From the NCBI GenBank assembly GCA_001303245.1, contig LJNS01000014.1, forward strand, positions 1-51,711: a DNA stretch of 51,711 bases. The letters are read 5' to 3'. The translations under genes and the position numbers were made by a program. Of this stretch, positions 1 to 51,711 are shown piece after piece. Source of the stretch: Gammaproteobacteria bacterium SG8_30 (lineage in GTDB: Bacteria > Pseudomonadota > Gammaproteobacteria > Steroidobacterales > Steroidobacteraceae). The notes beneath the pieces are model-generated. The model searched no databases. It was not told where the DNA came from and worked only from the letters and a program-made list of their open reading frames with translations. Each line of letters opens with the position of its first letter. Positions within the stretch are counted from its first letter, which is position 1.

Positions 1-185
1 GCGTGAAGCGGGTAGAACGGTTCCATTTGATTCAGCTGCTCGGGCGCGATGTGCGTCTGGCACAGCGGGGACATGCCCAGGTCGATGAAAGTCGTCTCGA
101 GCGGTGCGGAACAGAATCTGCACGTCGGCGAGTGCGACTCGGGAGTCTGTTGATCTTGCGGCACGGCGGATTGCGGAAGATTCAT
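1..185 (-). CDS. SAM-dependent C-methyltransferase, N-terminal zinc-binding part (partial)
   Basis: Reading the minus strand from an ATG at 185 gives 61 residues open to the left window edge. The visible part has the paired cysteines of a small zinc-binding domain (CRFCSAPL near residues 22-29), then IDLGMSPLCQ and QLNQMEPFYPLH. I recognise this as the N-terminal domain of the class I methyltransferases that C-methylate nucleotide-linked keto-deoxysugars (TylC3-like, Methyltransf_13 domain first). The SAM-binding domain would lie outside the window, so the function is inferred from the N-terminus only. It diverges from the polysaccharide operon to its right. The deoxysugar-type genes at 31.6-36 kb (RfbC-like, RfbF-like, SDR) are the usual companions of such methyltransferases. 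No clear Shine-Dalgarno sequence is visible. Confidence 0.7.
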   Translation of the reverse strand, partial: MNLPQSAVPQDQQTPESHSPTCRFCSAPLETTFIDLGMSPLCQTHIAPEQLNQMEPFYPLH

Positions 186-650
186 TGCTTGAGTGTCCCC
201 GGGGTTTCGATTCGGTCGTCAGGTAACCGCGCCGGCAACCTGCCGGTGCACGACGGAGATTTTGCCATGCGCTCAGTGCCAGGACTGTGAATCAATGCCG
301 TCGCGTGGAGATCACCTGGCGCAAAATCGCCCTCATGAATCGGACGGGTTACAGCCTCGGACCGCGGATGCGGCGACCGGCACGGAGGGAGCGAGTCGGG
401 CGGGTCGTCCGGCCGGGGCGAGCGGTTGGCGGGACGTCGGCCAGGGCCTGGTGCCCAGGGCTCATAAGTGAGAGCCGCGTCACACTATCTGGTTGGCATC
501 GAGAGTTGTCTGGCATTAGCTTAACGGCTCATCGGGAGCGGCGGGCAACTTGCCGGACCGTTCCCATCGAAGAACAGCAGGGGGATGGTCCAGGGACCCG
601 GCTCTGCCTCAGCTTCAGCTCCGACGGACTGGCGCGGGCGGGATCGGCAA
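186..650. other. Divergent intergenic region, no gene recognised
   Basis: These 465 bases separate the minus-strand methyltransferase from the first gene of the plus-strand polysaccharide run. The short open frames here have no recognisable protein content. It should hold promoters for both directions; one candidate plus-strand promoter is listed separately. Confidence 0.5.
493..522 (+). promoter_or_regulatory. Candidate sigma-70 promoter for the first polysaccharide operon
   Basis: TTGGCA at 493-498 (5 of 6 matches to the -35 consensus) is followed after 18 bases by TAGCTT at 517-522, a weaker -10 that keeps TA at the front and T at the end. Transcription would begin about 120 bases before the start codon at 651. 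This is pattern matching only. Confidence 0.3.
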
Positions 651-1925
651 ATGGGTAGCGCAACCACGGTGTCGGTCAGATCCTGCGATGACGTCGAACT
701 CGGAGGCGCTCGGGCCAGGCCTGAGCCTGCGCGCGTCTCGGCCTGCATCGAGCGGTTCACCGACTGGCTCGACGAGTACGGCGAGACCTCGTGGGATCAC
801 CAGAGCTACTACGCCGGTCCCATTGGGCGGCGCGCCAAGGCGCTTTACTACAGCCATCCAGGGCTGGGCGTTCCAGCGGTACTCCCGATGGTGATCTCGG
901 AAGCCCTGATACCCGCTGGGCGACGCCTGTTCTGGCGACGGCAGCGCTTTCCGATTGCCGACGCGCACTACGCGATGGGATTCGCGGCTCTGAGCGTGCT
1001 GACCGGCAAGGGCGCGCACCTCGACCGGGCGCGACACTTCCTCGAGGTGCTCGAGGGCACCCGGTGCCAGGGATACGAGCACCACGGCTGGGGCTATCCC
1101 TTCGACTGGGTGACGCGGACCGGCGTCATGAAGTCAGGTACGCCGCTGATCACGACCACGCCGTACGTCTATGAGGCTTTTGCATCTGTCCAGGCACTCG
1201 ATCCGGCTGCCTGGCAAGTGGACGTGATGAGGTCCGTTGCCGAGCATGCGCTGCGCGACATTCCGGATCGTGTGGTATCGGAGGATACGTCGGCGGCGGG
1301 CTACAACCCCCAGGATCGCCAAGGCTGCGTCGTGAATGCGAGCGCGTACCGGGCCTTCCTGCTCTTCGAGGCTGCAGACCGTTTCGCGAGTGACGAGTAC
1401 GCCCGGACTGCGGGCCGGAACCTGAACTTCGTGCTGGAGTCACAGCGACCGGACGGCGCCTGGCCGTATGCCATCGACGGGGAGCGGGACTTCGTCGATC
1501 ACTTCCACACGTGCTTCGTGCTCAAGGCGCTGGCCAAGATCGAGCAGGTCACAGGCGATGCCCGGTGTACTCGGGCGATCGAGGCAGGAGTCCGTTACTA
1601 CACCGAGCACCTCTTCTACGAGGACGGGTTGCCCAGGCCGTTTTCCCGGGCACCGAGACTGACCGTGTATCGTAGCGAGCTCTACGACTATGCCGAGTGT
1701 ATCAATCTCGGAGTACTGCTTCGCGGCCGGTTCGCGAGCCTCGATGGGCGCGTCGAGGCGGCGGTCGGGGACCTGCTGACCCGGTGGCAGAAGCGGGACG
1801 GCTCGTTCCGTTCCCGAAAGCTGATCTTCGGCTGGGACAACGTCCCCATGCATCGCTGGGCTCAAGCGCAGCTGTTCCGAGCCCTCGTTCTCTATCGATA
1901 CGGCTCGGACCACAAGGCGGCCTGA
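651..1925 (+). CDS. Alpha/alpha-toroid (prenyltransferase/GH-like barrel) polysaccharide-locus protein
   Basis: A 424-residue soluble protein built from repeated helical hairpins with aromatic and glycine-rich turns (YEHHGWGYPFDW, RPDGAWPYAIDGERDFVDHFHTC split over two repeats, KRDGSFRSR). This is typical of (alpha/alpha)6 barrels such as terpene-cyclase, unsaturated glucuronyl hydrolase or epimerase folds. No signal peptide is evident. Such proteins recur beside asparagine-synthetase-like genes in exopolysaccharide loci, but I know no assigned activity. The ATG at 651 is preferred over an in-frame start at 585 because the extra 22 residues look non-coding in composition. It ends 3 bases before the amidotransferase gene, so the two are probably cotranscribed. 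It could bind or process a sugar; that is inference. Confidence 0.7.
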   Translation: MGSATTVSVRSCDDVELGGARARPEPARVSACIERFTDWLDEYGETSWDHQSYYAGPIGRRAKALYYSHPGLGVPAVLPMVISEALIPAGRRLFWRRQRFPIADAHYAMGFAALSVLTGKGAHLDRARHFLEVLEGTRCQGYEHHGWGYPFDWVTRTGVMKSGTPLITTTPYVYEAFASVQALDPAAWQVDVMRSVAEHALRDIPDRVVSEDTSAAGYNPQDRQGCVVNASAYRAFLLFEAADRFASDEYARTAGRNLNFVLESQRPDGAWPYAIDGERDFVDHFHTCFVLKALAKIEQVTGDARCTRAIEAGVRYYTEHLFYEDGLPRPFSRAPRLTVYRSELYDYAECINLGVLLRGRFASLDGRVEAAVGDLLTRWQKRDGSFRSRKLIFGWDNVPMHRWAQAQLFRALVLYRYGSDHKAA

Positions 1926-1928
1926 AAG

Positions 1929-3824
1929 ATGTGCGGAATCTGCGGGCAGTACAATTACGTCGATCACGCGCCCGTTTCGCGGGAACTCGTTCGTGCCATG
2001 GCCGAGACGATCAGGCACCGCGGCCCGGACGATGAGGGCTACTATTTCGCGGACGGGATCGGGCTCGGCTTCCGGCGGCTCTCGATCATCGACCTGTCTG
2101 GCGGCCACCAGCCGATGGCCGATGGCTCGGAATCAGTCTGGGTTGCCTTCAACGGCGAGATCTACAACTTCCACGAACTCCGGGAGGAGCTCGAGGGGCT
2201 CGGTCATGTCTTCAGGACCCGTTCTGACACGGAGGTCATCATCCACGGCTACAAGCAGTGGGGTACCAAGGTCCTCCGACGACTCAACGGCATGTTCGGT
2301 CTCGCGATATGGGACGCACGTCGCCGGCGCCTGATACTCGGGCGGGACGCAGCTGGCATCAAGCTCGTCTACTACCGCGTTCAAGGTGGATCGGTAGTGT
2401 TCGGGTCCGAGCTGCGAGCGGTTCTGCGGGCACTGCCGAATCGTCCGCCGCTGGACATGACCGCGCTCAACCTGTTCCTGCGATATCGCTACACGCCCGC
2501 ACCCCTTACTTTGTACCAGGGGATCCGGAAGCTCGAGCCGGGAACGATGGCAGTGTTCGAAGGTGGAGAGTGGCGGGTCGAGAGATGGGATGTCGTGGAC
2601 GCGACACCGGTCGCGCCGGAACTCAAGGACGAGGAGGCGATCGACGAGCTGCTGGAAGTCTACAAGCGCGCTCTGAAGCGTCACCTGATCAGCGACGTTC
2701 CGGTCGGTCTGCTCCTGAGCGGGGGCGTCGACTCGGGCCTGCTGCTCGCGCTGATGAACCTGTACGGTGACCAATGGCCGACCTACACGGTCGGATATGG
2801 CAGGCAGGCCTACGAGGATGACGAGCTCACCGATGCCGCGGAGACGGCCCGTATCTTCGGCGCGCCGCACCATCCGGTTTCGATTGACCGGCGGGCCTTC
2901 GAGGAAGCGCTGCCAAGAATAGTCTCGATCGTCGAGGAGCCGGTTGCGACGTCGTCGATCGTGCCCATGTACTTCGTGTGCGAGCGGGCGAGGCAGGACG
3001 TCAAGGTCGCCCTCGTCGGTCAGGGTCCAGATGAGCTCTTCGGCGGTTACACACGTCACCTGGGCGTGCGCTATGGAGCCTACTGGCGGGCGGTGCCGGA
3101 CTGGTTGAGAAAGGGGCTCGAAAGTGGGCTCAAGCGTCTGCCGAGAAGCGAGGCCCTCAAGCGAGGCCTGCGCTCGCTGGACGTCGACGACCGGATGGCC
3201 CGTTACCGAGACGTGTTCTCGATTCTTCCGGGCGAGACTGTCGATTCACTCTTTCGTCCCGGTCTTCTTCCCGCCGGCTCTGGAGACACGGTTCTCGACA
3301 TATGGTCCGCCATGGGCCAGGCGATCGATCAGTCCGACGAACTGGGCGGGTTCCAGTTGATCGAGCTGCAGTCGTCGCTGCCGGACGAACTGCTCATGTA
3401 TGCCGACAAGCTGTCCATGATTCACAGCCTCGAGGTCAGGGTTCCATACCTGGATCGGGAGATCGTGGACTACGCGCGTCGACTCCCGGCGGCGTTCAAG
3501 ATTCGCGCCGGGCAACGCAAATGGTTGCACCGCAGGGTGTGCGAGAAGTTCCTGCCCGGCGAGATACTTCGCCGGAAGAAACGCGGCTTCGCCGTAAACG
3601 TCGTCGACAGTTGGTTCCAGGGTTCGCTTGGCGACAGCATGGACAGTTACCTCAAGGATCCGCGCTCGCTGATGTTCGACCACCTCAACGCGGCCGAGGT
3701 CGGAAGGCTGCTCGCGGAACACCGTGCGGGCGTTCACGACAACCACAAGATCCTGTTCAGCTTGGTGGTTCTCGAAGAGTGGTTGCGCTCGCAGGACTAC
3801 GAGCCCAACCGTGCGGCGGCCTGA
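1929..3824 (+). CDS. asnB: Glutamine-hydrolysing asparagine synthetase-type amidotransferase
   Basis: The 631-residue protein starts MCGICGQYNY, giving the N-terminal nucleophile Cys2 of class II glutamine amidotransferases (about residues 2-200, with RHRGPDDEG and the FNGEIYNF segment). A synthetase domain follows with the PP-loop SGGVDS near residue 264 and VGQGPDELFGGY. Both halves look intact, so it should hydrolyse glutamine and transfer ammonia to an adenylated carboxylate. In polysaccharide loci this family includes enzymes that amidate uronic acid residues (WbpS-like) and the XrtA/PEP-CTERM-associated amidotransferase; either fits better here than bulk asparagine synthesis. It starts 3 bases after the toroid gene. 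A uronic-acid pathway at 12.9-14.2 and 28.3-31 kb could supply the carboxylate, which is inference. Confidence 0.9.
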   Translation: MCGICGQYNYVDHAPVSRELVRAMAETIRHRGPDDEGYYFADGIGLGFRRLSIIDLSGGHQPMADGSESVWVAFNGEIYNFHELREELEGLGHVFRTRSDTEVIIHGYKQWGTKVLRRLNGMFGLAIWDARRRRLILGRDAAGIKLVYYRVQGGSVVFGSELRAVLRALPNRPPLDMTALNLFLRYRYTPAPLTLYQGIRKLEPGTMAVFEGGEWRVERWDVVDATPVAPELKDEEAIDELLEVYKRALKRHLISDVPVGLLLSGGVDSGLLLALMNLYGDQWPTYTVGYGRQAYEDDELTDAAETARIFGAPHHPVSIDRRAFEEALPRIVSIVEEPVATSSIVPMYFVCERARQDVKVALVGQGPDELFGGYTRHLGVRYGAYWRAVPDWLRKGLESGLKRLPRSEALKRGLRSLDVDDRMARYRDVFSILPGETVDSLFRPGLLPAGSGDTVLDIWSAMGQAIDQSDELGGFQLIELQSSLPDELLMYADKLSMIHSLEVRVPYLDREIVDYARRLPAAFKIRAGQRKWLHRRVCEKFLPGEILRRKKRGFAVNVVDSWFQGSLGDSMDSYLKDPRSLMFDHLNAAEVGRLLAEHRAGVHDNHKILFSLVVLEEWLRSQDYEPNRAAA

Positions 3825-3884
3825 CGTTCCGCGGAGCTCCGCTGGCAGGGCGCGATTTGGCAGAAAGGTGGAGTTGCAAGACCG

Positions 3885-4781
3885 ATGGCCCTCAAGTACG
3901 TCCTGATAACGCCGGCCCGAAACGAGGCGGCATTCATAGAGGAGACGATCCGGTCGGTCACCTCGCAGACGGTTTTGCCCGAGAAGTGGGTGATCGTCAG
4001 CGACGGCTCGACCGACGACACTGACCGCATCGTCGAACAGTATCTCCCTGGAAGGGAATGGCTGGAGCTCGTACGCAGGCCCGTACGGGAAGAGCGGAAC
4101 TTTGCGGCCAAGGTTGAGGCATTCAACGAAGGGTATTCCCGCGTCGCGAGTGTGGAATTCGACGTCATCGGAAACATCGATGCCGATGTGTCCTTCGAGC
4201 CTGATTTCTTCGAGTTCCTGCTGGACATGTTCGAGAAGAATCCGGACCTCGGAGTCGCAGGCACGCATTACGTGGAGGGGGAATTTCACTCGTTCCAGGA
4301 CAGCTTCATAAATGTCCAGCACGTCAACGGCCAGTGCCAGCTGTTTCGCCGCGCATGCTTCGAGGACATCGGTGGCTATGTGCCGATCCGGGGCGGCGGA
4401 ATCGACTGGGTGGCCGTGACCACGGCGCGAATGAAGGGGTGGAATACGCGTTCCTACTCGGAGCGGGTCTTCCATCACCACCGCAAGATGGGAACGGCTG
4501 GCACCAGCGAACTGGGTGCACGTTTCCACTACGGAAAGAAGGACTACTTCCTGGGGGGACATCCCCTGTGGCAACTGTTCCGCGGAGCGTACCAGATGGC
4601 GAAGCCTCCCTACGTGCTCGGCGGGCTCAGTCTGATTCTCGGATACGCCTCCTGCTGGCTGTCCGGGGAGCGTCGGCCGGTCTCCGATGAATTGATGCGC
4701 TTTCATCGCGCGGAGCAGATGGCGCGCCTCAAGAGCCTCTTTGCAGGCCAGGAAGGACTGCACCGCTCATCGGGTTCATGA
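3885..4781 (+). CDS. Glycosyltransferase family 2
   Basis: The 298-residue protein has the GT-A nucleotide-binding start (YVLITPARNEAAFIEETI), VSDGSTDDTD near residue 45, and a metal-binding GNIDADVSF (DxD variant) near residue 100. GGGIDWVAVTTARMKG and the later HHRKMGT segment belong to the acceptor side. There is only one weakly hydrophobic stretch near the C-terminus, so it is probably cytosolic or membrane-associated. It transfers a sugar from a nucleotide donor to the growing lipid-linked glycan; the donor cannot be read. An AAGGTGGAG-like ribosome-binding site lies upstream of the ATG. It sits between the amidotransferase and the FemAB-like gene in the same operon. Confidence 0.87.
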   Translation: MALKYVLITPARNEAAFIEETIRSVTSQTVLPEKWVIVSDGSTDDTDRIVEQYLPGREWLELVRRPVREERNFAAKVEAFNEGYSRVASVEFDVIGNIDADVSFEPDFFEFLLDMFEKNPDLGVAGTHYVEGEFHSFQDSFINVQHVNGQCQLFRRACFEDIGGYVPIRGGGIDWVAVTTARMKGWNTRSYSERVFHHHRKMGTAGTSELGARFHYGKKDYFLGGHPLWQLFRGAYQMAKPPYVLGGLSLILGYASCWLSGERRPVSDELMRFHRAEQMARLKSLFAGQEGLHRSSGS

Positions 4782-4814
4782 GGGGCGCAGCGTAAGGGAC
4801 GATCCGGAGGACCG

Positions 4815-5768
4815 ATGACATCGACCATTGCAGAGCAGTCGTCTACATCGTGCCAGGTCTACGAAAAGGAGATCCTCGTGGAGGGTCGTCCGACCAGGCT
4901 TCCGTGCGTGAACATTGACGGTGAGCTGTTCACCGTATTCGACGGGTTCCCGAGGATCATGACGCCGGAAGACGAGTGGGAAGACAGGCTGCGATCGCCC
5001 GAGCATGTGATCGAGACGAGTGCATCCCATCCCGAGATCAAGGCCGACATATTTTCCTTCTGGCAGGAATGGCCATCGAGCGAGTGCCGGTATCCGTATC
5101 CGTACGACTGGGAGGAGTTGGCGGTAGTTCCGACGACGTCTTATGACGACTGGTGGAACAAGAAGCTCAAGTCGAGGGTTCGCAACAAGGTGCGGAAGTG
5201 CGAGAAGAGCGGCGTCGTGATCCGCGAAAGCGAGTTCGACGAGGAGTTTGCCAGTGGCGTGGCCGCGATCTTCAACGAGAGTCCGATTCGTCAAGGTCGT
5301 CCATTCTGGCACTACGGCAAGAGTGCAGAGACGATCAGGCGGCAGTTCTCGCGCTACATGTGGCGGGAGCGCGTCGCGGCGGCCTACGTGGACGACGTGA
5401 TGGCGGGCTTCATCATGGTTGGCAACAAGGGCAAGTTCGGCTACATCGGGCAGATACTCTCGAAGATCGAGGACCGCGAGAGGGGAGTCAACGTCGCGCT
5501 GATGGCCAAGGCCGTGGAGATGTGCGCCGAGCAGGGTAACGAGTTTCTCGTCTACGGGTTCTGGGGCGATTCGTCCCTTGCCGAGTTCAAGCGCCGGTGT
5601 GGATTCGAGCCTGCACGGGTGCCACGGTACTTCGTGCCGCTCACGCGGGCAGGTTCGCTTGCTCTGAAGATCCAGGCACATCGGGGTATTTCAGGCGTTC
5701 TGCCGGCTCCTGTCGTGCGAGCACTCAAGCGTGTGCGGGCTTCAGCTTACGCGCTCCGGAACCGGTGA
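4815..5768 (+). CDS. FemAB/GNAT-family acyl- or aminoacyltransferase
   Basis: A 317-residue protein with the C-terminal GNAT/FemAB fold (Acetyltransf_6 type). It has basic KSRVRNKVRKCEKSG near residue 118, FIMVGNKGKFGYIGQILS for the core strand, GVNVALMAKAVEMC for the cofactor helix and FKRRCGFEPARVPRYF at the end. FemAB relatives transfer amino acids from aminoacyl-tRNA to amino groups, while GNAT relatives use acyl-CoA; motifs alone do not decide between them. A FemAB-like gene is also standard in XrtA-type exopolysaccharide loci. No signal or transmembrane segment is seen. It lies between a glycosyltransferase and the second asparagine-synthetase-like gene, suggesting N-acylation of a sugar or precursor. 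Confidence 0.75.
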   Translation: MTSTIAEQSSTSCQVYEKEILVEGRPTRLPCVNIDGELFTVFDGFPRIMTPEDEWEDRLRSPEHVIETSASHPEIKADIFSFWQEWPSSECRYPYPYDWEELAVVPTTSYDDWWNKKLKSRVRNKVRKCEKSGVVIRESEFDEEFASGVAAIFNESPIRQGRPFWHYGKSAETIRRQFSRYMWRERVAAAYVDDVMAGFIMVGNKGKFGYIGQILSKIEDRERGVNVALMAKAVEMCAEQGNEFLVYGFWGDSSLAEFKRRCGFEPARVPRYFVPLTRAGSLALKIQAHRGISGVLPAPVVRALKRVRASAYALRNR

Positions 5769-5872
5769 GATCCGAAGGTGCCGAGGCTGGTTAGCAGATT
5801 CTTCCTGTCCGGTCGGCGCCTCGTTCCGCCGTCGGCGGGAACGCCCCGACGGGCGCATTAGGCAGCCGAACC

Positions 5873-7702
5873 ATGCCCGGAATCGTCGGAATCGTCGGAT
5901 CGGCAAGGGACGAGCGGGCCCGGCACATGGCGACCGGAATGCTGGCCGCGATGTACCGGGAGCCTTTCTACGCATCCGGCTCGATCGAGCAGCCGGAACT
6001 GGGCGTCTGGGCTGGCTGGACTGCCCACGAGGGATCCCGAGCGGACCGGCAGTCACGTTACCGCGACGCAGATGGCTTGCTGCTGCTTCTCGCGGGGGAG
6101 TGCTGGACCGGCACCGGTGTTTCGGCATCCGGGCCGGCCGACATACTGGACGAGTATCGAAAGCACGGTGACGACTTTCTCGGCTCGCTGAACGGGCTCT
6201 TCAGCGGCCTTCTCGTTGACCCCGTGGCTGGCCGCGTGCTGCTGTTCAATGACCGCTTCAGCAGCGAAAGGCTCTATACATGCGAGGAACAGGGGCTCGT
6301 GCTGTTCGCGAGCGAGGCCAAGGCACTACTGAGCGTCGTGCCCCGGCTACGGGCATTCGATGACGAGGGCGTGGCGCAATTCCTCAAGTACGGTACGACG
6401 CTGGATGAGCGGACGCTCTTCAGCGGCGTGAGCCTGATGCCTGGAGGGTCGCTCTGGTCATTCGAGCCGGGCGCGCAGGCAAGGAAGTCCCAGTACTTCG
6501 TTCCGGCGCAGTGGGAGTCACTGCCGACCCTCGGAGAGGAAGAGTTCGAAGAATCGCTGCGCGATGCACTGCGTGTGGTGGTGCCTCGTTACGCAGCGAC
6601 CGAGGAGTGCCTCGGAATATCGATAACCGGGGGCCTTGATACGCGCATGATCATGGCGTGTCTGCCGCCGCAGGTTACCAACGCGGTCTGCTACACGTTT
6701 GGTGGGCTCACGGGGCAGACGCTGGACGAGCGGATAGGGAGACAGGTCGCGGAGGCCTGTCGCCTCGAGCATCGGACACTGAACATTGCTCCGGCCATCC
6801 TCTCGGGCTTTCGCGAGTACCTCGACCGGACGGTGCTGGCGACCGACGGCTGCGCAGGTGCAACCGTCGTGCATGAAATCTTCCTTAACCGTCTGGCACG
6901 CGATGTCTCGAGAGTGAGGCTGACCGGCAATTTCGGCAGTGAGTTGCTGCGCAGTGTCTCGACGCTCCAGCCGGTCGGACTCGAAGAGGAACTGCTCGAT
7001 GCGGACTTCCGGTCCGCAGTCGGCGCATCGGCGGCCGGATACGACAATCTGCATCCCGTCACGCGCGCGGCGTTCAAGGAAATTCCCCTGCAGCTCTTCG
7101 GATCGCTGGCTGCCGGCCGGTCGCAGGTTACCTTCAGGACGCCCTACCTCGACAATGACATCGTAAGGCTCGCCTACCAGGGGTCACACAAGGCTCGCCA
7201 CTCGCCAGCAGCGGCACTTGCGCTGGTTCAGGCGTGCAGGCCTGCGCTGTCGAGGATCCCGACTGATCGAGGCTGGCGGATCGGCGACAATTCCGTCGTC
7301 TCCCTGGCGCGGCGCAGCTGGGCCAGCTTCACCTTCAAGCTCGACTACCTAGACAAAGAAGGCCTGCCAGACTGGTTAATGGCATTCGATCCTGTTCTTC
7401 GTGCGTTCCGCAGCTCGGGACTACTCGGCCTCCACAAATATCTGCCCTACCGGGACTGGTTCCGCCGGGATCTCGCCGACTACCTGAACGAAGTCGTGAC
7501 CGATCCGACGACGCGGGAGATTCCTTACTTCTCTGGTGACTTCCTTCGCACCATGGTTCGGAGTCACTGCGACGGTCGACGGAACTTCATCCAGGAGATC
7601 AACGCGGTGCTGACGCTGGAGGCCATTCAGCGGTTGCTGCTCAGCGCCCGGGCCGGCGGCAGTCCGCCGTCACCGTCTGATGTACGAGGCATTTCTGCAT
7701 GA
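5873..7702 (+). CDS. Asparagine synthetase-fold protein lacking the glutaminase cysteine
   Basis: The 609-residue protein has both halves of the asparagine synthetase fold, but it begins MPGIVGIVG where glutamine-dependent enzymes begin MCGI. The N-terminal nucleophile is therefore absent. The ATP-pyrophosphatase loop reads TGGLDTR near residue 252 instead of SGGVDS, a conservative variant that should still bind ATP. By analogy with beta-lactam synthetase, which also lacks the cysteine, it may adenylate a carboxylate and couple it to an amine other than glutamine-derived ammonia. It could also use free ammonia or be a partner of the intact paralogue at 1929-3824. Its last four bases overlap the next gene (ATGA). 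Fold assignment is firm; the reaction is inference. Confidence 0.82.
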   Translation: MPGIVGIVGSARDERARHMATGMLAAMYREPFYASGSIEQPELGVWAGWTAHEGSRADRQSRYRDADGLLLLLAGECWTGTGVSASGPADILDEYRKHGDDFLGSLNGLFSGLLVDPVAGRVLLFNDRFSSERLYTCEEQGLVLFASEAKALLSVVPRLRAFDDEGVAQFLKYGTTLDERTLFSGVSLMPGGSLWSFEPGAQARKSQYFVPAQWESLPTLGEEEFEESLRDALRVVVPRYAATEECLGISITGGLDTRMIMACLPPQVTNAVCYTFGGLTGQTLDERIGRQVAEACRLEHRTLNIAPAILSGFREYLDRTVLATDGCAGATVVHEIFLNRLARDVSRVRLTGNFGSELLRSVSTLQPVGLEEELLDADFRSAVGASAAGYDNLHPVTRAAFKEIPLQLFGSLAAGRSQVTFRTPYLDNDIVRLAYQGSHKARHSPAAALALVQACRPALSRIPTDRGWRIGDNSVVSLARRSWASFTFKLDYLDKEGLPDWLMAFDPVLRAFRSSGLLGLHKYLPYRDWFRRDLADYLNEVVTDPTTREIPYFSGDFLRTMVRSHCDGRRNFIQEINAVLTLEAIQRLLLSARAGGSPPSPSDVRGISA

Positions 7703-8613
7703 ACACGCTGATCATCAAGCTCAATGCAACGGGTGACGTAGTCCGGACGACTACTCTGCTGCACGTCCTCCCGGGCGAGGTGACCTGGATAACGGCACGG
7801 GACAATCTGCCGTTGCTGCAGGGCATTGCAGACGGTCTTCGCAGCGTCGCCTGGGAAGATCGTGCTTTGGCAATGGATCGCAGCTATGACCTCTTGATCA
7901 ACCTGGAGGACGAGCTGGATACAGCGGCCTTTGCTGAAGGCATACGGACGAGCAGGCGATTCGGCGCCATCTTGGCCGGGGACGACGGGGTCGGCTACAC
8001 GGACGACGCACGAGGCTGGTTCGACATGAGCCTCATCAGTGTTCATGGGCGGCAACGCGCGGACGAGATCAAGTACCGGAATCGAAAGAGCTATCAGGAA
8101 TTGGTCTTTTCAGGCCTGGGTCGGCCTTTCGACGGCGAAACATATCTTCTGCCGGAGCCCTTGGATGCCGGATTGCACGGAGACGTCGCCGTTGCGCCGG
8201 TGGCAGGGCCGGTCTGGCCGATGAAGAATTGGGCCTTCTACGACGAGGCCATGCAGAGACTGACCTCCGAAGGCTTTCGGGTAAACGTTCTTCCGCGTCG
8301 CCAGTCGTTGCTCGAGCACCTCGGGGACATCCGAAACCATCGTTGCCTTCTCAGCGGCGACAGTCTGCCCATGCACTTCGCACTTGGGCTGGGCATTCCG
8401 TGCGTGACCATCTTCAACTGCACGAGCCCCTGGGAGATCCACGACTACGGCCTGCAGACGAAGGTCATTTCGCCGCTCTTGGGTGAGTTCTTCTACAAGA
8501 GGGGCAGGGATCCCCGTGCGACGGCGGCCGTGACGGTCGACGACGTCGTGGATGCCGTGCGCGCTAAGATCGACGGTCCCGAGCAAGAGCTTCGGCGGGC
8601 TGGCAGGGCGTAA
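7699..8613 (+). CDS. Glycosyltransferase family 9 (heptosyltransferase-like)
   Basis: This 304-residue GT-B protein starts LIIKLNATGDVVRTTTLL, the family 9 N-terminus of ADP-heptose:LPS heptosyltransferases (typical IRLSSIGDV-type segment). It carries VAVAPVAGPVWPMKNW before the nucleotide-binding half and CLLSGDSLPMHFALGLGIP as the donor site. Members usually move heptose from ADP-heptose, and a complete-looking ADP-heptose supply sits at 22.8-26.1 kb, so heptose is a reasonable donor guess. It is somewhat shorter than LPS heptosyltransferases (about 320-350 residues). Translation is coupled to the preceding gene through an ATGA overlap. Confidence 0.85.
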   Translation: MNTLIIKLNATGDVVRTTTLLHVLPGEVTWITARDNLPLLQGIADGLRSVAWEDRALAMDRSYDLLINLEDELDTAAFAEGIRTSRRFGAILAGDDGVGYTDDARGWFDMSLISVHGRQRADEIKYRNRKSYQELVFSGLGRPFDGETYLLPEPLDAGLHGDVAVAPVAGPVWPMKNWAFYDEAMQRLTSEGFRVNVLPRRQSLLEHLGDIRNHRCLLSGDSLPMHFALGLGIPCVTIFNCTSPWEIHDYGLQTKVISPLLGEFFYKRGRDPRATAAVTVDDVVDAVRAKIDGPEQELRRAGRA

Positions 8614-8757
8614 TGCAGAACGAGAGCCGGCACCTGGACTCGTTGGCCGCGGACCCGGTGAGGTCGACGCGTCCACCGCACGGACCTCGGACCGTCTTTC
8701 CCGTGGCGGCGGTCGCGTCCGGGATTCGAAGGCCGGACTCGAGGGGAGGGTAGGGGA

Positions 8758-10155
8758 ATGCCCGCCTCTGTAGCGGCGCTTCTGGTGGTCATCTTCATTG
8801 CGTTCGCCGTCTTCGGTGAAGCACGGCGCAAAGAGGCCGGGCCGGCACTGTGGCTGCCCGTGCTCTGGATGGTCATTTGTGCGTCGCGGTTCCCTTCGCA
8901 GTGGATGCAGCTGGGCTCGCCGCTTGTCATGGACGAGGCCGCGGCGACCGAAGGTAGTCCGCTGGATGCCGCATATTTCGCTTCGCTGATCCTCATGGGG
9001 ACGATAGTCCTTGCCAGGCGCAAGATCGAGCCTTCCCGGCTCATCCAGATGAATCTGCTGCTGGCGCTCTTCTTTGCCTACGGGGCTGTCTCGATTCTGT
9101 GGTCGGACTTTCCGTTCATCGCATTCAAGCGGTGGGTGAAGACCCTCGGCCACCCGATCATGGCGCTGCTCATACTGACGGATCCCAATCCCGGTCTGGC
9201 ATTCCGGACGGTCATGAAACGCTGCGCCTACATACTGCTCCCGCTTTCGGTACTCTTCATCAAGTACCTGCCGGAGTATGGGCGGGGATTCGATCGCTGG
9301 ACGGGTGCGCCGACCAACCTCGGGGTTGGCCTGACGAAGAACGACCTCGGCTACGGATGCATGGTGTTCGGAATTTTCTCCGTATGGATGCTCCTTGCAC
9401 CGCGTGAGGGTGATTCCCCGGCCCTCCGCAGGAGGGAAGTCGCATTTGCCGTCGTGCTGCTCTCGATGGCGGTTTGGTTGCTGTACATGGCGGACAGCGC
9501 GACCTCGCTCGGTGGCCTGTTGATCGGCTCGGCAACGCTGCTTGCTCTTCGCTTCGGCCTGCTTGGGAAGAAGCACATCGGGACGCTCATCGTCACCGGG
9601 CTCGTTTCGGTGCTCCTGATCGAATGGGCATTCGACGCCTATGCCAGGATACTGGAGCTTCTCGGCCGGGAGGTGACGCTGACCGACCGTACGGAGATCT
9701 GGGCGGACGTGCTTGCCCTTCAGGATCGTCCGCTGATAGGCGCCGGCTTCGAGAGCTTCTGGCTCGGGCCAAGGCTCGAAGCAATGTGGGCGAAGTGGTG
9801 GTGGCATCCGAACCAGGCTCACAGCGGCTACATCGAGACGTACTTGAATCTCGGACTCATCGGCGTCGGTCTGCTTGCTGCGCTTCTCCTGTCGACGTTC
9901 AACAAGATCAGGTCGAGATTGTCGCCGACGTTCGGATACGCGGACCTTCGGTTCGCATTCTTCTTCGTGATCATCGCGTTCAACTACACGGAGGCGGCGT
10001 TCAAGGCTGTGCACCTCGTCTGGACGATCTTTCACCTGATCGCCATCGACTACCGAGACGAGGCGCGGCAGTCCGCTACGGCCCCGGAACGCGCCCGTGC
10101 CAGGCGACGCTATGCACGTGGCGGCAGCCGCTGGCGCCGGTATCCGGCTCGCTGA
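8758..10155 (+). CDS. O-antigen ligase/polymerase-like membrane protein (Wzy_C family)
   Basis: A 465-residue polytopic membrane protein with about ten hydrophobic segments (for example VAALLVVIFIAFAVF at the N-terminus and GLIGVGLLAALLLSTF near residue 375). The large periplasmic loop has the family pattern LTDRTEIWADVLAL, then GAGFESFWLG and HSGYIETYLNLGLIG. These are the conserved features of WaaL/Wzy_C proteins, which polymerise undecaprenyl-linked repeat units or ligate glycan to an acceptor. Sequence alone cannot separate the two roles; in an exopolysaccharide locus with a chain-length determinant, polymerase is more likely. A GGGAGGGTAGGGG stretch just before the ATG is a strong ribosome-binding site. 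The 144 bases before it hold nothing I can identify. Confidence 0.85.
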   Translation: MPASVAALLVVIFIAFAVFGEARRKEAGPALWLPVLWMVICASRFPSQWMQLGSPLVMDEAAATEGSPLDAAYFASLILMGTIVLARRKIEPSRLIQMNLLLALFFAYGAVSILWSDFPFIAFKRWVKTLGHPIMALLILTDPNPGLAFRTVMKRCAYILLPLSVLFIKYLPEYGRGFDRWTGAPTNLGVGLTKNDLGYGCMVFGIFSVWMLLAPREGDSPALRRREVAFAVVLLSMAVWLLYMADSATSLGGLLIGSATLLALRFGLLGKKHIGTLIVTGLVSVLLIEWAFDAYARILELLGREVTLTDRTEIWADVLALQDRPLIGAGFESFWLGPRLEAMWAKWWWHPNQAHSGYIETYLNLGLIGVGLLAALLLSTFNKIRSRLSPTFGYADLRFAFFFVIIAFNYTEAAFKAVHLVWTIFHLIAIDYRDEARQSATAPERARARRRYARGGSRWRRYPAR

Positions 10156-10156
10156 C

Positions 10157-11677
10157 ATGGATACGACTCTTCCGGTCGTGGTGTCGTGCCCTCGCCGGTT
10201 CCTTCCTCGTGTCCGCTATGTGCTCGACACGCTCTTCATGGCCGTCGGCATCGAGCTACGCTATCTCGATGAGGCGCCGACCGACGGAGTCTGGCTGAGC
10301 TACGGCCACGGGCACCGCAGTGATGGTGCGGGAGACCGTCGTGTCGCCGTGCCGTGTTCCGTTGCGGCGTGGGAGTTTCTCGAAGGCGCGGGCGACGTCA
10401 CGGCGAGCAGTGTCTTGGACGACCTGCCGGTGATTCTGCCGCAGCCGGCAGCCGCGACGGCACGAGCCTGGGACCTCAGTTTCGATCTCGTGGCCAACGC
10501 CTTTTTCTTCCTCACGTCATGGTCCGAGAGACGCGGGGCTGGCACTCAGGCATCAAGACAGCTATTCGAGAACAGCGTCTACGCCCGTCTGGGTTTGCCA
10601 CAGGACGTCGTGGATCGATACCTGCACGCTCTGCTCGATCGGCTGGACGCTGCGGCGAGCCCTGACGTCATCCGCCGAGCCAGGAACTGGCCAGGTGACC
10701 GGGGATTCGCCGTCGTGCTGTCGCACGACGTCGATTTCATTCCATCTGGCATCCGCGACATGCTTCGGCAGGGCGCGAAGACCATTCTCCGGCACCTGGT
10801 GCGTGAGCGGGACCCGATGGATGCCCTGCGCGCCGGCACGGGACTCGTGCGAGCCCTGGTGAAGGGCAAGGATCCTTACGGATGCATTCCTGAAATCATC
10901 GAACACGAGCGGAGGCTGGGAGTGAAATCGTCCTTCCAGGTCGCCGTGGCGCGTCATCACTCGAATGACGTCAATTACGATTTCGACGATGAGAAGACTC
11001 GCGAGTACCTCAGCGTGATCCCGCGGTCGGGCTTCGATCTCTGCCTGCACGGCAGCTATCTCTCGACCCGTCGAGCCGAGGCGTATGTCGGCGAGGCCGA
11101 AGTGCTGCGCGCGGCGCTGGGGGCCGTGGAGGGTTCGCGGCAGCACTTTCTTTCATTCGACTACGACACCCTGTTCTGTGCCCAGGAGGCCGCGGGCATC
11201 GAGTACGACATGTCGCTCGGCTATCCGGACCGATCCGGTCCTCGCGTCGGCTTCTCCTACCCCTTCTTCCCTTACGACCTGTCTGCGGACAGGCCGTTCA
11301 ACGTCGTGCAGTTGCCGCTGTTCCTGATGGACGTAACGTTGCGCATCTACATGGGCCTGAAGGGTGACGCGGCTCGGGATGCCGTTCGAGGTGAGATTGC
11401 CCGGCTGGCGGGCAAGGGAGGCTGCGTGTCCGCCGTCTGGCACCCGATCGTATTCGGGGGCGCAAGGGACCCGGGCATCGCAGAACTCTACTGGGACATG
11501 GTCACGCACATCTCCGACTCTGGCGGACTCGCGACGGATGGCCGGACGATCAACCGCTTCTGGAGAAGCCGGGCGACCGGCTTTGGAAGCTTTGCCGGGC
11601 TGCCGGGCCGGACCGGCGGTTGCGCGGATCGTGGCAGGGCCGTTGCCGATCATGCGCTGGAGGGGCAAACGGCGTGA
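10157..11677 (+). CDS. Polysaccharide deacetylase-family protein (HDVD type)
   Basis: A 506-residue protein with an N-terminal domain of about 190 residues seen in polysaccharide-locus deacetylases (DUF7033-like). A NodB-type barrel follows, opening with VVLSHDVDFIP near residue 195, where the HDVD aspartates replace the usual TFDD. LCLHGSYLSTRRAEAY near residue 300 is the probable metal-histidine region, but the normal HxxxH spacing is not obvious. WHPIVFGGARDPG near residue 430 closes the barrel. The ATG at 10157 follows the previous stop by one base; a start 60 bases upstream would overlap the ligase gene. It may remove N-acetyl groups from the glycan. There is no signal peptide, so a cytoplasmic substrate is suggested. 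Confidence 0.75.
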   Translation: MDTTLPVVVSCPRRFLPRVRYVLDTLFMAVGIELRYLDEAPTDGVWLSYGHGHRSDGAGDRRVAVPCSVAAWEFLEGAGDVTASSVLDDLPVILPQPAAATARAWDLSFDLVANAFFFLTSWSERRGAGTQASRQLFENSVYARLGLPQDVVDRYLHALLDRLDAAASPDVIRRARNWPGDRGFAVVLSHDVDFIPSGIRDMLRQGAKTILRHLVRERDPMDALRAGTGLVRALVKGKDPYGCIPEIIEHERRLGVKSSFQVAVARHHSNDVNYDFDDEKTREYLSVIPRSGFDLCLHGSYLSTRRAEAYVGEAEVLRAALGAVEGSRQHFLSFDYDTLFCAQEAAGIEYDMSLGYPDRSGPRVGFSYPFFPYDLSADRPFNVVQLPLFLMDVTLRIYMGLKGDAARDAVRGEIARLAGKGGCVSAVWHPIVFGGARDPGIAELYWDMVTHISDSGGLATDGRTINRFWRSRATGFGSFAGLPGRTGGCADRGRAVADHALEGQTA

Positions 11678-11728
11678 TGACTTCAGGTCGTCCGTGAGTC
11701 GTCACGAGCGGGCAGAGGAGCGAGCAGC

Positions 11729-12904
11729 GTGGCACACATCCTGATGGTGGCGTATACGAACTACCTGCGCGATCCGCGCGTGAGGCGCGAGGCCGAAGCG
11801 CTCGTAGGTGGTGGTCACCGGGTTACGTTCCTGGCCAGTCGACAGCCCGGGGAGCCGTCACGCGAAGTGGTCCAGGGCGTGGAGGTCCGGAAGCTCCCCG
11901 GCATCGCGCACAGCAAGACCTCGGCGGCGGGGTACGTCGTCGATTACGCACTGTTCTTTGCGATGTGCTTCGCGCACATGCTCTTGCGGCCGCTGCGCTA
12001 CGATCTCGTGCACGTCAACAACATGCCCGATTTTCTCGCCCTGACCGCGGCGGTTCCGAGAATCTTCGGCAGACCCGTGATCCACGACGTCCACGACCTG
12101 ATGCCCGAACTGTACCAGGAGAAGTTCGGGACCACGGAGGACAGCCTTCTGGTCCGGATGCTGAAGGCGCAGGAGCGGTTGGCCGGGCGCTTCGCATCGG
12201 CCGTCCTGACCGTCGAGGATCGGCTCCGGGACATACTGGACGGCCGGGGAGTCCCGCGTGCAAAGGTGCACGTGCTGATGAACCTGCCCGACGACCGAAT
12301 CTTCGCGCCCAGAGATCCGATGCCTCCCAAGGGCCCGGGAGCCCGGTTCGTCGTCGTCTACCATGGCACTCTCGCGCGCCGCCTGGGGCTCGACGTGGCA
12401 CTGCGCGCCGTCGCCAAGATCCGGGACAGGATTCCGTCGATCGAACTCCGCATCATCGGTGCCGGAGAGGAGCGCGAGGCCCTGATCGCGCTGCGGAACG
12501 AGCTGGAGCTGGACGATTCGGTCACGTTCAGCGACGGCTTCGTGCCCGTCGAGCGCATTCCGGCCATGATCCGGGACGCCGACGTCGGATTGATACCGCT
12601 GCGGATCTCAGGCGGGACGGACATCATGCTGCCGACCAAGTTGCTGGAGTACGTCACGGTCGGCATTCCCTGCATAGCGCCGCGGACCGGGACGATCTGC
12701 CGCTACTTCGACGAAGACATGCTGCAGTTCTTCGAGGCCGAGAACGCGGACTCGCTGGGGGCCGCGATCGTCGAGATGTATCGCGATCCGGCCAGGCGCG
12801 CACGACTCGCGCAGCAGGCGACCGAGAGATTTGGCCGGACCTACACCTGGAGCCGGCACAAGCAAGTCTACACGACGCTCGTGGAGAGGCTGCTGGCGGG
12901 GTGA
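11729..12904 (+). CDS. Glycosyltransferase family 4 (GT-B)
   Basis: The 391-residue protein has both Rossmann halves of family 4 glycosyltransferases. The N-terminal half has HILMVAYTNYLRDPRVRREA and DLVHVNNMPDF. The C-terminal half has FVVVYHGTLARRLGLDVAL, LRIIGAGEEREAL, SDGFVPVERIPAMI and LPTKLLEYVTVGIPCIA, the donor-binding region with the conserved glutamates. It uses a nucleotide sugar and retains anomeric configuration by family rule; the sugar is unknown. The start is GTG at 11729, preceded by AGAGGAG nine bases upstream, a good ribosome-binding site. It is the last gene of the first plus-strand run and is convergent with the dehydrogenase. Confidence 0.88.
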   Translation: MAHILMVAYTNYLRDPRVRREAEALVGGGHRVTFLASRQPGEPSREVVQGVEVRKLPGIAHSKTSAAGYVVDYALFFAMCFAHMLLRPLRYDLVHVNNMPDFLALTAAVPRIFGRPVIHDVHDLMPELYQEKFGTTEDSLLVRMLKAQERLAGRFASAVLTVEDRLRDILDGRGVPRAKVHVLMNLPDDRIFAPRDPMPPKGPGARFVVVYHGTLARRLGLDVALRAVAKIRDRIPSIELRIIGAGEEREALIALRNELELDDSVTFSDGFVPVERIPAMIRDADVGLIPLRISGGTDIMLPTKLLEYVTVGIPCIAPRTGTICRYFDEDMLQFFEAENADSLGAAIVEMYRDPARRARLAQQATERFGRTYTWSRHKQVYTTLVERLLAG

Positions 12905-12916
12905 GCGGTACAGATC

Positions 12917-12937
12917 GGCGGGGGTCTTCTCCCTGCC
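12917..12937. terminator. Hairpin between convergent genes
   Basis: GGCGGGG at 12917-12923 can pair with CCCTGCC at 12931-12937 (one G-T pair) inside the 42-base gap between the GT4 and dehydrogenase stops. It lacks a clear T-tract, so a terminator role is only likely from position. Confidence 0.3.
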
Positions 12938-12946
12938 GGGCCCGGA

Positions 12947-14242
12947 TCAACTGCGTTCGGGCTTCGCGGACCGGCCGATGCCGAAGTACAGGAGGCCGGC
13001 CCCTTCCGCACGCTGCCGGTCCCACAGGTTGCGGCCATCCAGGACTGCCTCGACGCCAGCCGAGCGCCAGCTCGGGAAGTCGATTTCACGGAAACCCGGG
13101 TGAGCGGTGTTGAGCACGACCAGTTCCGCGCCCTCAACGGATCCGGCCTGAAATCCGGAGCGCTCCAGCTCCGTGGTGGAGTAGTAGGGATCTTCGATCG
13201 TCGGAATGGCGGCACGCTGGATCAGGGCGTCGCGCAGGGCGTAGGCAGGGCTGAACGTGTCGACTTTCACGCCCGGCCTGAAACCGAGCCCGAGGATGTG
13301 CACGCGCCGCCCCGCCAGCGGCTTCCAGACTCCTGCGACGCGGTCCAGCTGCCGGGCGGGCTGACCGTCGTTGATCTCCCGCGCGGCCTCGGAGATCCGC
13401 TGTGTCATTCCCAGGCGTCTCGACTCGCGTGTCAGGAAGTACGGATAGACGGGCGTGCAGTGGCCACCCACCCCGATTCCCGGGAGCAGCAGGTTGGCCT
13501 CGCCATCCGTGTTCGCTGCCTGGCGGACCCGCTCGAAATCGACGCCCGCCAGCTCGCAGAAGGCCGCGAGTTCGTTGGCCAGTGCGATGTTCACATCCCT
13601 GAACAACATGCCCATCAGCTTGGCGGACTCTGCAGCTTCGAGTGACCCTACATCGTCGACCGGCGCCCCAAGGTAGCGGCTGTACAGTTCGATCGCGCGT
13701 CGTCGGGAGTCGTCGTCCAGCGCACCGACGACTTTCGGCGTCTCCTGCAGACGCGAGAGCACCATGTTTGCCTTGACCCTCTCCGGGCTGTAGGCAACGT
13801 GAAAGTCCGTGCCAGCGGCGAGACCGCTGTTCTGCTCCAGTACGGGTATCAGGTTGCGCCGCGTGCCTCCGACACTGACCGTCGTCTCGTAGACCACGAG
13901 CGTGCCGCGCTTCAGTCCCTTGCCGACCTCCGCAGAAGCAGCCTGCAGGACGCTGAAATCGATCTCCCTGTCGGCCGTCAGGTGCGCAGGCACGATCACG
14001 ACGATGGCATCCGAGACGGAAGCAGCGGCAGACGTATTCGTCGTTGCCCGGAGTCTGCCCTGCTCGTGCAGTTCTCGCATCAACTCGGGCAGGCCGGGCT
14101 CCTCGTACGGGCAGGAGCCCGAAGATACGGAGGCGACGAGAGCCGGATCGATGTCTGCCACGGTGACCAGCGCGCCGTGTCTGGCGAAAACGCATGCCAG
14201 CGGCAGGCCCATGCGGCCACCGCCCACGACCGTCACTTGCAT
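12947..14242 (-). CDS. Nucleotide-sugar 6-dehydrogenase (WbpA/WecC-like)
   Basis: A 431-residue UDP-glucose/GDP-mannose dehydrogenase family member. It has the NAD Rossmann motif VVGGGRMGLPLA at the N-terminus, SPERV near residue 170, a central helical domain with the AESAKLMG lysine, and the catalytic-cysteine motif GVGGHCTPVYPYF near residue 268. GGHC followed by P-V-Y-P-Y-F is typical of enzymes that oxidise UDP-HexNAc to the uronic acid (WbpA, WecC) rather than UDP-glucose. The ATG at 14242 is chosen because AAAGGAGAT lies 7 bases upstream and residues begin MQVTVVGGG; an upstream in-frame start adds 20 non-conserved residues. It would feed the WbpD/B/E-like operon at 28.3-31 kb. Confidence 0.87.
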   Translation of the reverse strand: MQVTVVGGGRMGLPLACVFARHGALVTVADIDPALVASVSSGSCPYEEPGLPELMRELHEQGRLRATTNTSAAASVSDAIVVIVPAHLTADREIDFSVLQAASAEVGKGLKRGTLVVYETTVSVGGTRRNLIPVLEQNSGLAAGTDFHVAYSPERVKANMVLSRLQETPKVVGALDDDSRRRAIELYSRYLGAPVDDVGSLEAAESAKLMGMLFRDVNIALANELAAFCELAGVDFERVRQAANTDGEANLLLPGIGVGGHCTPVYPYFLTRESRRLGMTQRISEAAREINDGQPARQLDRVAGVWKPLAGRRVHILGLGFRPGVKVDTFSPAYALRDALIQRAAIPTIEDPYYSTTELERSGFQAGSVEGAELVVLNTAHPGFREIDFPSWRSAGVEAVLDGRNLWDRQRAEGAGLLYFGIGRSAKPERS

Positions 14243-14740
14243 TGGGCGAGATCTCCTTTCAATAGCCCCACCAGCAGTATCGCTCGGTCGCCTGGCCCGC
14301 AACCGGTACCGCCTGCGCGCGGGAAACCCTTCCGAGTCTATAGATGCGCGGCGCGGGCAGAGCGGTCAACGATCGCACAATTCGTGTCGTACTTGACCAA
14401 GGCAGTCCAGAACCGTCATCCCCGTCACAGTAACGGGGCCCCGAGGGCGCGCTTGCGGTCCCGAATCGGCCGCGGCAAGCTTGGCGGCCGGGACCCGGCT
14501 CGCCGTCTTGGCGAAGCCGTCACCTGCAGGATGCGAAAGCCGACACCGGTCACACACCGCCTTTCCCGAATGCCCTAGCCTCCTGCGGGGAAGTACTCGG
14601 GACACACCCGTTCGTCAAGGGTTACATGCCGCGCAGATTCTTCGATTGCGCCTCAGGTCCCCGACCGGCTTCCTCGCCCGGGCGCACGGCACCAGGACGC
14701 TCCGGACCGGCCGGATGCGTCCGGCCTGTGGATCCGCACC
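14243..14740. other. Divergent intergenic region with back-to-back TTGACC elements
   Basis: No gene is recognisable in these 498 bases between the dehydrogenase (left) and the adenylation fusion (right). GGTCAA at 14364-14369 and TTGACC at 14393-14398 form an inverted pair resembling two diverging -35 boxes. On the minus side CATCTA lies 17 bases on and a better TATAGA 21 bases on; on the plus side the -10 is poor. This could be a divergent promoter or an operator, unproven. Confidence 0.3.
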
Positions 14741-17434
14741 GTGTCGCCTGAAGTTGCCGGTATCCTCCATGGCGGGGAGATCGTGCCGCCGCCTGAGGCG
14801 GGAGGCGCGCCTGCCCGCAAGGATCAGGTGGAGACATCCGGCGTTGGGGTCGAATTGACCGGTAATCTGCTCGAGAGGCTCGGCACCCATGCCATGGTCC
14901 GGCCGGACGCTCCCTGCGGGGTATCTTCCGGGCTGCAGGTCTCCTACGCGCAACTTCATCGGGCCAGCGACGAACTGGCTGCCCGCCTTCATGCCTCGGC
15001 AATCCGAGCCGGATCGACGCAGGTCGCTTCGGTATTGGCGGAGAGAAGCCCGCGACTGCTCACGGCATTGCTCGCGTCGATGAAAGCCGGACTGGCATTC
15101 AATGTGATCGACCCGCGCTATCCACGCAAGCGGACCAGCGAGTACCTGCGCTACCTGGACCCGGCCGTCGTCATCGACGCGACGGGGGACCGGCGCGCGG
15201 AGACGGACCTGGCTGAAGGACTGGCCAGGTCAACCGTTTCCCGAATCGTGGCCGTCGATACCCCTGCGGGACGATCCGGAGGCCCGGTTCCAGAGCCCCT
15301 CGTCTCTCGGTCCGACAGGGCCGCCGATTTCCCCATGTACGTCGCCTTCACCTCGGGAACCACCGGGCTGCCCAAGGCGGTATGGGGCTCGCACGGCCCT
15401 GTCGCCCACTTCTTCGAATGGCAGGCCGCCACCTTTTCGATCGGAGCCGGCGATCGCGTCAGCGTCCTCAGCGGGCTGGCGCATGACCCTCTGCTGCGTG
15501 ATCTGCTGATGCCGATATGGACGGGGGCAAGCTGCTGGTTCCCACCGGAAGAAGTCTTCACTACGCCGGGAGCCCTGTACTCGTGGCTTCTCGAGTCGGC
15601 CATCAGCGTCATGCACGCGACGCCAAGCCTCATCAGCCTGCTGCTCAACGTCCCGAGGTCCGACGTGGAGCCTCGCCTTCCCTCGCTGCGACACATCTTC
15701 CTGGGGGGAGAGCCGCTCCATCGCCACCTCGCCGCACGACTCCAGGCCTTGGCGCCTGCCGCGCAGATCGTGAACTGCTACGGGGCGACCGAGACGCCGC
15801 AGGTCATGGCATGGTACCGCGTCACTCCCGCAGTTCTCCAAGAGCGGCAGGCGACGAGCGGTCCCGACGTGGTGCCGATTGGGACCGGGATCGATGGTGT
15901 CGAACTGCTGCTGCTCGACGGAGACGATCGTGTCGTCGACGCCGGCCAGACCGGCGAGATCTGCATTCGCACACGGTACCGCGCGGCGCGGATCGAGGAC
16001 ACCTCGGGCGAATCGGCCTCCGGACTCGCCGTCAATCCTCTAACCGGGGACCCGGACGATCTCATCTACCGGACGGGCGACTACGGCTACCGCCTGCCGG
16101 ATGGCGACGTCGTGTGCGTCGGACGGCATGATCGCCAGGTCAAGGTTCGCGGATATCGAGTGGATCTAGGCGAAGTCGAGCGCGCCGTCGCCGCAATTCC
16201 CTGCGTGGGCCACTTCCACGTAGACGTCTGTGTCCGGGAGAATGCCGCGTCCATCGTGCTCTTCGTCGTGCCACGACACGAGAATGAGCCGGCAGACCTC
16301 GAGGCCATTCGCTTGCTGCTCGGCCAGGCGCTCCCGCAGTTCATGACACCTCACGAGATCCTGACGGTGGAGAACCTGCCGCTCACACCCAATGGAAAGG
16401 TAGACCGGGAGACCCTGCTGGACCTTGTGTCGGGCGTGCGGGAGAGCGACGCGTCCGGACGACCGGCCGATCAAGGCGACCTCATCGACTCCGGGATCGC
16501 CAAGATACTCGTGGGCCTGCGCCAGATGCGGTTTCCTCTCCTTGACTCCGCGGAGTCGATCGGTCCGATGGACTCGCTGCAGGTGATCGAATTCCTGTGT
16601 GCGCTTCAGGACGAGTTCGGTGAACAGGTGCCGCCTGAACTGCTCAGAAAGTCGCGGACGCTTGCCGAGCTTGCGGTGGGGCTGTCCGGCCTCGGCCATG
16701 GCGAACGCGGCAGATACGGAAGTCAAGAGTCCGGCGACGCGACGTCGTCGCTCGAGAGGGCCCCGGTCACGGAGCCGCCCCGAACTCGCGGGAGCCCTGC
16801 AGGGGCGCTCCGCAGGCGTCCGCCGTGGATCCCGCGGCGGGAGACGGCATGGGGCGCGGTTCGAAACCGGCTACTCCAGCTCGTGGCGCGCGTGGCACCG
16901 GACCCTGTGCGGGTGGCGTGCCATCGCCGCCGGGGGGTTGCCCTGGGCGAGGGCGTCTCGCTGGGCTACGACACGGTCATCGAAACCGCCTTCCCGAACC
17001 TGGTTAAGATCGGCAACGGCGTCAACGTCGGCATGCGCGTGACTATCATCGCCCACTTCCGCGGGATGGAGGGCTCCGACACCGGGCCGCCAACGGTCGT
17101 GATCGAGGACGACGCATTCATCGGGCCGGGAGCCATCATCCTGCCGAACGTGACGATCGGCCGGGCTGCCGTGGTGGCCGCCGGCAGCGTCGTGTCCTCG
17201 AGCGTTCCCCCGCTGACGTTCGTCCACGGCAATCCTGCCAAGCCGGTCGCTCGGTGCGGCGTGCCGTTGACCGGTGAGACGACCTACGAGGAATTCCTGC
17301 GCAGCCTGATACCGCTGGGTCCACAGGAAGGCCCCATGCTGCCGGGACTGAATCGCCGGCCGTCGTCCGCCGGGGCTGGCTCGAGCACGGACCGGGTGTC
17401 GCGCGGGGCGATCGCAACCACGGATGACAACTGA
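14741..17434 (+). CDS. NRPS-like fusion: adenylation domain, carrier domain, hexapeptide acyltransferase
   Basis: An 897-residue three-part protein. Residues about 35-560 are an ANL adenylation domain, with AFTSGTTGLPKAV (A3) near 200, NCYGATETPQ (A5) near 345, YRTGD (A7) near 443, GRHDRQVKVRGYRVDLGEVE (A8) near 455 and TPNGKVDR (A10) near 550. Residues about 570-650 are a carrier domain with GPMDSLQVIEFL; its serine would take phosphopantetheine. Residues about 730-840 are a left-handed beta-helix acyltransferase (IGNGVNVGMRVTI, IGPGAIILPNVTIGRAAVVAAGSVV, HGNPAKPV). The layout suggests that an amino or other acid is activated, tethered and transferred to a sugar amine or hydroxyl. It recalls Pls-type synthetases but lacks their membrane domain. 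The GTG start is uncertain: the next in-frame ATG (14894) would trim the front of the A domain. Confidence 0.85.
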   Translation: MSPEVAGILHGGEIVPPPEAGGAPARKDQVETSGVGVELTGNLLERLGTHAMVRPDAPCGVSSGLQVSYAQLHRASDELAARLHASAIRAGSTQVASVLAERSPRLLTALLASMKAGLAFNVIDPRYPRKRTSEYLRYLDPAVVIDATGDRRAETDLAEGLARSTVSRIVAVDTPAGRSGGPVPEPLVSRSDRAADFPMYVAFTSGTTGLPKAVWGSHGPVAHFFEWQAATFSIGAGDRVSVLSGLAHDPLLRDLLMPIWTGASCWFPPEEVFTTPGALYSWLLESAISVMHATPSLISLLLNVPRSDVEPRLPSLRHIFLGGEPLHRHLAARLQALAPAAQIVNCYGATETPQVMAWYRVTPAVLQERQATSGPDVVPIGTGIDGVELLLLDGDDRVVDAGQTGEICIRTRYRAARIEDTSGESASGLAVNPLTGDPDDLIYRTGDYGYRLPDGDVVCVGRHDRQVKVRGYRVDLGEVERAVAAIPCVGHFHVDVCVRENAASIVLFVVPRHENEPADLEAIRLLLGQALPQFMTPHEILTVENLPLTPNGKVDRETLLDLVSGVRESDASGRPADQGDLIDSGIAKILVGLRQMRFPLLDSAESIGPMDSLQVIEFLCALQDEFGEQVPPELLRKSRTLAELAVGLSGLGHGERGRYGSQESGDATSSLERAPVTEPPRTRGSPAGALRRRPPWIPRRETAWGAVRNRLLQLVARVAPDPVRVACHRRRGVALGEGVSLGYDTVIETAFPNLVKIGNGVNVGMRVTIIAHFRGMEGSDTGPPTVVIEDDAFIGPGAIILPNVTIGRAAVVAAGSVVSSSVPPLTFVHGNPAKPVARCGVPLTGETTYEEFLRSLIPLGPQEGPMLPGLNRRPSSAGAGSSTDRVSRGAIATTDDN

Positions 17435-17449
17435 GTGCATGGTGGCCGT

Positions 17450-19321
17450 ATGGACACGAAACTAGGGGCGGCAGAGCGGCTCGTTGTCGTCCGCATCTCG
17501 CCGGGATCGAGCCGAGCGACCCACTTCAGCCGGCTGGCCGAGAGCCTGGGCGCAGAGGTGATCGAGAAGCGAGGCGAGGGCCGGGGCTTCCTCGAACGCA
17601 TCGTTCGGGAAGCTCGGGACTCAGCCGACCGTGCCCTCGTCCTGGACGTCGATTCCGTCTGCGAGGCACTTGGGCCGGAAGAACTGGAAAACATCGCAGC
17701 GCTGATTGGCCAGTTCCACAGGCCGGTTCTGCTGCTGGCGTCCCGGAGCAGCAGGCAGGTCGGCGAGGCTCTGCAGGTGCTGACAGCGGGTGCCGTGACG
17801 GGCGTGAGCCCGATTCCGCAGTCAGCACGAGTTCACTTTCCCGAGGAGAGCCGGGACCTCGCGGAGGAGCTCGCGACTTTCGACTATCCGCTGCGCCCGG
17901 AGGCGCGCCTCGGACTGACCTGTGACGGACGGGTGAGCTGCACCGAACTGATGCACCTGGACGGCGTTCCCGCATTCCTTCGCCTAGCGTCCTGCAAGGC
18001 GGGCTTGTTCGTATGGGCAACGCCCGGGGTGTTCGATCCGGACTCCCCGCTATCGGCCGAACTACAGTTCGAGGAGGTCATCGACTCGTACGTTCCGGCC
18101 ATCATCTTCGTCAGACACGCCCTCGGCGACCGTTGCTGGCGAACACGTGGCATGGGTGCGGGTCTCGTCATCGACGACCCGCTTCTCAGCAGTCGTTACG
18201 GGCTGCTGGACTTCCCGGCCCTGCTGTCGTCCGCAAGGGCCAACAACTATCACGTCACCTTGGGTTTCATACCCTGGAACCACTGGCGGACACGCACGGC
18301 CGAAGCTGCGTTCTTTCGCGAGCACTCCGACTGCTTCAGCGTATGCCTGCATGGCTGCGACCACACGCAGGGAGAATTCGCTTCCGCGGACGGAGGAGAG
18401 CTGGCGACGCGGATCGAGCTTGCGGCCTCGCGGATGAGGCGGCACGAGCAGCGAACGGGCATCCAGTGGGAGCCACTGTTGGTCTGTCCACAGGAGTTAT
18501 TCTCCCTGGCTGCCGTCCGGGCCGGTGCGGAGACCGACGACGTCATCGCGTTGGTGAACACGCGCTGCATTCCGCCGGCTTCAGCCGAGGCCAGGGTCAA
18601 AGGGTCAGATCTGCTTCTGGCGGCGACCGACGTTCCGTTCGGGCTGCCTCTCCTCAAGCGCCACTACCTTCGGGACATGTCGGATTTTGCGATGTCGATG
18701 TTCCTGGGCAAGCCGCCAATCCTGGCAGCCCATCACGACTTCTTCCGCGACGGACCGGGCCCGACCGAGGCCTTTGTGCGGAAGTTGCGGGAAATGCGAC
18801 CGGACGTCACTTGGCGTCCCTTGTCGGCGATGCTCCAGGAGCTGTGCTCGACGAGGCGGGTTTCGGCAACGGAATGGGAGACGCGGATCTTTGCCGATGT
18901 CTTCCGGCTTCACAGCGAAGCGGAGGGGGCCACGACCCACCACGTCCTGCGCCGTTCGACTCCCGGAACAGTGACGGCGGTCAGTGCGGGAGGGAGCGGC
19001 GTCGAGTTCAGACAGGTCGGCGACTCAGTGAGGTTCACTGTGCGGCTCGAAGGGCCCGGCCCGATCGACATCCGGATCGAGCGTCAACCCCGGCGCGTCG
19101 TCGGCGCAAGGCTCGAGGAAGGGCCGACGTATCAGCTCGGCGTCGCGGTCAGACGGACCTTGTCGGAACTTCGTGACCGCGTCGTCGGTCCCGGCCTGGC
19201 GCTGGTCCAGCGTGCCAGTCGCCTGCTACAGCTCCAGCTTGTGTGCGCCGGCGTGATCCATCAACTGCCGGAGCAATCGGTGTCCTGGCAGCTGGCGGCG
19301 ACGTTGATGCCGATCCTCTGA
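17450..19321 (+). CDS. Large uncharacterised protein with a NodB/deacetylase-like core
   Basis: A 623-residue protein that I do not recognise as a named family. The first 190 residues look like a separate alpha/beta domain. Near residue 240 is GAGLVIDDPLLSSRYG, and near residue 300 SVCLHGCDHTQGEF. An Asp-Asp followed by an HxxxH motif is the metal-site pattern of NodB-like deacetylases. LAAHHDFFRDGP near residue 430 could close such a barrel. A C-terminal 150-residue beta-rich tail follows. There is no signal peptide or membrane span. The ATG at 17450 is preferred; a GTG at 17435, directly after the upstream stop, is possible. It lies only 15 bases after the adenylation fusion, so the two probably work together. 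Confidence 0.6.
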   Translation: MDTKLGAAERLVVVRISPGSSRATHFSRLAESLGAEVIEKRGEGRGFLERIVREARDSADRALVLDVDSVCEALGPEELENIAALIGQFHRPVLLLASRSSRQVGEALQVLTAGAVTGVSPIPQSARVHFPEESRDLAEELATFDYPLRPEARLGLTCDGRVSCTELMHLDGVPAFLRLASCKAGLFVWATPGVFDPDSPLSAELQFEEVIDSYVPAIIFVRHALGDRCWRTRGMGAGLVIDDPLLSSRYGLLDFPALLSSARANNYHVTLGFIPWNHWRTRTAEAAFFREHSDCFSVCLHGCDHTQGEFASADGGELATRIELAASRMRRHEQRTGIQWEPLLVCPQELFSLAAVRAGAETDDVIALVNTRCIPPASAEARVKGSDLLLAATDVPFGLPLLKRHYLRDMSDFAMSMFLGKPPILAAHHDFFRDGPGPTEAFVRKLREMRPDVTWRPLSAMLQELCSTRRVSATEWETRIFADVFRLHSEAEGATTHHVLRRSTPGTVTAVSAGGSGVEFRQVGDSVRFTVRLEGPGPIDIRIERQPRRVVGARLEEGPTYQLGVAVRRTLSELRDRVVGPGLALVQRASRLLQLQLVCAGVIHQLPEQSVSWQLAATLMPIL

Positions 19322-19349
19322 GGGGGATGGGCACCCTGGGTTGCGCCCT

Positions 19350-19376
19350 CGACCGTCCATTCGGGCGTCACGGTCG
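19350..19376. terminator. Inverted repeat downstream of the deacetylase-like gene
   Basis: CGACCGT at 19350-19356 pairs perfectly with ACGGTCG at 19370-19376, about 30 bases past the stop codon. There is no run of T after it, so a rho-independent terminator is only possible; an operator for the next gene is the alternative. Confidence 0.3.
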
Positions 19377-19588
19377 GGGTTGACATAACACCACCTTTCT
19401 TCTCCGGGCGTGTCGCGCGCCAGAGACAAGGTCCACGGCGCGGAGATCAGCGCCTCTGATAGCATGGGCTCGAGATCTCCAGGAGCGTGGGCTCGACTCG
19501 ACGGACGCCGGCCGATGGCGGAACATCGGGCGGGCGGGGCGGTCTCAGTTGCTGTCGGTGGAAGTACCCTTGCCCATGGAGGGCAGCC

Positions 19589-20818
19589 ATGAACCAGGTC
19601 ATCCAGAGCGTTCGATGTGTCTGTTTGCCGCTGTTGGCTCTCTTGGCGTGGGTCCCGGCAGCCGGCGCAGCGACGATCTCGGCTTCCAGCTGTTCGCAGT
19701 CGGACGTGCAGGCCGCACTGACAGCCGCATCGGGTGGCGACACGGTCATGGTTCCCGCGGGCACGTGCTCGTGGACATCACTGGCGATATCGAAGGGAAT
19801 CAGGCTCAAAGGGGCCGGCGCGTCGGCGACCAACATCACGGTCACCGGCGTCGTGTCGGTCAGGAGAGTGGCTTCGCACGGCTTCGAGCTCAGCGGCTTC
19901 AGTTTCAGGAAGACCAATGATTCTTCCGAGCACATGTTCCTGATCGACGGCGCCTCGGATGCAGCGATGCCGCTCATCCACGACAACGTCTTCACGGTGT
20001 CGAACTCGGGCATCATCCGCTACGAGACCAATGGCGGTGTGATCTACGGGAATACATTCAACGGCGACCTCGATGACTCGGCAATCCAGCACAAGCTGAT
20101 CAGCGACGACAACCTGTCCTGGAGGACGCTCGACACGATGGGCGTCCGTGACACGGACGGCCGGAGCAACCTCTACATCGAAGACAACGCCTTCAACGGC
20201 ATGGCCAATCAGGCGCTGGACTTCGACGACTCGTCCCGCGTCGTTTTCCGGCACAACGTACTCACCAGTTCTTCCGTCAACAGCCACGGCCGCGATACGT
20301 CTCCCGTAGGGGTTCGTCACTACGAGATCTACGCCAACGAGTTCCTGTATCCGGACAGCCAGGTCAACCAGGTCTGGATGATCTGGCTGCGGGGCGGCAC
20401 GGGCGTGATATTCGACAACACGTTTGACGACATCCGGGGTCAGATGTGGGGCGACAAGATCGAGATCCGGATGTCCGTTCGCGCAGCGGACGAAGGGGGG
20501 GTCGATGGATGCTGCACGGTCTGGCCCTGTCGGCGTCAGGTCGGACAGACCTATGCGGTGGATCCGGTCGACGGCAGAGAGAAGGAATTGACGGACGGCG
20601 TCCGGTTCTGGGGCAACGCCGGCAACCCGGCGTGGGAGCTCGCCCGCTGGGAGAACACGTGCGGAAACGACGACATCACCGTATTCCTGCGGGAAGGACG
20701 CGACTTCGCCTTCTCGCCTTCACCGAAGCCGGGCTACTCGCCCTTCCCCTATCCTCATCCGGTGAGGGCCGATGCCGGCCCGAGGCCGTTGCCGCCGACC
20801 GGCATCTCCGTACAGTAA
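19589..20818 (+). CDS. Secreted right-handed parallel beta-helix protein
   Basis: A 409-residue protein with a clear Sec signal peptide (basic MNQVIQSVR, hydrophobic CLPLLALLAWV, then PAAGAA cleavage site). The mature part starts with the pectate-lyase-fold pattern SDVQAALTAASGGDTVMVPAGTCSW and IRLKGAGASATNITV. It continues as repeated short beta-strand coils (IYGNTFNGDLDD, LYIEDNAFNGM, VFRHNVLTSS, IYANEFLYPD, IFDNTFDDIRG). Such helices bind or cleave polysaccharide in the periplasm or outside the cell. A cysteine cluster (CCTVWPC) near residue 307 may form disulfides. The ATG at 19589 has GGAGG 7 bases upstream. It may be a lyase or epimerase for the polymer made here, but no catalytic residues can be assigned. 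Confidence 0.75.
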   Translation: MNQVIQSVRCVCLPLLALLAWVPAAGAATISASSCSQSDVQAALTAASGGDTVMVPAGTCSWTSLAISKGIRLKGAGASATNITVTGVVSVRRVASHGFELSGFSFRKTNDSSEHMFLIDGASDAAMPLIHDNVFTVSNSGIIRYETNGGVIYGNTFNGDLDDSAIQHKLISDDNLSWRTLDTMGVRDTDGRSNLYIEDNAFNGMANQALDFDDSSRVVFRHNVLTSSSVNSHGRDTSPVGVRHYEIYANEFLYPDSQVNQVWMIWLRGGTGVIFDNTFDDIRGQMWGDKIEIRMSVRAADEGGVDGCCTVWPCRRQVGQTYAVDPVDGREKELTDGVRFWGNAGNPAWELARWENTCGNDDITVFLREGRDFAFSPSPKPGYSPFPYPHPVRADAGPRPLPPTGISVQ

Positions 20819-20845
20819 CTCAGGGACACGTCGAGATCGTCGATA

Positions 20846-20872
20846 CTGACCGACTACTGCGGGGCCGGTCAG
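20846..20872. terminator. Hairpin between convergent beta-helix genes
   Basis: CTGACCG at 20846-20852 and CGGTCAG at 20866-20872 form a perfect 7-bp stem in the 139-base gap between the two convergent genes. A bidirectional terminator is the natural reading, though neither side has a T-tract. Confidence 0.4.
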
Positions 20873-20957
20873 CAGGAAAGGTGTATGCCGTCGCTGTCGT
20901 CGCGATCGGCATCGCTGGAAGGATTGGGTATCGTGCCGGGTGCCGAGCCGCTCCGGG

Positions 20958-22532
20958 TCAATCGACTGTCAGGTTGGCCGGCGGCATGGGCGGCGCGCCG
21001 CCCAGGCGCTCATAGGCGCCTATGTCCCAGCCGCCTCCGACAGGGCGGGACACAGCCGACTCGATGCTGCTCGAATACGGGGTGCCTAGCGCCGCCCCGG
21101 CATCGACTGCGGGCGACCCGGCGCGGAGGGACAGACCGGCGCGGTCGGGCGACAGATTGCCTCCAGCCTGACGGAGCCAGCCGCCTGGGAGGCTTGCGGC
21201 ATCCGTGAACAGGGGATCGGCCGCAACTGCGGTCGATTCGTAGCTGGCGAGGTTCGAAGCGACGAAGCTGGTGCCGGCCGAGCGGACGAGCGTGCCGCTG
21301 CCGAAGAACAGGTTGTTCGAGTGCGCCGTCACGCGTCCGCTGTCGGAGAAAGGCAAGCCGGACTCGTGGAAGAAGATATTGTTGCGGAACTCGAGGACGG
21401 GGAAGGACGCGGCTGCGTTGTTGACCACGACGGGAGCGTTGAAGAACGTATTGTTGAAGACGAGTATGGAGTTCGTATTGCCGAGATCACGGTCGATCAG
21501 GAAGCCGCCGCCCTGGCTGTTGTTGAGCACGAGGTTGCCGTAGACCTTGATGTCCTTGGGGTCTTTGCCGCTTGATCCATCGTAGATCCGGATGGACCCG
21601 TGAATCGTGTCGACAGCGACAACGTTGTGCCGGAAATGCACGTTCGTCGGGCCAACGCCAAAATGATTCGATTCGTTTCCATTCACGAACAGTCCCGCGC
21701 CCTTGGTGCCGGTGACGTAGTTGTACTCGATGACGGCGTCGACAACATGGCCCTTGACTATGATTCCGGACCCAGCGCCGTAGTCCGGGTCCAGGCCCGT
21801 GTTGTAAACCGTGTTTCCGCGAACGAGCACGTTGCGGACCATGCAGTCCGCGCTTTCGTCACCGGGGTAGATCGGCAAACCGTCCCGCGAAATGTCGTGG
21901 ACGACCGAGTTGAGAATCTCGACGTTCGCAACCTCGCCGTTCCTGCCGCCATGGTTGCTGACGATGATCCCGTACTTGTACTGCCCCTGCGACGTCCGGC
22001 TCCAGACGTCGTGGACGACGACGTCGTCCACACGCTTGCTTGCACCGGTCAATGGTCCCTCGTAGAAGCTGTGGTTCATCTCTATGCCGTTTGTCACCTT
22101 GCCGTTGGCGTCCACCTCAAAGCCACGGAAGGTCGTCTCCATGAGCGCGTGATCGCGGAAGCGAACGACAGCGGAGGCGATGTCGGCAGAGGCCCGGAGT
22201 GTCGCGCGGGTGCCCGATCCCCACTCGTTGCCGACGTAGGTGACGCCCCCGGTGAGGAAGATGCCCTGGGTGCCGCTTACGAGCCAGCTGTCGGCGCTGT
22301 CAAAGTACACGGTGTCGCCCGGCGCGAGTCGGCCCGAACCGGAGTAAGCCGCCATGCCAGGCGCATTGCGCCACGCGGACGACGGGGTTAGGCCATTGTT
22401 CGAATCGCTGCCGGCAGTTGCGTCCACATAGTAGGCGGCCGCACCAGCAGACGACGCCAGTGCGGCCTGCAGGGCAAGGGCGATCAGCGCCGGAAGTAAC
22501 CTGTCATCTGCGAGTCGGCGGGCAAGTCTCAT
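20958..22532 (-). CDS. Secreted right-handed parallel beta-helix protein (WDIGAYE end)
   Basis: A 524-residue exported protein. The signal peptide is MRLARRLADDRLL plus a hydrophobic LPALIALALQAALA segment, ending ASSAGAA. The mature protein opens YYVDATAGSDSNNGLTPSSA, the standard start of DUF1565-like parallel beta-helix proteins, and continues with coils such as VVHDVWSRTS, VEILNSVVHDI, VLVRGNTVYNTG, IEYNYVTGTKGAG, VYGNLVLNNS and EFRNNIFFHES. It ends near GGGWDIGAYERLG, a motif at the close of many secreted polysaccharide-lyase-like helices. The ATG at 22532 has AGGAG upstream and places the signal peptide first. It converges on the other beta-helix gene, so the locus carries two different extracellular candidates for polymer modification. 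Confidence 0.78.
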   Translation of the reverse strand: MRLARRLADDRLLPALIALALQAALASSAGAAAYYVDATAGSDSNNGLTPSSAWRNAPGMAAYSGSGRLAPGDTVYFDSADSWLVSGTQGIFLTGGVTYVGNEWGSGTRATLRASADIASAVVRFRDHALMETTFRGFEVDANGKVTNGIEMNHSFYEGPLTGASKRVDDVVVHDVWSRTSQGQYKYGIIVSNHGGRNGEVANVEILNSVVHDISRDGLPIYPGDESADCMVRNVLVRGNTVYNTGLDPDYGAGSGIIVKGHVVDAVIEYNYVTGTKGAGLFVNGNESNHFGVGPTNVHFRHNVVAVDTIHGSIRIYDGSSGKDPKDIKVYGNLVLNNSQGGGFLIDRDLGNTNSILVFNNTFFNAPVVVNNAAASFPVLEFRNNIFFHESGLPFSDSGRVTAHSNNLFFGSGTLVRSAGTSFVASNLASYESTAVAADPLFTDAASLPGGWLRQAGGNLSPDRAGLSLRAGSPAVDAGAALGTPYSSSIESAVSRPVGGGWDIGAYERLGGAPPMPPANLTVD

Positions 22533-22595
22533 CCTGGGACTCCTGGGAACGGCCGGTCGGTCCCGGCTGCGATGCAATCACGCGCATCGGACCCG

Positions 22596-22610
22596 AGAAC
22601 TGTGAGTTCT
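22596..22610. promoter_or_regulatory. Perfect 15-bp palindrome in a divergent promoter region
   Basis: AGAACT-GTG-AGTTCT lies 64 bases upstream of the minus-strand beta-helix start and about 180 bases upstream of hldD. Symmetry and position fit a dimeric repressor or activator site. No regulator gene is adjacent, and no matched promoter hexamers were convincing. Confidence 0.3.
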
Positions 22611-22792
22611 GTCCAGCACCACCGTGTGGATTTTTGGCGACACTGTAGCATGCGTGTGGCCAGGGTCGGTCGGATGGGCACTCCGCCGATTCCGGGCGGT
22701 GCGAGTGCCGCGGCAGCGAGTCGTGCGCCAGATTATGGTACAGGGGAACGAGCGGCTTCCGGGCCGTCATGCTCGATGAGTGGTACGCAAGA

Positions 22793-23776
22793 ATGATACT
22801 GGTCACGGGCGGCGCTGGCTTCATAGGCTCCAACATTGTGGCGGCACTGTGTGAGCGAGGCGTGCCAGTGGCCGTCTCGGACCGCCTGCGGGACAACGAC
22901 AAGTGGCGCAACCTCGCCAGGCGGAGTCTCGTTGATATCGTGCACCCTGACCGTCTCGACGAGTGGCTCCGTGACCAGCACAAGGTCGACGCGATCGTGC
23001 ACATGGGGGCTATTTCGGCCACGACAGCGCGTGATGCCGATCTCGTGTTCGACGTGAACGTCAACCTGAGCACCCGGCTGTGGCGTTGGTGCGCGGAACA
23101 AGGTGTCAGGTTCATCTACGCCTCGTCGGCAGCCACCTACGGGGACGGTGGGGAGGGCTTCGGTGACGACCCGAGCCCCGAGGCGCTGGCGCGACTGCGG
23201 CCGCTCAATGCCTATGGATGGAGCAAGCACTTCTTCGATCGGCGAGTAATGGGTCTTGTCGCGGAAGAGGGCCAGCGGGTACCGCCGCAGTGGGTAGGTC
23301 TCAAGTTCTTCAATGTCTTTGGTCCGAACGAGTATCACAAGGGCCCGATGCAGAGTGTCGTCGCACAGAAGTATCCGCTCGTCGCGGGGGGGCATCCCAT
23401 CACGCTGTTCAAGTCCTATCACCCGAAGTACGACGACGGCGGGCAGATGCGGGACTTCATCTATGTCGAGGACTGTGTGGACGTGATCCTGTGGCTGCTG
23501 GAGAACCCCGCGGTTACCGGACTGTTCAATCTCGGGACCGGCGCGGCGAGGAGCTTTGCCGATCTCGGGCGGGCGCTTGCTGCCGCGGTCGGCTGCCAGC
23601 CGCAGATCGAGTTCATCCCGATGCCGGAGGCGATCCGGCCCAACTACCAGTATTTCACCGAGGCGCAGATGCACAGGCTGCGCGACGCGGGGTATCGAAA
23701 GCCCTTCACGTCGCTGGAAGACGGAGTCCGGAGCTATGTCGAAAGGTACCTTGCCGGTCCGGACCGATACCGCTGA
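22793..23776 (+). CDS. hldD: ADP-L-glycero-D-manno-heptose 6-epimerase
   Basis: The 327-residue SDR begins MILVTGGAGFIGSNIV (NADP-binding GxxGxxG). It has ASSAATYGDGGEGFGDD and the catalytic YGWSKHFFD (Tyr-x3-Lys), VGLKFFNVFGPNEYHKG, and RDFIYVEDCVDVILW, all characteristic of HldD/RfaD. It inverts C6 of ADP-D-glycero-beta-D-manno-heptose, the last step of ADP-heptose synthesis. The length matches the family (about 310-330). The ATG at 22793 is chosen because it places the Rossmann motif at the N-terminus; an in-frame ATG at 22769 adds eight residues. It opens a compact ADP-heptose module with gmhA and hldE. Confidence 0.93.
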   Translation: MILVTGGAGFIGSNIVAALCERGVPVAVSDRLRDNDKWRNLARRSLVDIVHPDRLDEWLRDQHKVDAIVHMGAISATTARDADLVFDVNVNLSTRLWRWCAEQGVRFIYASSAATYGDGGEGFGDDPSPEALARLRPLNAYGWSKHFFDRRVMGLVAEEGQRVPPQWVGLKFFNVFGPNEYHKGPMQSVVAQKYPLVAGGHPITLFKSYHPKYDDGGQMRDFIYVEDCVDVILWLLENPAVTGLFNLGTGAARSFADLGRALAAAVGCQPQIEFIPMPEAIRPNYQYFTEAQMHRLRDAGYRKPFTSLEDGVRSYVERYLAGPDRYR

Positions 23777-24014
23777 ACAGGCGGTCGGCCCGGTCGGGAC
23801 GTCTCGGCATGTCATTCTCGGTCGCGACGGCGTGCTGACCAAGGATACCGCAGACGGCAAGATCGCCGGCATCCCGGCGGCGCTCGTGTCGACAGGCAGG
23901 GAACGACATGCCGGGCAGGCAGTCGGTGAGCGCCAGGTCGCCATGTACGAGGACCTTGCGTCGCCCGTCGCGAGCCTCGTATCGTCGTCAGTCAGTCAAG
24001 AGGGAGGCCGATAA
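23736..24014 (+). pseudogene. Probable decayed remnant of gmhB (heptose bisphosphate phosphatase)
   Basis: This 92-codon frame overlaps the end of hldD and stops 2 bases before gmhA. Its middle reads HVILGRDGVLTKDT and then IPAALVSTGRERHAGQAVGE. I align these with the GmhB N-terminus: the LDRDGVIN HAD motif, then PGALEALARLHEAGYRVVV. The first catalytic aspartate is glycine, the ATNQSG motif is gone and the C-terminal two thirds is missing, so it cannot be an active HAD phosphatase. Position supports the idea, because GmhB is the one missing step between GmhA/HldE and HldD. Seen: the partial motif and position. Inferred: descent from gmhB. It may equally be a non-coding spacer with chance similarity. 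Confidence 0.45.
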
Positions 24015-24016
24015 TC

Positions 24017-24592
24017 GTGACGATCAAGGAGACGTTTGCCGAGCACTCGGAGGTCATGGCCGAGGCGTCGAGGCTGTTGCCCGATGTCCTCGAGCGGATC
24101 GCCCATGAAGTCCACGAGTGCTTTCGCAGGGGCGGTACCTTGCTTGCCTGCGGAAACGGAGGCAGCGCTTCAGATGCGGAACACCTCGTTGCGGAGCTGG
24201 TGGGCCGGTTCCGGGACGAGCGAAGGGCCCTGCCGGCAGTTGCGCTGGCGGGCGGCATGGCGACCATTACGGCAGTCGCCAACGACTACGGATACGAATC
24301 GGTCTTCCGACGACAGGTCGAGGCTCTCGCGCGAGCCGGCGACGTACTGATTGCGATCAGCACGAGCGGCAACTCCCCGAATGTGCTGTCAGCAGTTCAT
24401 GCGGCGAAGGAAAGGGCCTGCCGGGTCATCGCGCTCACGGGCGGGTCCGGTGGCCGCCTGGCGAAGGAAGCTGACGTCGCGATTACCGCGCCTTCCTCCG
24501 TCACGGCGCGGATTCAGGAGGTGCACATCCTCTGCATACACGCGATCGTGGAATCGGTCGACAGGCACCTCCGCGCCGAGCAAGCCCCATGA
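24017..24592 (+). CDS. gmhA: Sedoheptulose-7-phosphate (phosphoheptose) isomerase
   Basis: A 191-residue SIS-domain enzyme converting sedoheptulose 7-phosphate to D-glycero-D-manno-heptose 7-phosphate, the first step of ADP-heptose synthesis. LLACGNGGSASDAEHLVAEL near residue 45 and ISTSGNSPNVLSA near residue 115 are the phosphosugar-binding loops, and the C-terminal QEVHILCIHAIVE is family-typical. Length is normal for GmhA (about 190-195). The GTG start at 24017 has AGAGGGAGG upstream. Its stop overlaps hldE by four bases (ATGA), giving coupled translation. Confidence 0.94.
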   Translation: MTIKETFAEHSEVMAEASRLLPDVLERIAHEVHECFRRGGTLLACGNGGSASDAEHLVAELVGRFRDERRALPAVALAGGMATITAVANDYGYESVFRRQVEALARAGDVLIAISTSGNSPNVLSAVHAAKERACRVIALTGGSGGRLAKEADVAITAPSSVTARIQEVHILCIHAIVESVDRHLRAEQAP

Positions 24593-26082
24593 GCGGGCAG
24601 GATTCATTCATCGTCGGGCGCCAGCGGTTGCTGGAGATCCTCGAGTGGTGCAGGGACCGGGAGATCTGGATTGTCGGCGACCTCATGCTGGACGAGTACG
24701 TCAGGGGTTCGGTCGACCGAATCTCGCCGGAAGCGCCGGTGCCGGTCGTGAAGGTCGGCGATGTGCACAACAGACTGGGTGGGGCCGCCAACGTGGCACG
24801 GCAGGTCGCGGCGCTCGGTGCCAACGCTGTGCTTGCGGGCGTCGTCGGGGACGACGAGGCGGGGCGGTGGCTGCTCGAAGAGTGCCAGAGGCAGGGCATC
24901 GACACGCGCGGCGTGTACGTGGATAACTGTCGGCGTACGACGCGGAAGCTTCGTGTCCTGGGCCACAGCCAGCAGCTCGTCCGGCTCGACTGGGAGGACG
25001 CAGGACCGTGCTCCGACGTCGTGTCGGCTGCGCTGCACGACAGGCTCGCGAAGGGCAGGATGGCCGACGCCATAATCCTCAGCGACTACGCGAAAGGCGT
25101 TCTGAGCGATGGAAGCCTGTCGAGACTGATCGGCTTCGCGCACACCTCGGGCCGCAGGGTGATCGTCGACCCGAAGCGCTACGATCTAGGCGCGTATCGA
25201 GGGGCAAGTATCCTGACGCCGAATCTCAACGAACTCGCGCGCGCGGCGGGACGAAGGCTCGACCCGGACGACCGTGACGCAATCGTTGCAGTGGCTCTGC
25301 CAATCATCCAGGCGGCGGCGCTAGAGGCTCTGGTCGTGACGCTCAGCGACCGTGGTATGCTCCTCGTCCAGCGCGACGGCGAGTCGCAGCACGTTCCGGC
25401 GGTCAGGAGGGCCGTTTCCGACGTAACGGGTGCCGGCGATACCGCAGTCGCGGTGCTGGCAACAGCCCTCGCCGCGGGTAGCACACTGCTTCAGGGAATG
25501 GAGATAGCCAATACGGCAGCTGGGCTCGCCGTAGCGGAGGTTGGGGCCGTGGCGGTGGCGCCGCACCAGATCAGCAGCGCTCTGTCCGAGGCGCCGCGCG
25601 GCAAGGTGGTCACGCGAGAAGAACTGGCAGCCCGAGCGGCAGGGTGGCGGATGGCCGGGAAGCGCGTTGTCTTCACGAACGGGTGTTTCGACCTGTTGCA
25701 CGCGGGACACCTGTCGCTCCTGCACCAGGCCGCGGAGCTAGGCGACGTGCTGGTCCTCGCCATCAACAGCGACGCATCGGTGAGACGCCTGAAGGGTGAC
25801 TCTCGACCGATCGTGCCGGCCGAGGATCGTGCAGCTCTGTTAGCGGCTCTTTCGTGCGTCGACGCGGTCACCATTTTCGAAGAAGACACGCCTCTCGAGA
25901 CGTTGCGGGCGGCCAGGCCCCATGTTCTGGTGAAGGGGCAGGACTATGGCATCGAGAATGTCGTCGGGCGCGATCTGGTAGAGACTGACGGCGGCCGCGT
26001 GGTGCTCGTGCCGCTGATGGACGCCAAGTCGACGACTGCCATCGTGGAGCGGATTCGCGTGGGCGAAGCGGCGGTGGGCTGA
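24589..26082 (+). CDS. hldE: Bifunctional heptose-7-phosphate kinase / heptose-1-phosphate adenylyltransferase
   Basis: This 497-residue fusion has an N-terminal ribokinase-fold domain (about 1-335) with VGDLMLDEYVRG, GGAANVARQVAALG and the catalytic-base motif DVTGAGDTAVAV near residue 280. The C-terminal nucleotidyltransferase (about 355-497) has FTNGCFDLLHAGHLSLL near residue 362 (HxGH). It phosphorylates heptose 7-phosphate at C1 and later adds AMP after the GmhB phosphatase step. The fused form is typical of many Gammaproteobacteria; other groups have separate hldA and hldC. It closes the ADP-heptose module, and its product probably feeds LPS core or the GT9 enzyme at 7.7-8.6 kb. Confidence 0.95.
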   Translation: MSGQDSFIVGRQRLLEILEWCRDREIWIVGDLMLDEYVRGSVDRISPEAPVPVVKVGDVHNRLGGAANVARQVAALGANAVLAGVVGDDEAGRWLLEECQRQGIDTRGVYVDNCRRTTRKLRVLGHSQQLVRLDWEDAGPCSDVVSAALHDRLAKGRMADAIILSDYAKGVLSDGSLSRLIGFAHTSGRRVIVDPKRYDLGAYRGASILTPNLNELARAAGRRLDPDDRDAIVAVALPIIQAAALEALVVTLSDRGMLLVQRDGESQHVPAVRRAVSDVTGAGDTAVAVLATALAAGSTLLQGMEIANTAAGLAVAEVGAVAVAPHQISSALSEAPRGKVVTREELAARAAGWRMAGKRVVFTNGCFDLLHAGHLSLLHQAAELGDVLVLAINSDASVRRLKGDSRPIVPAEDRAALLAALSCVDAVTIFEEDTPLETLRAARPHVLVKGQDYGIENVVGRDLVETDGGRVVLVPLMDAKSTTAIVERIRVGEAAVG

Positions 26083-26098
26083 TGCGGAGACTCGAAAC

Positions 26099-26115
26099 TG
26101 GGCACGGCTGGTGCT
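26099..26115 (+). promoter_or_regulatory. Candidate sigma-54 (-24/-12) promoter upstream of the chain-length gene
   Basis: GGCACG at 26101-26106, four bases, then GTGCT at 26111-26115 matches the TGGCACG-N4-TTGCW consensus with correct GG-to-GC spacing of 12; mismatches are the T before GG and the first T of TTGC. It leaves a leader of about 160 bases before 26289. XrtA-type polysaccharide loci are known to use sigma-54 with PrsK/PrsR, so the idea is plausible, but chance matches are common in GC-rich DNA. Confidence 0.25.
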
Positions 26116-26288
26116 GGTGGGCGGAATGCTCGAGCGGCTCCGGTTTATGTAAACTGATGCGCCACGACGTGCCCTGCAAGAGTGCTTTTGCGACGTTTCG
26201 CGCTGACACAGTTGCCGAAGCAAGGCATTCTGCTGCAAGTGCCCAGACCGGCATCGCAGAAAGCCGTCCTTGAGGTGGACCCGAGTCT

Positions 26289-27878
26289 ATGCAGGAAACG
26301 CTAAACAATCTGATCGAGCGCGCCCGCGGCGCGATCAGGTTCAAGTGGTGGGCAATCGGTGTAGCCTGGGGCGTCTGCTTGCTCGGATGGACCGTGGTAA
26401 CGTTCCTGCCCAGCAAGTACGAGGCCTCGACACGCGTGTTCGTTGATACCCGAACAGCGTTGTCGCCCGTCATCCAGGGCATAGCGATACAGCAGGACGT
26501 CGCGGCACATCTGAATCTTGCGCAGGAGGCGCTGATCGGCGAGGAGCAACTCGACGAGATAGTCCGGGAGACCGGACTGGACGCGACCATCAAGACGGCT
26601 CAGGAGAGGGCCGGCCTGATCGACTCGCTGAAGAAGCGCATCGTCATCAACCTGCAGAGAACCGGCGAGTGGGGACAGACAGGTGGCGTGATCTACACGA
26701 TCAGCTATCGCGACTCGGATCGGGAACGCGGCCTCAAGACCGTCGAGATCCTGTTGAACTCCTTCATCGAGGATACTCTCGGCGGCAAGAGGCAGGGGTC
26801 CGAGGAGGCTAGTGACTTCCTCCGGAACGAGATTGCCGAGACGGAAGAGCACCTCCGTGAGGCAGAGCAGCGGCTCGCCGAATTCAAGAAGGCCAATGTC
26901 GGCGTGATGCCTGGAGCGGCGGGCGACTATTTCACGCGCCTCCAGACGGAGCTCGATGCGGCGCGCAAGGCTCGCGCCGATCTGCAGGTCGCGCTTTCCC
27001 GGCGAAGCGAGCTGTCCCGGCAGCTCAGTGGCGAGACGCCCTTCACGGTGGCGACGGGCACTCCGGGAGCGGCGGCCATGGCGGGGACGAGGGGAGGCAA
27101 CGACACGACGTCGCAGATCGCGGATGCGGAGCGCCGGCTTGCCGCTCTGCTGTTGCGTTTCACCGAGAAACACCCGGACGTCATCGCCGCGCGTGCGGAA
27201 GTGGAAGGTTTGAAGGCCAGGCGAGCCGAGGAACTCGAGGCACTGAGGCGAGGCGATCCGAATGCCGCTCTGTCCAGTGGAGCAGGAGCCAATCCCATCT
27301 ACCAGAGCATCCAGCTCGCGCTGAATCAGGTCGACGTGGAGATTGCGGAACTCCGGGGCCAGATCGCGCTCCACGAGCGCAAGGTCGGTGAGTTGCAGCG
27401 GCTGGTCAACACCGCTCCGGAGGTGGAGGCCGAGTACGCAAGGCTCAACCGCGACTACGACGTCACGAAGGCCCAATACACTGCGCTGGTCGAGCGTTTG
27501 CAGCGAACGGAGCTCGGCCAGGATGCGCAGGACAAGGCGTCGGACGTGCGTTTCGAAGTGATCGATCCACCGAACGCCGGGTTCTCGCCGGTCACGCCGA
27601 ATCGACCGGCCCTGGTCACGCTGGTCTTCCTGCTGGCGCTGGGCCTGGGCGGGGCTACTGCGGTGGGTCTGGACAGGCTGAATCCGGTGTTCAACCGCGG
27701 ACGCGACCTGCACGAGGCGACCGACCTGCCCGTGCTCGGCGAGGTCGCCTATGCCACCGTCGATACGGTGGACCTGAGCGGACAGAGGACTCTGATGCTG
27801 GTTTCCGGTGGTGCCGCTGGGCTCGTCGTCGCCTTCCTCGCGATGATCTGGCTGAGCGCGACCTTCAGCTTCAACTAG
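26289..27878 (+). CDS. Polysaccharide chain-length determinant (Wzz/PCP family, XrtA-locus type)
   Basis: A 529-residue inner-membrane protein with a transmembrane segment near residues 20-42 (WWAIGVAWGVCLLGWTVVTFL) and another at the C-terminus (about 500-525, LMLVSGGAAGLVVAFLAMIW). Between them lies a long periplasmic domain with coiled coil (about 165-260 and 330-400: TEEHLREAEQRLAEFKKA, LRGQIALHERKVGELQRL). The opening and YEASTRVFVDTRTALSPVIQGIAIQ match the PEP-CTERM/XrtA-locus subfamily of chain-length determinants (TIGR03007-like). It sets polymer length with a Wzy polymerase, here possibly the protein at 8.8-10.2 kb. No fused or adjacent tyrosine-kinase domain is present. RBS and spacing are unremarkable. 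Confidence 0.85.
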   Translation: MQETLNNLIERARGAIRFKWWAIGVAWGVCLLGWTVVTFLPSKYEASTRVFVDTRTALSPVIQGIAIQQDVAAHLNLAQEALIGEEQLDEIVRETGLDATIKTAQERAGLIDSLKKRIVINLQRTGEWGQTGGVIYTISYRDSDRERGLKTVEILLNSFIEDTLGGKRQGSEEASDFLRNEIAETEEHLREAEQRLAEFKKANVGVMPGAAGDYFTRLQTELDAARKARADLQVALSRRSELSRQLSGETPFTVATGTPGAAAMAGTRGGNDTTSQIADAERRLAALLLRFTEKHPDVIAARAEVEGLKARRAEELEALRRGDPNAALSSGAGANPIYQSIQLALNQVDVEIAELRGQIALHERKVGELQRLVNTAPEVEAEYARLNRDYDVTKAQYTALVERLQRTELGQDAQDKASDVRFEVIDPPNAGFSPVTPNRPALVTLVFLLALGLGGATAVGLDRLNPVFNRGRDLHEATDLPVLGEVAYATVDTVDLSGQRTLMLVSGGAAGLVVAFLAMIWLSATFSFN

Positions 27879-28297
27879 TCGCAAGGGCTCGGAAAGTCAT
27901 TCCGGGGTGAAGGTCCGACCATTCGTGCGTCGCCCGTGATGCTTGTCGCATGCCCCGCGAGGCTGCCTGACGGGGAATCCGACTGCAGCGTGACACTCCT
28001 GCACGCCGCAGTCGCCGGCGAAGTCGGGCCTGGCCTGCGTAACGATGGCGACCGTGCCGATGCCGCCGACGGCCCCGCCGCTACAACTCGGCCCAAGGCC
28101 GCCCCCCGCTCGGCGTCCGTCCGCACTTCGGCAACCCATGGCCGCCCCAGGACCCAGCGCTGCGTCCGGACCGCCTTACGGGAGTACGGGCGCGCTCTCT
28201 AGCATCACGGGGGCAGGGAAGACGGAGTGCGCAAAAGGGAAGCCGGCGCCCGAGGCGGGCGCCGGCAGAGTCAGCTCACGGTGAAACGCGGTCCGGC
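27879..28297. other. Convergent intergenic region, no gene recognised apart from a terminator
   Basis: These 419 bases lie between the convergent chain-length gene and the aminotransferase gene. Open frames on both strands here are proline- and alanine-rich shadows without recognisable motifs. The only clear element is the strong hairpin at its right end. Confidence 0.5.
28231..28266 (-). terminator. Rho-independent terminator of the WbpDBE-like operon
   Basis: GCCGGCGCCCG (28242-28252) and CGGGCGCCGGC (28256-28266) form a perfect 11-bp GC-rich stem with a 3-base loop, 32 bases past the aminotransferase stop. On the minus strand it is followed by TTCCCTTTTGC, a modest T-tract, so it should terminate the leftward operon. 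Confidence 0.75.
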
Positions 28298-29431
28298 TCA
28301 GGAAGCCTTGGCTCTCGCGACTTCCTCCTGCGGTGGAACGGCCAGTGCGCGGACTGCGTCGCAGACCGTCTGGCACTGCTCGGCGGTCAGCTCGGGGAAC
28401 ATGGGCAGTGACAGCACTTCGTCTGCGGCCGCCTCGGCATGCGGGAAGTCGCCTTTCCGGTAGCCCAGGTTGTCGTAGGCCGGCAGCAGGTGCACCGGGA
28501 ATGGATAGTGGATTCCCGTCTGGACGCCCTGCTCCTGAAGCGCTTCCTGCCACTTGGCACGATGTGGCGTCCGGATCGCGTATACGTGGAATACATGTCG
28601 CTGATGGTCGCGAGGCTGGGGTCGCTTGACGCCCGATCCGGAAAGCATCCGGTCGTAGTGGGCAGCGGCGGTGCGACGACCCTCGGTCCAGGCCTCGAGG
28701 TGCCGTAGCTTGACGCGCAAGACGGCACCCTGTATGCCCTCCAGGCGGTAGTTGAAACCCTTCAGGACGTGGTGGTACTTCTTCTCGGCGCCCCAGTCCC
28801 GGAGCATGCGGATCTTCTTGGCGAACTCCGGCTTGCTCGTCACGACCATGCCACCTTCGCCGTACGCGCCGAGGTTCTTGCCGGGATAGAAGCTGAAGCA
28901 GCCCATGTCGCCGAGGCTTCCTGCACGCTGGCCCTTGTACTCGGCACCATGTGCTTGCGCGGCATCCTCGATCACGATCAATCCATGGCGTCGGGCGACT
29001 GCCAGGATCGGGTCCATCTCCGCCATGAGGCCGTGCAGATGGACCGGCATGATCGCACGTGTCCGGGGCGTGATGGCAGCCTCGATCCTGGCCGGATCAA
29101 TGTTCAGGCTGTCCGGGTCGATGTCGACGAAGACAGGGCGTGCACCGGCGTACTCTATTGCGGCGATCGTAGCAACGAAGGTGAATGGAGTCGTGATTAC
29201 CTCGTCACCCGGGCCGATGCCCGCCGCGAGAACGGCAAGGTGCAGGGCACTCGTGCCGGAGTTGACGCCGATCCCGAATTTCGCACCCGAGTAGGCGGCG
29301 AACTCCTCCTCGAAGCTCGCGACATCGGGCCCGAGAACGTACTGGCAATTCTCGAGCACGTTGCTGACGGCGGCATCAACTTCGTCCTTGATGCTCAGAT
29401 ACTGCGCCTTAAGGTCAAGAAACGGGATCAC
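28298..29431 (-). CDS. DegT/DnrJ/EryC1/StrS sugar aminotransferase (WbpE-like)
   Basis: A 377-residue PLP enzyme with IPFLDLKAQYLSI at the N-terminus, NSGTSALHLAVLAAGIGPGDEVITTP (given here in family terms as the cofactor loop near residue 55), and FSFYPGKNLGAYGEGG near residue 180 carrying the Schiff-base lysine. It transfers an amino group from glutamate to a 3- or 4-keto nucleotide sugar. With the Gfo/Idh oxidoreductase and hexapeptide acetyltransferase directly upstream, the arrangement matches WbpB-WbpE-WbpD, making the 3-amino group of UDP-2,3-diacetamido-uronic acid. The start is GTG at 29431 with GGAGGAAGG upstream. It overlaps the preceding gene by four bases (GTGA). Confidence 0.88.
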   Translation of the reverse strand: MIPFLDLKAQYLSIKDEVDAAVSNVLENCQYVLGPDVASFEEEFAAYSGAKFGIGVNSGTSALHLAVLAAGIGPGDEVITTPFTFVATIAAIEYAGARPVFVDIDPDSLNIDPARIEAAITPRTRAIMPVHLHGLMAEMDPILAVARRHGLIVIEDAAQAHGAEYKGQRAGSLGDMGCFSFYPGKNLGAYGEGGMVVTSKPEFAKKIRMLRDWGAEKKYHHVLKGFNYRLEGIQGAVLRVKLRHLEAWTEGRRTAAAHYDRMLSGSGVKRPQPRDHQRHVFHVYAIRTPHRAKWQEALQEQGVQTGIHYPFPVHLLPAYDNLGYRKGDFPHAEAAADEVLSLPMFPELTAEQCQTVCDAVRALAVPPQEEVARAKAS

Positions 29432-30459
29432 GATGCCTTCCTCCGTTGACTCTGTATGTAGACGGTCTCTCCGCGGCCGCGCATGGAACTCGTCGCGGCC
29501 TCGATAAGTTCGACGACCCTGAGGCCGAGGCCGCCGTCGGTCTCCGGAGTCTTGCCATCGGCGATGCAGTCGACGAAGTGCTCGGCGCCCAGGCGAAGCG
29601 CTTCTGTTCCTGCCAGTTTTGGCGCCCACATGTCGCCCGTCCTGTAGCCCACGCGCAGCTCGTGAATCTGCTTCGGATCGTCGGTGAAGCTGACGCCCTT
29701 GTCGTAGATCTTGACTTTCTCGCTGGGTTCCAGGTCGTCGTAGGTGATCATCTTCTTGCTGCCGCCAATCAGGATCTGGCGAACCTTGACCGGGGCAAGC
29801 CAGCTGACGTTGCAGTGCGCGATCGTGCCGGATTCGTAGAACAGCGTGATGAATCCGAGGTTCTCAGGAGTGCCTGGAAAGTGATTCATGCCGCTGGCCG
29901 AGATCGCGACGGGATGCTCGCCGAGCAGGTAATCGAGAATCGAGAAATCATGGACCGCAAGATCGGAAATGACGTTCACGTCCCGCTGGAACAGTCCCAG
30001 GTTGATGCGGACCGAGTCGTAGTAGTAGACGCGGCCGAGATCACCGCTCTTGATGATCTCCCGCATCTTGCGGATGGCACCGGTGTAGATGAACGTGTGA
30101 TCCACGAAGAGACAGAGATTTCGCTTTGCAGCTTCGTCGATCAGCTTGCGCGCCTGCAGCGAGGTCTCGGTCATCGGCTTCTCGAGCCAGAGGTGTTTTC
30201 CGGCCTTGAGTGCGGCCATCCCGAGCTCGAAGTGTGTGTTGACCGGCGTCGCAATGGCGATGGCGTCTACCCCGGGATCGTCCAGAAGATCCTGGAATCG
30301 CGTCGTCGTCCTGACGGCAGGATAGCGCTTGTTGACGATATCCAGTTTGCTCGTATCGACGTCCGCGACCGCCGCGATTGCCGCGCCGTTGGCCTCCGCA
30401 AAGTTGCGGACCAGATTGGGTCCCCAGTACCCGTAGCCGATTACCCCGAACTTGATCAT
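29428..30459 (-). CDS. Gfo/Idh/MocA-family nucleotide-sugar oxidoreductase (WbpB-like)
   Basis: A 343-residue NAD-dependent oxidoreductase with FGVIGYGYWGPNLVRNF (Rossmann), AIATPVNTHFELGMAALKAGKHLWLEKPM around residue 75-105 (EKP catalytic lysine, split motif), and SDLAVHDFSILDYL near residue 168. In the WbpB pathway it oxidises C3 of UDP-GlcNAc-uronic acid before transamination. The substrate is inferred from its neighbours. It is in the middle of a three-gene minus-strand operon with four-base overlaps on both sides, so the three products are translationally coupled and likely made in similar amounts. Confidence 0.87.
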   Translation of the reverse strand: MIKFGVIGYGYWGPNLVRNFAEANGAAIAAVADVDTSKLDIVNKRYPAVRTTTRFQDLLDDPGVDAIAIATPVNTHFELGMAALKAGKHLWLEKPMTETSLQARKLIDEAAKRNLCLFVDHTFIYTGAIRKMREIIKSGDLGRVYYYDSVRINLGLFQRDVNVISDLAVHDFSILDYLLGEHPVAISASGMNHFPGTPENLGFITLFYESGTIAHCNVSWLAPVKVRQILIGGSKKMITYDDLEPSEKVKIYDKGVSFTDDPKQIHELRVGYRTGDMWAPKLAGTEALRLGAEHFVDCIADGKTPETDGGLGLRVVELIEAATSSMRGRGETVYIQSQRRKAS

Positions 30460-30953
30460 GTTTGGCCTGCCTGCTCCCTGTTTTCCCTGGTGTCGCCGAT
30501 GATCCGCGCCGGTACGCCGGCAACTATTGCGTACGCCGGGACGCTCTTCGTCACTACGGCGCCCGCCCCGACCAAGGCGCCCTCGGCAATCTCGAGCCCA
30601 GCGAGAATCGTTGCGTTGGAGCCAATCGAGGCCCGCCGGCCAATCCTCGTTTCGACCACTTTCCAGTCGGTCTCCGTCTGAACCGACCCGTCTGGATTCG
30701 CGGCGCGTGGATAGATGTCGTTGGTGAACATCACACCGTGGCCGATGAAGACCTCGTCCTCGATGTGGACCCCCTCACAGATGAAGGTGTGAGAAGAAAT
30801 CTTGCAGCGCGCGCCGACCGACGAGTTCTTCTGGATCTCGACGAACGCACCGATCTTCGATTCATCGCCGATCGAGCAGCCGTAGAGGTTGACGAGGTCC
30901 GCATGAAAGATCCGGACATCGCGCCCTAGCTTCACGCTCGGTGTGATCGGCAT
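30456..30953 (-). CDS. Hexapeptide-repeat N-acetyltransferase (WbpD-like)
   Basis: This 165-residue left-handed beta-helix acyltransferase has repeated hexapeptide turns (IGDESKIGAFVEIQKNSSVG, IEDEVFIGHGVMFTNDIYP, IGSNATILAGLEIAEGALVG) and ends VPAYAIVAGVPARIIGD. The FTNDIYPRA segment after the helix turn is characteristic of WbpD-type 3-N-acetyltransferases that use acetyl-CoA on a UDP-3-amino sugar. It is the first gene of the operon and its stop overlaps the WbpB-like start by four bases. Length matches the family. The sugar substrate is inferred from the operon. Confidence 0.88.
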   Translation of the reverse strand: MPITPSVKLGRDVRIFHADLVNLYGCSIGDESKIGAFVEIQKNSSVGARCKISSHTFICEGVHIEDEVFIGHGVMFTNDIYPRAANPDGSVQTETDWKVVETRIGRRASIGSNATILAGLEIAEGALVGAGAVVTKSVPAYAIVAGVPARIIGDTRENREQAGQT

Positions 30954-31609
30954 TCTTGGTTCCCGAAGGAGGGACCGGGTCCCCGTGTTGTGGTGGAGCG
31001 CCTCCCGGTAATGTTAGGTGCGAAGGTTTCGACAAAATGTGTCTGAGTCGGCAGTCTGGAGAGCGGGGAGGCCGACAGCGACAGCGCGTCGGGGCGAGTT
31101 GCGGCGGGCAGGAGTTCGGGAAGCCCTTGAGACCGGCGCCCTCATTCGCCTGCTTCGCACCAGGACGGTCGTCGAATGTGCACGCGGTCGAGAGCCGCGC
31201 CAGGACCCACATCACGCTTTGAACGCCTGGAATTCGCTGCCCATCGCGAGTGGGACAACGGGGAGCTCGGACACCGAGGCCCGGGATGCACACTGACCGG
31301 GGCCAGAAGCAGTGTTGAACTCGGGCAACGGGAGAGGCGAACGATCCGGATGGCACGGACAAGCCGGCGTCGGAGGGACTAGCGTCCGCTCGTCCGGCAT
31401 CGGTACTGGCTGACGTCAGGCCAGTGACGCTGCGGCTGCAATTGCCCGGGATCGAATCGCCGGAGGCTGGACTCCGGTGCCGGTCCTGGTCCGACTCGCA
31501 ACCGTGCCGCAGTTCGAAGTTCTTATGTCTGGTCTTACGCTACGATCCGAGCCGTCACCCTAAAGTAAGCGGTGCACGACCAAGGTCGCTGTCGAGGGAG
31601 GAAATATAC
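30954..31609. other. Divergent intergenic region, no gene recognised
   Basis: These 656 bases separate the leftward WbpDBE-like operon from the rightward SDR operon and should contain both promoters. Open frames here show no family motifs or codon bias that I trust. A weak TTCGAA-N17-TACGCT pair about 85 bases before the SDR start is the best rightward promoter candidate; nothing convincing was found leftward. Confidence 0.5.
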
Positions 31610-32641
31610 GTGCGCGTGTTTGTGACAGGCGTCAATGGATACATCGGGGCCGTTCTGGCGCCCATGCTGATGGAGCGCGGTCTGGATGTCGTCGGACTGG
31701 ATACCGGGTATTACCGCGATGGCTGGCTCTACAGCGACGATCGACATCTCAGGTTGACGCCGAAGACGCTGAACAAGGACCTTCGGGAGGTCACCCAAGC
31801 AGATCTCGAGGGCTGCGATGCGGTGGTGCATCTTGCCGAGCTTTCCAACGATCCGCTAGGGCAGAATCGCCCGAAGATCACGCATGACATCAATCACCTT
31901 GGATCGGTGAAGCTGGCGGAACTGGCGCGCGCGGCCGGGATCCGGCGATTCGTCTATACCTCCTCCTGCAGCGTCTACGGCGCAGGCAACGGCGACTTCC
32001 TGGACGAGACGAGTCCGCCGAACCCGCAGACGGCCTACGCGGAGTGCAAGGTGCTGGTCGAAAAAGACCTCGGAGAGATGGCGGGCGACGATTTCTGTCC
32101 CGTCTTCCTTCGCAATGCGACGGCCTACGGACCGTCGCCCCGGATGCGCTTCGACATCGTCATCAACGACCTCTGTGCCCTGGCCTGGACGACAAGGCGC
32201 ATCGCGATGACGAGTGACGGCAGTCCCTGGCGACCGGTCGTTCACGTTGAGGACATCTGCGAGGCCGCCTACCGCAGCGTTGTCGCGCCGGAGGAGGCGG
32301 TGTACGGCAAGATATTCAATGTCGGGCACAACGAGGACAACTACCGTATCAGGGAAATTGCCGAGATAGTCGCCAGCGAGTTTCCGGGTTGCGAGGTGAG
32401 TACCGGATCGAGCGCCGGAGACAATCGGAGCTACCGCGTCAGTTTCGACCGCATCCACAGGGAACTGCCAGGGTTTAGGTGTCGGTACACGGCGCGCGAC
32501 GGGGCTCATCAACTGCATGAGCTCTTCGAGCGCATACAGATGGCACCCGAGATCTACCAGTTCCGGGCCTTCACGCGGCTCAAGCAGCTGAAGTACCTGC
32601 AGGCGAGCCGGCAGGTCAACGACGAGCTGTTCTGGACCTGA
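31610..32641 (+). CDS. NAD-dependent nucleotide-sugar epimerase/dehydratase (extended SDR)
   Basis: A 343-residue extended SDR: VFVTGVNGYIGAVLAPML at the N-terminus, VVHLAELSNDPLGQN, FVYTSSCSVYGAG, the catalytic YAECK (Tyr-x3-Lys) near residue 144, and WRPVVHVEDICEA. It probably acts as an epimerase, dehydratase or reductase on an activated sugar. Position before an RfbC-like epimerase and an RfbF-like nucleotidyltransferase suggests deoxysugar chemistry. The GTG at 31610 is chosen because AGGGAGGAAA lies 7 bases upstream and the Rossmann motif starts at once; a longer in-frame extension to 31424 has no family similarity. It heads a tight plus-strand operon. Confidence 0.83.
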   Translation: MRVFVTGVNGYIGAVLAPMLMERGLDVVGLDTGYYRDGWLYSDDRHLRLTPKTLNKDLREVTQADLEGCDAVVHLAELSNDPLGQNRPKITHDINHLGSVKLAELARAAGIRRFVYTSSCSVYGAGNGDFLDETSPPNPQTAYAECKVLVEKDLGEMAGDDFCPVFLRNATAYGPSPRMRFDIVINDLCALAWTTRRIAMTSDGSPWRPVVHVEDICEAAYRSVVAPEEAVYGKIFNVGHNEDNYRIREIAEIVASEFPGCEVSTGSSAGDNRSYRVSFDRIHRELPGFRCRYTARDGAHQLHELFERIQMAPEIYQFRAFTRLKQLKYLQASRQVNDELFWT

Positions 32642-32645
32642 CGTT

Positions 32646-33212
32646 GTGTATTTTCGGCCGACCCCGCTGGACGGTGCTGTCGAGGTCCATCTCGACAGGC
32701 ATGAGGATGCGCGCGGCTACTTTGCCAGGGCGTGGTGCGTGCGCGAATTCGCCGCAAACGGCCTGCCGGTGACGCTGGTGCAGTCCAGCGTTTCGTTCAA
32801 CGCACGGAAGGGGACGCTGCGGGGCATGCACTTCCAATGGCCGCCATCGCGCGAAGGCAAACTCGTTCGCTGCGAGGCCGGAGCCGTCTGGGACGTGCTG
32901 GTGGACCTGCGACCAGGCTCGCGGAGCTTTCTCGAACACTACGCACTGGAACTCGATGGCGAGCGTGGCAATGCGGTCTACATTCCTCCCGGATTTGCAC
33001 ATGGCTTCCAGACCCTGTCAGACGACACGCGGGTCCTGTACGTGATGACCGACTTCTACGACCCGGGACTGGGCGACGGGGTCAGCTACGACGACGTGGT
33101 GTTCGGAATCGACTGGCCACTGCCGGTTTCCGTCATCTCCCCGCGGGACAAGGACTACCCGCCGTTCGACCGGGAGCGATACGTCAGGCGCTACGAGCAG
33201 TCTGGTGGGTGA
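32646..33212 (+). CDS. dTDP-4-dehydrorhamnose 3,5-epimerase-like protein (RfbC family)
   Basis: A 188-residue cupin of the RfbC/RmlC family. It has DARGYFARAWCVREFAANG, LVQSSVSFNARKGTLRGMHF with the catalytic-base histidine, VWDVLVDLRPGS and VYIPPGFAHGFQTLSD, in family order and length. It epimerises C3 and/or C5 of a 4-keto-6-deoxyhexose nucleotide. RmlA, RmlB and RmlD are not in the window, and the neighbours suggest a different deoxysugar, so I leave the symbol empty. The start is GTG at 32646, four bases after the SDR stop; its end overlaps the next frame by eight bases. Confidence 0.85.
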   Translation: MYFRPTPLDGAVEVHLDRHEDARGYFARAWCVREFAANGLPVTLVQSSVSFNARKGTLRGMHFQWPPSREGKLVRCEAGAVWDVLVDLRPGSRSFLEHYALELDGERGNAVYIPPGFAHGFQTLSDDTRVLYVMTDFYDPGLGDGVSYDDVVFGIDWPLPVSVISPRDKDYPPFDRERYVRRYEQSGG

Positions 33213-34578
33213 CAGGGCAGTGGAGAACCCTGCGGCCTCGGCGAAGAGTTCCATCGGCGGCACGGTGTCCTGTGAGCATCTCGCCGGCGAGGCAGTCGAG
33301 CTCGTTCGGGAGCTGTACCCGATCTGCCGCAGCATTACGGGGGACGGCGTTAGGCACAGTCTCGAAGCGATCGGTCGTCTTCTGCCGCTGCAGCGTTTCG
33401 AGGTGCCGAGCGGTACGCCGGTGTTCGACTGGGAAGTACCGCGTGAATGGAACGTGCGGGAAGCGTGGGTCAAGGATCCGGACGGTCGCAAGGTAGTGGA
33501 CTTCAGCGAGCACAGTCTGCACCTGGTGAGCTACTCGACTCCGTTCCGAGGACACGTCCCGCTCGAGGAGCTCCGGTCGCATCTTCACTCCATCCCGGAG
33601 CACCCGGACTGGATTCCCTACAGGACGTCGTACTACCGGGACTACTGGGGCTTCTGCGTTCGTCATCGCGACCTGGAGCGACTCGCGCCCGGCGAGTACG
33701 AAGTATGTGTCGACACCTCGCTCGAGTCCGGCAGCCTGACCTATGGCGAGGCCTTCTTGCCCGGCGAGTCGCCGCGCGAGGTGCTCATCTATACGCACAC
33801 CTGCCATCCGTCTCTCGCCAACGACAACCTGACCGGCATGGCGATAGCAGCACTGCTGGGGCGGGAACTGGGGCGCCAAAGGACCCGGCTGTCGTACCGG
33901 TTCGTCTTCGGGCCCGGCACGATAGGTTCACTCACGTGGCTCAACGCGAACGAGCGGACGCTGGACATGATCGAGCACGGCCTCGTGCTCGGACTGCTGG
34001 GCGATCCCGGTGGGCTGACCTACAAGTGCTCCCGCGACGGGCAGGCGCCCGTCGACCGTGTTGCCGCCCACGTGCTCCCGCGGCTATCCCGCCGCGCACG
34101 CCTGATGTCCTTCGAGCCTTACGGCTACGACGAGCGCCAATTCTGCTCGCCGGGCTTCAACCTTCCCATGGGAAGGCTGACGAGGTCTCCTAACGGCAGT
34201 TATCCGGAGTACCACAGTTCGGCCGACAACGTCGAGTTCATCGGCGCGCCGTATATCGCGGAGTCAATTCTGGCGGTGGTCAAAATGCTCGACGTGCTCG
34301 AGTCCAACCGGACCTGCATCAACCTCGCACCAAAGGGAGAGCCGCGACTCGGGAAGCGGGGCCTGTACGGCAGCCTGGGAGGACGGTCACCTGCCAGCAG
34401 CGAAACCGCGCTGCTCTGGGTACTGAACCAGGCCGACGGCTTGCGCGACCTGTTGTCGATCGCGGACCGGGCCGACATGGAATTCAGTGTGATTGACGAA
34501 GCGGCGCGCGCCCTGGAGCAGGCGGGGCTGCTTCGCACAGTTGAATGGGGGTTCGAAAAAGTGGGGAGCCGACATTGA
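33205..34578 (+). CDS. DUF4910 aminopeptidase-like zinc protein
   Basis: A 457-residue protein of the DUF4910/DUF2172 group, which pairs a peptidase M28-like fold with a C-terminal winged-helix region. Seen are YPICRSITGDG near residue 38, the metal-ligand block THTCHPSLANDNLTG near residue 198, GYDERQFCSPGFNLPMG near 312, and YPEYHSSADN near 332. A C-terminal segment (about 390-450) resembles the helix-turn-helix part. These proteins often lie in polysaccharide loci beside RfbC/RfbF-like genes, yet I know no assigned substrate. It may hydrolyse or form an amide on a sugar or amino-acid substituent. The GTG start at 33205 overlaps the previous gene; a later start is possible. Confidence 0.8.
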   Translation: MGDRAVENPAASAKSSIGGTVSCEHLAGEAVELVRELYPICRSITGDGVRHSLEAIGRLLPLQRFEVPSGTPVFDWEVPREWNVREAWVKDPDGRKVVDFSEHSLHLVSYSTPFRGHVPLEELRSHLHSIPEHPDWIPYRTSYYRDYWGFCVRHRDLERLAPGEYEVCVDTSLESGSLTYGEAFLPGESPREVLIYTHTCHPSLANDNLTGMAIAALLGRELGRQRTRLSYRFVFGPGTIGSLTWLNANERTLDMIEHGLVLGLLGDPGGLTYKCSRDGQAPVDRVAAHVLPRLSRRARLMSFEPYGYDERQFCSPGFNLPMGRLTRSPNGSYPEYHSSADNVEFIGAPYIAESILAVVKMLDVLESNRTCINLAPKGEPRLGKRGLYGSLGGRSPASSETALLWVLNQADGLRDLLSIADRADMEFSVIDEAARALEQAGLLRTVEWGFEKVGSRH

Positions 34579-35360
34579 AAGTAGTGCTTTTCTGCGGGGG
34601 TCTCGGCACGCGTCTGCGCGAGCACTCGGACACGATTCCTAAGCCGCTGGTCAACATCGGCTACCGGCCAATTCTGTGGCACCTGATGCGCTACTACGCG
34701 CATTACGGACACAAGGATTTCGTTCTCTGCCTCGGATATCGGGGCGATCTCATTCGGGAGTTCTTCCTGAAATACGAAGAGGCGATGTCCAATGATTTCG
34801 TGATGTCGCAGGGCGGCAAGCAGATCGACCTGCTGTCGAGTGACATCCACGACTGGAGGATCACCTTCATCGACACCGGGATGCACTCGAACATCGGCCA
34901 GCGGCTGATGAAGGTTCGCCATCTCCTGAAGGATGAGGAAGTGTTCCTCGCGAACTATGCCGACGGCCTGTCGGACCTGCCGTTGGACGAGCACATTGAA
35001 CGATTCAAGCGGCGCGACGCTGTGGCCAGTCTCGTCGGGGTCCGTACGGCGCAGACTTTCCATGCCATCAAGGCAGATGACGAGGACTTCGTAACGACGA
35101 TCGCGCCGATCAGCGAGTCCGGATTCTGGATAAACGGCGGCTTCTTCATCCTGCGCCAGAGCATATTCGACTACATGGAGCCCGGCGACGAGCTCGTCGA
35201 CGCGCCGTTCCGGCGGGTCGCTGCAGAGCGGCGGCTGATGGTGTACCGACATGCCGGCTTCTGGCAGTCCATGGACACACTGAAGGACAAGATCAACTTC
35301 GACCGGATGGAAGCCCGCGGGCACTGCCCGTGGGCCCTGTGGAACAACAAGCAGGACTGA
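34575..35360 (+). CDS. Glucose-1-phosphate cytidylyltransferase-like nucleotidyltransferase (RfbF family)
   Basis: A 261-residue sugar nucleotidyltransferase with the signature FCGGLGTRLREHSDTIPKPL at the N-terminus, PILWHLMRYYAHYGHKDF, ANYADGLSDLP near residue 133, and FWINGGFFIL with HAGFWQSMDTLKDK near the end. The last two segments resemble RfbF (glucose-1-phosphate cytidylyltransferase) more than RmlA. The CDP-glucose 4,6-dehydratase (RfbG) that would normally follow is absent, so the nucleotide and sugar remain open. The start is most likely TTG at 34575, overlapping the previous stop as TTGA with GGGGAG upstream; an ATG at 34545 would add ten residues inside the upstream gene. Confidence 0.82.
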   Translation: MKVVLFCGGLGTRLREHSDTIPKPLVNIGYRPILWHLMRYYAHYGHKDFVLCLGYRGDLIREFFLKYEEAMSNDFVMSQGGKQIDLLSSDIHDWRITFIDTGMHSNIGQRLMKVRHLLKDEEVFLANYADGLSDLPLDEHIERFKRRDAVASLVGVRTAQTFHAIKADDEDFVTTIAPISESGFWINGGFFILRQSIFDYMEPGDELVDAPFRRVAAERRLMVYRHAGFWQSMDTLKDKINFDRMEARGHCPWALWNNKQD

Positions 35361-35362
35361 GG

Positions 35363-36016
35363 ATGCTTTCGTTTGCGCCACTCTTTCCGCCGAGGCGGGC
35401 TCCTCGCATTCTCTTTCTGGGTGCTCACAGCGACGACCTGGAAATCGGCTGCGGTGGCACGGTGCTGGAGCTGGCAGCCCGGTATCCGAGAGCACGGGTG
35501 CGGTGGGTCGTGGCTACAGGATCGGGCGAAAGGGAGCGCGAGGCGCGCGCCAGCGCAAAGGCGTTGCTGCGCGGATTTCATCGCGCCGAAGTCACGGTGG
35601 CCGGTTTCCGAGACGGGTTCCTGCCGCAGTCGTACGGGGACGTCAAGGAGTTTTTCGAGTCGCTGAAGCGGGACTCCGCACCAGACCTGATTCTGACGCA
35701 CACCTTGCACGACCGTCACCAGGACCACCGGCTCATCTCCGAGTTGACCTGGAATACCTGGCGCGACGTTGCGGTGCTGGAGTACGAGATCCCGAAGTAC
35801 GAGGGCGATCTCGGTGCACCGAACCTCTACGTGCCGCTCGGCAGGCGCAGCGCAAGGCGCAAGGTGGAACACCTGATGCGTCACTTCGGCAGCCAGCGGT
35901 CACGCCGTTGGTTCACGGCAGACACGTTCGAAGGCCACATGCGGCTCAGGGGCATCGAGTGCAACGCGAGGAGCGGCCGGGCCGAAGCCTTTCACGGACG
36001 GAAGATCTGTGTCTAG
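35363..36016 (+). CDS. PIG-L/LmbE-family N-deacetylase
   Basis: A 217-residue metal-dependent deacetylase. FLGAHSDDLEIGCGGT near residue 18 is the family AHPDDxxxxCGG motif with serine for proline, and HTLHDRHQDHR near residue 117 supplies the second metal site. It hydrolyses N-acetyl groups of sugars such as GlcNAc derivatives, either on a nucleotide sugar or a lipid-linked intermediate. No signal peptide is seen, so it acts in the cytosol. It begins 2 bases after the nucleotidyltransferase stop, in the same operon. The product amine could be the acceptor for an acyl or aminoacyl group made elsewhere in the locus; that is inference. Confidence 0.87.
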   Translation: MLSFAPLFPPRRAPRILFLGAHSDDLEIGCGGTVLELAARYPRARVRWVVATGSGEREREARASAKALLRGFHRAEVTVAGFRDGFLPQSYGDVKEFFESLKRDSAPDLILTHTLHDRHQDHRLISELTWNTWRDVAVLEYEIPKYEGDLGAPNLYVPLGRRSARRKVEHLMRHFGSQRSRRWFTADTFEGHMRLRGIECNARSGRAEAFHGRKICV

Positions 36017-36085
36017 CCGTGACCGAGGCCACAGGTGGGTCACGACCCAAGATCGTGACGGTGGCGGTTTCCATGGAGGAATGAG

Positions 36086-36997
36086 ATGACCATCGTATGG
36101 GTAGACCGGGAATGCAGTGACGACGAACGTCGGCAGGCCCTGTTCAGGGGCGAGCTGTTTCTCTACTCGCCGACGCGCGCGTCGACGGAACTCGTGGAGT
36201 TCACGCGGGAATACCTGTCGGAAGCCTTCGGTGGTCGCGATCCCCGGACGGCGCAGTTCGAGCTGCCGGTCGAGGAGTACGCTGCCATTCTGGCGGAGGC
36301 CAAGCCCAGATACATTCACCACGAGCGCCACAAGGCGCTGCTCAGGGAGTTGCTGCAGGAACTCGGCTGCGACCCGGCGAAGACCTATTTCGACGTGCCT
36401 CGCCTTCGGACGTCGACGAGCAACGACTACCTGACGACCGGGATCGCCTACGCATTTCATCCCCACCGGGACACCTGGTACTCGGCCCCGATGTGCCAGA
36501 TCAACTGGTGGATGCCCGTGTTTGAGCTCAGCCCTGAGAACCCGATGGCGTTTCACCCGCAATACTGGGATCGTCCGGTACCTAACTCGTCGCAGATCTA
36601 CGACTACCAGGAGTGGAACAAGCGCAGCCGCTTTGCGGCTGCTACTCAGATAGGGAAGGACGATCGGCCGCAGCCGCGTCCCGTCGAGCCTGTCGACGTC
36701 GCACACGACGTTCGACTGCTCCCGAAGCCCGGAGGCATCATCGTATTCTCTGCCGCGCAGTTGCACTCGTCGGTCCCGAATACTTCATCCGAGACACGCA
36801 TCAGCATCGATTTCCGGACGGTGCACGCGGAGGACGTCGAAGCCCTGTCCGGTGCACCGAACGTGGACTCGAACTGCACCGGGTCGACGATGGCGGACTA
36901 CCTTCGTGTCGAAGACCTATCCCGACTCCCGGAGCGCCTTGCGGCTCCGTATGCGGACGGACCGCCCCAGCGGTCGCGGCTCGCGCGCCGGGCATAG
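36086..36997 (+). CDS. 2-oxoglutarate/Fe(II)-dependent oxygenase-like protein
   Basis: A 303-residue protein resembling phytanoyl-CoA dioxygenase-type enzymes. AFHPHRDTWYSAP near residue 127 gives a His-x-Asp iron motif (HRD), and FSAAQLHSSVPNTSSETRISIDFR near residue 222 supplies the distal histidine and the arginine for 2-oxoglutarate. INWWMPVFELSPENPMAFHP lies between. Such enzymes hydroxylate amino acids, sugars or small acids, coupled to 2-oxoglutarate decarboxylation. Its place between a deacetylase and a class IV aminotransferase suggests it tailors a sugar or an amino-acid substituent. The ATG at 36086 has GGAGGAATG-type spacing (GGAGG about 8 bases upstream). Substrate unknown. Confidence 0.7.
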   Translation: MTIVWVDRECSDDERRQALFRGELFLYSPTRASTELVEFTREYLSEAFGGRDPRTAQFELPVEEYAAILAEAKPRYIHHERHKALLRELLQELGCDPAKTYFDVPRLRTSTSNDYLTTGIAYAFHPHRDTWYSAPMCQINWWMPVFELSPENPMAFHPQYWDRPVPNSSQIYDYQEWNKRSRFAAATQIGKDDRPQPRPVEPVDVAHDVRLLPKPGGIIVFSAAQLHSSVPNTSSETRISIDFRTVHAEDVEALSGAPNVDSNCTGSTMADYLRVEDLSRLPERLAAPYADGPPQRSRLARRA

Positions 36998-37116
36998 CTG
37001 AGGGGCTGTCGGCACCGACGACCGATCCGCAGGCAGCCGCCTTCGCAGGACTGGATCTGGAAGGGGTCATGCAGAGTGCATGGACCCCAGACGCTAACAC
37101 ATCCAAGGAACAAGTC

Positions 37117-37959
37117 ATGACGAAACTCCAGAAGCCACCGTTCGCATACATGGGCGGTCAGCTGGTCGAATGGGACAAGGCAAACGTCCATATCGGAGCG
37201 GAAGCCCTCATTCGCGGGATCAGCGTCTTCGAAGGCATCAAGGGCTACTGGCGGCATGACAACAGCGCGATGGGTCTGTCGCTCGGCTTCGACGAATTCA
37301 AGGGTGCCTGCGAGCTACTTGTGAGAAAGCTCCGTGCCGAGGATCGCGACCTGTGGCTCCGCACGACACTCATGGCGGTGGAGGGCAACTGGGGCGAGGA
37401 CACGGTGTCGGACCTGGTGATTACCTGCTACCACCAGGACAAGAAGCGGCCTGCGCGGCTGGACGTGGGGTTCTCGACCTGGCAACGGCCGCTGGACACG
37501 GGCCTTCCGGCGCGGATCAAGTCGCCGGCCAATTATCAGATGGGCAGGCTGGCACGTATCGAGGGGCGCCGCCAGGGCTATTCCGACATGATCTTTCTCA
37601 ATCCGTGGGGCCGGGTGGCCGAAGCGACTGGATCCTGCGTGATCATGGTCCGCGGGGGACGCGCAGTGACGCCGCCGCCGAGCGAGGGCTGCCTGGAGAG
37701 CATCACGGTGAACATCATAGAGGCGCTCTGCGGCACGCTTGGGATCCCGTTCGAGAGGCGCCCGATCGATCGGACGGAGTTGATGGTTGCCGACGAGATC
37801 TGTCTGGTAGGAACATTGATGGAACTCGGCGTCGTACGGCGGATACAGGACCGGGATCTTCCATCGGTGGCGCCTGTCTTGGACCGTATCGCCGACTCTT
37901 TCTGGGGCGCGGTACGGGGAAGGGCGGCCCATCCTTCCGTACGACTGACCGATGTCTGA
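37117..37959 (+). CDS. Class IV PLP aminotransferase (branched-chain aminotransferase-like)
   Basis: A 280-residue fold-type IV aminotransferase with PFAYMGGQLVEWDKANVHIG, IRGISVFEGIKGYW, the lysine-bearing IKSPANYQMGRLARIEGRRQ near residue 130, and GRVAEATGSCVIMV near residue 166. These match BCAT/D-amino-acid-transaminase-like proteins and it could make or consume an amino acid donor. Housekeeping IlvE is usually longer (about 305) and not in such a setting, so a dedicated role in the polysaccharide locus is likely. The ATG at 37117 has AAGGAA 7 bases upstream; an in-frame start at 36613 would lie inside the oxygenase gene. It is the last gene of this operon. Confidence 0.85.
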   Translation: MTKLQKPPFAYMGGQLVEWDKANVHIGAEALIRGISVFEGIKGYWRHDNSAMGLSLGFDEFKGACELLVRKLRAEDRDLWLRTTLMAVEGNWGEDTVSDLVITCYHQDKKRPARLDVGFSTWQRPLDTGLPARIKSPANYQMGRLARIEGRRQGYSDMIFLNPWGRVAEATGSCVIMVRGGRAVTPPPSEGCLESITVNIIEALCGTLGIPFERRPIDRTELMVADEICLVGTLMELGVVRRIQDRDLPSVAPVLDRIADSFWGAVRGRAAHPSVRLTDV

Positions 37960-38052
37960 GGCAGCGTCCCCGTGACGGCCTGTGACCGGGCCACGCCTCG
38001 CGGTACCTGAACGACCATCGGGCGGGCGCGTCAAGGCGTAGTCAGATCGGGA

Positions 38053-39174
38053 TCACACCGTTCGCGGCCTCTGGCCGGTGAGGACTGCCGAGACATCGGC
38101 CGCGATGGCGAACGCGCTCGTCAGGCCGGGAGACTCGATTCCGAAGAGGTGAACCAGCCCCGGGATGCCGTGCTGCCGCACGGCGTCGATGCGGAAGTCT
38201 GCGGCTGGAGCCTCCGGTGGCGCGATCTTCGGTCGAATTCCCGTGTAGTCTGGCTGCAGCCGCGTGTCGTCAAGCGCCGGGTAATACCGGCGTATCGCCT
38301 GCGCGAACGGGTCGCGGCGTGACTCGTCGAACGAATAGTCCGGACTCGGCACCCAGTCGACGTCGGGCCCGAACTTGGCCCTGCCGGACAGGTCAAGCGT
38401 CACGTGGATCCCGAGGCCGGCTGATTCAGCGATCGGGTAGACGAGCCGTGAGAAGGGAGACTTTCCCGACAGCGTGAAGTAGTGCCCGCGGGCATAGTAA
38501 GCCTGCGGAATGGCGCCCTTGCCGCAACCCTCCAGGCGACGTGCCAGGTCCGGCGCGTGCAGCCCCGCCGAGTTGACGAGCTCATTACACACGAGGCGCT
38601 CGTCGCTTTCCTCCAGCTCGAGCTCGAAGCGTTCGTCCGGCCGCCTGCGCCCGCCCGTCACGGCGCTCAGAAACGCGACGTCGCCGCCCGCCGCCTGCAG
38701 GTCGCCCCAAAGCGAGGTCATCAGCGAGTGGCTGTCGACGATGCCGGTCTCCGGTACGTGCAGTGCCCGAACGCAACGGACCTCCGGCTCGAGCTCGCGG
38801 ACCTCGTCGGCCGTCTTCCAGGAGACCTCGCCGATCCCGTTCCGGCCGGCGAGCTCGTGGTAGCGAGCCAGGATGCCGGTCTCGGCGTCCGAGGTGGCAA
38901 CGATCAGCTTGCCCAGCCGCCGGTGCGGTATTGCGCGCTCCCGGCAGTAGGCATACAGCATGTCGCGACCGGCCACGCAGAGCCGTGCCTTGAGTGACCC
39001 TGGAGGGTAGTAGATGCCGGAGTGGATGACTTCCGAGTTGCGGCTGCTTGTTTCCGTGCCGACGTGAGCCGCCCGTTCGAGCACGATCACCTCGCGGCCG
39101 GCGAGCGCCAGCGCGCGCGCGCAGGCGAGGCCCACGACTCCCGCGCCGATTACGACGGTCTCGACTTCCATCAT
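38053..39174 (-). CDS. FAD-dependent oxidoreductase, L-2-hydroxyglutarate oxidase-like
   Basis: A 373-residue flavoprotein of the DAO family: VVIGAGVVGLACARALALAG (FAD Rossmann), TSSRNSEVIHSGIYYPPGSL near residue 45, YARGHYFTL near residue 225, and GLVHLFGIESPGLTSAFAI near the C-terminus. The SRNSEVIHSGIYYPPGSLKA segment is typical of LhgO-type proteins, which oxidise L-2-hydroxyglutarate or related 2-hydroxy acids. Two adjacent ATG codons (39174 and 39171) are possible starts; the longer is taken. It lies 14 bases downstream of the response-regulator gene on the same strand, so may be cotranscribed. It converges on the aminotransferase. Confidence 0.85.
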   Translation of the reverse strand: MMEVETVVIGAGVVGLACARALALAGREVIVLERAAHVGTETSSRNSEVIHSGIYYPPGSLKARLCVAGRDMLYAYCRERAIPHRRLGKLIVATSDAETGILARYHELAGRNGIGEVSWKTADEVRELEPEVRCVRALHVPETGIVDSHSLMTSLWGDLQAAGGDVAFLSAVTGGRRRPDERFELELEESDERLVCNELVNSAGLHAPDLARRLEGCGKGAIPQAYYARGHYFTLSGKSPFSRLVYPIAESAGLGIHVTLDLSGRAKFGPDVDWVPSPDYSFDESRRDPFAQAIRRYYPALDDTRLQPDYTGIRPKIAPPEAPAADFRIDAVRQHGIPGLVHLFGIESPGLTSAFAIAADVSAVLTGQRPRTV

Positions 39175-39188
39175 GTCCGGGCGCCCCG

Positions 39189-40469
39189 TCAGCGTCGCTT
39201 GTAGTCGTCCGGCTGCAGCTGATGCCGGGCCAGCAGCTTGTAGAAGTCGGTGCGATTGCGGCCGGCGAGCTTGGCGGCCTGCGTGACGTTGCCGCGAGTG
39301 ATCTGCAGCAGCTGCGACAGGTAGGTGCGCGTGAATTCCTCGCGAGCCTCGTCGAAGGTCGGTAGCCGTGCGGCACTGCCGCCGCCGAGTGCCTCCTGTA
39401 CGATGCCGGCGCTGATCACCGGTCCGGCCGTCAGCGCGGCAGCCTGGTGCAGGAGGCTGCGAAGCTGGGCGACGTTTCCGGGCCACTCGGCGCGCATCAG
39501 GAGTTCGACGGCCTCGGGCGCCAGCACGTGGCGTACGCCTGTGTGTCCGGGCTCCTCGAGGAAGTGGGCCGCCAGAAGGGGAACGTCTTCGCGACGTTGC
39601 GCCAGCGGAGGGAGCTCGACCTGCAGGACGGCGAGCCGGTAGTAGAGGTTCTCCTGGAAGTGGCCCTTCGAAATTGCGGCCGAGAGGTCGCGGCAGGTCG
39701 ACGAGATCAGTCTCCTGTGCGAGGCGGACGCTTCGAGCATCTCTGCGAGTTGTGCCTGCTGTTGCCGGTCCAGATCGGCCACCTCGTCCAGCAAGAGGGT
39801 GCCTGGAGCCTGGTCGTTTCCGACCTCGGCGTCGTCTTGACCGAGTTGTTCCCGGAGGCTCGATGCCGAAGCAGTAGCGCAGGAGAGCACGGTGAAGGGC
39901 TGGTCACGCCGGGTACTCGCGTTGTGAACTGCCTGGGCCAGGAGCTTCTTGCCGGTGCCCGGCTGGCCCGAGATCAGGATCGGCGTGTCTGTCGTGGCCA
40001 CCTGGAGCACCTTCGACAGGCGCTCCTCCAGAACGGGATTGCGCGTGATGATCCCGGCACGCCAGGCCTCGTTGGGCTCTGCAAATCCGGACACCTGCAG
40101 CGCCCGGTCCAGCTGATGCAGCAACTGTTCCTTGTCGATCGGCTTGGTCAGGAACGCAAACGCGCCCGATTTGGTCGCCTCGACGGCGTCCGGAATGGTC
40201 CCGTGCGCGGTCAGCAGTATCACGGGGAGCGCCGGATAGCGCCGCTGCAGCTCCCTAAGGAGACCGATGCCGTCCGTCTCCGACATCCGCAGGTCCGTCA
40301 GCACGACGTCGGGCCGGAACCGGGGTATGGACAGCATCGCCTGCGACGCGCTCTCGCAAGCGGCCACCTCGTAGCCCTCCGACTTGAGCCTTATGGTCAG
40401 AAGCCTGAGCAGGCCGGGATCGTCGTCGACCATGACGACGCGTGGCCGGCGCCCGAGTCGATTCTTCAC
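39189..40469 (-). CDS. glrR: GlrR/QseF-like response regulator lacking the sigma-54 GAFTGA loop
   Basis: A 426-residue protein. Residues about 10-125 are a receiver (VVMVDDDPGLL, phosphoacceptor DVVLTDLRM, LTKPID). An AAA+ domain follows with Walker A GQPGTGKKLLAQ near 170, LLLDEVADL and ENLYYRLAV. The C-terminal helix-turn-helix GNVTQAAKLAGRNRTDFYKLL is the GlrR signature. Between Walker A and B, where activators have ELFGHEKGAFTGA, this protein reads SLREQLGQDDAEVGNDQAPG (encoded near 39786-39865), so the sigma-54 contact loop is missing. A further shortening is seen before STCRDL. It probably binds DNA and responds to phosphorylation but cannot open sigma-54 promoters in the usual way. GTG start; GTGA overlap with qseG. 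Confidence 0.88.
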   Translation of the reverse strand: MKNRLGRRPRVVMVDDDPGLLRLLTIRLKSEGYEVAACESASQAMLSIPRFRPDVVLTDLRMSETDGIGLLRELQRRYPALPVILLTAHGTIPDAVEATKSGAFAFLTKPIDKEQLLHQLDRALQVSGFAEPNEAWRAGIITRNPVLEERLSKVLQVATTDTPILISGQPGTGKKLLAQAVHNASTRRDQPFTVLSCATASASSLREQLGQDDAEVGNDQAPGTLLLDEVADLDRQQQAQLAEMLEASASHRRLISSTCRDLSAAISKGHFQENLYYRLAVLQVELPPLAQRREDVPLLAAHFLEEPGHTGVRHVLAPEAVELLMRAEWPGNVAQLRSLLHQAAALTAGPVISAGIVQEALGGGSAARLPTFDEAREEFTRTYLSQLLQITRGNVTQAAKLAGRNRTDFYKLLARHQLQPDDYKRR

Positions 40470-41086
40470 GGTGGCGCCCCCTTCGGCGCGCTGTCTCGCT
40501 CCGCCATGCTCCTCTCGAGAGCAGCGACGGCCTCTAGCTTGGCGAGCGCTTCGTCCAGCTGCCGTCGCAACCGCTCGTTCTCGGCCGCCTGGCTTTGCAG
40601 CCTCCGGTTCAGGTCCTGAAGCTCACGCTCTCCCTTGAGACCCTGTGCCCGGCCCAGGCGCTCGTTCTCGCTCTCCAGTGCAAGACGGCTGCCCACCTCC
40701 GCGTACATCACCGTGGCCAGGTCGACTTCCGCAGGCAGCATCTGCTCGCGCGCGGCCAGCAGTTCCCCGAGCGTGGTTCGCGCTGCGTCCAGGTCGCTCG
40801 CTACGTGGCCCGGCAGTCCGAGAACCAGCGCCTGCCGGAGCCGATTGGACACGGTGGGCGCGAGCTCGGCCTCACGCCGGACGTGTTCCGCGAGTTCCGC
40901 TTGCGCCGACGGCGTCGACTGGCTCAGGCGACTGAGCGTCTCGAGATAGCCGAACACGAGCTCGGCCTCCGGGTTCGTGGCGGGCGCGGCCGCGGGGGAA
41001 TCGCCGCGCATGCCATCCACGACCGAGCAGGCCGCAGTCAGGCAGAGGCATGCCGTCAGGACCGACCACTGCAGGATCCTACGCAT
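40466..41086 (-). CDS. qseG: QseG/YfhG-like lipoprotein of the GlrK-GlrR operon
   Basis: A 206-residue lipoprotein: signal peptide MRRILQWSVLTACLCLTAAC with the lipobox cysteine at residue 20, a helical domain (about 40-150: FGYLETLSRLSQSTP, AAREQMLPAEVDLA), and a C-terminal coiled coil (about 130-190: NRRLQSQAAENERLRRQLDE). In E. coli the gene between the GlrK/QseE kinase and GlrR/QseF regulator encodes QseG, which interacts with the kinase at the envelope; position and domain type match. The ATG at 41086 overlaps the kinase end by 8 bases and puts the signal peptide first; a longer frame to 41191 is overlap with the kinase. Confidence 0.78.
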   Translation of the reverse strand: MRRILQWSVLTACLCLTAACSVVDGMRGDSPAAAPATNPEAELVFGYLETLSRLSQSTPSAQAELAEHVRREAELAPTVSNRLRQALVLGLPGHVASDLDAARTTLGELLAAREQMLPAEVDLATVMYAEVGSRLALESENERLGRAQGLKGERELQDLNRRLQSQAAENERLRRQLDEALAKLEAVAALERSMAERDSAPKGAPP

Positions 41087-42548
41087 ACGCCCGAATCGCC
41101 TCCCGCACCTGCTCACCCGCCTGGATGGGGATCGTGACGCGGAAATGAGCCCCGCGAAACTCGCCCTCGACCAGCTCAACCCTGCCGCCATGAGCGGTCA
41201 CGAACTCGGCGACGATGGAGAGCCCGATGCCGGAGCCCTTGAGATGACCGGTCTGCGGCATGCGGCCAGTGTAGAACGCCTCGAAGATACGATCCCTGTC
41301 CTCGGGCGGTATTCCCGGTCCGGTATCCGCCAACTCGATCACGACCTCGGCACCGAGCCGGCGTGCACGTACCGTTATCGTGCCTCCTTCGGGAGTGAAC
41401 TTGACCGCGTTGGAGAGCAGGTTGTCGAGTACCAGGCGGATCTTGGCGCGGTCTGCCGCGACCATGATGTGCTCGACCTCGGCCTTCGTACGGATCCCCC
41501 TGCTCGCTAGGGCGAGCTTCTGGGCGCGGAAACTGGCAGCCAGCTCGGCCTCCAGCGGGAAGGCGCCGACTTCGAGCCCGGCGACGCTCGACTGCCACGC
41601 GCTGTATGACAGCAGGTTCTCTATCAACTGCTGCAGGCGGAGGGCATTCGTCCGCATGATGTCGGTCACCTCCCGCTGCTCCGGCTCGATCGCGCCCACT
41701 GCACCGTCGAGCAGCAGGTCCGTGCCTTCCCGGATATTGGCCAGCGGCGTCTTGAGCTCATGCGACATGTGGCGCAGGAAACGGTTCTTCTCCTGGGCCA
41801 GCTCGAGCAGGCGGACCCTGAGCCACTCCAGTTGCTTGCCCACGGCCTCGATGTCCGACGGTCCCGAGATCGCAATCGGCCTCGAAAACGTGCCGCGGCC
41901 CAGCTCCGTGATTGCGCGGTCCACCCGTCGCAACGGTCGCATGACGCCGAGCGTGAAGATGAGTCCCAGTACCAGCGCCACCGGCACCAGCGCGGCCAGC
42001 CACAGAAGCAGGTTCCTGCGGGTCTCGGCCGAGCGTTCCTCGAGGTTCTGCAGCCGGACTTCCAGCAGCGTATTGGCGTGGTCGGCCACTTCGCGCGCCG
42101 CCTCGTCGATGGCGGCGAGCCGATCGGCGAGCATCGCAGCCCGGCCCGGATCCGCCGGCTCGCCGGTCTCCAGCGATCGCAGGGAGTCCGACACGGCGCT
42201 GCGTAATTGTTCCAGGTGCGCCAGGCCTTCCCGGTCCAGGGGCAGCCTGGCCAGTTGCTCCGTCGTCGTCGCGATCTGCTGCCGGATGCTGCGGCTCGCT
42301 TCGAGGACGCGAGGGTCCTCGAGCAGCAGATAGAGATTGGTCGAACGCTCGTAGGCCGCAAGGTGGCGGGACAGCGCCTGGGTCTGGCCGGCGAGTTCCA
42401 CGCCCTGCCGGACGAGCCGGGTGGTGTCCTGGGCCAGTCGCCCGAGCTGGAGGGCAGCCTGAACCATCGCCACCGCCAGCGGAACGGTCAGCAGGAGCAG
42501 CCCGGCCACCAGCAGGCTGCTCAACGAGCGGGGTCGCAGCACGCGCAT
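41079..42548 (-). CDS. glrK: GlrK/QseE-like membrane sensor histidine kinase
   Basis: A 489-residue kinase. Transmembrane segments lie near residues 8-28 (LSSLLVAGLLLLTVPLAVAM) and 183-203 (LLWLAALVPVALVLGLIFTL), flanking a helical periplasmic sensor. HAMP follows, then the H-box FLRHMSHELKTPLANIREG near 258, the N-box LVLDNLLSNAVKFTPEGG, and the G-boxes ADTGPGIPPEDRDRIFEAFY and GSGIGLSIV. It autophosphorylates on histidine and should phosphorylate the downstream GlrR-like regulator. It starts the glrK-qseG-glrR operon, known in Enterobacteria to respond to envelope stress. The signal here is unknown. The kinase looks intact even though the regulator is degenerate. Confidence 0.88.
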   Translation of the reverse strand: MRVLRPRSLSSLLVAGLLLLTVPLAVAMVQAALQLGRLAQDTTRLVRQGVELAGQTQALSRHLAAYERSTNLYLLLEDPRVLEASRSIRQQIATTTEQLARLPLDREGLAHLEQLRSAVSDSLRSLETGEPADPGRAAMLADRLAAIDEAAREVADHANTLLEVRLQNLEERSAETRRNLLLWLAALVPVALVLGLIFTLGVMRPLRRVDRAITELGRGTFSRPIAISGPSDIEAVGKQLEWLRVRLLELAQEKNRFLRHMSHELKTPLANIREGTDLLLDGAVGAIEPEQREVTDIMRTNALRLQQLIENLLSYSAWQSSVAGLEVGAFPLEAELAASFRAQKLALASRGIRTKAEVEHIMVAADRAKIRLVLDNLLSNAVKFTPEGGTITVRARRLGAEVVIELADTGPGIPPEDRDRIFEAFYTGRMPQTGHLKGSGIGLSIVAEFVTAHGGRVELVEGEFRGAHFRVTIPIQAGEQVREAIRAYA

Positions 42549-42630
42549 GCCGCAATGTTAGCCGGAAAGGCGCGCCGTGCTCGGCGCCTGCGCCCGCCAG
42601 GGCCGGGCTCTTGGCGACCCTGGGCACAAA

Positions 42631-43962
42631 TCAGTAGCGGAAAGCGCGGGATTCAACCGGACCGTGCCGGTACGACACGGAGAGGTAAAAGAGATTTTCC
42701 TTGTACTGCTCGCCAGCACCGTCCGAGGACCTGTCCTCGAATCGATAGCCGGCCGTCAGGAAGACGGTCCTGCCGAGGCCCCAGTCCACCCAGGCCGCGA
42801 CCGAAACCGTGTCGTCGGAGCCCAGCGTGAGGCCGCCGAACTCGCGCTGCGCGAACGAGGCGTCGACGAAGCCCTGGACCCGAGGCGTGAATCGCCTGCT
42901 CGCGCCCGCGCGCAAGCTCCAGGTGTCGCGATCCGGCTGACCGCTACGGACGAAGTTCTCCTGGGAGTACCGCGCGCCTGCGCTCAGTCGCGTCCGCGGC
43001 CGCTCGAAACCGAAGGTGACGCCGCCATAGTACGTCGCGGAGGGTATGCCCGATATCGTCACGTTGCCGGTACCCGAGTCTCCGCCAGGCACCTCGACCG
43101 AACCGACGAAGCGATCGGAGGAATTCTGGTACTCGCTGCCGGCATTCAGGTTCATGGTCCAGGAAGGTGTCAGCTGCCGGTTCCAGTTGATCCTTATGAG
43201 CGGATCGGAGTACGACTCTCCCGCATCGGCCACCTGGTTGATCCCGAGGTCGACGCGGATGTCCTGGCGGGCGCCCTTCGCCTGGAGCGTGCCGTAGAGA
43301 GCCTGCTGATCGTAGCCGGGGTTGCCAGGCAGGTCGTATTCGACCCGCGCCGCCGATCCGGCGAGGCCCCACGCGGATGTGGCCGACACGCGCCTGAGCA
43401 GCTCGACCTCGCCCAGGAGCCGGGTCTCGTCCACCTGCGTGGAGCGCTCGTAGGACGTGCTCCCGTAGCGGCCACTGAGCCGCAGCTCGAAATTGCTGCC
43501 AAATCTCAGGTACGCGTCGGGTCCGGTCGAAAAGACGTTCACGTTCTGACGGTTTTCCGGCGTCACCGGCTGGAACTCGTTGATCGCGTTCTGGCCGAAC
43601 GTATCCTCGACCACCCAGAAGAACCGCTCCGGGACGAAGGCGAAAGAGAGCTTGCCCACCGCCCTGGCCAGCAGGTCATCGTCGTAGGTGTCGTCCAGAT
43701 AGGAGAGATGGGTCAGGTGCCCGACCAACGATGCCTCCACGCGCCGTGACTCGTGGGACAAGTCCAGCGAACCGCTAAGTGCCGCAATCGTGTCGCTGAC
43801 CGTATCGGTCTCGACACGGGTCGCGTTGTCGGTGTGACCGACGCCCACACCCGCGGACCAGCCGACTTCGGCGGCCTGCACCGGTACTGCGAGGATCAGC
43901 GCTGCGCCGATGGCGCCTGCCAGCAGTGATCGCTTCACCAGGACGGCATCGGGCGCGGACAT
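42631..43962 (-). CDS. Outer-membrane beta-barrel protein
   Basis: A 443-residue exported protein. The signal peptide is KRSLLAGAIGAALILAVPVQA near the N-terminus, followed by EVGWSAGVGVGHTDNAT. The rest alternates polar and hydrophobic residues with aromatic strand ends (for example FELRLSGRYGSTSYE, RLSAGARYSQENF, TVFLTAGYRFEDRSS, LFYLSVSYRHG) and ends in tyrosine, as outer-membrane barrels do for BamA recognition. I estimate 16-18 strands. It resembles the barrel proteins often found in exopolysaccharide/PEP-CTERM genomes but I cannot name it. ATG at 43962 has AAAGGAGAT upstream. It diverges from srkA and is 82 bases left of the kinase gene. Function is not known. Confidence 0.75.
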   Translation of the reverse strand: MSAPDAVLVKRSLLAGAIGAALILAVPVQAAEVGWSAGVGVGHTDNATRVETDTVSDTIAALSGSLDLSHESRRVEASLVGHLTHLSYLDDTYDDDLLARAVGKLSFAFVPERFFWVVEDTFGQNAINEFQPVTPENRQNVNVFSTGPDAYLRFGSNFELRLSGRYGSTSYERSTQVDETRLLGEVELLRRVSATSAWGLAGSAARVEYDLPGNPGYDQQALYGTLQAKGARQDIRVDLGINQVADAGESYSDPLIRINWNRQLTPSWTMNLNAGSEYQNSSDRFVGSVEVPGGDSGTGNVTISGIPSATYYGGVTFGFERPRTRLSAGARYSQENFVRSGQPDRDTWSLRAGASRRFTPRVQGFVDASFAQREFGGLTLGSDDTVSVAAWVDWGLGRTVFLTAGYRFEDRSSDGAGEQYKENLFYLSVSYRHGPVESRAFRY

Positions 43963-44152
43963 GGGCTGATCTCCTTTGGTGCCTCGAGTGACATCAGGTC
44001 GAAACCCTCGGCGGGAACCGCTACCGGACGGGCCAGCGAGAGCCCCGGTCTGCCCCGATCGACCGCCACCCGGGCGGGATCGGGTACCGGATCGCGGGCA
44101 TGCCCGGCTGGATGCGCCCGGGTGCTATGGTCCTCGCGACACCGTCCACGTT

Positions 44153-45268
44153 ATGGTGAAGCATGATATCAACGGCAGCGGCGCCGACTTGAGAACCGGT
44201 TGGCAAGATCCGGAATCCGGCCGCACCCGGACGCATCCTTTTGATGCGCTGGGGCCGGACGTCATCGTCGATGCCGTCGAGCTGGCGGGTTTCCCGTGCG
44301 ACGGGCGGGTGCTGGCCCTCGGCAGCTACGAGAACCGCGTGTACCAGGTGGGGACCGAGGAGGGCGAACCGGTGGTCGCCAAGTTCTACCGCCCCGGGCG
44401 ATGGAGCGACGCGGCCATTCTGGAGGAGCACGCCTTCGCGCTGGAACTGGCGGCAGCCGAGATCCCGGTGGTGGCGCCTTTGGTCGTGGCGGAAGGGTGC
44501 GCCGATGCGGAGATGGCGCGTGATGCGGGGACGGGACAGTCCCCTGCGGGGCCAGTGCCCGTCGAATCACAGACGCTGTTGCGGCACGCCGGTTTCCGCT
44601 ACGCCGTCTACCCGCGTCGCGGCGGGCAGTGGCCGGAGCTCGCCACCGAGGACGACCGGAAGTGGATGGGACGCTTCCTGGGCCGGATCCACATGGTGGG
44701 GGGGCGCCGGCGCTTCGAGCACCGGCCGACCCTGTCGGTCGAGGCCATGGGACGACAGAACGTCGACTACCTTCTCGAGTCAGGCCTGATTCCGGATTAC
44801 GTCGCCCATCGCTACGAGCGGGTCGCCGGGGAGCTCGTCGAACTCGTCGAGTCGGCCTTCGCGGAAGTCGGCCAGGTCCGCTTCCTCCGTATCCACGGCG
44901 ACTGCCACCGCAACAACGTGCTGTGGACGCCGGCCGGCCCGCACTTCGTGGACCTGGACGACTGCATGACGGGTCCGGCGATCCAGGACCTGTGGATGCT
45001 GCTCGCCGGTGACCCGGCAGAAATCCGATCGCAGCTCGAGGATTTCCTCGAGGGCTACACGCAGTTCGCGGACTTCGACTACCGGGAAGTCGGGCTCATC
45101 GAGCCGCTGCGGGCGCTGCGGATGGTGCACTACGCGGCCTGGCTGGCACGGCGCTGGGACGACCCTGCCTTCCCGAAGGCGTTTCCTTGGTTCGCAGAGG
45201 CGCGCTACTGGGAGAGGCACGTCGCAGAGCTCGAGGAGCAGTGCTTCGCGGTCGATCGCGGTCTGTGA
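44153..45268 (+). CDS. srkA: Stress response kinase A (YihE/RdoA-like)
   Basis: A 371-residue aminoglycoside-phosphotransferase-fold Ser/Thr kinase. LALGSYENRVYQVGTEEG near residue 40, VVAKFYRPGRWSDAAILEEH near 70, the catalytic HGDCHRNNVLW near 250, metal-binding FVDLDDCMTGPAIQDLWMLL, and LIEPLRALRMVHYAAWLARR match E. coli SrkA closely. It protects against envelope and oxidative stress, by family knowledge. Compared with E. coli SrkA there are about 24 extra residues before QTLL (around residues 115-140), partly encoded by a palindromic element listed separately. The ATG at 44153 is chosen by length; frames upstream lack similarity. It faces galE. Confidence 0.9.
   Translation: MVKHDINGSGADLRTGWQDPESGRTRTHPFDALGPDVIVDAVELAGFPCDGRVLALGSYENRVYQVGTEEGEPVVAKFYRPGRWSDAAILEEHAFALELAAAEIPVVAPLVVAEGCADAEMARDAGTGQSPAGPVPVESQTLLRHAGFRYAVYPRRGGQWPELATEDDRKWMGRFLGRIHMVGGRRRFEHRPTLSVEAMGRQNVDYLLESGLIPDYVAHRYERVAGELVELVESAFAEVGQVRFLRIHGDCHRNNVLWTPAGPHFVDLDDCMTGPAIQDLWMLLAGDPAEIRSQLEDFLEGYTQFADFDYREVGLIEPLRALRMVHYAAWLARRWDDPAFPKAFPWFAEARYWERHVAELEEQCFAVDRGL
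44530..44563. repeat. Palindromic REP-like element inside srkA
   Basis: GACGGG (44530-44535) and CCCGTC (44558-44563) are perfect inverted arms around a second stem CCCC-TGC-GGGG and the palindrome GGGACAGTCCC. It stays in frame within srkA and accounts for most of the residues absent from E. coli SrkA. It looks like a small mobile or REP-type element. No second copy was noticed in the window. Confidence 0.5.
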
Positions 45269-45279
45269 TGGTCGGGGAG

Positions 45280-45294
45280 CGGCGGGCACCGCCG
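45280..45294. terminator. Short hairpin between convergent srkA and galE
   Basis: CGGCGG-GCA-CCGCCG is a perfect 6-bp stem in the 60-base convergent gap. There is no T-tract; a bidirectional terminator is plausible from its position. Confidence 0.3.
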
Positions 45295-45328
45295 TTGCCG
45301 TGTCCCGCCGTCCGGCGCGGCGCTGCGG

Positions 45329-46318
45329 TCAGGTCATGGGTCCCGACAACAGCCGCCGCTCCCATGCCAGGGCGGACGAGACGATCTCCTCCAGGTCGTC
45401 GTGCCGCGGCGTCCAGCCCAGAAGGTCGCGAATCCGCTCTGCCACCGCGACCAGCTGCGGCGGGTCGCCCGGCCGCCGGGGCGCAGGGACGACGTTCAGC
45501 GTTTCGCCGGACACGCGACGGACCGCCCCGAGCACCTCGTGGACGCTGAAACCGCGCCCGTAGCCACAGTTCAGCGTGGCGGAGCCACCGCCCTGCCGGA
45601 GGTAGTCCAGCGCGTCGAGGTGGGCGGCCGCGAGGTCCTCCACATGGACGTAGTCCCGCACGCAAGTGCCGTCCGGCGTGTCGTAGTCGTTGCCGAAGAC
45701 AGGCACATGGTCACGTTTTCCCACGACGTGCTCACAGGCGACCTTGACGAGGTGTGTGGCATTGGGTGTCGACTGGCCTATCCGGCCCGCGAAATCGGCA
45801 CCGGCGACGTTGAAGTAGCGCAGCGCCACGTAGTCGAGCGAGCTGACTCTCGCCGCATCACGCAGCATCCACTCGCTCACGAGCTTGGAGGTGCCGTACG
45901 GATTGATCGGCTCGGTGGGGGCGTCCTCGCCGGCCCTTCCGGTCGCCGGGATGCCGTAGACCGCAGCCGTGGAGGAAAAGACGAAGTGACGGACCCCGGA
46001 CTCGATGCAGCACTCGAGGAGGCTTCCGGTGGCGCAAGTGTTGTTGCGATAGTACTTCAGGGGCTGCTCCACCGACTCGGGCACGACGATGTGCGCGGCA
46101 AAGTGCATCACGGCGTCCACCCGGCGGGCCTCGAGCAGCTTCGAGACGAGGTGACGGTCCGCGGTGTCGCCGATCATGAGGTCGCCGTGGAGCACGGCCG
46201 AGCGGAAGCCTGTCGACAGGTTGTCGAGCACGACCACGTCCTCGCCGCGCTCGGCGAGCTTCAGGACGACGTGACTGCCGATGTAGCCGGCTCCACCGGT
46301 GACGAGGATCGTGCCCAT
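45329..46318 (-). CDS. galE: UDP-glucose 4-epimerase
   Basis: A 329-residue extended SDR beginning TILVTGGAGYIGSHVVLKLA, with VVLDNLSTGFR, VMHFAAHIVVPESV, FSSTAAVYG and the catalytic PYGTSKLVSEWML (Tyr-x3-Lys) near residue 145. RYFNVAGAD and DGTCVRDYVHVEDLA follow, all diagnostic of GalE. It interconverts UDP-glucose and UDP-galactose (and possibly the HexNAc forms), supplying precursors to surface polysaccharide. The length is normal. The gene stands alone on the minus strand and converges on srkA. The 166 bases to its right hold no gene. Confidence 0.92.
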   Translation of the reverse strand: MGTILVTGGAGYIGSHVVLKLAERGEDVVVLDNLSTGFRSAVLHGDLMIGDTADRHLVSKLLEARRVDAVMHFAAHIVVPESVEQPLKYYRNNTCATGSLLECCIESGVRHFVFSSTAAVYGIPATGRAGEDAPTEPINPYGTSKLVSEWMLRDAARVSSLDYVALRYFNVAGADFAGRIGQSTPNATHLVKVACEHVVGKRDHVPVFGNDYDTPDGTCVRDYVHVEDLAAAHLDALDYLRQGGGSATLNCGYGRGFSVHEVLGAVRRVSGETLNVVPAPRRPGDPPQLVAVAERIRDLLGWTPRHDDLEEIVSSALAWERRLLSGPMT

Positions 46319-46484
46319 CGTGTTTCCGCGTTATGTTCAACCCATCATAGCAACGGCCGGCGCAGCGCCTTGTGAGCCAGTCGGCAATACGACGGCGGTC
46401 GCCGGCACCCGGCCGGCCGGGCGACCACGCGCAAGCCGACTCGCAAGCTCGCGCATGACGCGGGCGATACGGCCGACTTCGCGG

Positions 46485-49067
46485 CTAGTTGCAGCCCGAC
46501 AGCTGGCCGATCCAGTCCCGCAGCAGCCGCACACCGGCCGCATCGACCACGTTGCTGCCGACGGGGGGCATGCGGTGCTGCGGGTCGAGCGTCTCGATGC
46601 GCGTAACCACGACCGATCGGTCAGGATCGCCCGGCGCGATCAGTCGCGCATCGGCGACCCCGAGGTCGCCGCCGGAAGGCGCCACGTCGCAGGCGTTTGT
46701 GGACGCCAGCGCTGTCTGGTAGCGGAAGTCGAGGTCGGTCGGCGTGTTGCCGCCCGGCCGGTGGCACTGCGAGCAGTTGCTGTGCAGCCAGGCCCGGGCA
46801 CGGTCGGTGATCGAGCCTTCGCTGCCGTACGGATCGGCGAGCGCGGGCCAGTCGGCGGGCGTCCCGGGGATCGCCGGGGAGATCGCGCCGATCGCGTTGA
46901 GCGTGACCACCTGGTTGGCGGTGCGGCCCGTGGACGGATAGGTGAAGTCGCCGTTCTGCTGCGCCGTTTCCAGACCGAGACTGCGGCCCGCCGCCTGCGT
47001 GTGGCATTGCAGGCACTGCGCCTCGCTGGGGTAGGTCCAGGTCTGTGTACCGACCAGCTTGTCCTTGCCGCCCGTGACCCGCGTTGCACCCGTCTCGGCG
47101 TCGTTCCACTCGTAGGTGTAGCCGCCCCAGACGCCGTCGGGGTGACGCATGAACAGCCGGGTCTCGATCAGCTTGCCCTGCAGGCGGAAGTTCTTGACGA
47201 GGACCGTGCCGTTCGGGAAGTCCCAGTCGCGGTTTGCGGTCTCCGCGATCGTCGCGTCATCGGGCAGACCAATGAAACGCTCCTTCTCCGCGCCGTCCGA
47301 CCAAAAGGGCGCGTTGGGGGCATAGGGAATCAGCCCGGAGGCCGGCCGCGTGGGGTCGGCCGGGTCCACGCAGCCCGTATCGGCGAGATTGTCGGCAACT
47401 GGGTTCGTGCCGGCCCCGGCCGGCTCGAACTTGAAGATCGCCCCGTCGCCGTAGCGGAGAACGTACAGCTCGTCGTCGACACTCGTGCCGAACGAGGAAA
47501 TGTTGAAGCCGGCGACCAGCAGCTCCGTCTTTTGCAGGTTGCCCGCACCCGGCGTGTGGCTCCACACCCGGCCGGACACGTAGTCGCCGAAGACGTACAG
47601 GCCGCTCAGCGCCGGAACGTCGGAGCCACGGTAGACGTAACCGCCGGTGATCGACTGGCCTCCGGAGGCGTCGTGTCCATACTCCGTCACCGGATCGATG
47701 ACTGTGCCACCGTTCAGCACCTGTCCGGGCGCGGCGCAGCCCGTGGCCGGGTTGTAGCAGTGCGTAGCCTCGCGCTGGCGCCAGCCGTAGTTGCCCCCCG
47801 CGGTGACGCGGTTGACCTCCTCCCAGGCATTCTGGCCGACGTCGCCCATCCACAGCTGGCCGGTCTCCCGATCGAAGCTCCAGCGCCACGGGTTGCGGAA
47901 GCCAAACGCCCACATCTCCGGGCAGGCTGCGGTGCCGGTGCCCGAGTTGCACTTCGCGTTGCCGGCGTACGGGTTGCCCGCCGGGATGTCATAGCCTGCC
48001 CCCGTGCCGTTCACGTCGATGCGCAGGACGCTCCCGAGCAGATTCGTCAGGGTCTGGGCGTTGTTTTGGGGATCGCCGCCCGATCCGCCGTCGCCGAGCC
48101 CGATGTAGAGCAGGCCGTCCGGCCCGAACTCGATGTGCCCGCCGTTGTGGTTGCTGTAGGGCTGGTCGACGGTCAGCAGGACCTGCTCGGAGGCCGGGTC
48201 GAGGGTCTGGCCGCCGTCGGCGCTCGTCAACCGCGAGATGACGGACTGCCGCGTCGGGCTGCTGCGCGTGTAGGACAGGAACACCTCGGGTGTGGCCGGC
48301 CAGTCCGGATGGAAGGCCATACCGAGCAGTCCCTGCTCGCCGCCGGACACCACGCGCGAGGCGACGTCGACGAACAGGCCGGAGGAGGCCGCGCCCGGGT
48401 TGTTGTCGAAGACGCGGACCCGGCCTGCCTGCTCGACCACGAACCAGCGCGAGCCGTCGGAGGGTGCCTGGAGCAGGTGGACGGGGCTCGCGAAGGTGAG
48501 TGCCGGAAAGACCCGGCTGAGTTGCACACCGGTGGCGGGAAGCGGACGGTCGGGCGCGAGGCAGGTCTGGTTGGAGGGTCGGGCATCGAGGCCGGCCACC
48601 GGCGGGGGCGACGTGGCATCCGTCACGGCGATTGCGAAGGCGGCGCTCGCACTGGCGCCGGCGGGGTCGGTGGCGGTGACGGTCACGGAAAACACGGCCG
48701 GATTGCCGGGCTCGGCCGCCGTGTCGGGCGGCGTGCCGTTCAGCGTTCGGGGCGCCGACTGCGCGTCCTGGACCGAAAGCCAGGCCGGCAGCCCGCTGAA
48801 GGTGTAGGTCAGCGCGTCCCCGTCCGGGTCGGTGAATGCCGGTACGGTATACGTGAAAGCCACGCGTTCCGTTGCCGACTGATCGGCAATGGAGGCCGGG
48901 GCGACCGGCGGCCGGTTGGCCTGGGGCGGGGCCTCCTCGGGGCCTGTTCCGCCCTGGGAACCGCCGCTGCAGCCGATAAGCCACGTAACCGCACTGCAGC
49001 AGAGCGTGGCCGAGAGGATCGTCGTGCGGCCCCATCGTTGCGGCCGGGCGTGCGGGCTGGGGGTCAT
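46485..49067 (-). CDS. Lipoprotein: Ig-like domain, GSDH-type dehydrogenase, diheme cytochrome-like C-terminus
   Basis: An 860-residue exported protein. The N-terminus (about 1-33) has a hydrophobic run ending LIGC, a lipobox. Residues about 50-160 are a cadherin/He_PIG-like Ig domain (FTDPDGDALTYTFSGLPAWL). Residues about 175-530 are a glucose/sorbosone dehydrogenase beta-propeller (SNHNGGHIEFGPDGLLYIGL, WAFGFRNPWRWSFDRETGQL, MGDVGQNAWEEVN, GGNYGW). Residues about 560-860 resemble SO2930-type diheme cytochromes (SGLIPYAPNAPFWSDGAEKE) with two heme motifs, CLQCH near 684 and CSQCH near 764. It probably oxidises a sugar or alcohol with PQQ and passes electrons to its own hemes in the periplasm. 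Substrate and PQQ binding are inferred from the family. Confidence 0.85.
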   Translation of the reverse strand: MTPSPHARPQRWGRTTILSATLCCSAVTWLIGCSGGSQGGTGPEEAPPQANRPPVAPASIADQSATERVAFTYTVPAFTDPDGDALTYTFSGLPAWLSVQDAQSAPRTLNGTPPDTAAEPGNPAVFSVTVTATDPAGASASAAFAIAVTDATSPPPVAGLDARPSNQTCLAPDRPLPATGVQLSRVFPALTFASPVHLLQAPSDGSRWFVVEQAGRVRVFDNNPGAASSGLFVDVASRVVSGGEQGLLGMAFHPDWPATPEVFLSYTRSSPTRQSVISRLTSADGGQTLDPASEQVLLTVDQPYSNHNGGHIEFGPDGLLYIGLGDGGSGGDPQNNAQTLTNLLGSVLRIDVNGTGAGYDIPAGNPYAGNAKCNSGTGTAACPEMWAFGFRNPWRWSFDRETGQLWMGDVGQNAWEEVNRVTAGGNYGWRQREATHCYNPATGCAAPGQVLNGGTVIDPVTEYGHDASGGQSITGGYVYRGSDVPALSGLYVFGDYVSGRVWSHTPGAGNLQKTELLVAGFNISSFGTSVDDELYVLRYGDGAIFKFEPAGAGTNPVADNLADTGCVDPADPTRPASGLIPYAPNAPFWSDGAEKERFIGLPDDATIAETANRDWDFPNGTVLVKNFRLQGKLIETRLFMRHPDGVWGGYTYEWNDAETGATRVTGGKDKLVGTQTWTYPSEAQCLQCHTQAAGRSLGLETAQQNGDFTYPSTGRTANQVVTLNAIGAISPAIPGTPADWPALADPYGSEGSITDRARAWLHSNCSQCHRPGGNTPTDLDFRYQTALASTNACDVAPSGGDLGVADARLIAPGDPDRSVVVTRIETLDPQHRMPPVGSNVVDAAGVRLLRDWIGQLSGCN

Positions 49068-49283
49068 GTGCGCGTCCGTGCTACGGGCTGAGCGAGCAGT
49101 CTAGTGCCGCAGGCTCGAACGCCCAAACGCACGGGTCGCAGGTCGGCGACACCTCGCCTCGGGCCAGGCTCGCGTTTGTGCGGCATCGTTGAACTATGCG
49201 GGCCCGCGGTGCCGGCTGAAACCGGGCTGTGTTAGCTTTCGAAACGTCACCTGGGCGGTCCCCCCTCGCCGCCGGAGTGCTGC

Positions 49284-51109
49284 ATGGAACGTATGCGACG
49301 ATTTGCCGGAGCCGCCGCGTGCGGGCTGATCGCGCTCGGCCTGGCTGCCTGTGGCGGGGGCGGCGGTGGGTCTTCCGGCGGTACGATTACGCCGCCGACG
49401 AGCCCGCCTCCAGCGAACCCGCCGCCGTCCGGGAACGTCGCGGTATCGGGCAAGATCACCTTCGACCGGCCTACGCGCACGACCAGCAGCGCGCTCAACT
49501 TCGACGTCACGGAGCGGCTGCCGGCGCGCGGCGTCACCGTGGAGCTGCTGCGCAGCTCGGACCTGTCGGTGCTGGCGACCACCGTGACGGATGGGCAGGG
49601 TGACTACTCGGCCACGGTGCCGAGCGGCAGCCTCGTGCTGCGCGCCAAGGCGCAGATGCGCCGCACGGGCTCCGCGAGCTACGACTTCGAGGTGCGGGAC
49701 AACACGGCCGGCAACGCCCTCTACGCGATCGACAGCCAGGCCGTGAGTCCCTCGTCCTCGTCCGTGACCGTCAACCTCAATGCGCGGACCGGCTACAGCG
49801 CGTCCACGCGCAATCTGACGGGCCAGCGGGAGTCCGCGCCCTTCGCCATCCTGGACATGATCTGGCGGGCGAAGGAGCTGGTGCAGCAGGCCGAGCCGGG
49901 GCTCGCGCTGCCGGCTGTCGACGTCTTCTGGTCGGCACGCAACAGCAACGCGCTGCCGGCGGCCTGCTTCGGCGACCCGAACCCGCAGACGGGCGAGATC
50001 GGCACGTCGTTTTACATCGGCGGCGACGTGTCGGCTGCTCGGGGCCCGGGCTGCGCCACGATTTCCCGCGGCATCTACGTTCTCGGCGACTCGAGTGGCG
50101 ACCTCGGCGACGATCTCGACGAGTTCGATCCCTCGGTCATCGCCCACGAGTTCGGCCACTACTACGAGGACGCGTTCTCGCGCTCGGACTCGATGGGCGG
50201 GCCGCACTCGCTGTCCTCGCGGCTCGACATGACACTGGCCTTCTCGGAGGGCTGGGGCAACGCGTTCCAGGGTTTCGTGCTCGACGAAGGTTTCTACCGC
50301 GACGCGGTCGGCACGGCAGGACGTTCCGGCTTCGGCTTCACGCTCGAGGCGGACGCGACGCGGCCCTTCGTCGAGTCGGTCGGGTTCTACTCCGAGAATG
50401 GATTTCCTCTGGGACGTCTACGATTCCGCGAACGAGGCCGGCGACAGTGTTAGCCTGGGTTTTGCTCCAATTCACCGCGTGATGCGCGAGGACATGCGCG
50501 GCAGCGCCGCGCTGACCACGATCTACGTCATGGCCACGGGTCTCGCCGCGCAGAGCCCCGCGAGCGAGGCCGGCATCCGGCAGCGACTTTCGCGCGAGAC
50601 CATCGCGCGAGACCATCAGCGGTTTCGGCGAGTTCGGTGACGGCGAGTCGGCGGTCGCCGAGGACGCGGAGGACGCGGAGGCCGTGCCTGTGTATCGCAC
50701 CGTCGCCTTCGGCGTGCCCCAGACGATCGTGAGCACGGCTAGATTTGCCGACCCCGACTTCCCGGATTTGAGGGGGTTCAACCGGCTCGGGGCACGCCGT
50801 TATTTCCGCATAGACGTGTCGCCGGCCGGCAGGCTCAACGTCGTAGCGCAGGGTGCGGTGGGGACCGACCCGGACTTCAACCTGCTTCGGAATGGCATTC
50901 CGTTTGACCAAAGTCTGTGCCCGGCTGGTGAAGATTGCGACGGCGAGAACGATAGCTTGTCGGACGGCCGCGAAGCCGCCAGCTATCCGGGTCTGACCGC
51001 AGGCACGTACGTGCTCGAGGTCTACGATTGCAGCAACCTCGGCGCCTCGTGCCGGGACACGCCCGGACCGGGCGAGCGCAGCATCACTGTGACGGTGACG
51101 CGGCCATGA
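49284..51109 (+). pseudogene. Secreted zinc metalloprotease-like lipoprotein gene broken by two frameshifts
   Basis: One protein can be followed through three frames. The first part (49284 to about 50395) has a lipobox (LGLAAC at residue 17-22), glycine- and proline-rich linker, a carboxypeptidase-regulatory-like beta domain (about 50-145) and the zinc motif IAHEFGHYYEDAF near residue 288, with SEGWGNAF downstream as the likely third ligand. Near 50395-50398 the frame moves by +1 into FLWDVYDSANEAGDS and VMREDMRG. At 50591-50616 a 13-bp tandem duplication moves it again into ISGFGEFGDGESAVAE and a C-terminal beta domain ending TVTVTRP. As written, translation stops at 50453, truncating the protein after the catalytic region. 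A sequencing or assembly error is the alternative. It diverges from the dehydrogenase gene. Confidence 0.75.
50591..50616 (+). repeat. 13-bp perfect tandem duplication causing a frameshift
   Basis: CGCGCGAGACCAT occurs twice in a row (50591-50603 and 50604-50616). Removing one copy joins SRET directly to ISGFGEFGDGES in one frame, so the duplication is the second lesion of the protease gene. Confidence 0.9.
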
Positions 51110-51711
51110 GCGCGTTCCTCCGGGCGCCGGTCTTTGCGATCGTGCCGTGGCTCGGCCTCGCCGGCTGTGGCGCGGAGAGTGGCGGAGGGCACGATACTTC
51201 AGCCGCCGCCGTGGGGATCGTGCAAGCCGGTGACGAAGCGCCCAAGGTCCCGGCTCTCCCGAGAATGTCGACCGGCAAGCCGCATGCGCCGGTCAGCCTC
51301 GCGCTCGCGGGCGACCTCGATGCGCTCGCGCCGGGCGTGCCGGTCTCGGCGACGCTGCTGCTACAGACCGAGGCCGATGTCGACGGCGTCGAACTGTGGG
51401 TCCAGGGCAGCGGCGGGGTCGTGGTTCTTGCGCCCGCCGGGCAGCTGTTTCTCGGGCCGGCAACGGCGGGCCAGGTGAAGCGGGTGCCGGTCCAGCTGTT
51501 GGCGGGTTCATCCGATTCGCCGGCCCGGCTGGAGGCGCTGGTCAGCATCGAAGCCGGGGGCGAAGCGCTGGCCCGGCCGGTTTCGCTGAACCTGCCAGTC
51601 AACGGCCAGCGCGCGTCGGGTGCGGCTGCAGATACCGCCACGCAGTCGAAAGCGATGCCGGTGCGCGATTCGACCGGCGAACTCATTTATTCGATGGAGG
51701 CCGAAATGATC
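51106..51711 (+). CDS. Putative lipoprotein, 3' end outside the window (partial)
   Basis: An ATG at 51106 overlaps the stop of the broken protease gene (ATGA) and stays open for 202 codons to the window edge. The N-terminus MSAFLRAPVFAIVPWLGLAG followed by cysteine at residue 21 is a lipoprotein signal. The following segment (about 60-165: PVSLALAGDLDALAPGVPVSATLLLQTEADVDG split across strands) looks like an all-beta adhesion or Ig-like domain. It matches no family I can name. Its overlap with the protease gene suggests they formed one operon, perhaps a secreted protease and an associated surface protein. Confidence 0.65.
   Translation, partial: MSAFLRAPVFAIVPWLGLAGCGAESGGGHDTSAAAVGIVQAGDEAPKVPALPRMSTGKPHAPVSLALAGDLDALAPGVPVSATLLLQTEADVDGVELWVQGSGGVVVLAPAGQLFLGPATAGQVKRVPVQLLAGSSDSPARLEALVSIEAGGEALARPVSLNLPVNGQRASGAAADTATQSKAMPVRDSTGELIYSMEAEMI

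Follow-up and report, generated by a model that had tools for sequence, protein, structure and literature searches.

What does a protein that joins an adenylation domain, a carrier and a left-handed beta-helix (LbH) acyltransferase do in the middle of a polysaccharide locus? The question is raised by ORF1 of the window, by which I mean the whole stretch of 51,711 nucleotides analysed here, an entire contig of a 2.82-Mb draft genome that is 74.6% complete (features in Table 1). The answer that I favor, at roughly even odds (about 0.5), is that ORF1 would be a self-contained (amino)acyltransferase of the polysaccharide pathway, which loads its cargo, tethers it and transfers it to an amino sugar.

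Table 1. Positions of ORF1, its domains and the neighboring genes discussed in the text (bit scores are given against the model cut-off)
Feature	Positions	Strand	Basis or remark
Asparagine-synthase-type (WbpS-like) amidotransferase	1929..3824	+	TIGR03108, 482 vs 817 bits (below); TIGR01536, 437 vs 267 bits (above)
GNAT/FemAB-like protein	4815..5768	+	weak: pepcterm_femAB TIGR03019, E 0.0012, 18 vs 260 bits
VimE-like deacetylase	10097..11677	+	NF053580, E 1e-20, 74 vs 440 bits (below cut-off)
Nucleotide-sugar dehydrogenase, divergent from ORF1	12947..14302	-	TIGR03026, 301 vs 190 bits
ORF1, adenylation-carrier-LbH fusion protein	14741..17434	+	GTG start; likelier start GTG 14783
Adenylation core (AMP-binding), residues 50-412	14888..15976	+	Pfam, E 6e-58
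A4 motif AHDPLLRD: Asp 249 (= GrsA 235), Pro 236, Arg 239	15479..15502	+	alignment, numbering by motif
Adenylation C-terminal subdomain (AMP-binding_C), residues 478-553, including Lys 553	16172..16399	+	Pfam, 25.9 vs 24.5 bits
Carrier (PP-binding), residues 610-645	16568..16675	+	Pfam, 26.7 vs 20.8 bits
LbH acyltransferase domain, about residues 705-840	16853..17260	+	limits by eye
ORF2, 628 (or 623) aa, no family	17435..19321	+	directly behind ORF1 stop
DegT aminotransferase, Gfo/Idh dehydrogenase and LbH acetyltransferase-like genes	28298..30953	-	

ORF1 is a single open frame of 897 codons from its first GTG, although GTG 14783, which is preceded by GGCGGGGAG and gives a product of 883 aa, looks by eye like a better start than GTG 14741. 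GC is lowest at the second codon position in every one of the 14 windows of 60 codons examined across residues 1-840, which gives no hint that the frame changes between carrier and LbH; in-frame GTGs at 16676, 16883, 16892, 16907 and 16913 make a separate LbH product possible, judged by sequence alone. AMP-binding, AMP-binding_C, PP-binding and Hexapep (residues 786-819, 37.7 vs 27 bits) all exceed their curated Pfam cut-offs in this one frame, with Hexapep_2 falling under its own (23.1 vs 27 bits), and the three-part fusion described in a first-pass annotation of this DNA is thus borne out. So is its remark that ORF1 has no membrane terminal region of the Pls/PosA kind, since no membrane segment appears by hydropathy (Kyte-Doolittle maximum 1.56 over 19 residues) and no 19-residue stretch of ORF1 or ORF2 exceeds 1.6. 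A single-sequence structure model of ORF1 reached a mean pLDDT of only 34.3.

The adenylation core finds its closest PDB match in linear gramicidin synthase (E 6e-73). In NCBIfam, ORF1 scores 291.4 bits with the amino-acid adenylation model TIGR01733, under the cut-off of 317.4, 258 bits with a Lys2/aminoadipate-semialdehyde dehydrogenase model whose best stretch (residues 201-411) includes the pocket, and 200 vs 476 and 187 vs 560 bits with DltA models, while the top acyl-CoA ligase score among the matches listed (25 of 126 families) is 133 bits and the exosortase-system acyl-CoA ligase model TIGR03098 is far from its cut-off (119.3 vs 592.35 bits). When aligned with seven A-domain segments of six related proteins, and under GrsA numbering assigned by motif, ORF1 keeps both the anchoring Asp (D249 = 235) and the Lys (K553 = 517), and its pocket code reads D-P-R-H-F-G-C-Q-V-K. 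A pocket lacking that Asp and resembling acyl-CoA ligases had been named beforehand as the observation that would argue against amino-acid transfer; what was found is a pocket with the Asp present, and three adenylation families (291, 258 and 200 bits) score above the best listed ligase. Lys2-type adenylation domains also keep the anchoring Asp, so that Asp235 is no proof of an alpha-amino acid substrate.

The proteins found to be nearest to ORF1 by A domain, with 31-38% identity over their best-matching segments, are a Massilia adenylation-carrier protein (L006), NRPS of Streptomyces (L044, L047), Azospirillum (L046) and Bradyrhizobium (L045), and an AMP-binding protein of S. globisporus C-1027 (L048), presumably SgcC1. 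ORF1 shares Asp235, Arg239 and His278 with five of the seven segments (L044 module 2, L047, L045 module 1, L046 and L006), L044 module 1 and L048 being without that set, and its ETPQ motif recurs in L006 and L044 module 2. In a Pfam scan of five of these proteins (L006, L044, L046, L047 and L048), a condensation domain was matched in all except the Massilia protein, and a hexapeptide match at E 0.001 occurs in 0 of the 5. Set beside the Lys2 code, DPRHFVMR, Arg239 would indicate a second carboxylate on the substrate, as far as a few residues can, and the R/H pair together with the good Lys2 match suggests an acidic or dicarboxylic amino acid.

The carrier motif GPMDSLQ (residues 608-614) is of the DSL type, and its serine 612 (16574-16576), already singled out in the first-pass annotation, does lie within a PP-binding domain above cut-off, the score dropping to 15.0 bits for a piece of ORF1 that begins behind the serine. 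The same genome holds four matches above cut-off to the phosphopantetheinyl transferase family PF01648, one of the four loci carrying an Sfp-type motif, and no condensation domain above cut-off, with one weak match at 16.8 vs 30.6 bits; since the draft is 75% complete, gene absences in it carry little weight. In the PDB, the LbH part is matched best by DapH-type and maltose O-acetyltransferases, and in NCBIfam by the O-acetyltransferase family NF058585 (65 vs 300 bits), then TIGR03308, then the NeuD/PglB/VioB sugar acetyltransferases (48 vs 161 bits). None of the 25 families listed is above cut-off, so the family gives no reading of an N- over an O-acceptor, and with an O-acetyltransferase as best match, the domain may instead form an ester or transfer a mere acetyl group. 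His 772 of IIAHF occupies the loop that houses the histidine of LbH acyltransferases; among the 28 LbH relatives compared (28 of 29 loci yielded an LbH segment) only 3 have a His in that column, many others having one nearby in the same loop. LpxA and LpxD are LbH acyltransferases that use acyl-carrier thioesters.

Around ORF1 lies what the first reading took for a polysaccharide locus, and rightly so, given the glycosyltransferases, Wzy-like protein and nucleotide-sugar dehydrogenase found upstream, together with two asparagine-synthase-like proteins and the VimE-like deacetylase, whose plasmid relatives are annotated as polysaccharide deacetylases; downstream follow a beta-helix protein, heptose genes, an XrtA-type chain-length determinant (TIGR03007, above cut-off) and the DegT, Gfo/Idh and LbH genes, which are possibly a WbpE/B/D-like set. 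The DegT aminotransferase matches WbpE at 317 bits, three other PDB sequences scoring above WbpE, and the Gfo/Idh protein best fits UDP-GlcNAc 3-dehydrogenase (156 vs 450 bits), with WbpB absent from the PDB names that it matched. These Wbp/Vim-like genes span about 29 kb of the window on both strands. The pepcterm_femAB family to which the GNAT/FemAB-like protein is weakly similar is also matched by VimA. I considered an aminoacyl sugar as an anchor for exosortase-sorted proteins, an idea that lost its support when no exosortase (PF09721) was matched at E 0.01 in the draft genome (75% complete), where the PEP-CTERM model TIGR02595 has one match only (14 vs 16 bits). With the VimE, WbpS and femAB matches below cut-off and no exosortase, the Wbp/Vim pathway serves here as an analogy and not as an assignment.

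ORF2, which follows ORF1 with no gap and starts at GTG 17435 (628 aa) or ATG 17450 (623 aa), had been put forward as a 623-residue deacetylase-like protein that could make the acceptor amine, and this held in part. The length is right from the ATG, and two CE4-deacetylase-like motifs can be picked out by eye, a DD (VIDDP, 18167) and an HxxxH (HGCDH, 18350), but no profile agrees: no Pfam family matches at E 5, NCBIfam gave one unrelated match (E 0.25) and the PDB none at E 1. Relatives were confined to the own genome (the sole hit among 59 genomes at E 1e-5 and among 398 at E 1e-6), neither the whole protein nor its core matched on plasmids, and its pattern had no match in viral contigs; similarity to the VimE-like protein of the locus is not significant (best E 0.81), and a single-sequence structure model has a mean pLDDT of only 38.9.

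As for homologues of the exact three-domain order, for which a search had been proposed at the outset, no second adenylation-carrier-LbH protein turned up in the genome, plasmid, contig and viral samples searched. With whole ORF1 as query, the own genome alone responded among 59 related genomes (E 1e-60), 396 of the order (E 1e-62) and 274 of the class (E 1e-58), and in the phylum sample (E 1e-75) 2 of 398 genomes did, the own one and a second (G352) whose match spans ORF1 residues 37-565 in a 3235-residue frame and is thus to the A domain only; these samples overlap, at most two candidates (phylum, order) or three (class) were scored per genome, and the thresholds are strict enough that weaker relatives may be missed. 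At E 1e-20, 696 of 72,556 plasmid records match ORF1, 0 of the 696 over more than 80% of its length. A pattern search of genome contigs, with patterns from ORF1 alone, returned three loci, one being the Massilia adenylation-carrier protein, beside a PKS, and the other two (561 and 546 residues) resembling ordinary acyl-CoA ligases on inspection; three viral-contig stretches fit the pattern and none is a relative. The carrier-LbH piece found matches in 47 of 143 genomes of the class, own included, yet every listed match outside the own genome starts too late to include the carrier (at query residue 116 of 275 at the earliest), and the longest frame has at most 614 residues. Among the papers listed in literature searches, no title or abstract start describes such a fusion, and the A-domain review PMC11253843 contains none of the five terms looked for in it. 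The fusion is known so far from one incomplete genome, and its rarity is a statement on these samples only.

How, then, would ORF1 work? The adenylation domain would turn an amino acid, in all likelihood one that is acidic or dicarboxylic, into its adenylate, and the in-line carrier, once phosphopantetheinylated, would receive it as a thioester; the LbH domain, a presumed trimer by analogy with its family, would then pass it to a sugar nucleotide or a lipid-linked sugar, the most likely target being an amine exposed by one of the locus's own deacetylases, either ORF2, should it have that role, or the VimE-like protein, which would make this an N-transfer. This load-tether-transfer reading draws on all parts lying in one frame, on adenylation families outscoring the listed acyl-CoA ligases with Asp235 and Lys517 in place, on the D, R and H shared with most related segments, on an LbH domain that fits acyltransferase families including NeuD/PglB/VioB, on a genome with PF01648 transferases and no condensation domain above cut-off, on the WbpS-, VimE- and WbpB/E-like genes, dehydrogenase, glycosyltransferases and Wzy of the locus, and on precedent in the Wbp/Vim product, the known N-aminoacyl sugars, the N-malyl sugar and LpxA/LpxD. 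Against it stand the lack of a second protein of this order in the samples searched, the TIGR01733 score below cut-off, an O-acetyltransferase as the best LbH family match, the rarity of a His in the column of His 772, an ORF2 that matches no family, VimE, WbpS and pepcterm_femAB models below cut-off, a Gfo/Idh protein without WbpB among its PDB names and the dispersal of the set. A more specific version, which I hold tentatively and rate as rather doubtful, is that the Lys2-like pocket activates an amino-dicarboxylic acid that is joined, possibly through the distal one of its carboxyls, to an amino sugar whose amine the deacetylase next door in the operon has laid bare, in which case the one-chain enzyme would be a missing type behind N-aminoacyl sugars of bacterial glycans and in effect a soluble homotrimeric counterpart of the threefold, membrane-bound LbH domain of Pls/PosA.

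Other explanations can be fitted to the same protein. The cargo might be no amino acid at all but a dicarboxylate or hydroxy acid such as malate, with which the LbH domain would N- or O-acylate a sugar; R239 and H278 would suit a carboxylate, TIGR01733 stays below cut-off and an N-malyl sugar does exist (PMC3210612), but Asp235 and the lead of the adenylation families over the listed ligases make this unlikely. I consider it improbable, too, that the LbH domain, for all its matches to acetyltransferase families and the known N-acetylated aspartyl, seryl and threonyl sugars (PMC10609480), N-acetylates a carrier-bound amino acid that another enzyme, for example the GNAT/FemAB-like protein, then moves to the sugar, as that scheme requires a second, carrier-recognising transferase.

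ORF1 could also be a recent or horizontally acquired orphan fusion with no working glycan role, engaged in small-molecule tailoring or decaying, which the intact frame and motifs, the directly following ORF2 and the surrounding glycan locus leave quite unlikely, even though no match was found in the 58 other relatives (E 1e-60) or the 395 other genomes of the order (E 1e-62), two samples that overlap, and in the five plasmid regions that are annotated and carry related A domains, the genes are of NRPS or AMP-binding type and, as far as the annotation goes, lie in no glycan locus. Very improbable, finally, is a Pls/PosA-type enzyme, truncated and soluble, whose product is an isopeptide oligomer with no sugar attachment: ORF1 has no membrane segments and lies inside a polysaccharide locus, and its LbH domain scores 42.7 vs 423.1 bits with the Pls/PosA model NRPS_term_dom (TIGR02353), below five other LbH families. 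The order of adenylation, carrier and LbH is nevertheless identical, the LbH region aligns to positions 112-227 of the 695 in that model (E 2.5e-11), and the PosA C-terminal model has three LbH helices (PMC10522769).

To return to the load-tether-transfer reading, ORF1, judged from its sequence, probably attaches an amino acid or something closely akin to a sugar, and does so in one chain. The first-pass annotation called this a little-described activity; what stands out is the one-chain layout with its single LbH, the activity itself not being new in kind, seeing that aminoacyl sugars are known (PMC10609480; PMC3210612) and that AlmEFG, Dlt and lincosamide synthetase load and transfer with separate proteins. 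It is plausible to regard ORF1 as a compact fusion of known parts that carries out a reaction type known from multi-protein systems. With all parts in a single soluble protein, aminoacylation would be testable in vitro and the enzyme could serve as a sugar-aminoacylating tool, and, if the reading is true, NRPS chemistry would be joined to glycan assembly and there would be a simple model of the Pls/PosA LbH domain.

Which known systems come closest? DltABCD, which D-alanylates teichoic acid, consists of separate proteins, with a separate carrier bearing a DS motif and a membrane acyltransferase, and it is to a DltA-type model that the ORF1 A domain scores its 200 bits. AlmEFG differs from ORF1 in being three proteins and in delivering glycine to an acyl chain, and AlmG is not known to be an LbH protein. 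The AlmEFG chain of adenylation, carrier and acyltransferase places glycine on the Vibrio lipid A glycolipid (PMC12930378). In lincosamide synthetase (LmbC, LmbN-CP and others), the amide that links an amino acid to an amino sugar is formed with the help of an NRPS A domain and a carrier, although within an antibiotic pathway of several proteins and with no LbH domain named in the abstract (PMC4351081). The Wbp/Vim pathway of Porphyromonas gingivalis, which the Wbp-, WbpS- and VimE-like genes of this locus resemble mostly at scores below cut-off, produces an N-aminoacyl diamino-uronic sugar, a 2-N-seryl, 3-N-acetylglucuronamide made with WbpS, VimE and VimA, where the roles proposed for VimE and VimA are release of the amine and attachment of the amino acid, respectively; relatives of VimA and WbpS along with deacetylase genes are reported from exosortase loci, and VimA/VimE/Wbp clusters from elsewhere, and the part of that paper drawn on here names no adenylation-carrier module (PMC7468200). 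On the product side, amide-linked amino acids on amino sugars are found in several O-antigens and capsules, N-linked Asp among them, with N-acetyl-D-aspartyl Qui4N in a table and aspart-4-yl in one reference title, in a source that, in the sections used, has little to say on how the amino acids are enzymatically activated and transferred (PMC10609480), and 3-N-malyl 2,3-diaminoglucuronate is a known sugar (PMC3210612). It is with Pls/PosA, the epsilon-poly-lysine and delta-poly-ornithine synthetases, that ORF1 shares its order of domains, while differing in its one LbH unit, the lack of membrane helices by hydropathy, a score far below the NRPS_term_dom cut-off and a glycan locus as its setting. 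The terminal region of PosA has been modelled as three LbH helices, packed like sugar-nucleotide acyltransferases, on membrane helices (PMC10522769), and one LbH per chain, assembled as a homotrimer, would resemble the core of Pls/PosA minus the membrane.

The chain-length determinant of the XrtA/PEP-CTERM type occurs in a draft genome (75% complete) across which an exosortase was sought and not found, and across which the search for PEP-CTERM proteins gave zero matches above the cut-off. Near the window start, the synthetase match of the second asparagine-synthase-like protein is limited to positions 2-132 of 354, and the 446-residue protein bears only a weak resemblance to toroid and pectic acid lyase proteins (E 0.07-0.15).

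Features of the window outside the fusion operon (the adenylation-carrier-acyltransferase gene and the gene directly downstream)
Feature	Position	Strand	Remark
446-residue protein	585-1925	+	without family
Second asparagine-synthase-like protein	5873-7702	+	synthetase match
Right-handed beta-helix protein	19487-20818	+	adjoins fusion operon
Disaggr_assoc/choice-of-anchor Q protein	20958-22577	-	adjoins fusion operon
XrtA/PEP-CTERM-type chain-length determinant	26289-27878	+	407 bits, over cut-off of 279
Glucose-1-phosphate cytidylyltransferase-like gene	within 33205-37959	+	second in row, after DUF4910/DUF2172
PIG-L deacetylase	within 33205-37959	+	third in row
2OG-Fe(II)/PhyH oxygenase-like gene	within 33205-37959	+	fourth in row
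Class IV aminotransferase, branched-chain type	within 33205-37959	+	last in row

In GC-rich DNA, two long open reading frames overlap, one on each strand, at 46299-49091 (+) and 46485-49067 (-). The row at 33205-37959 (+) comprises five consecutive genes, the first encoding a DUF4910/DUF2172 protein.
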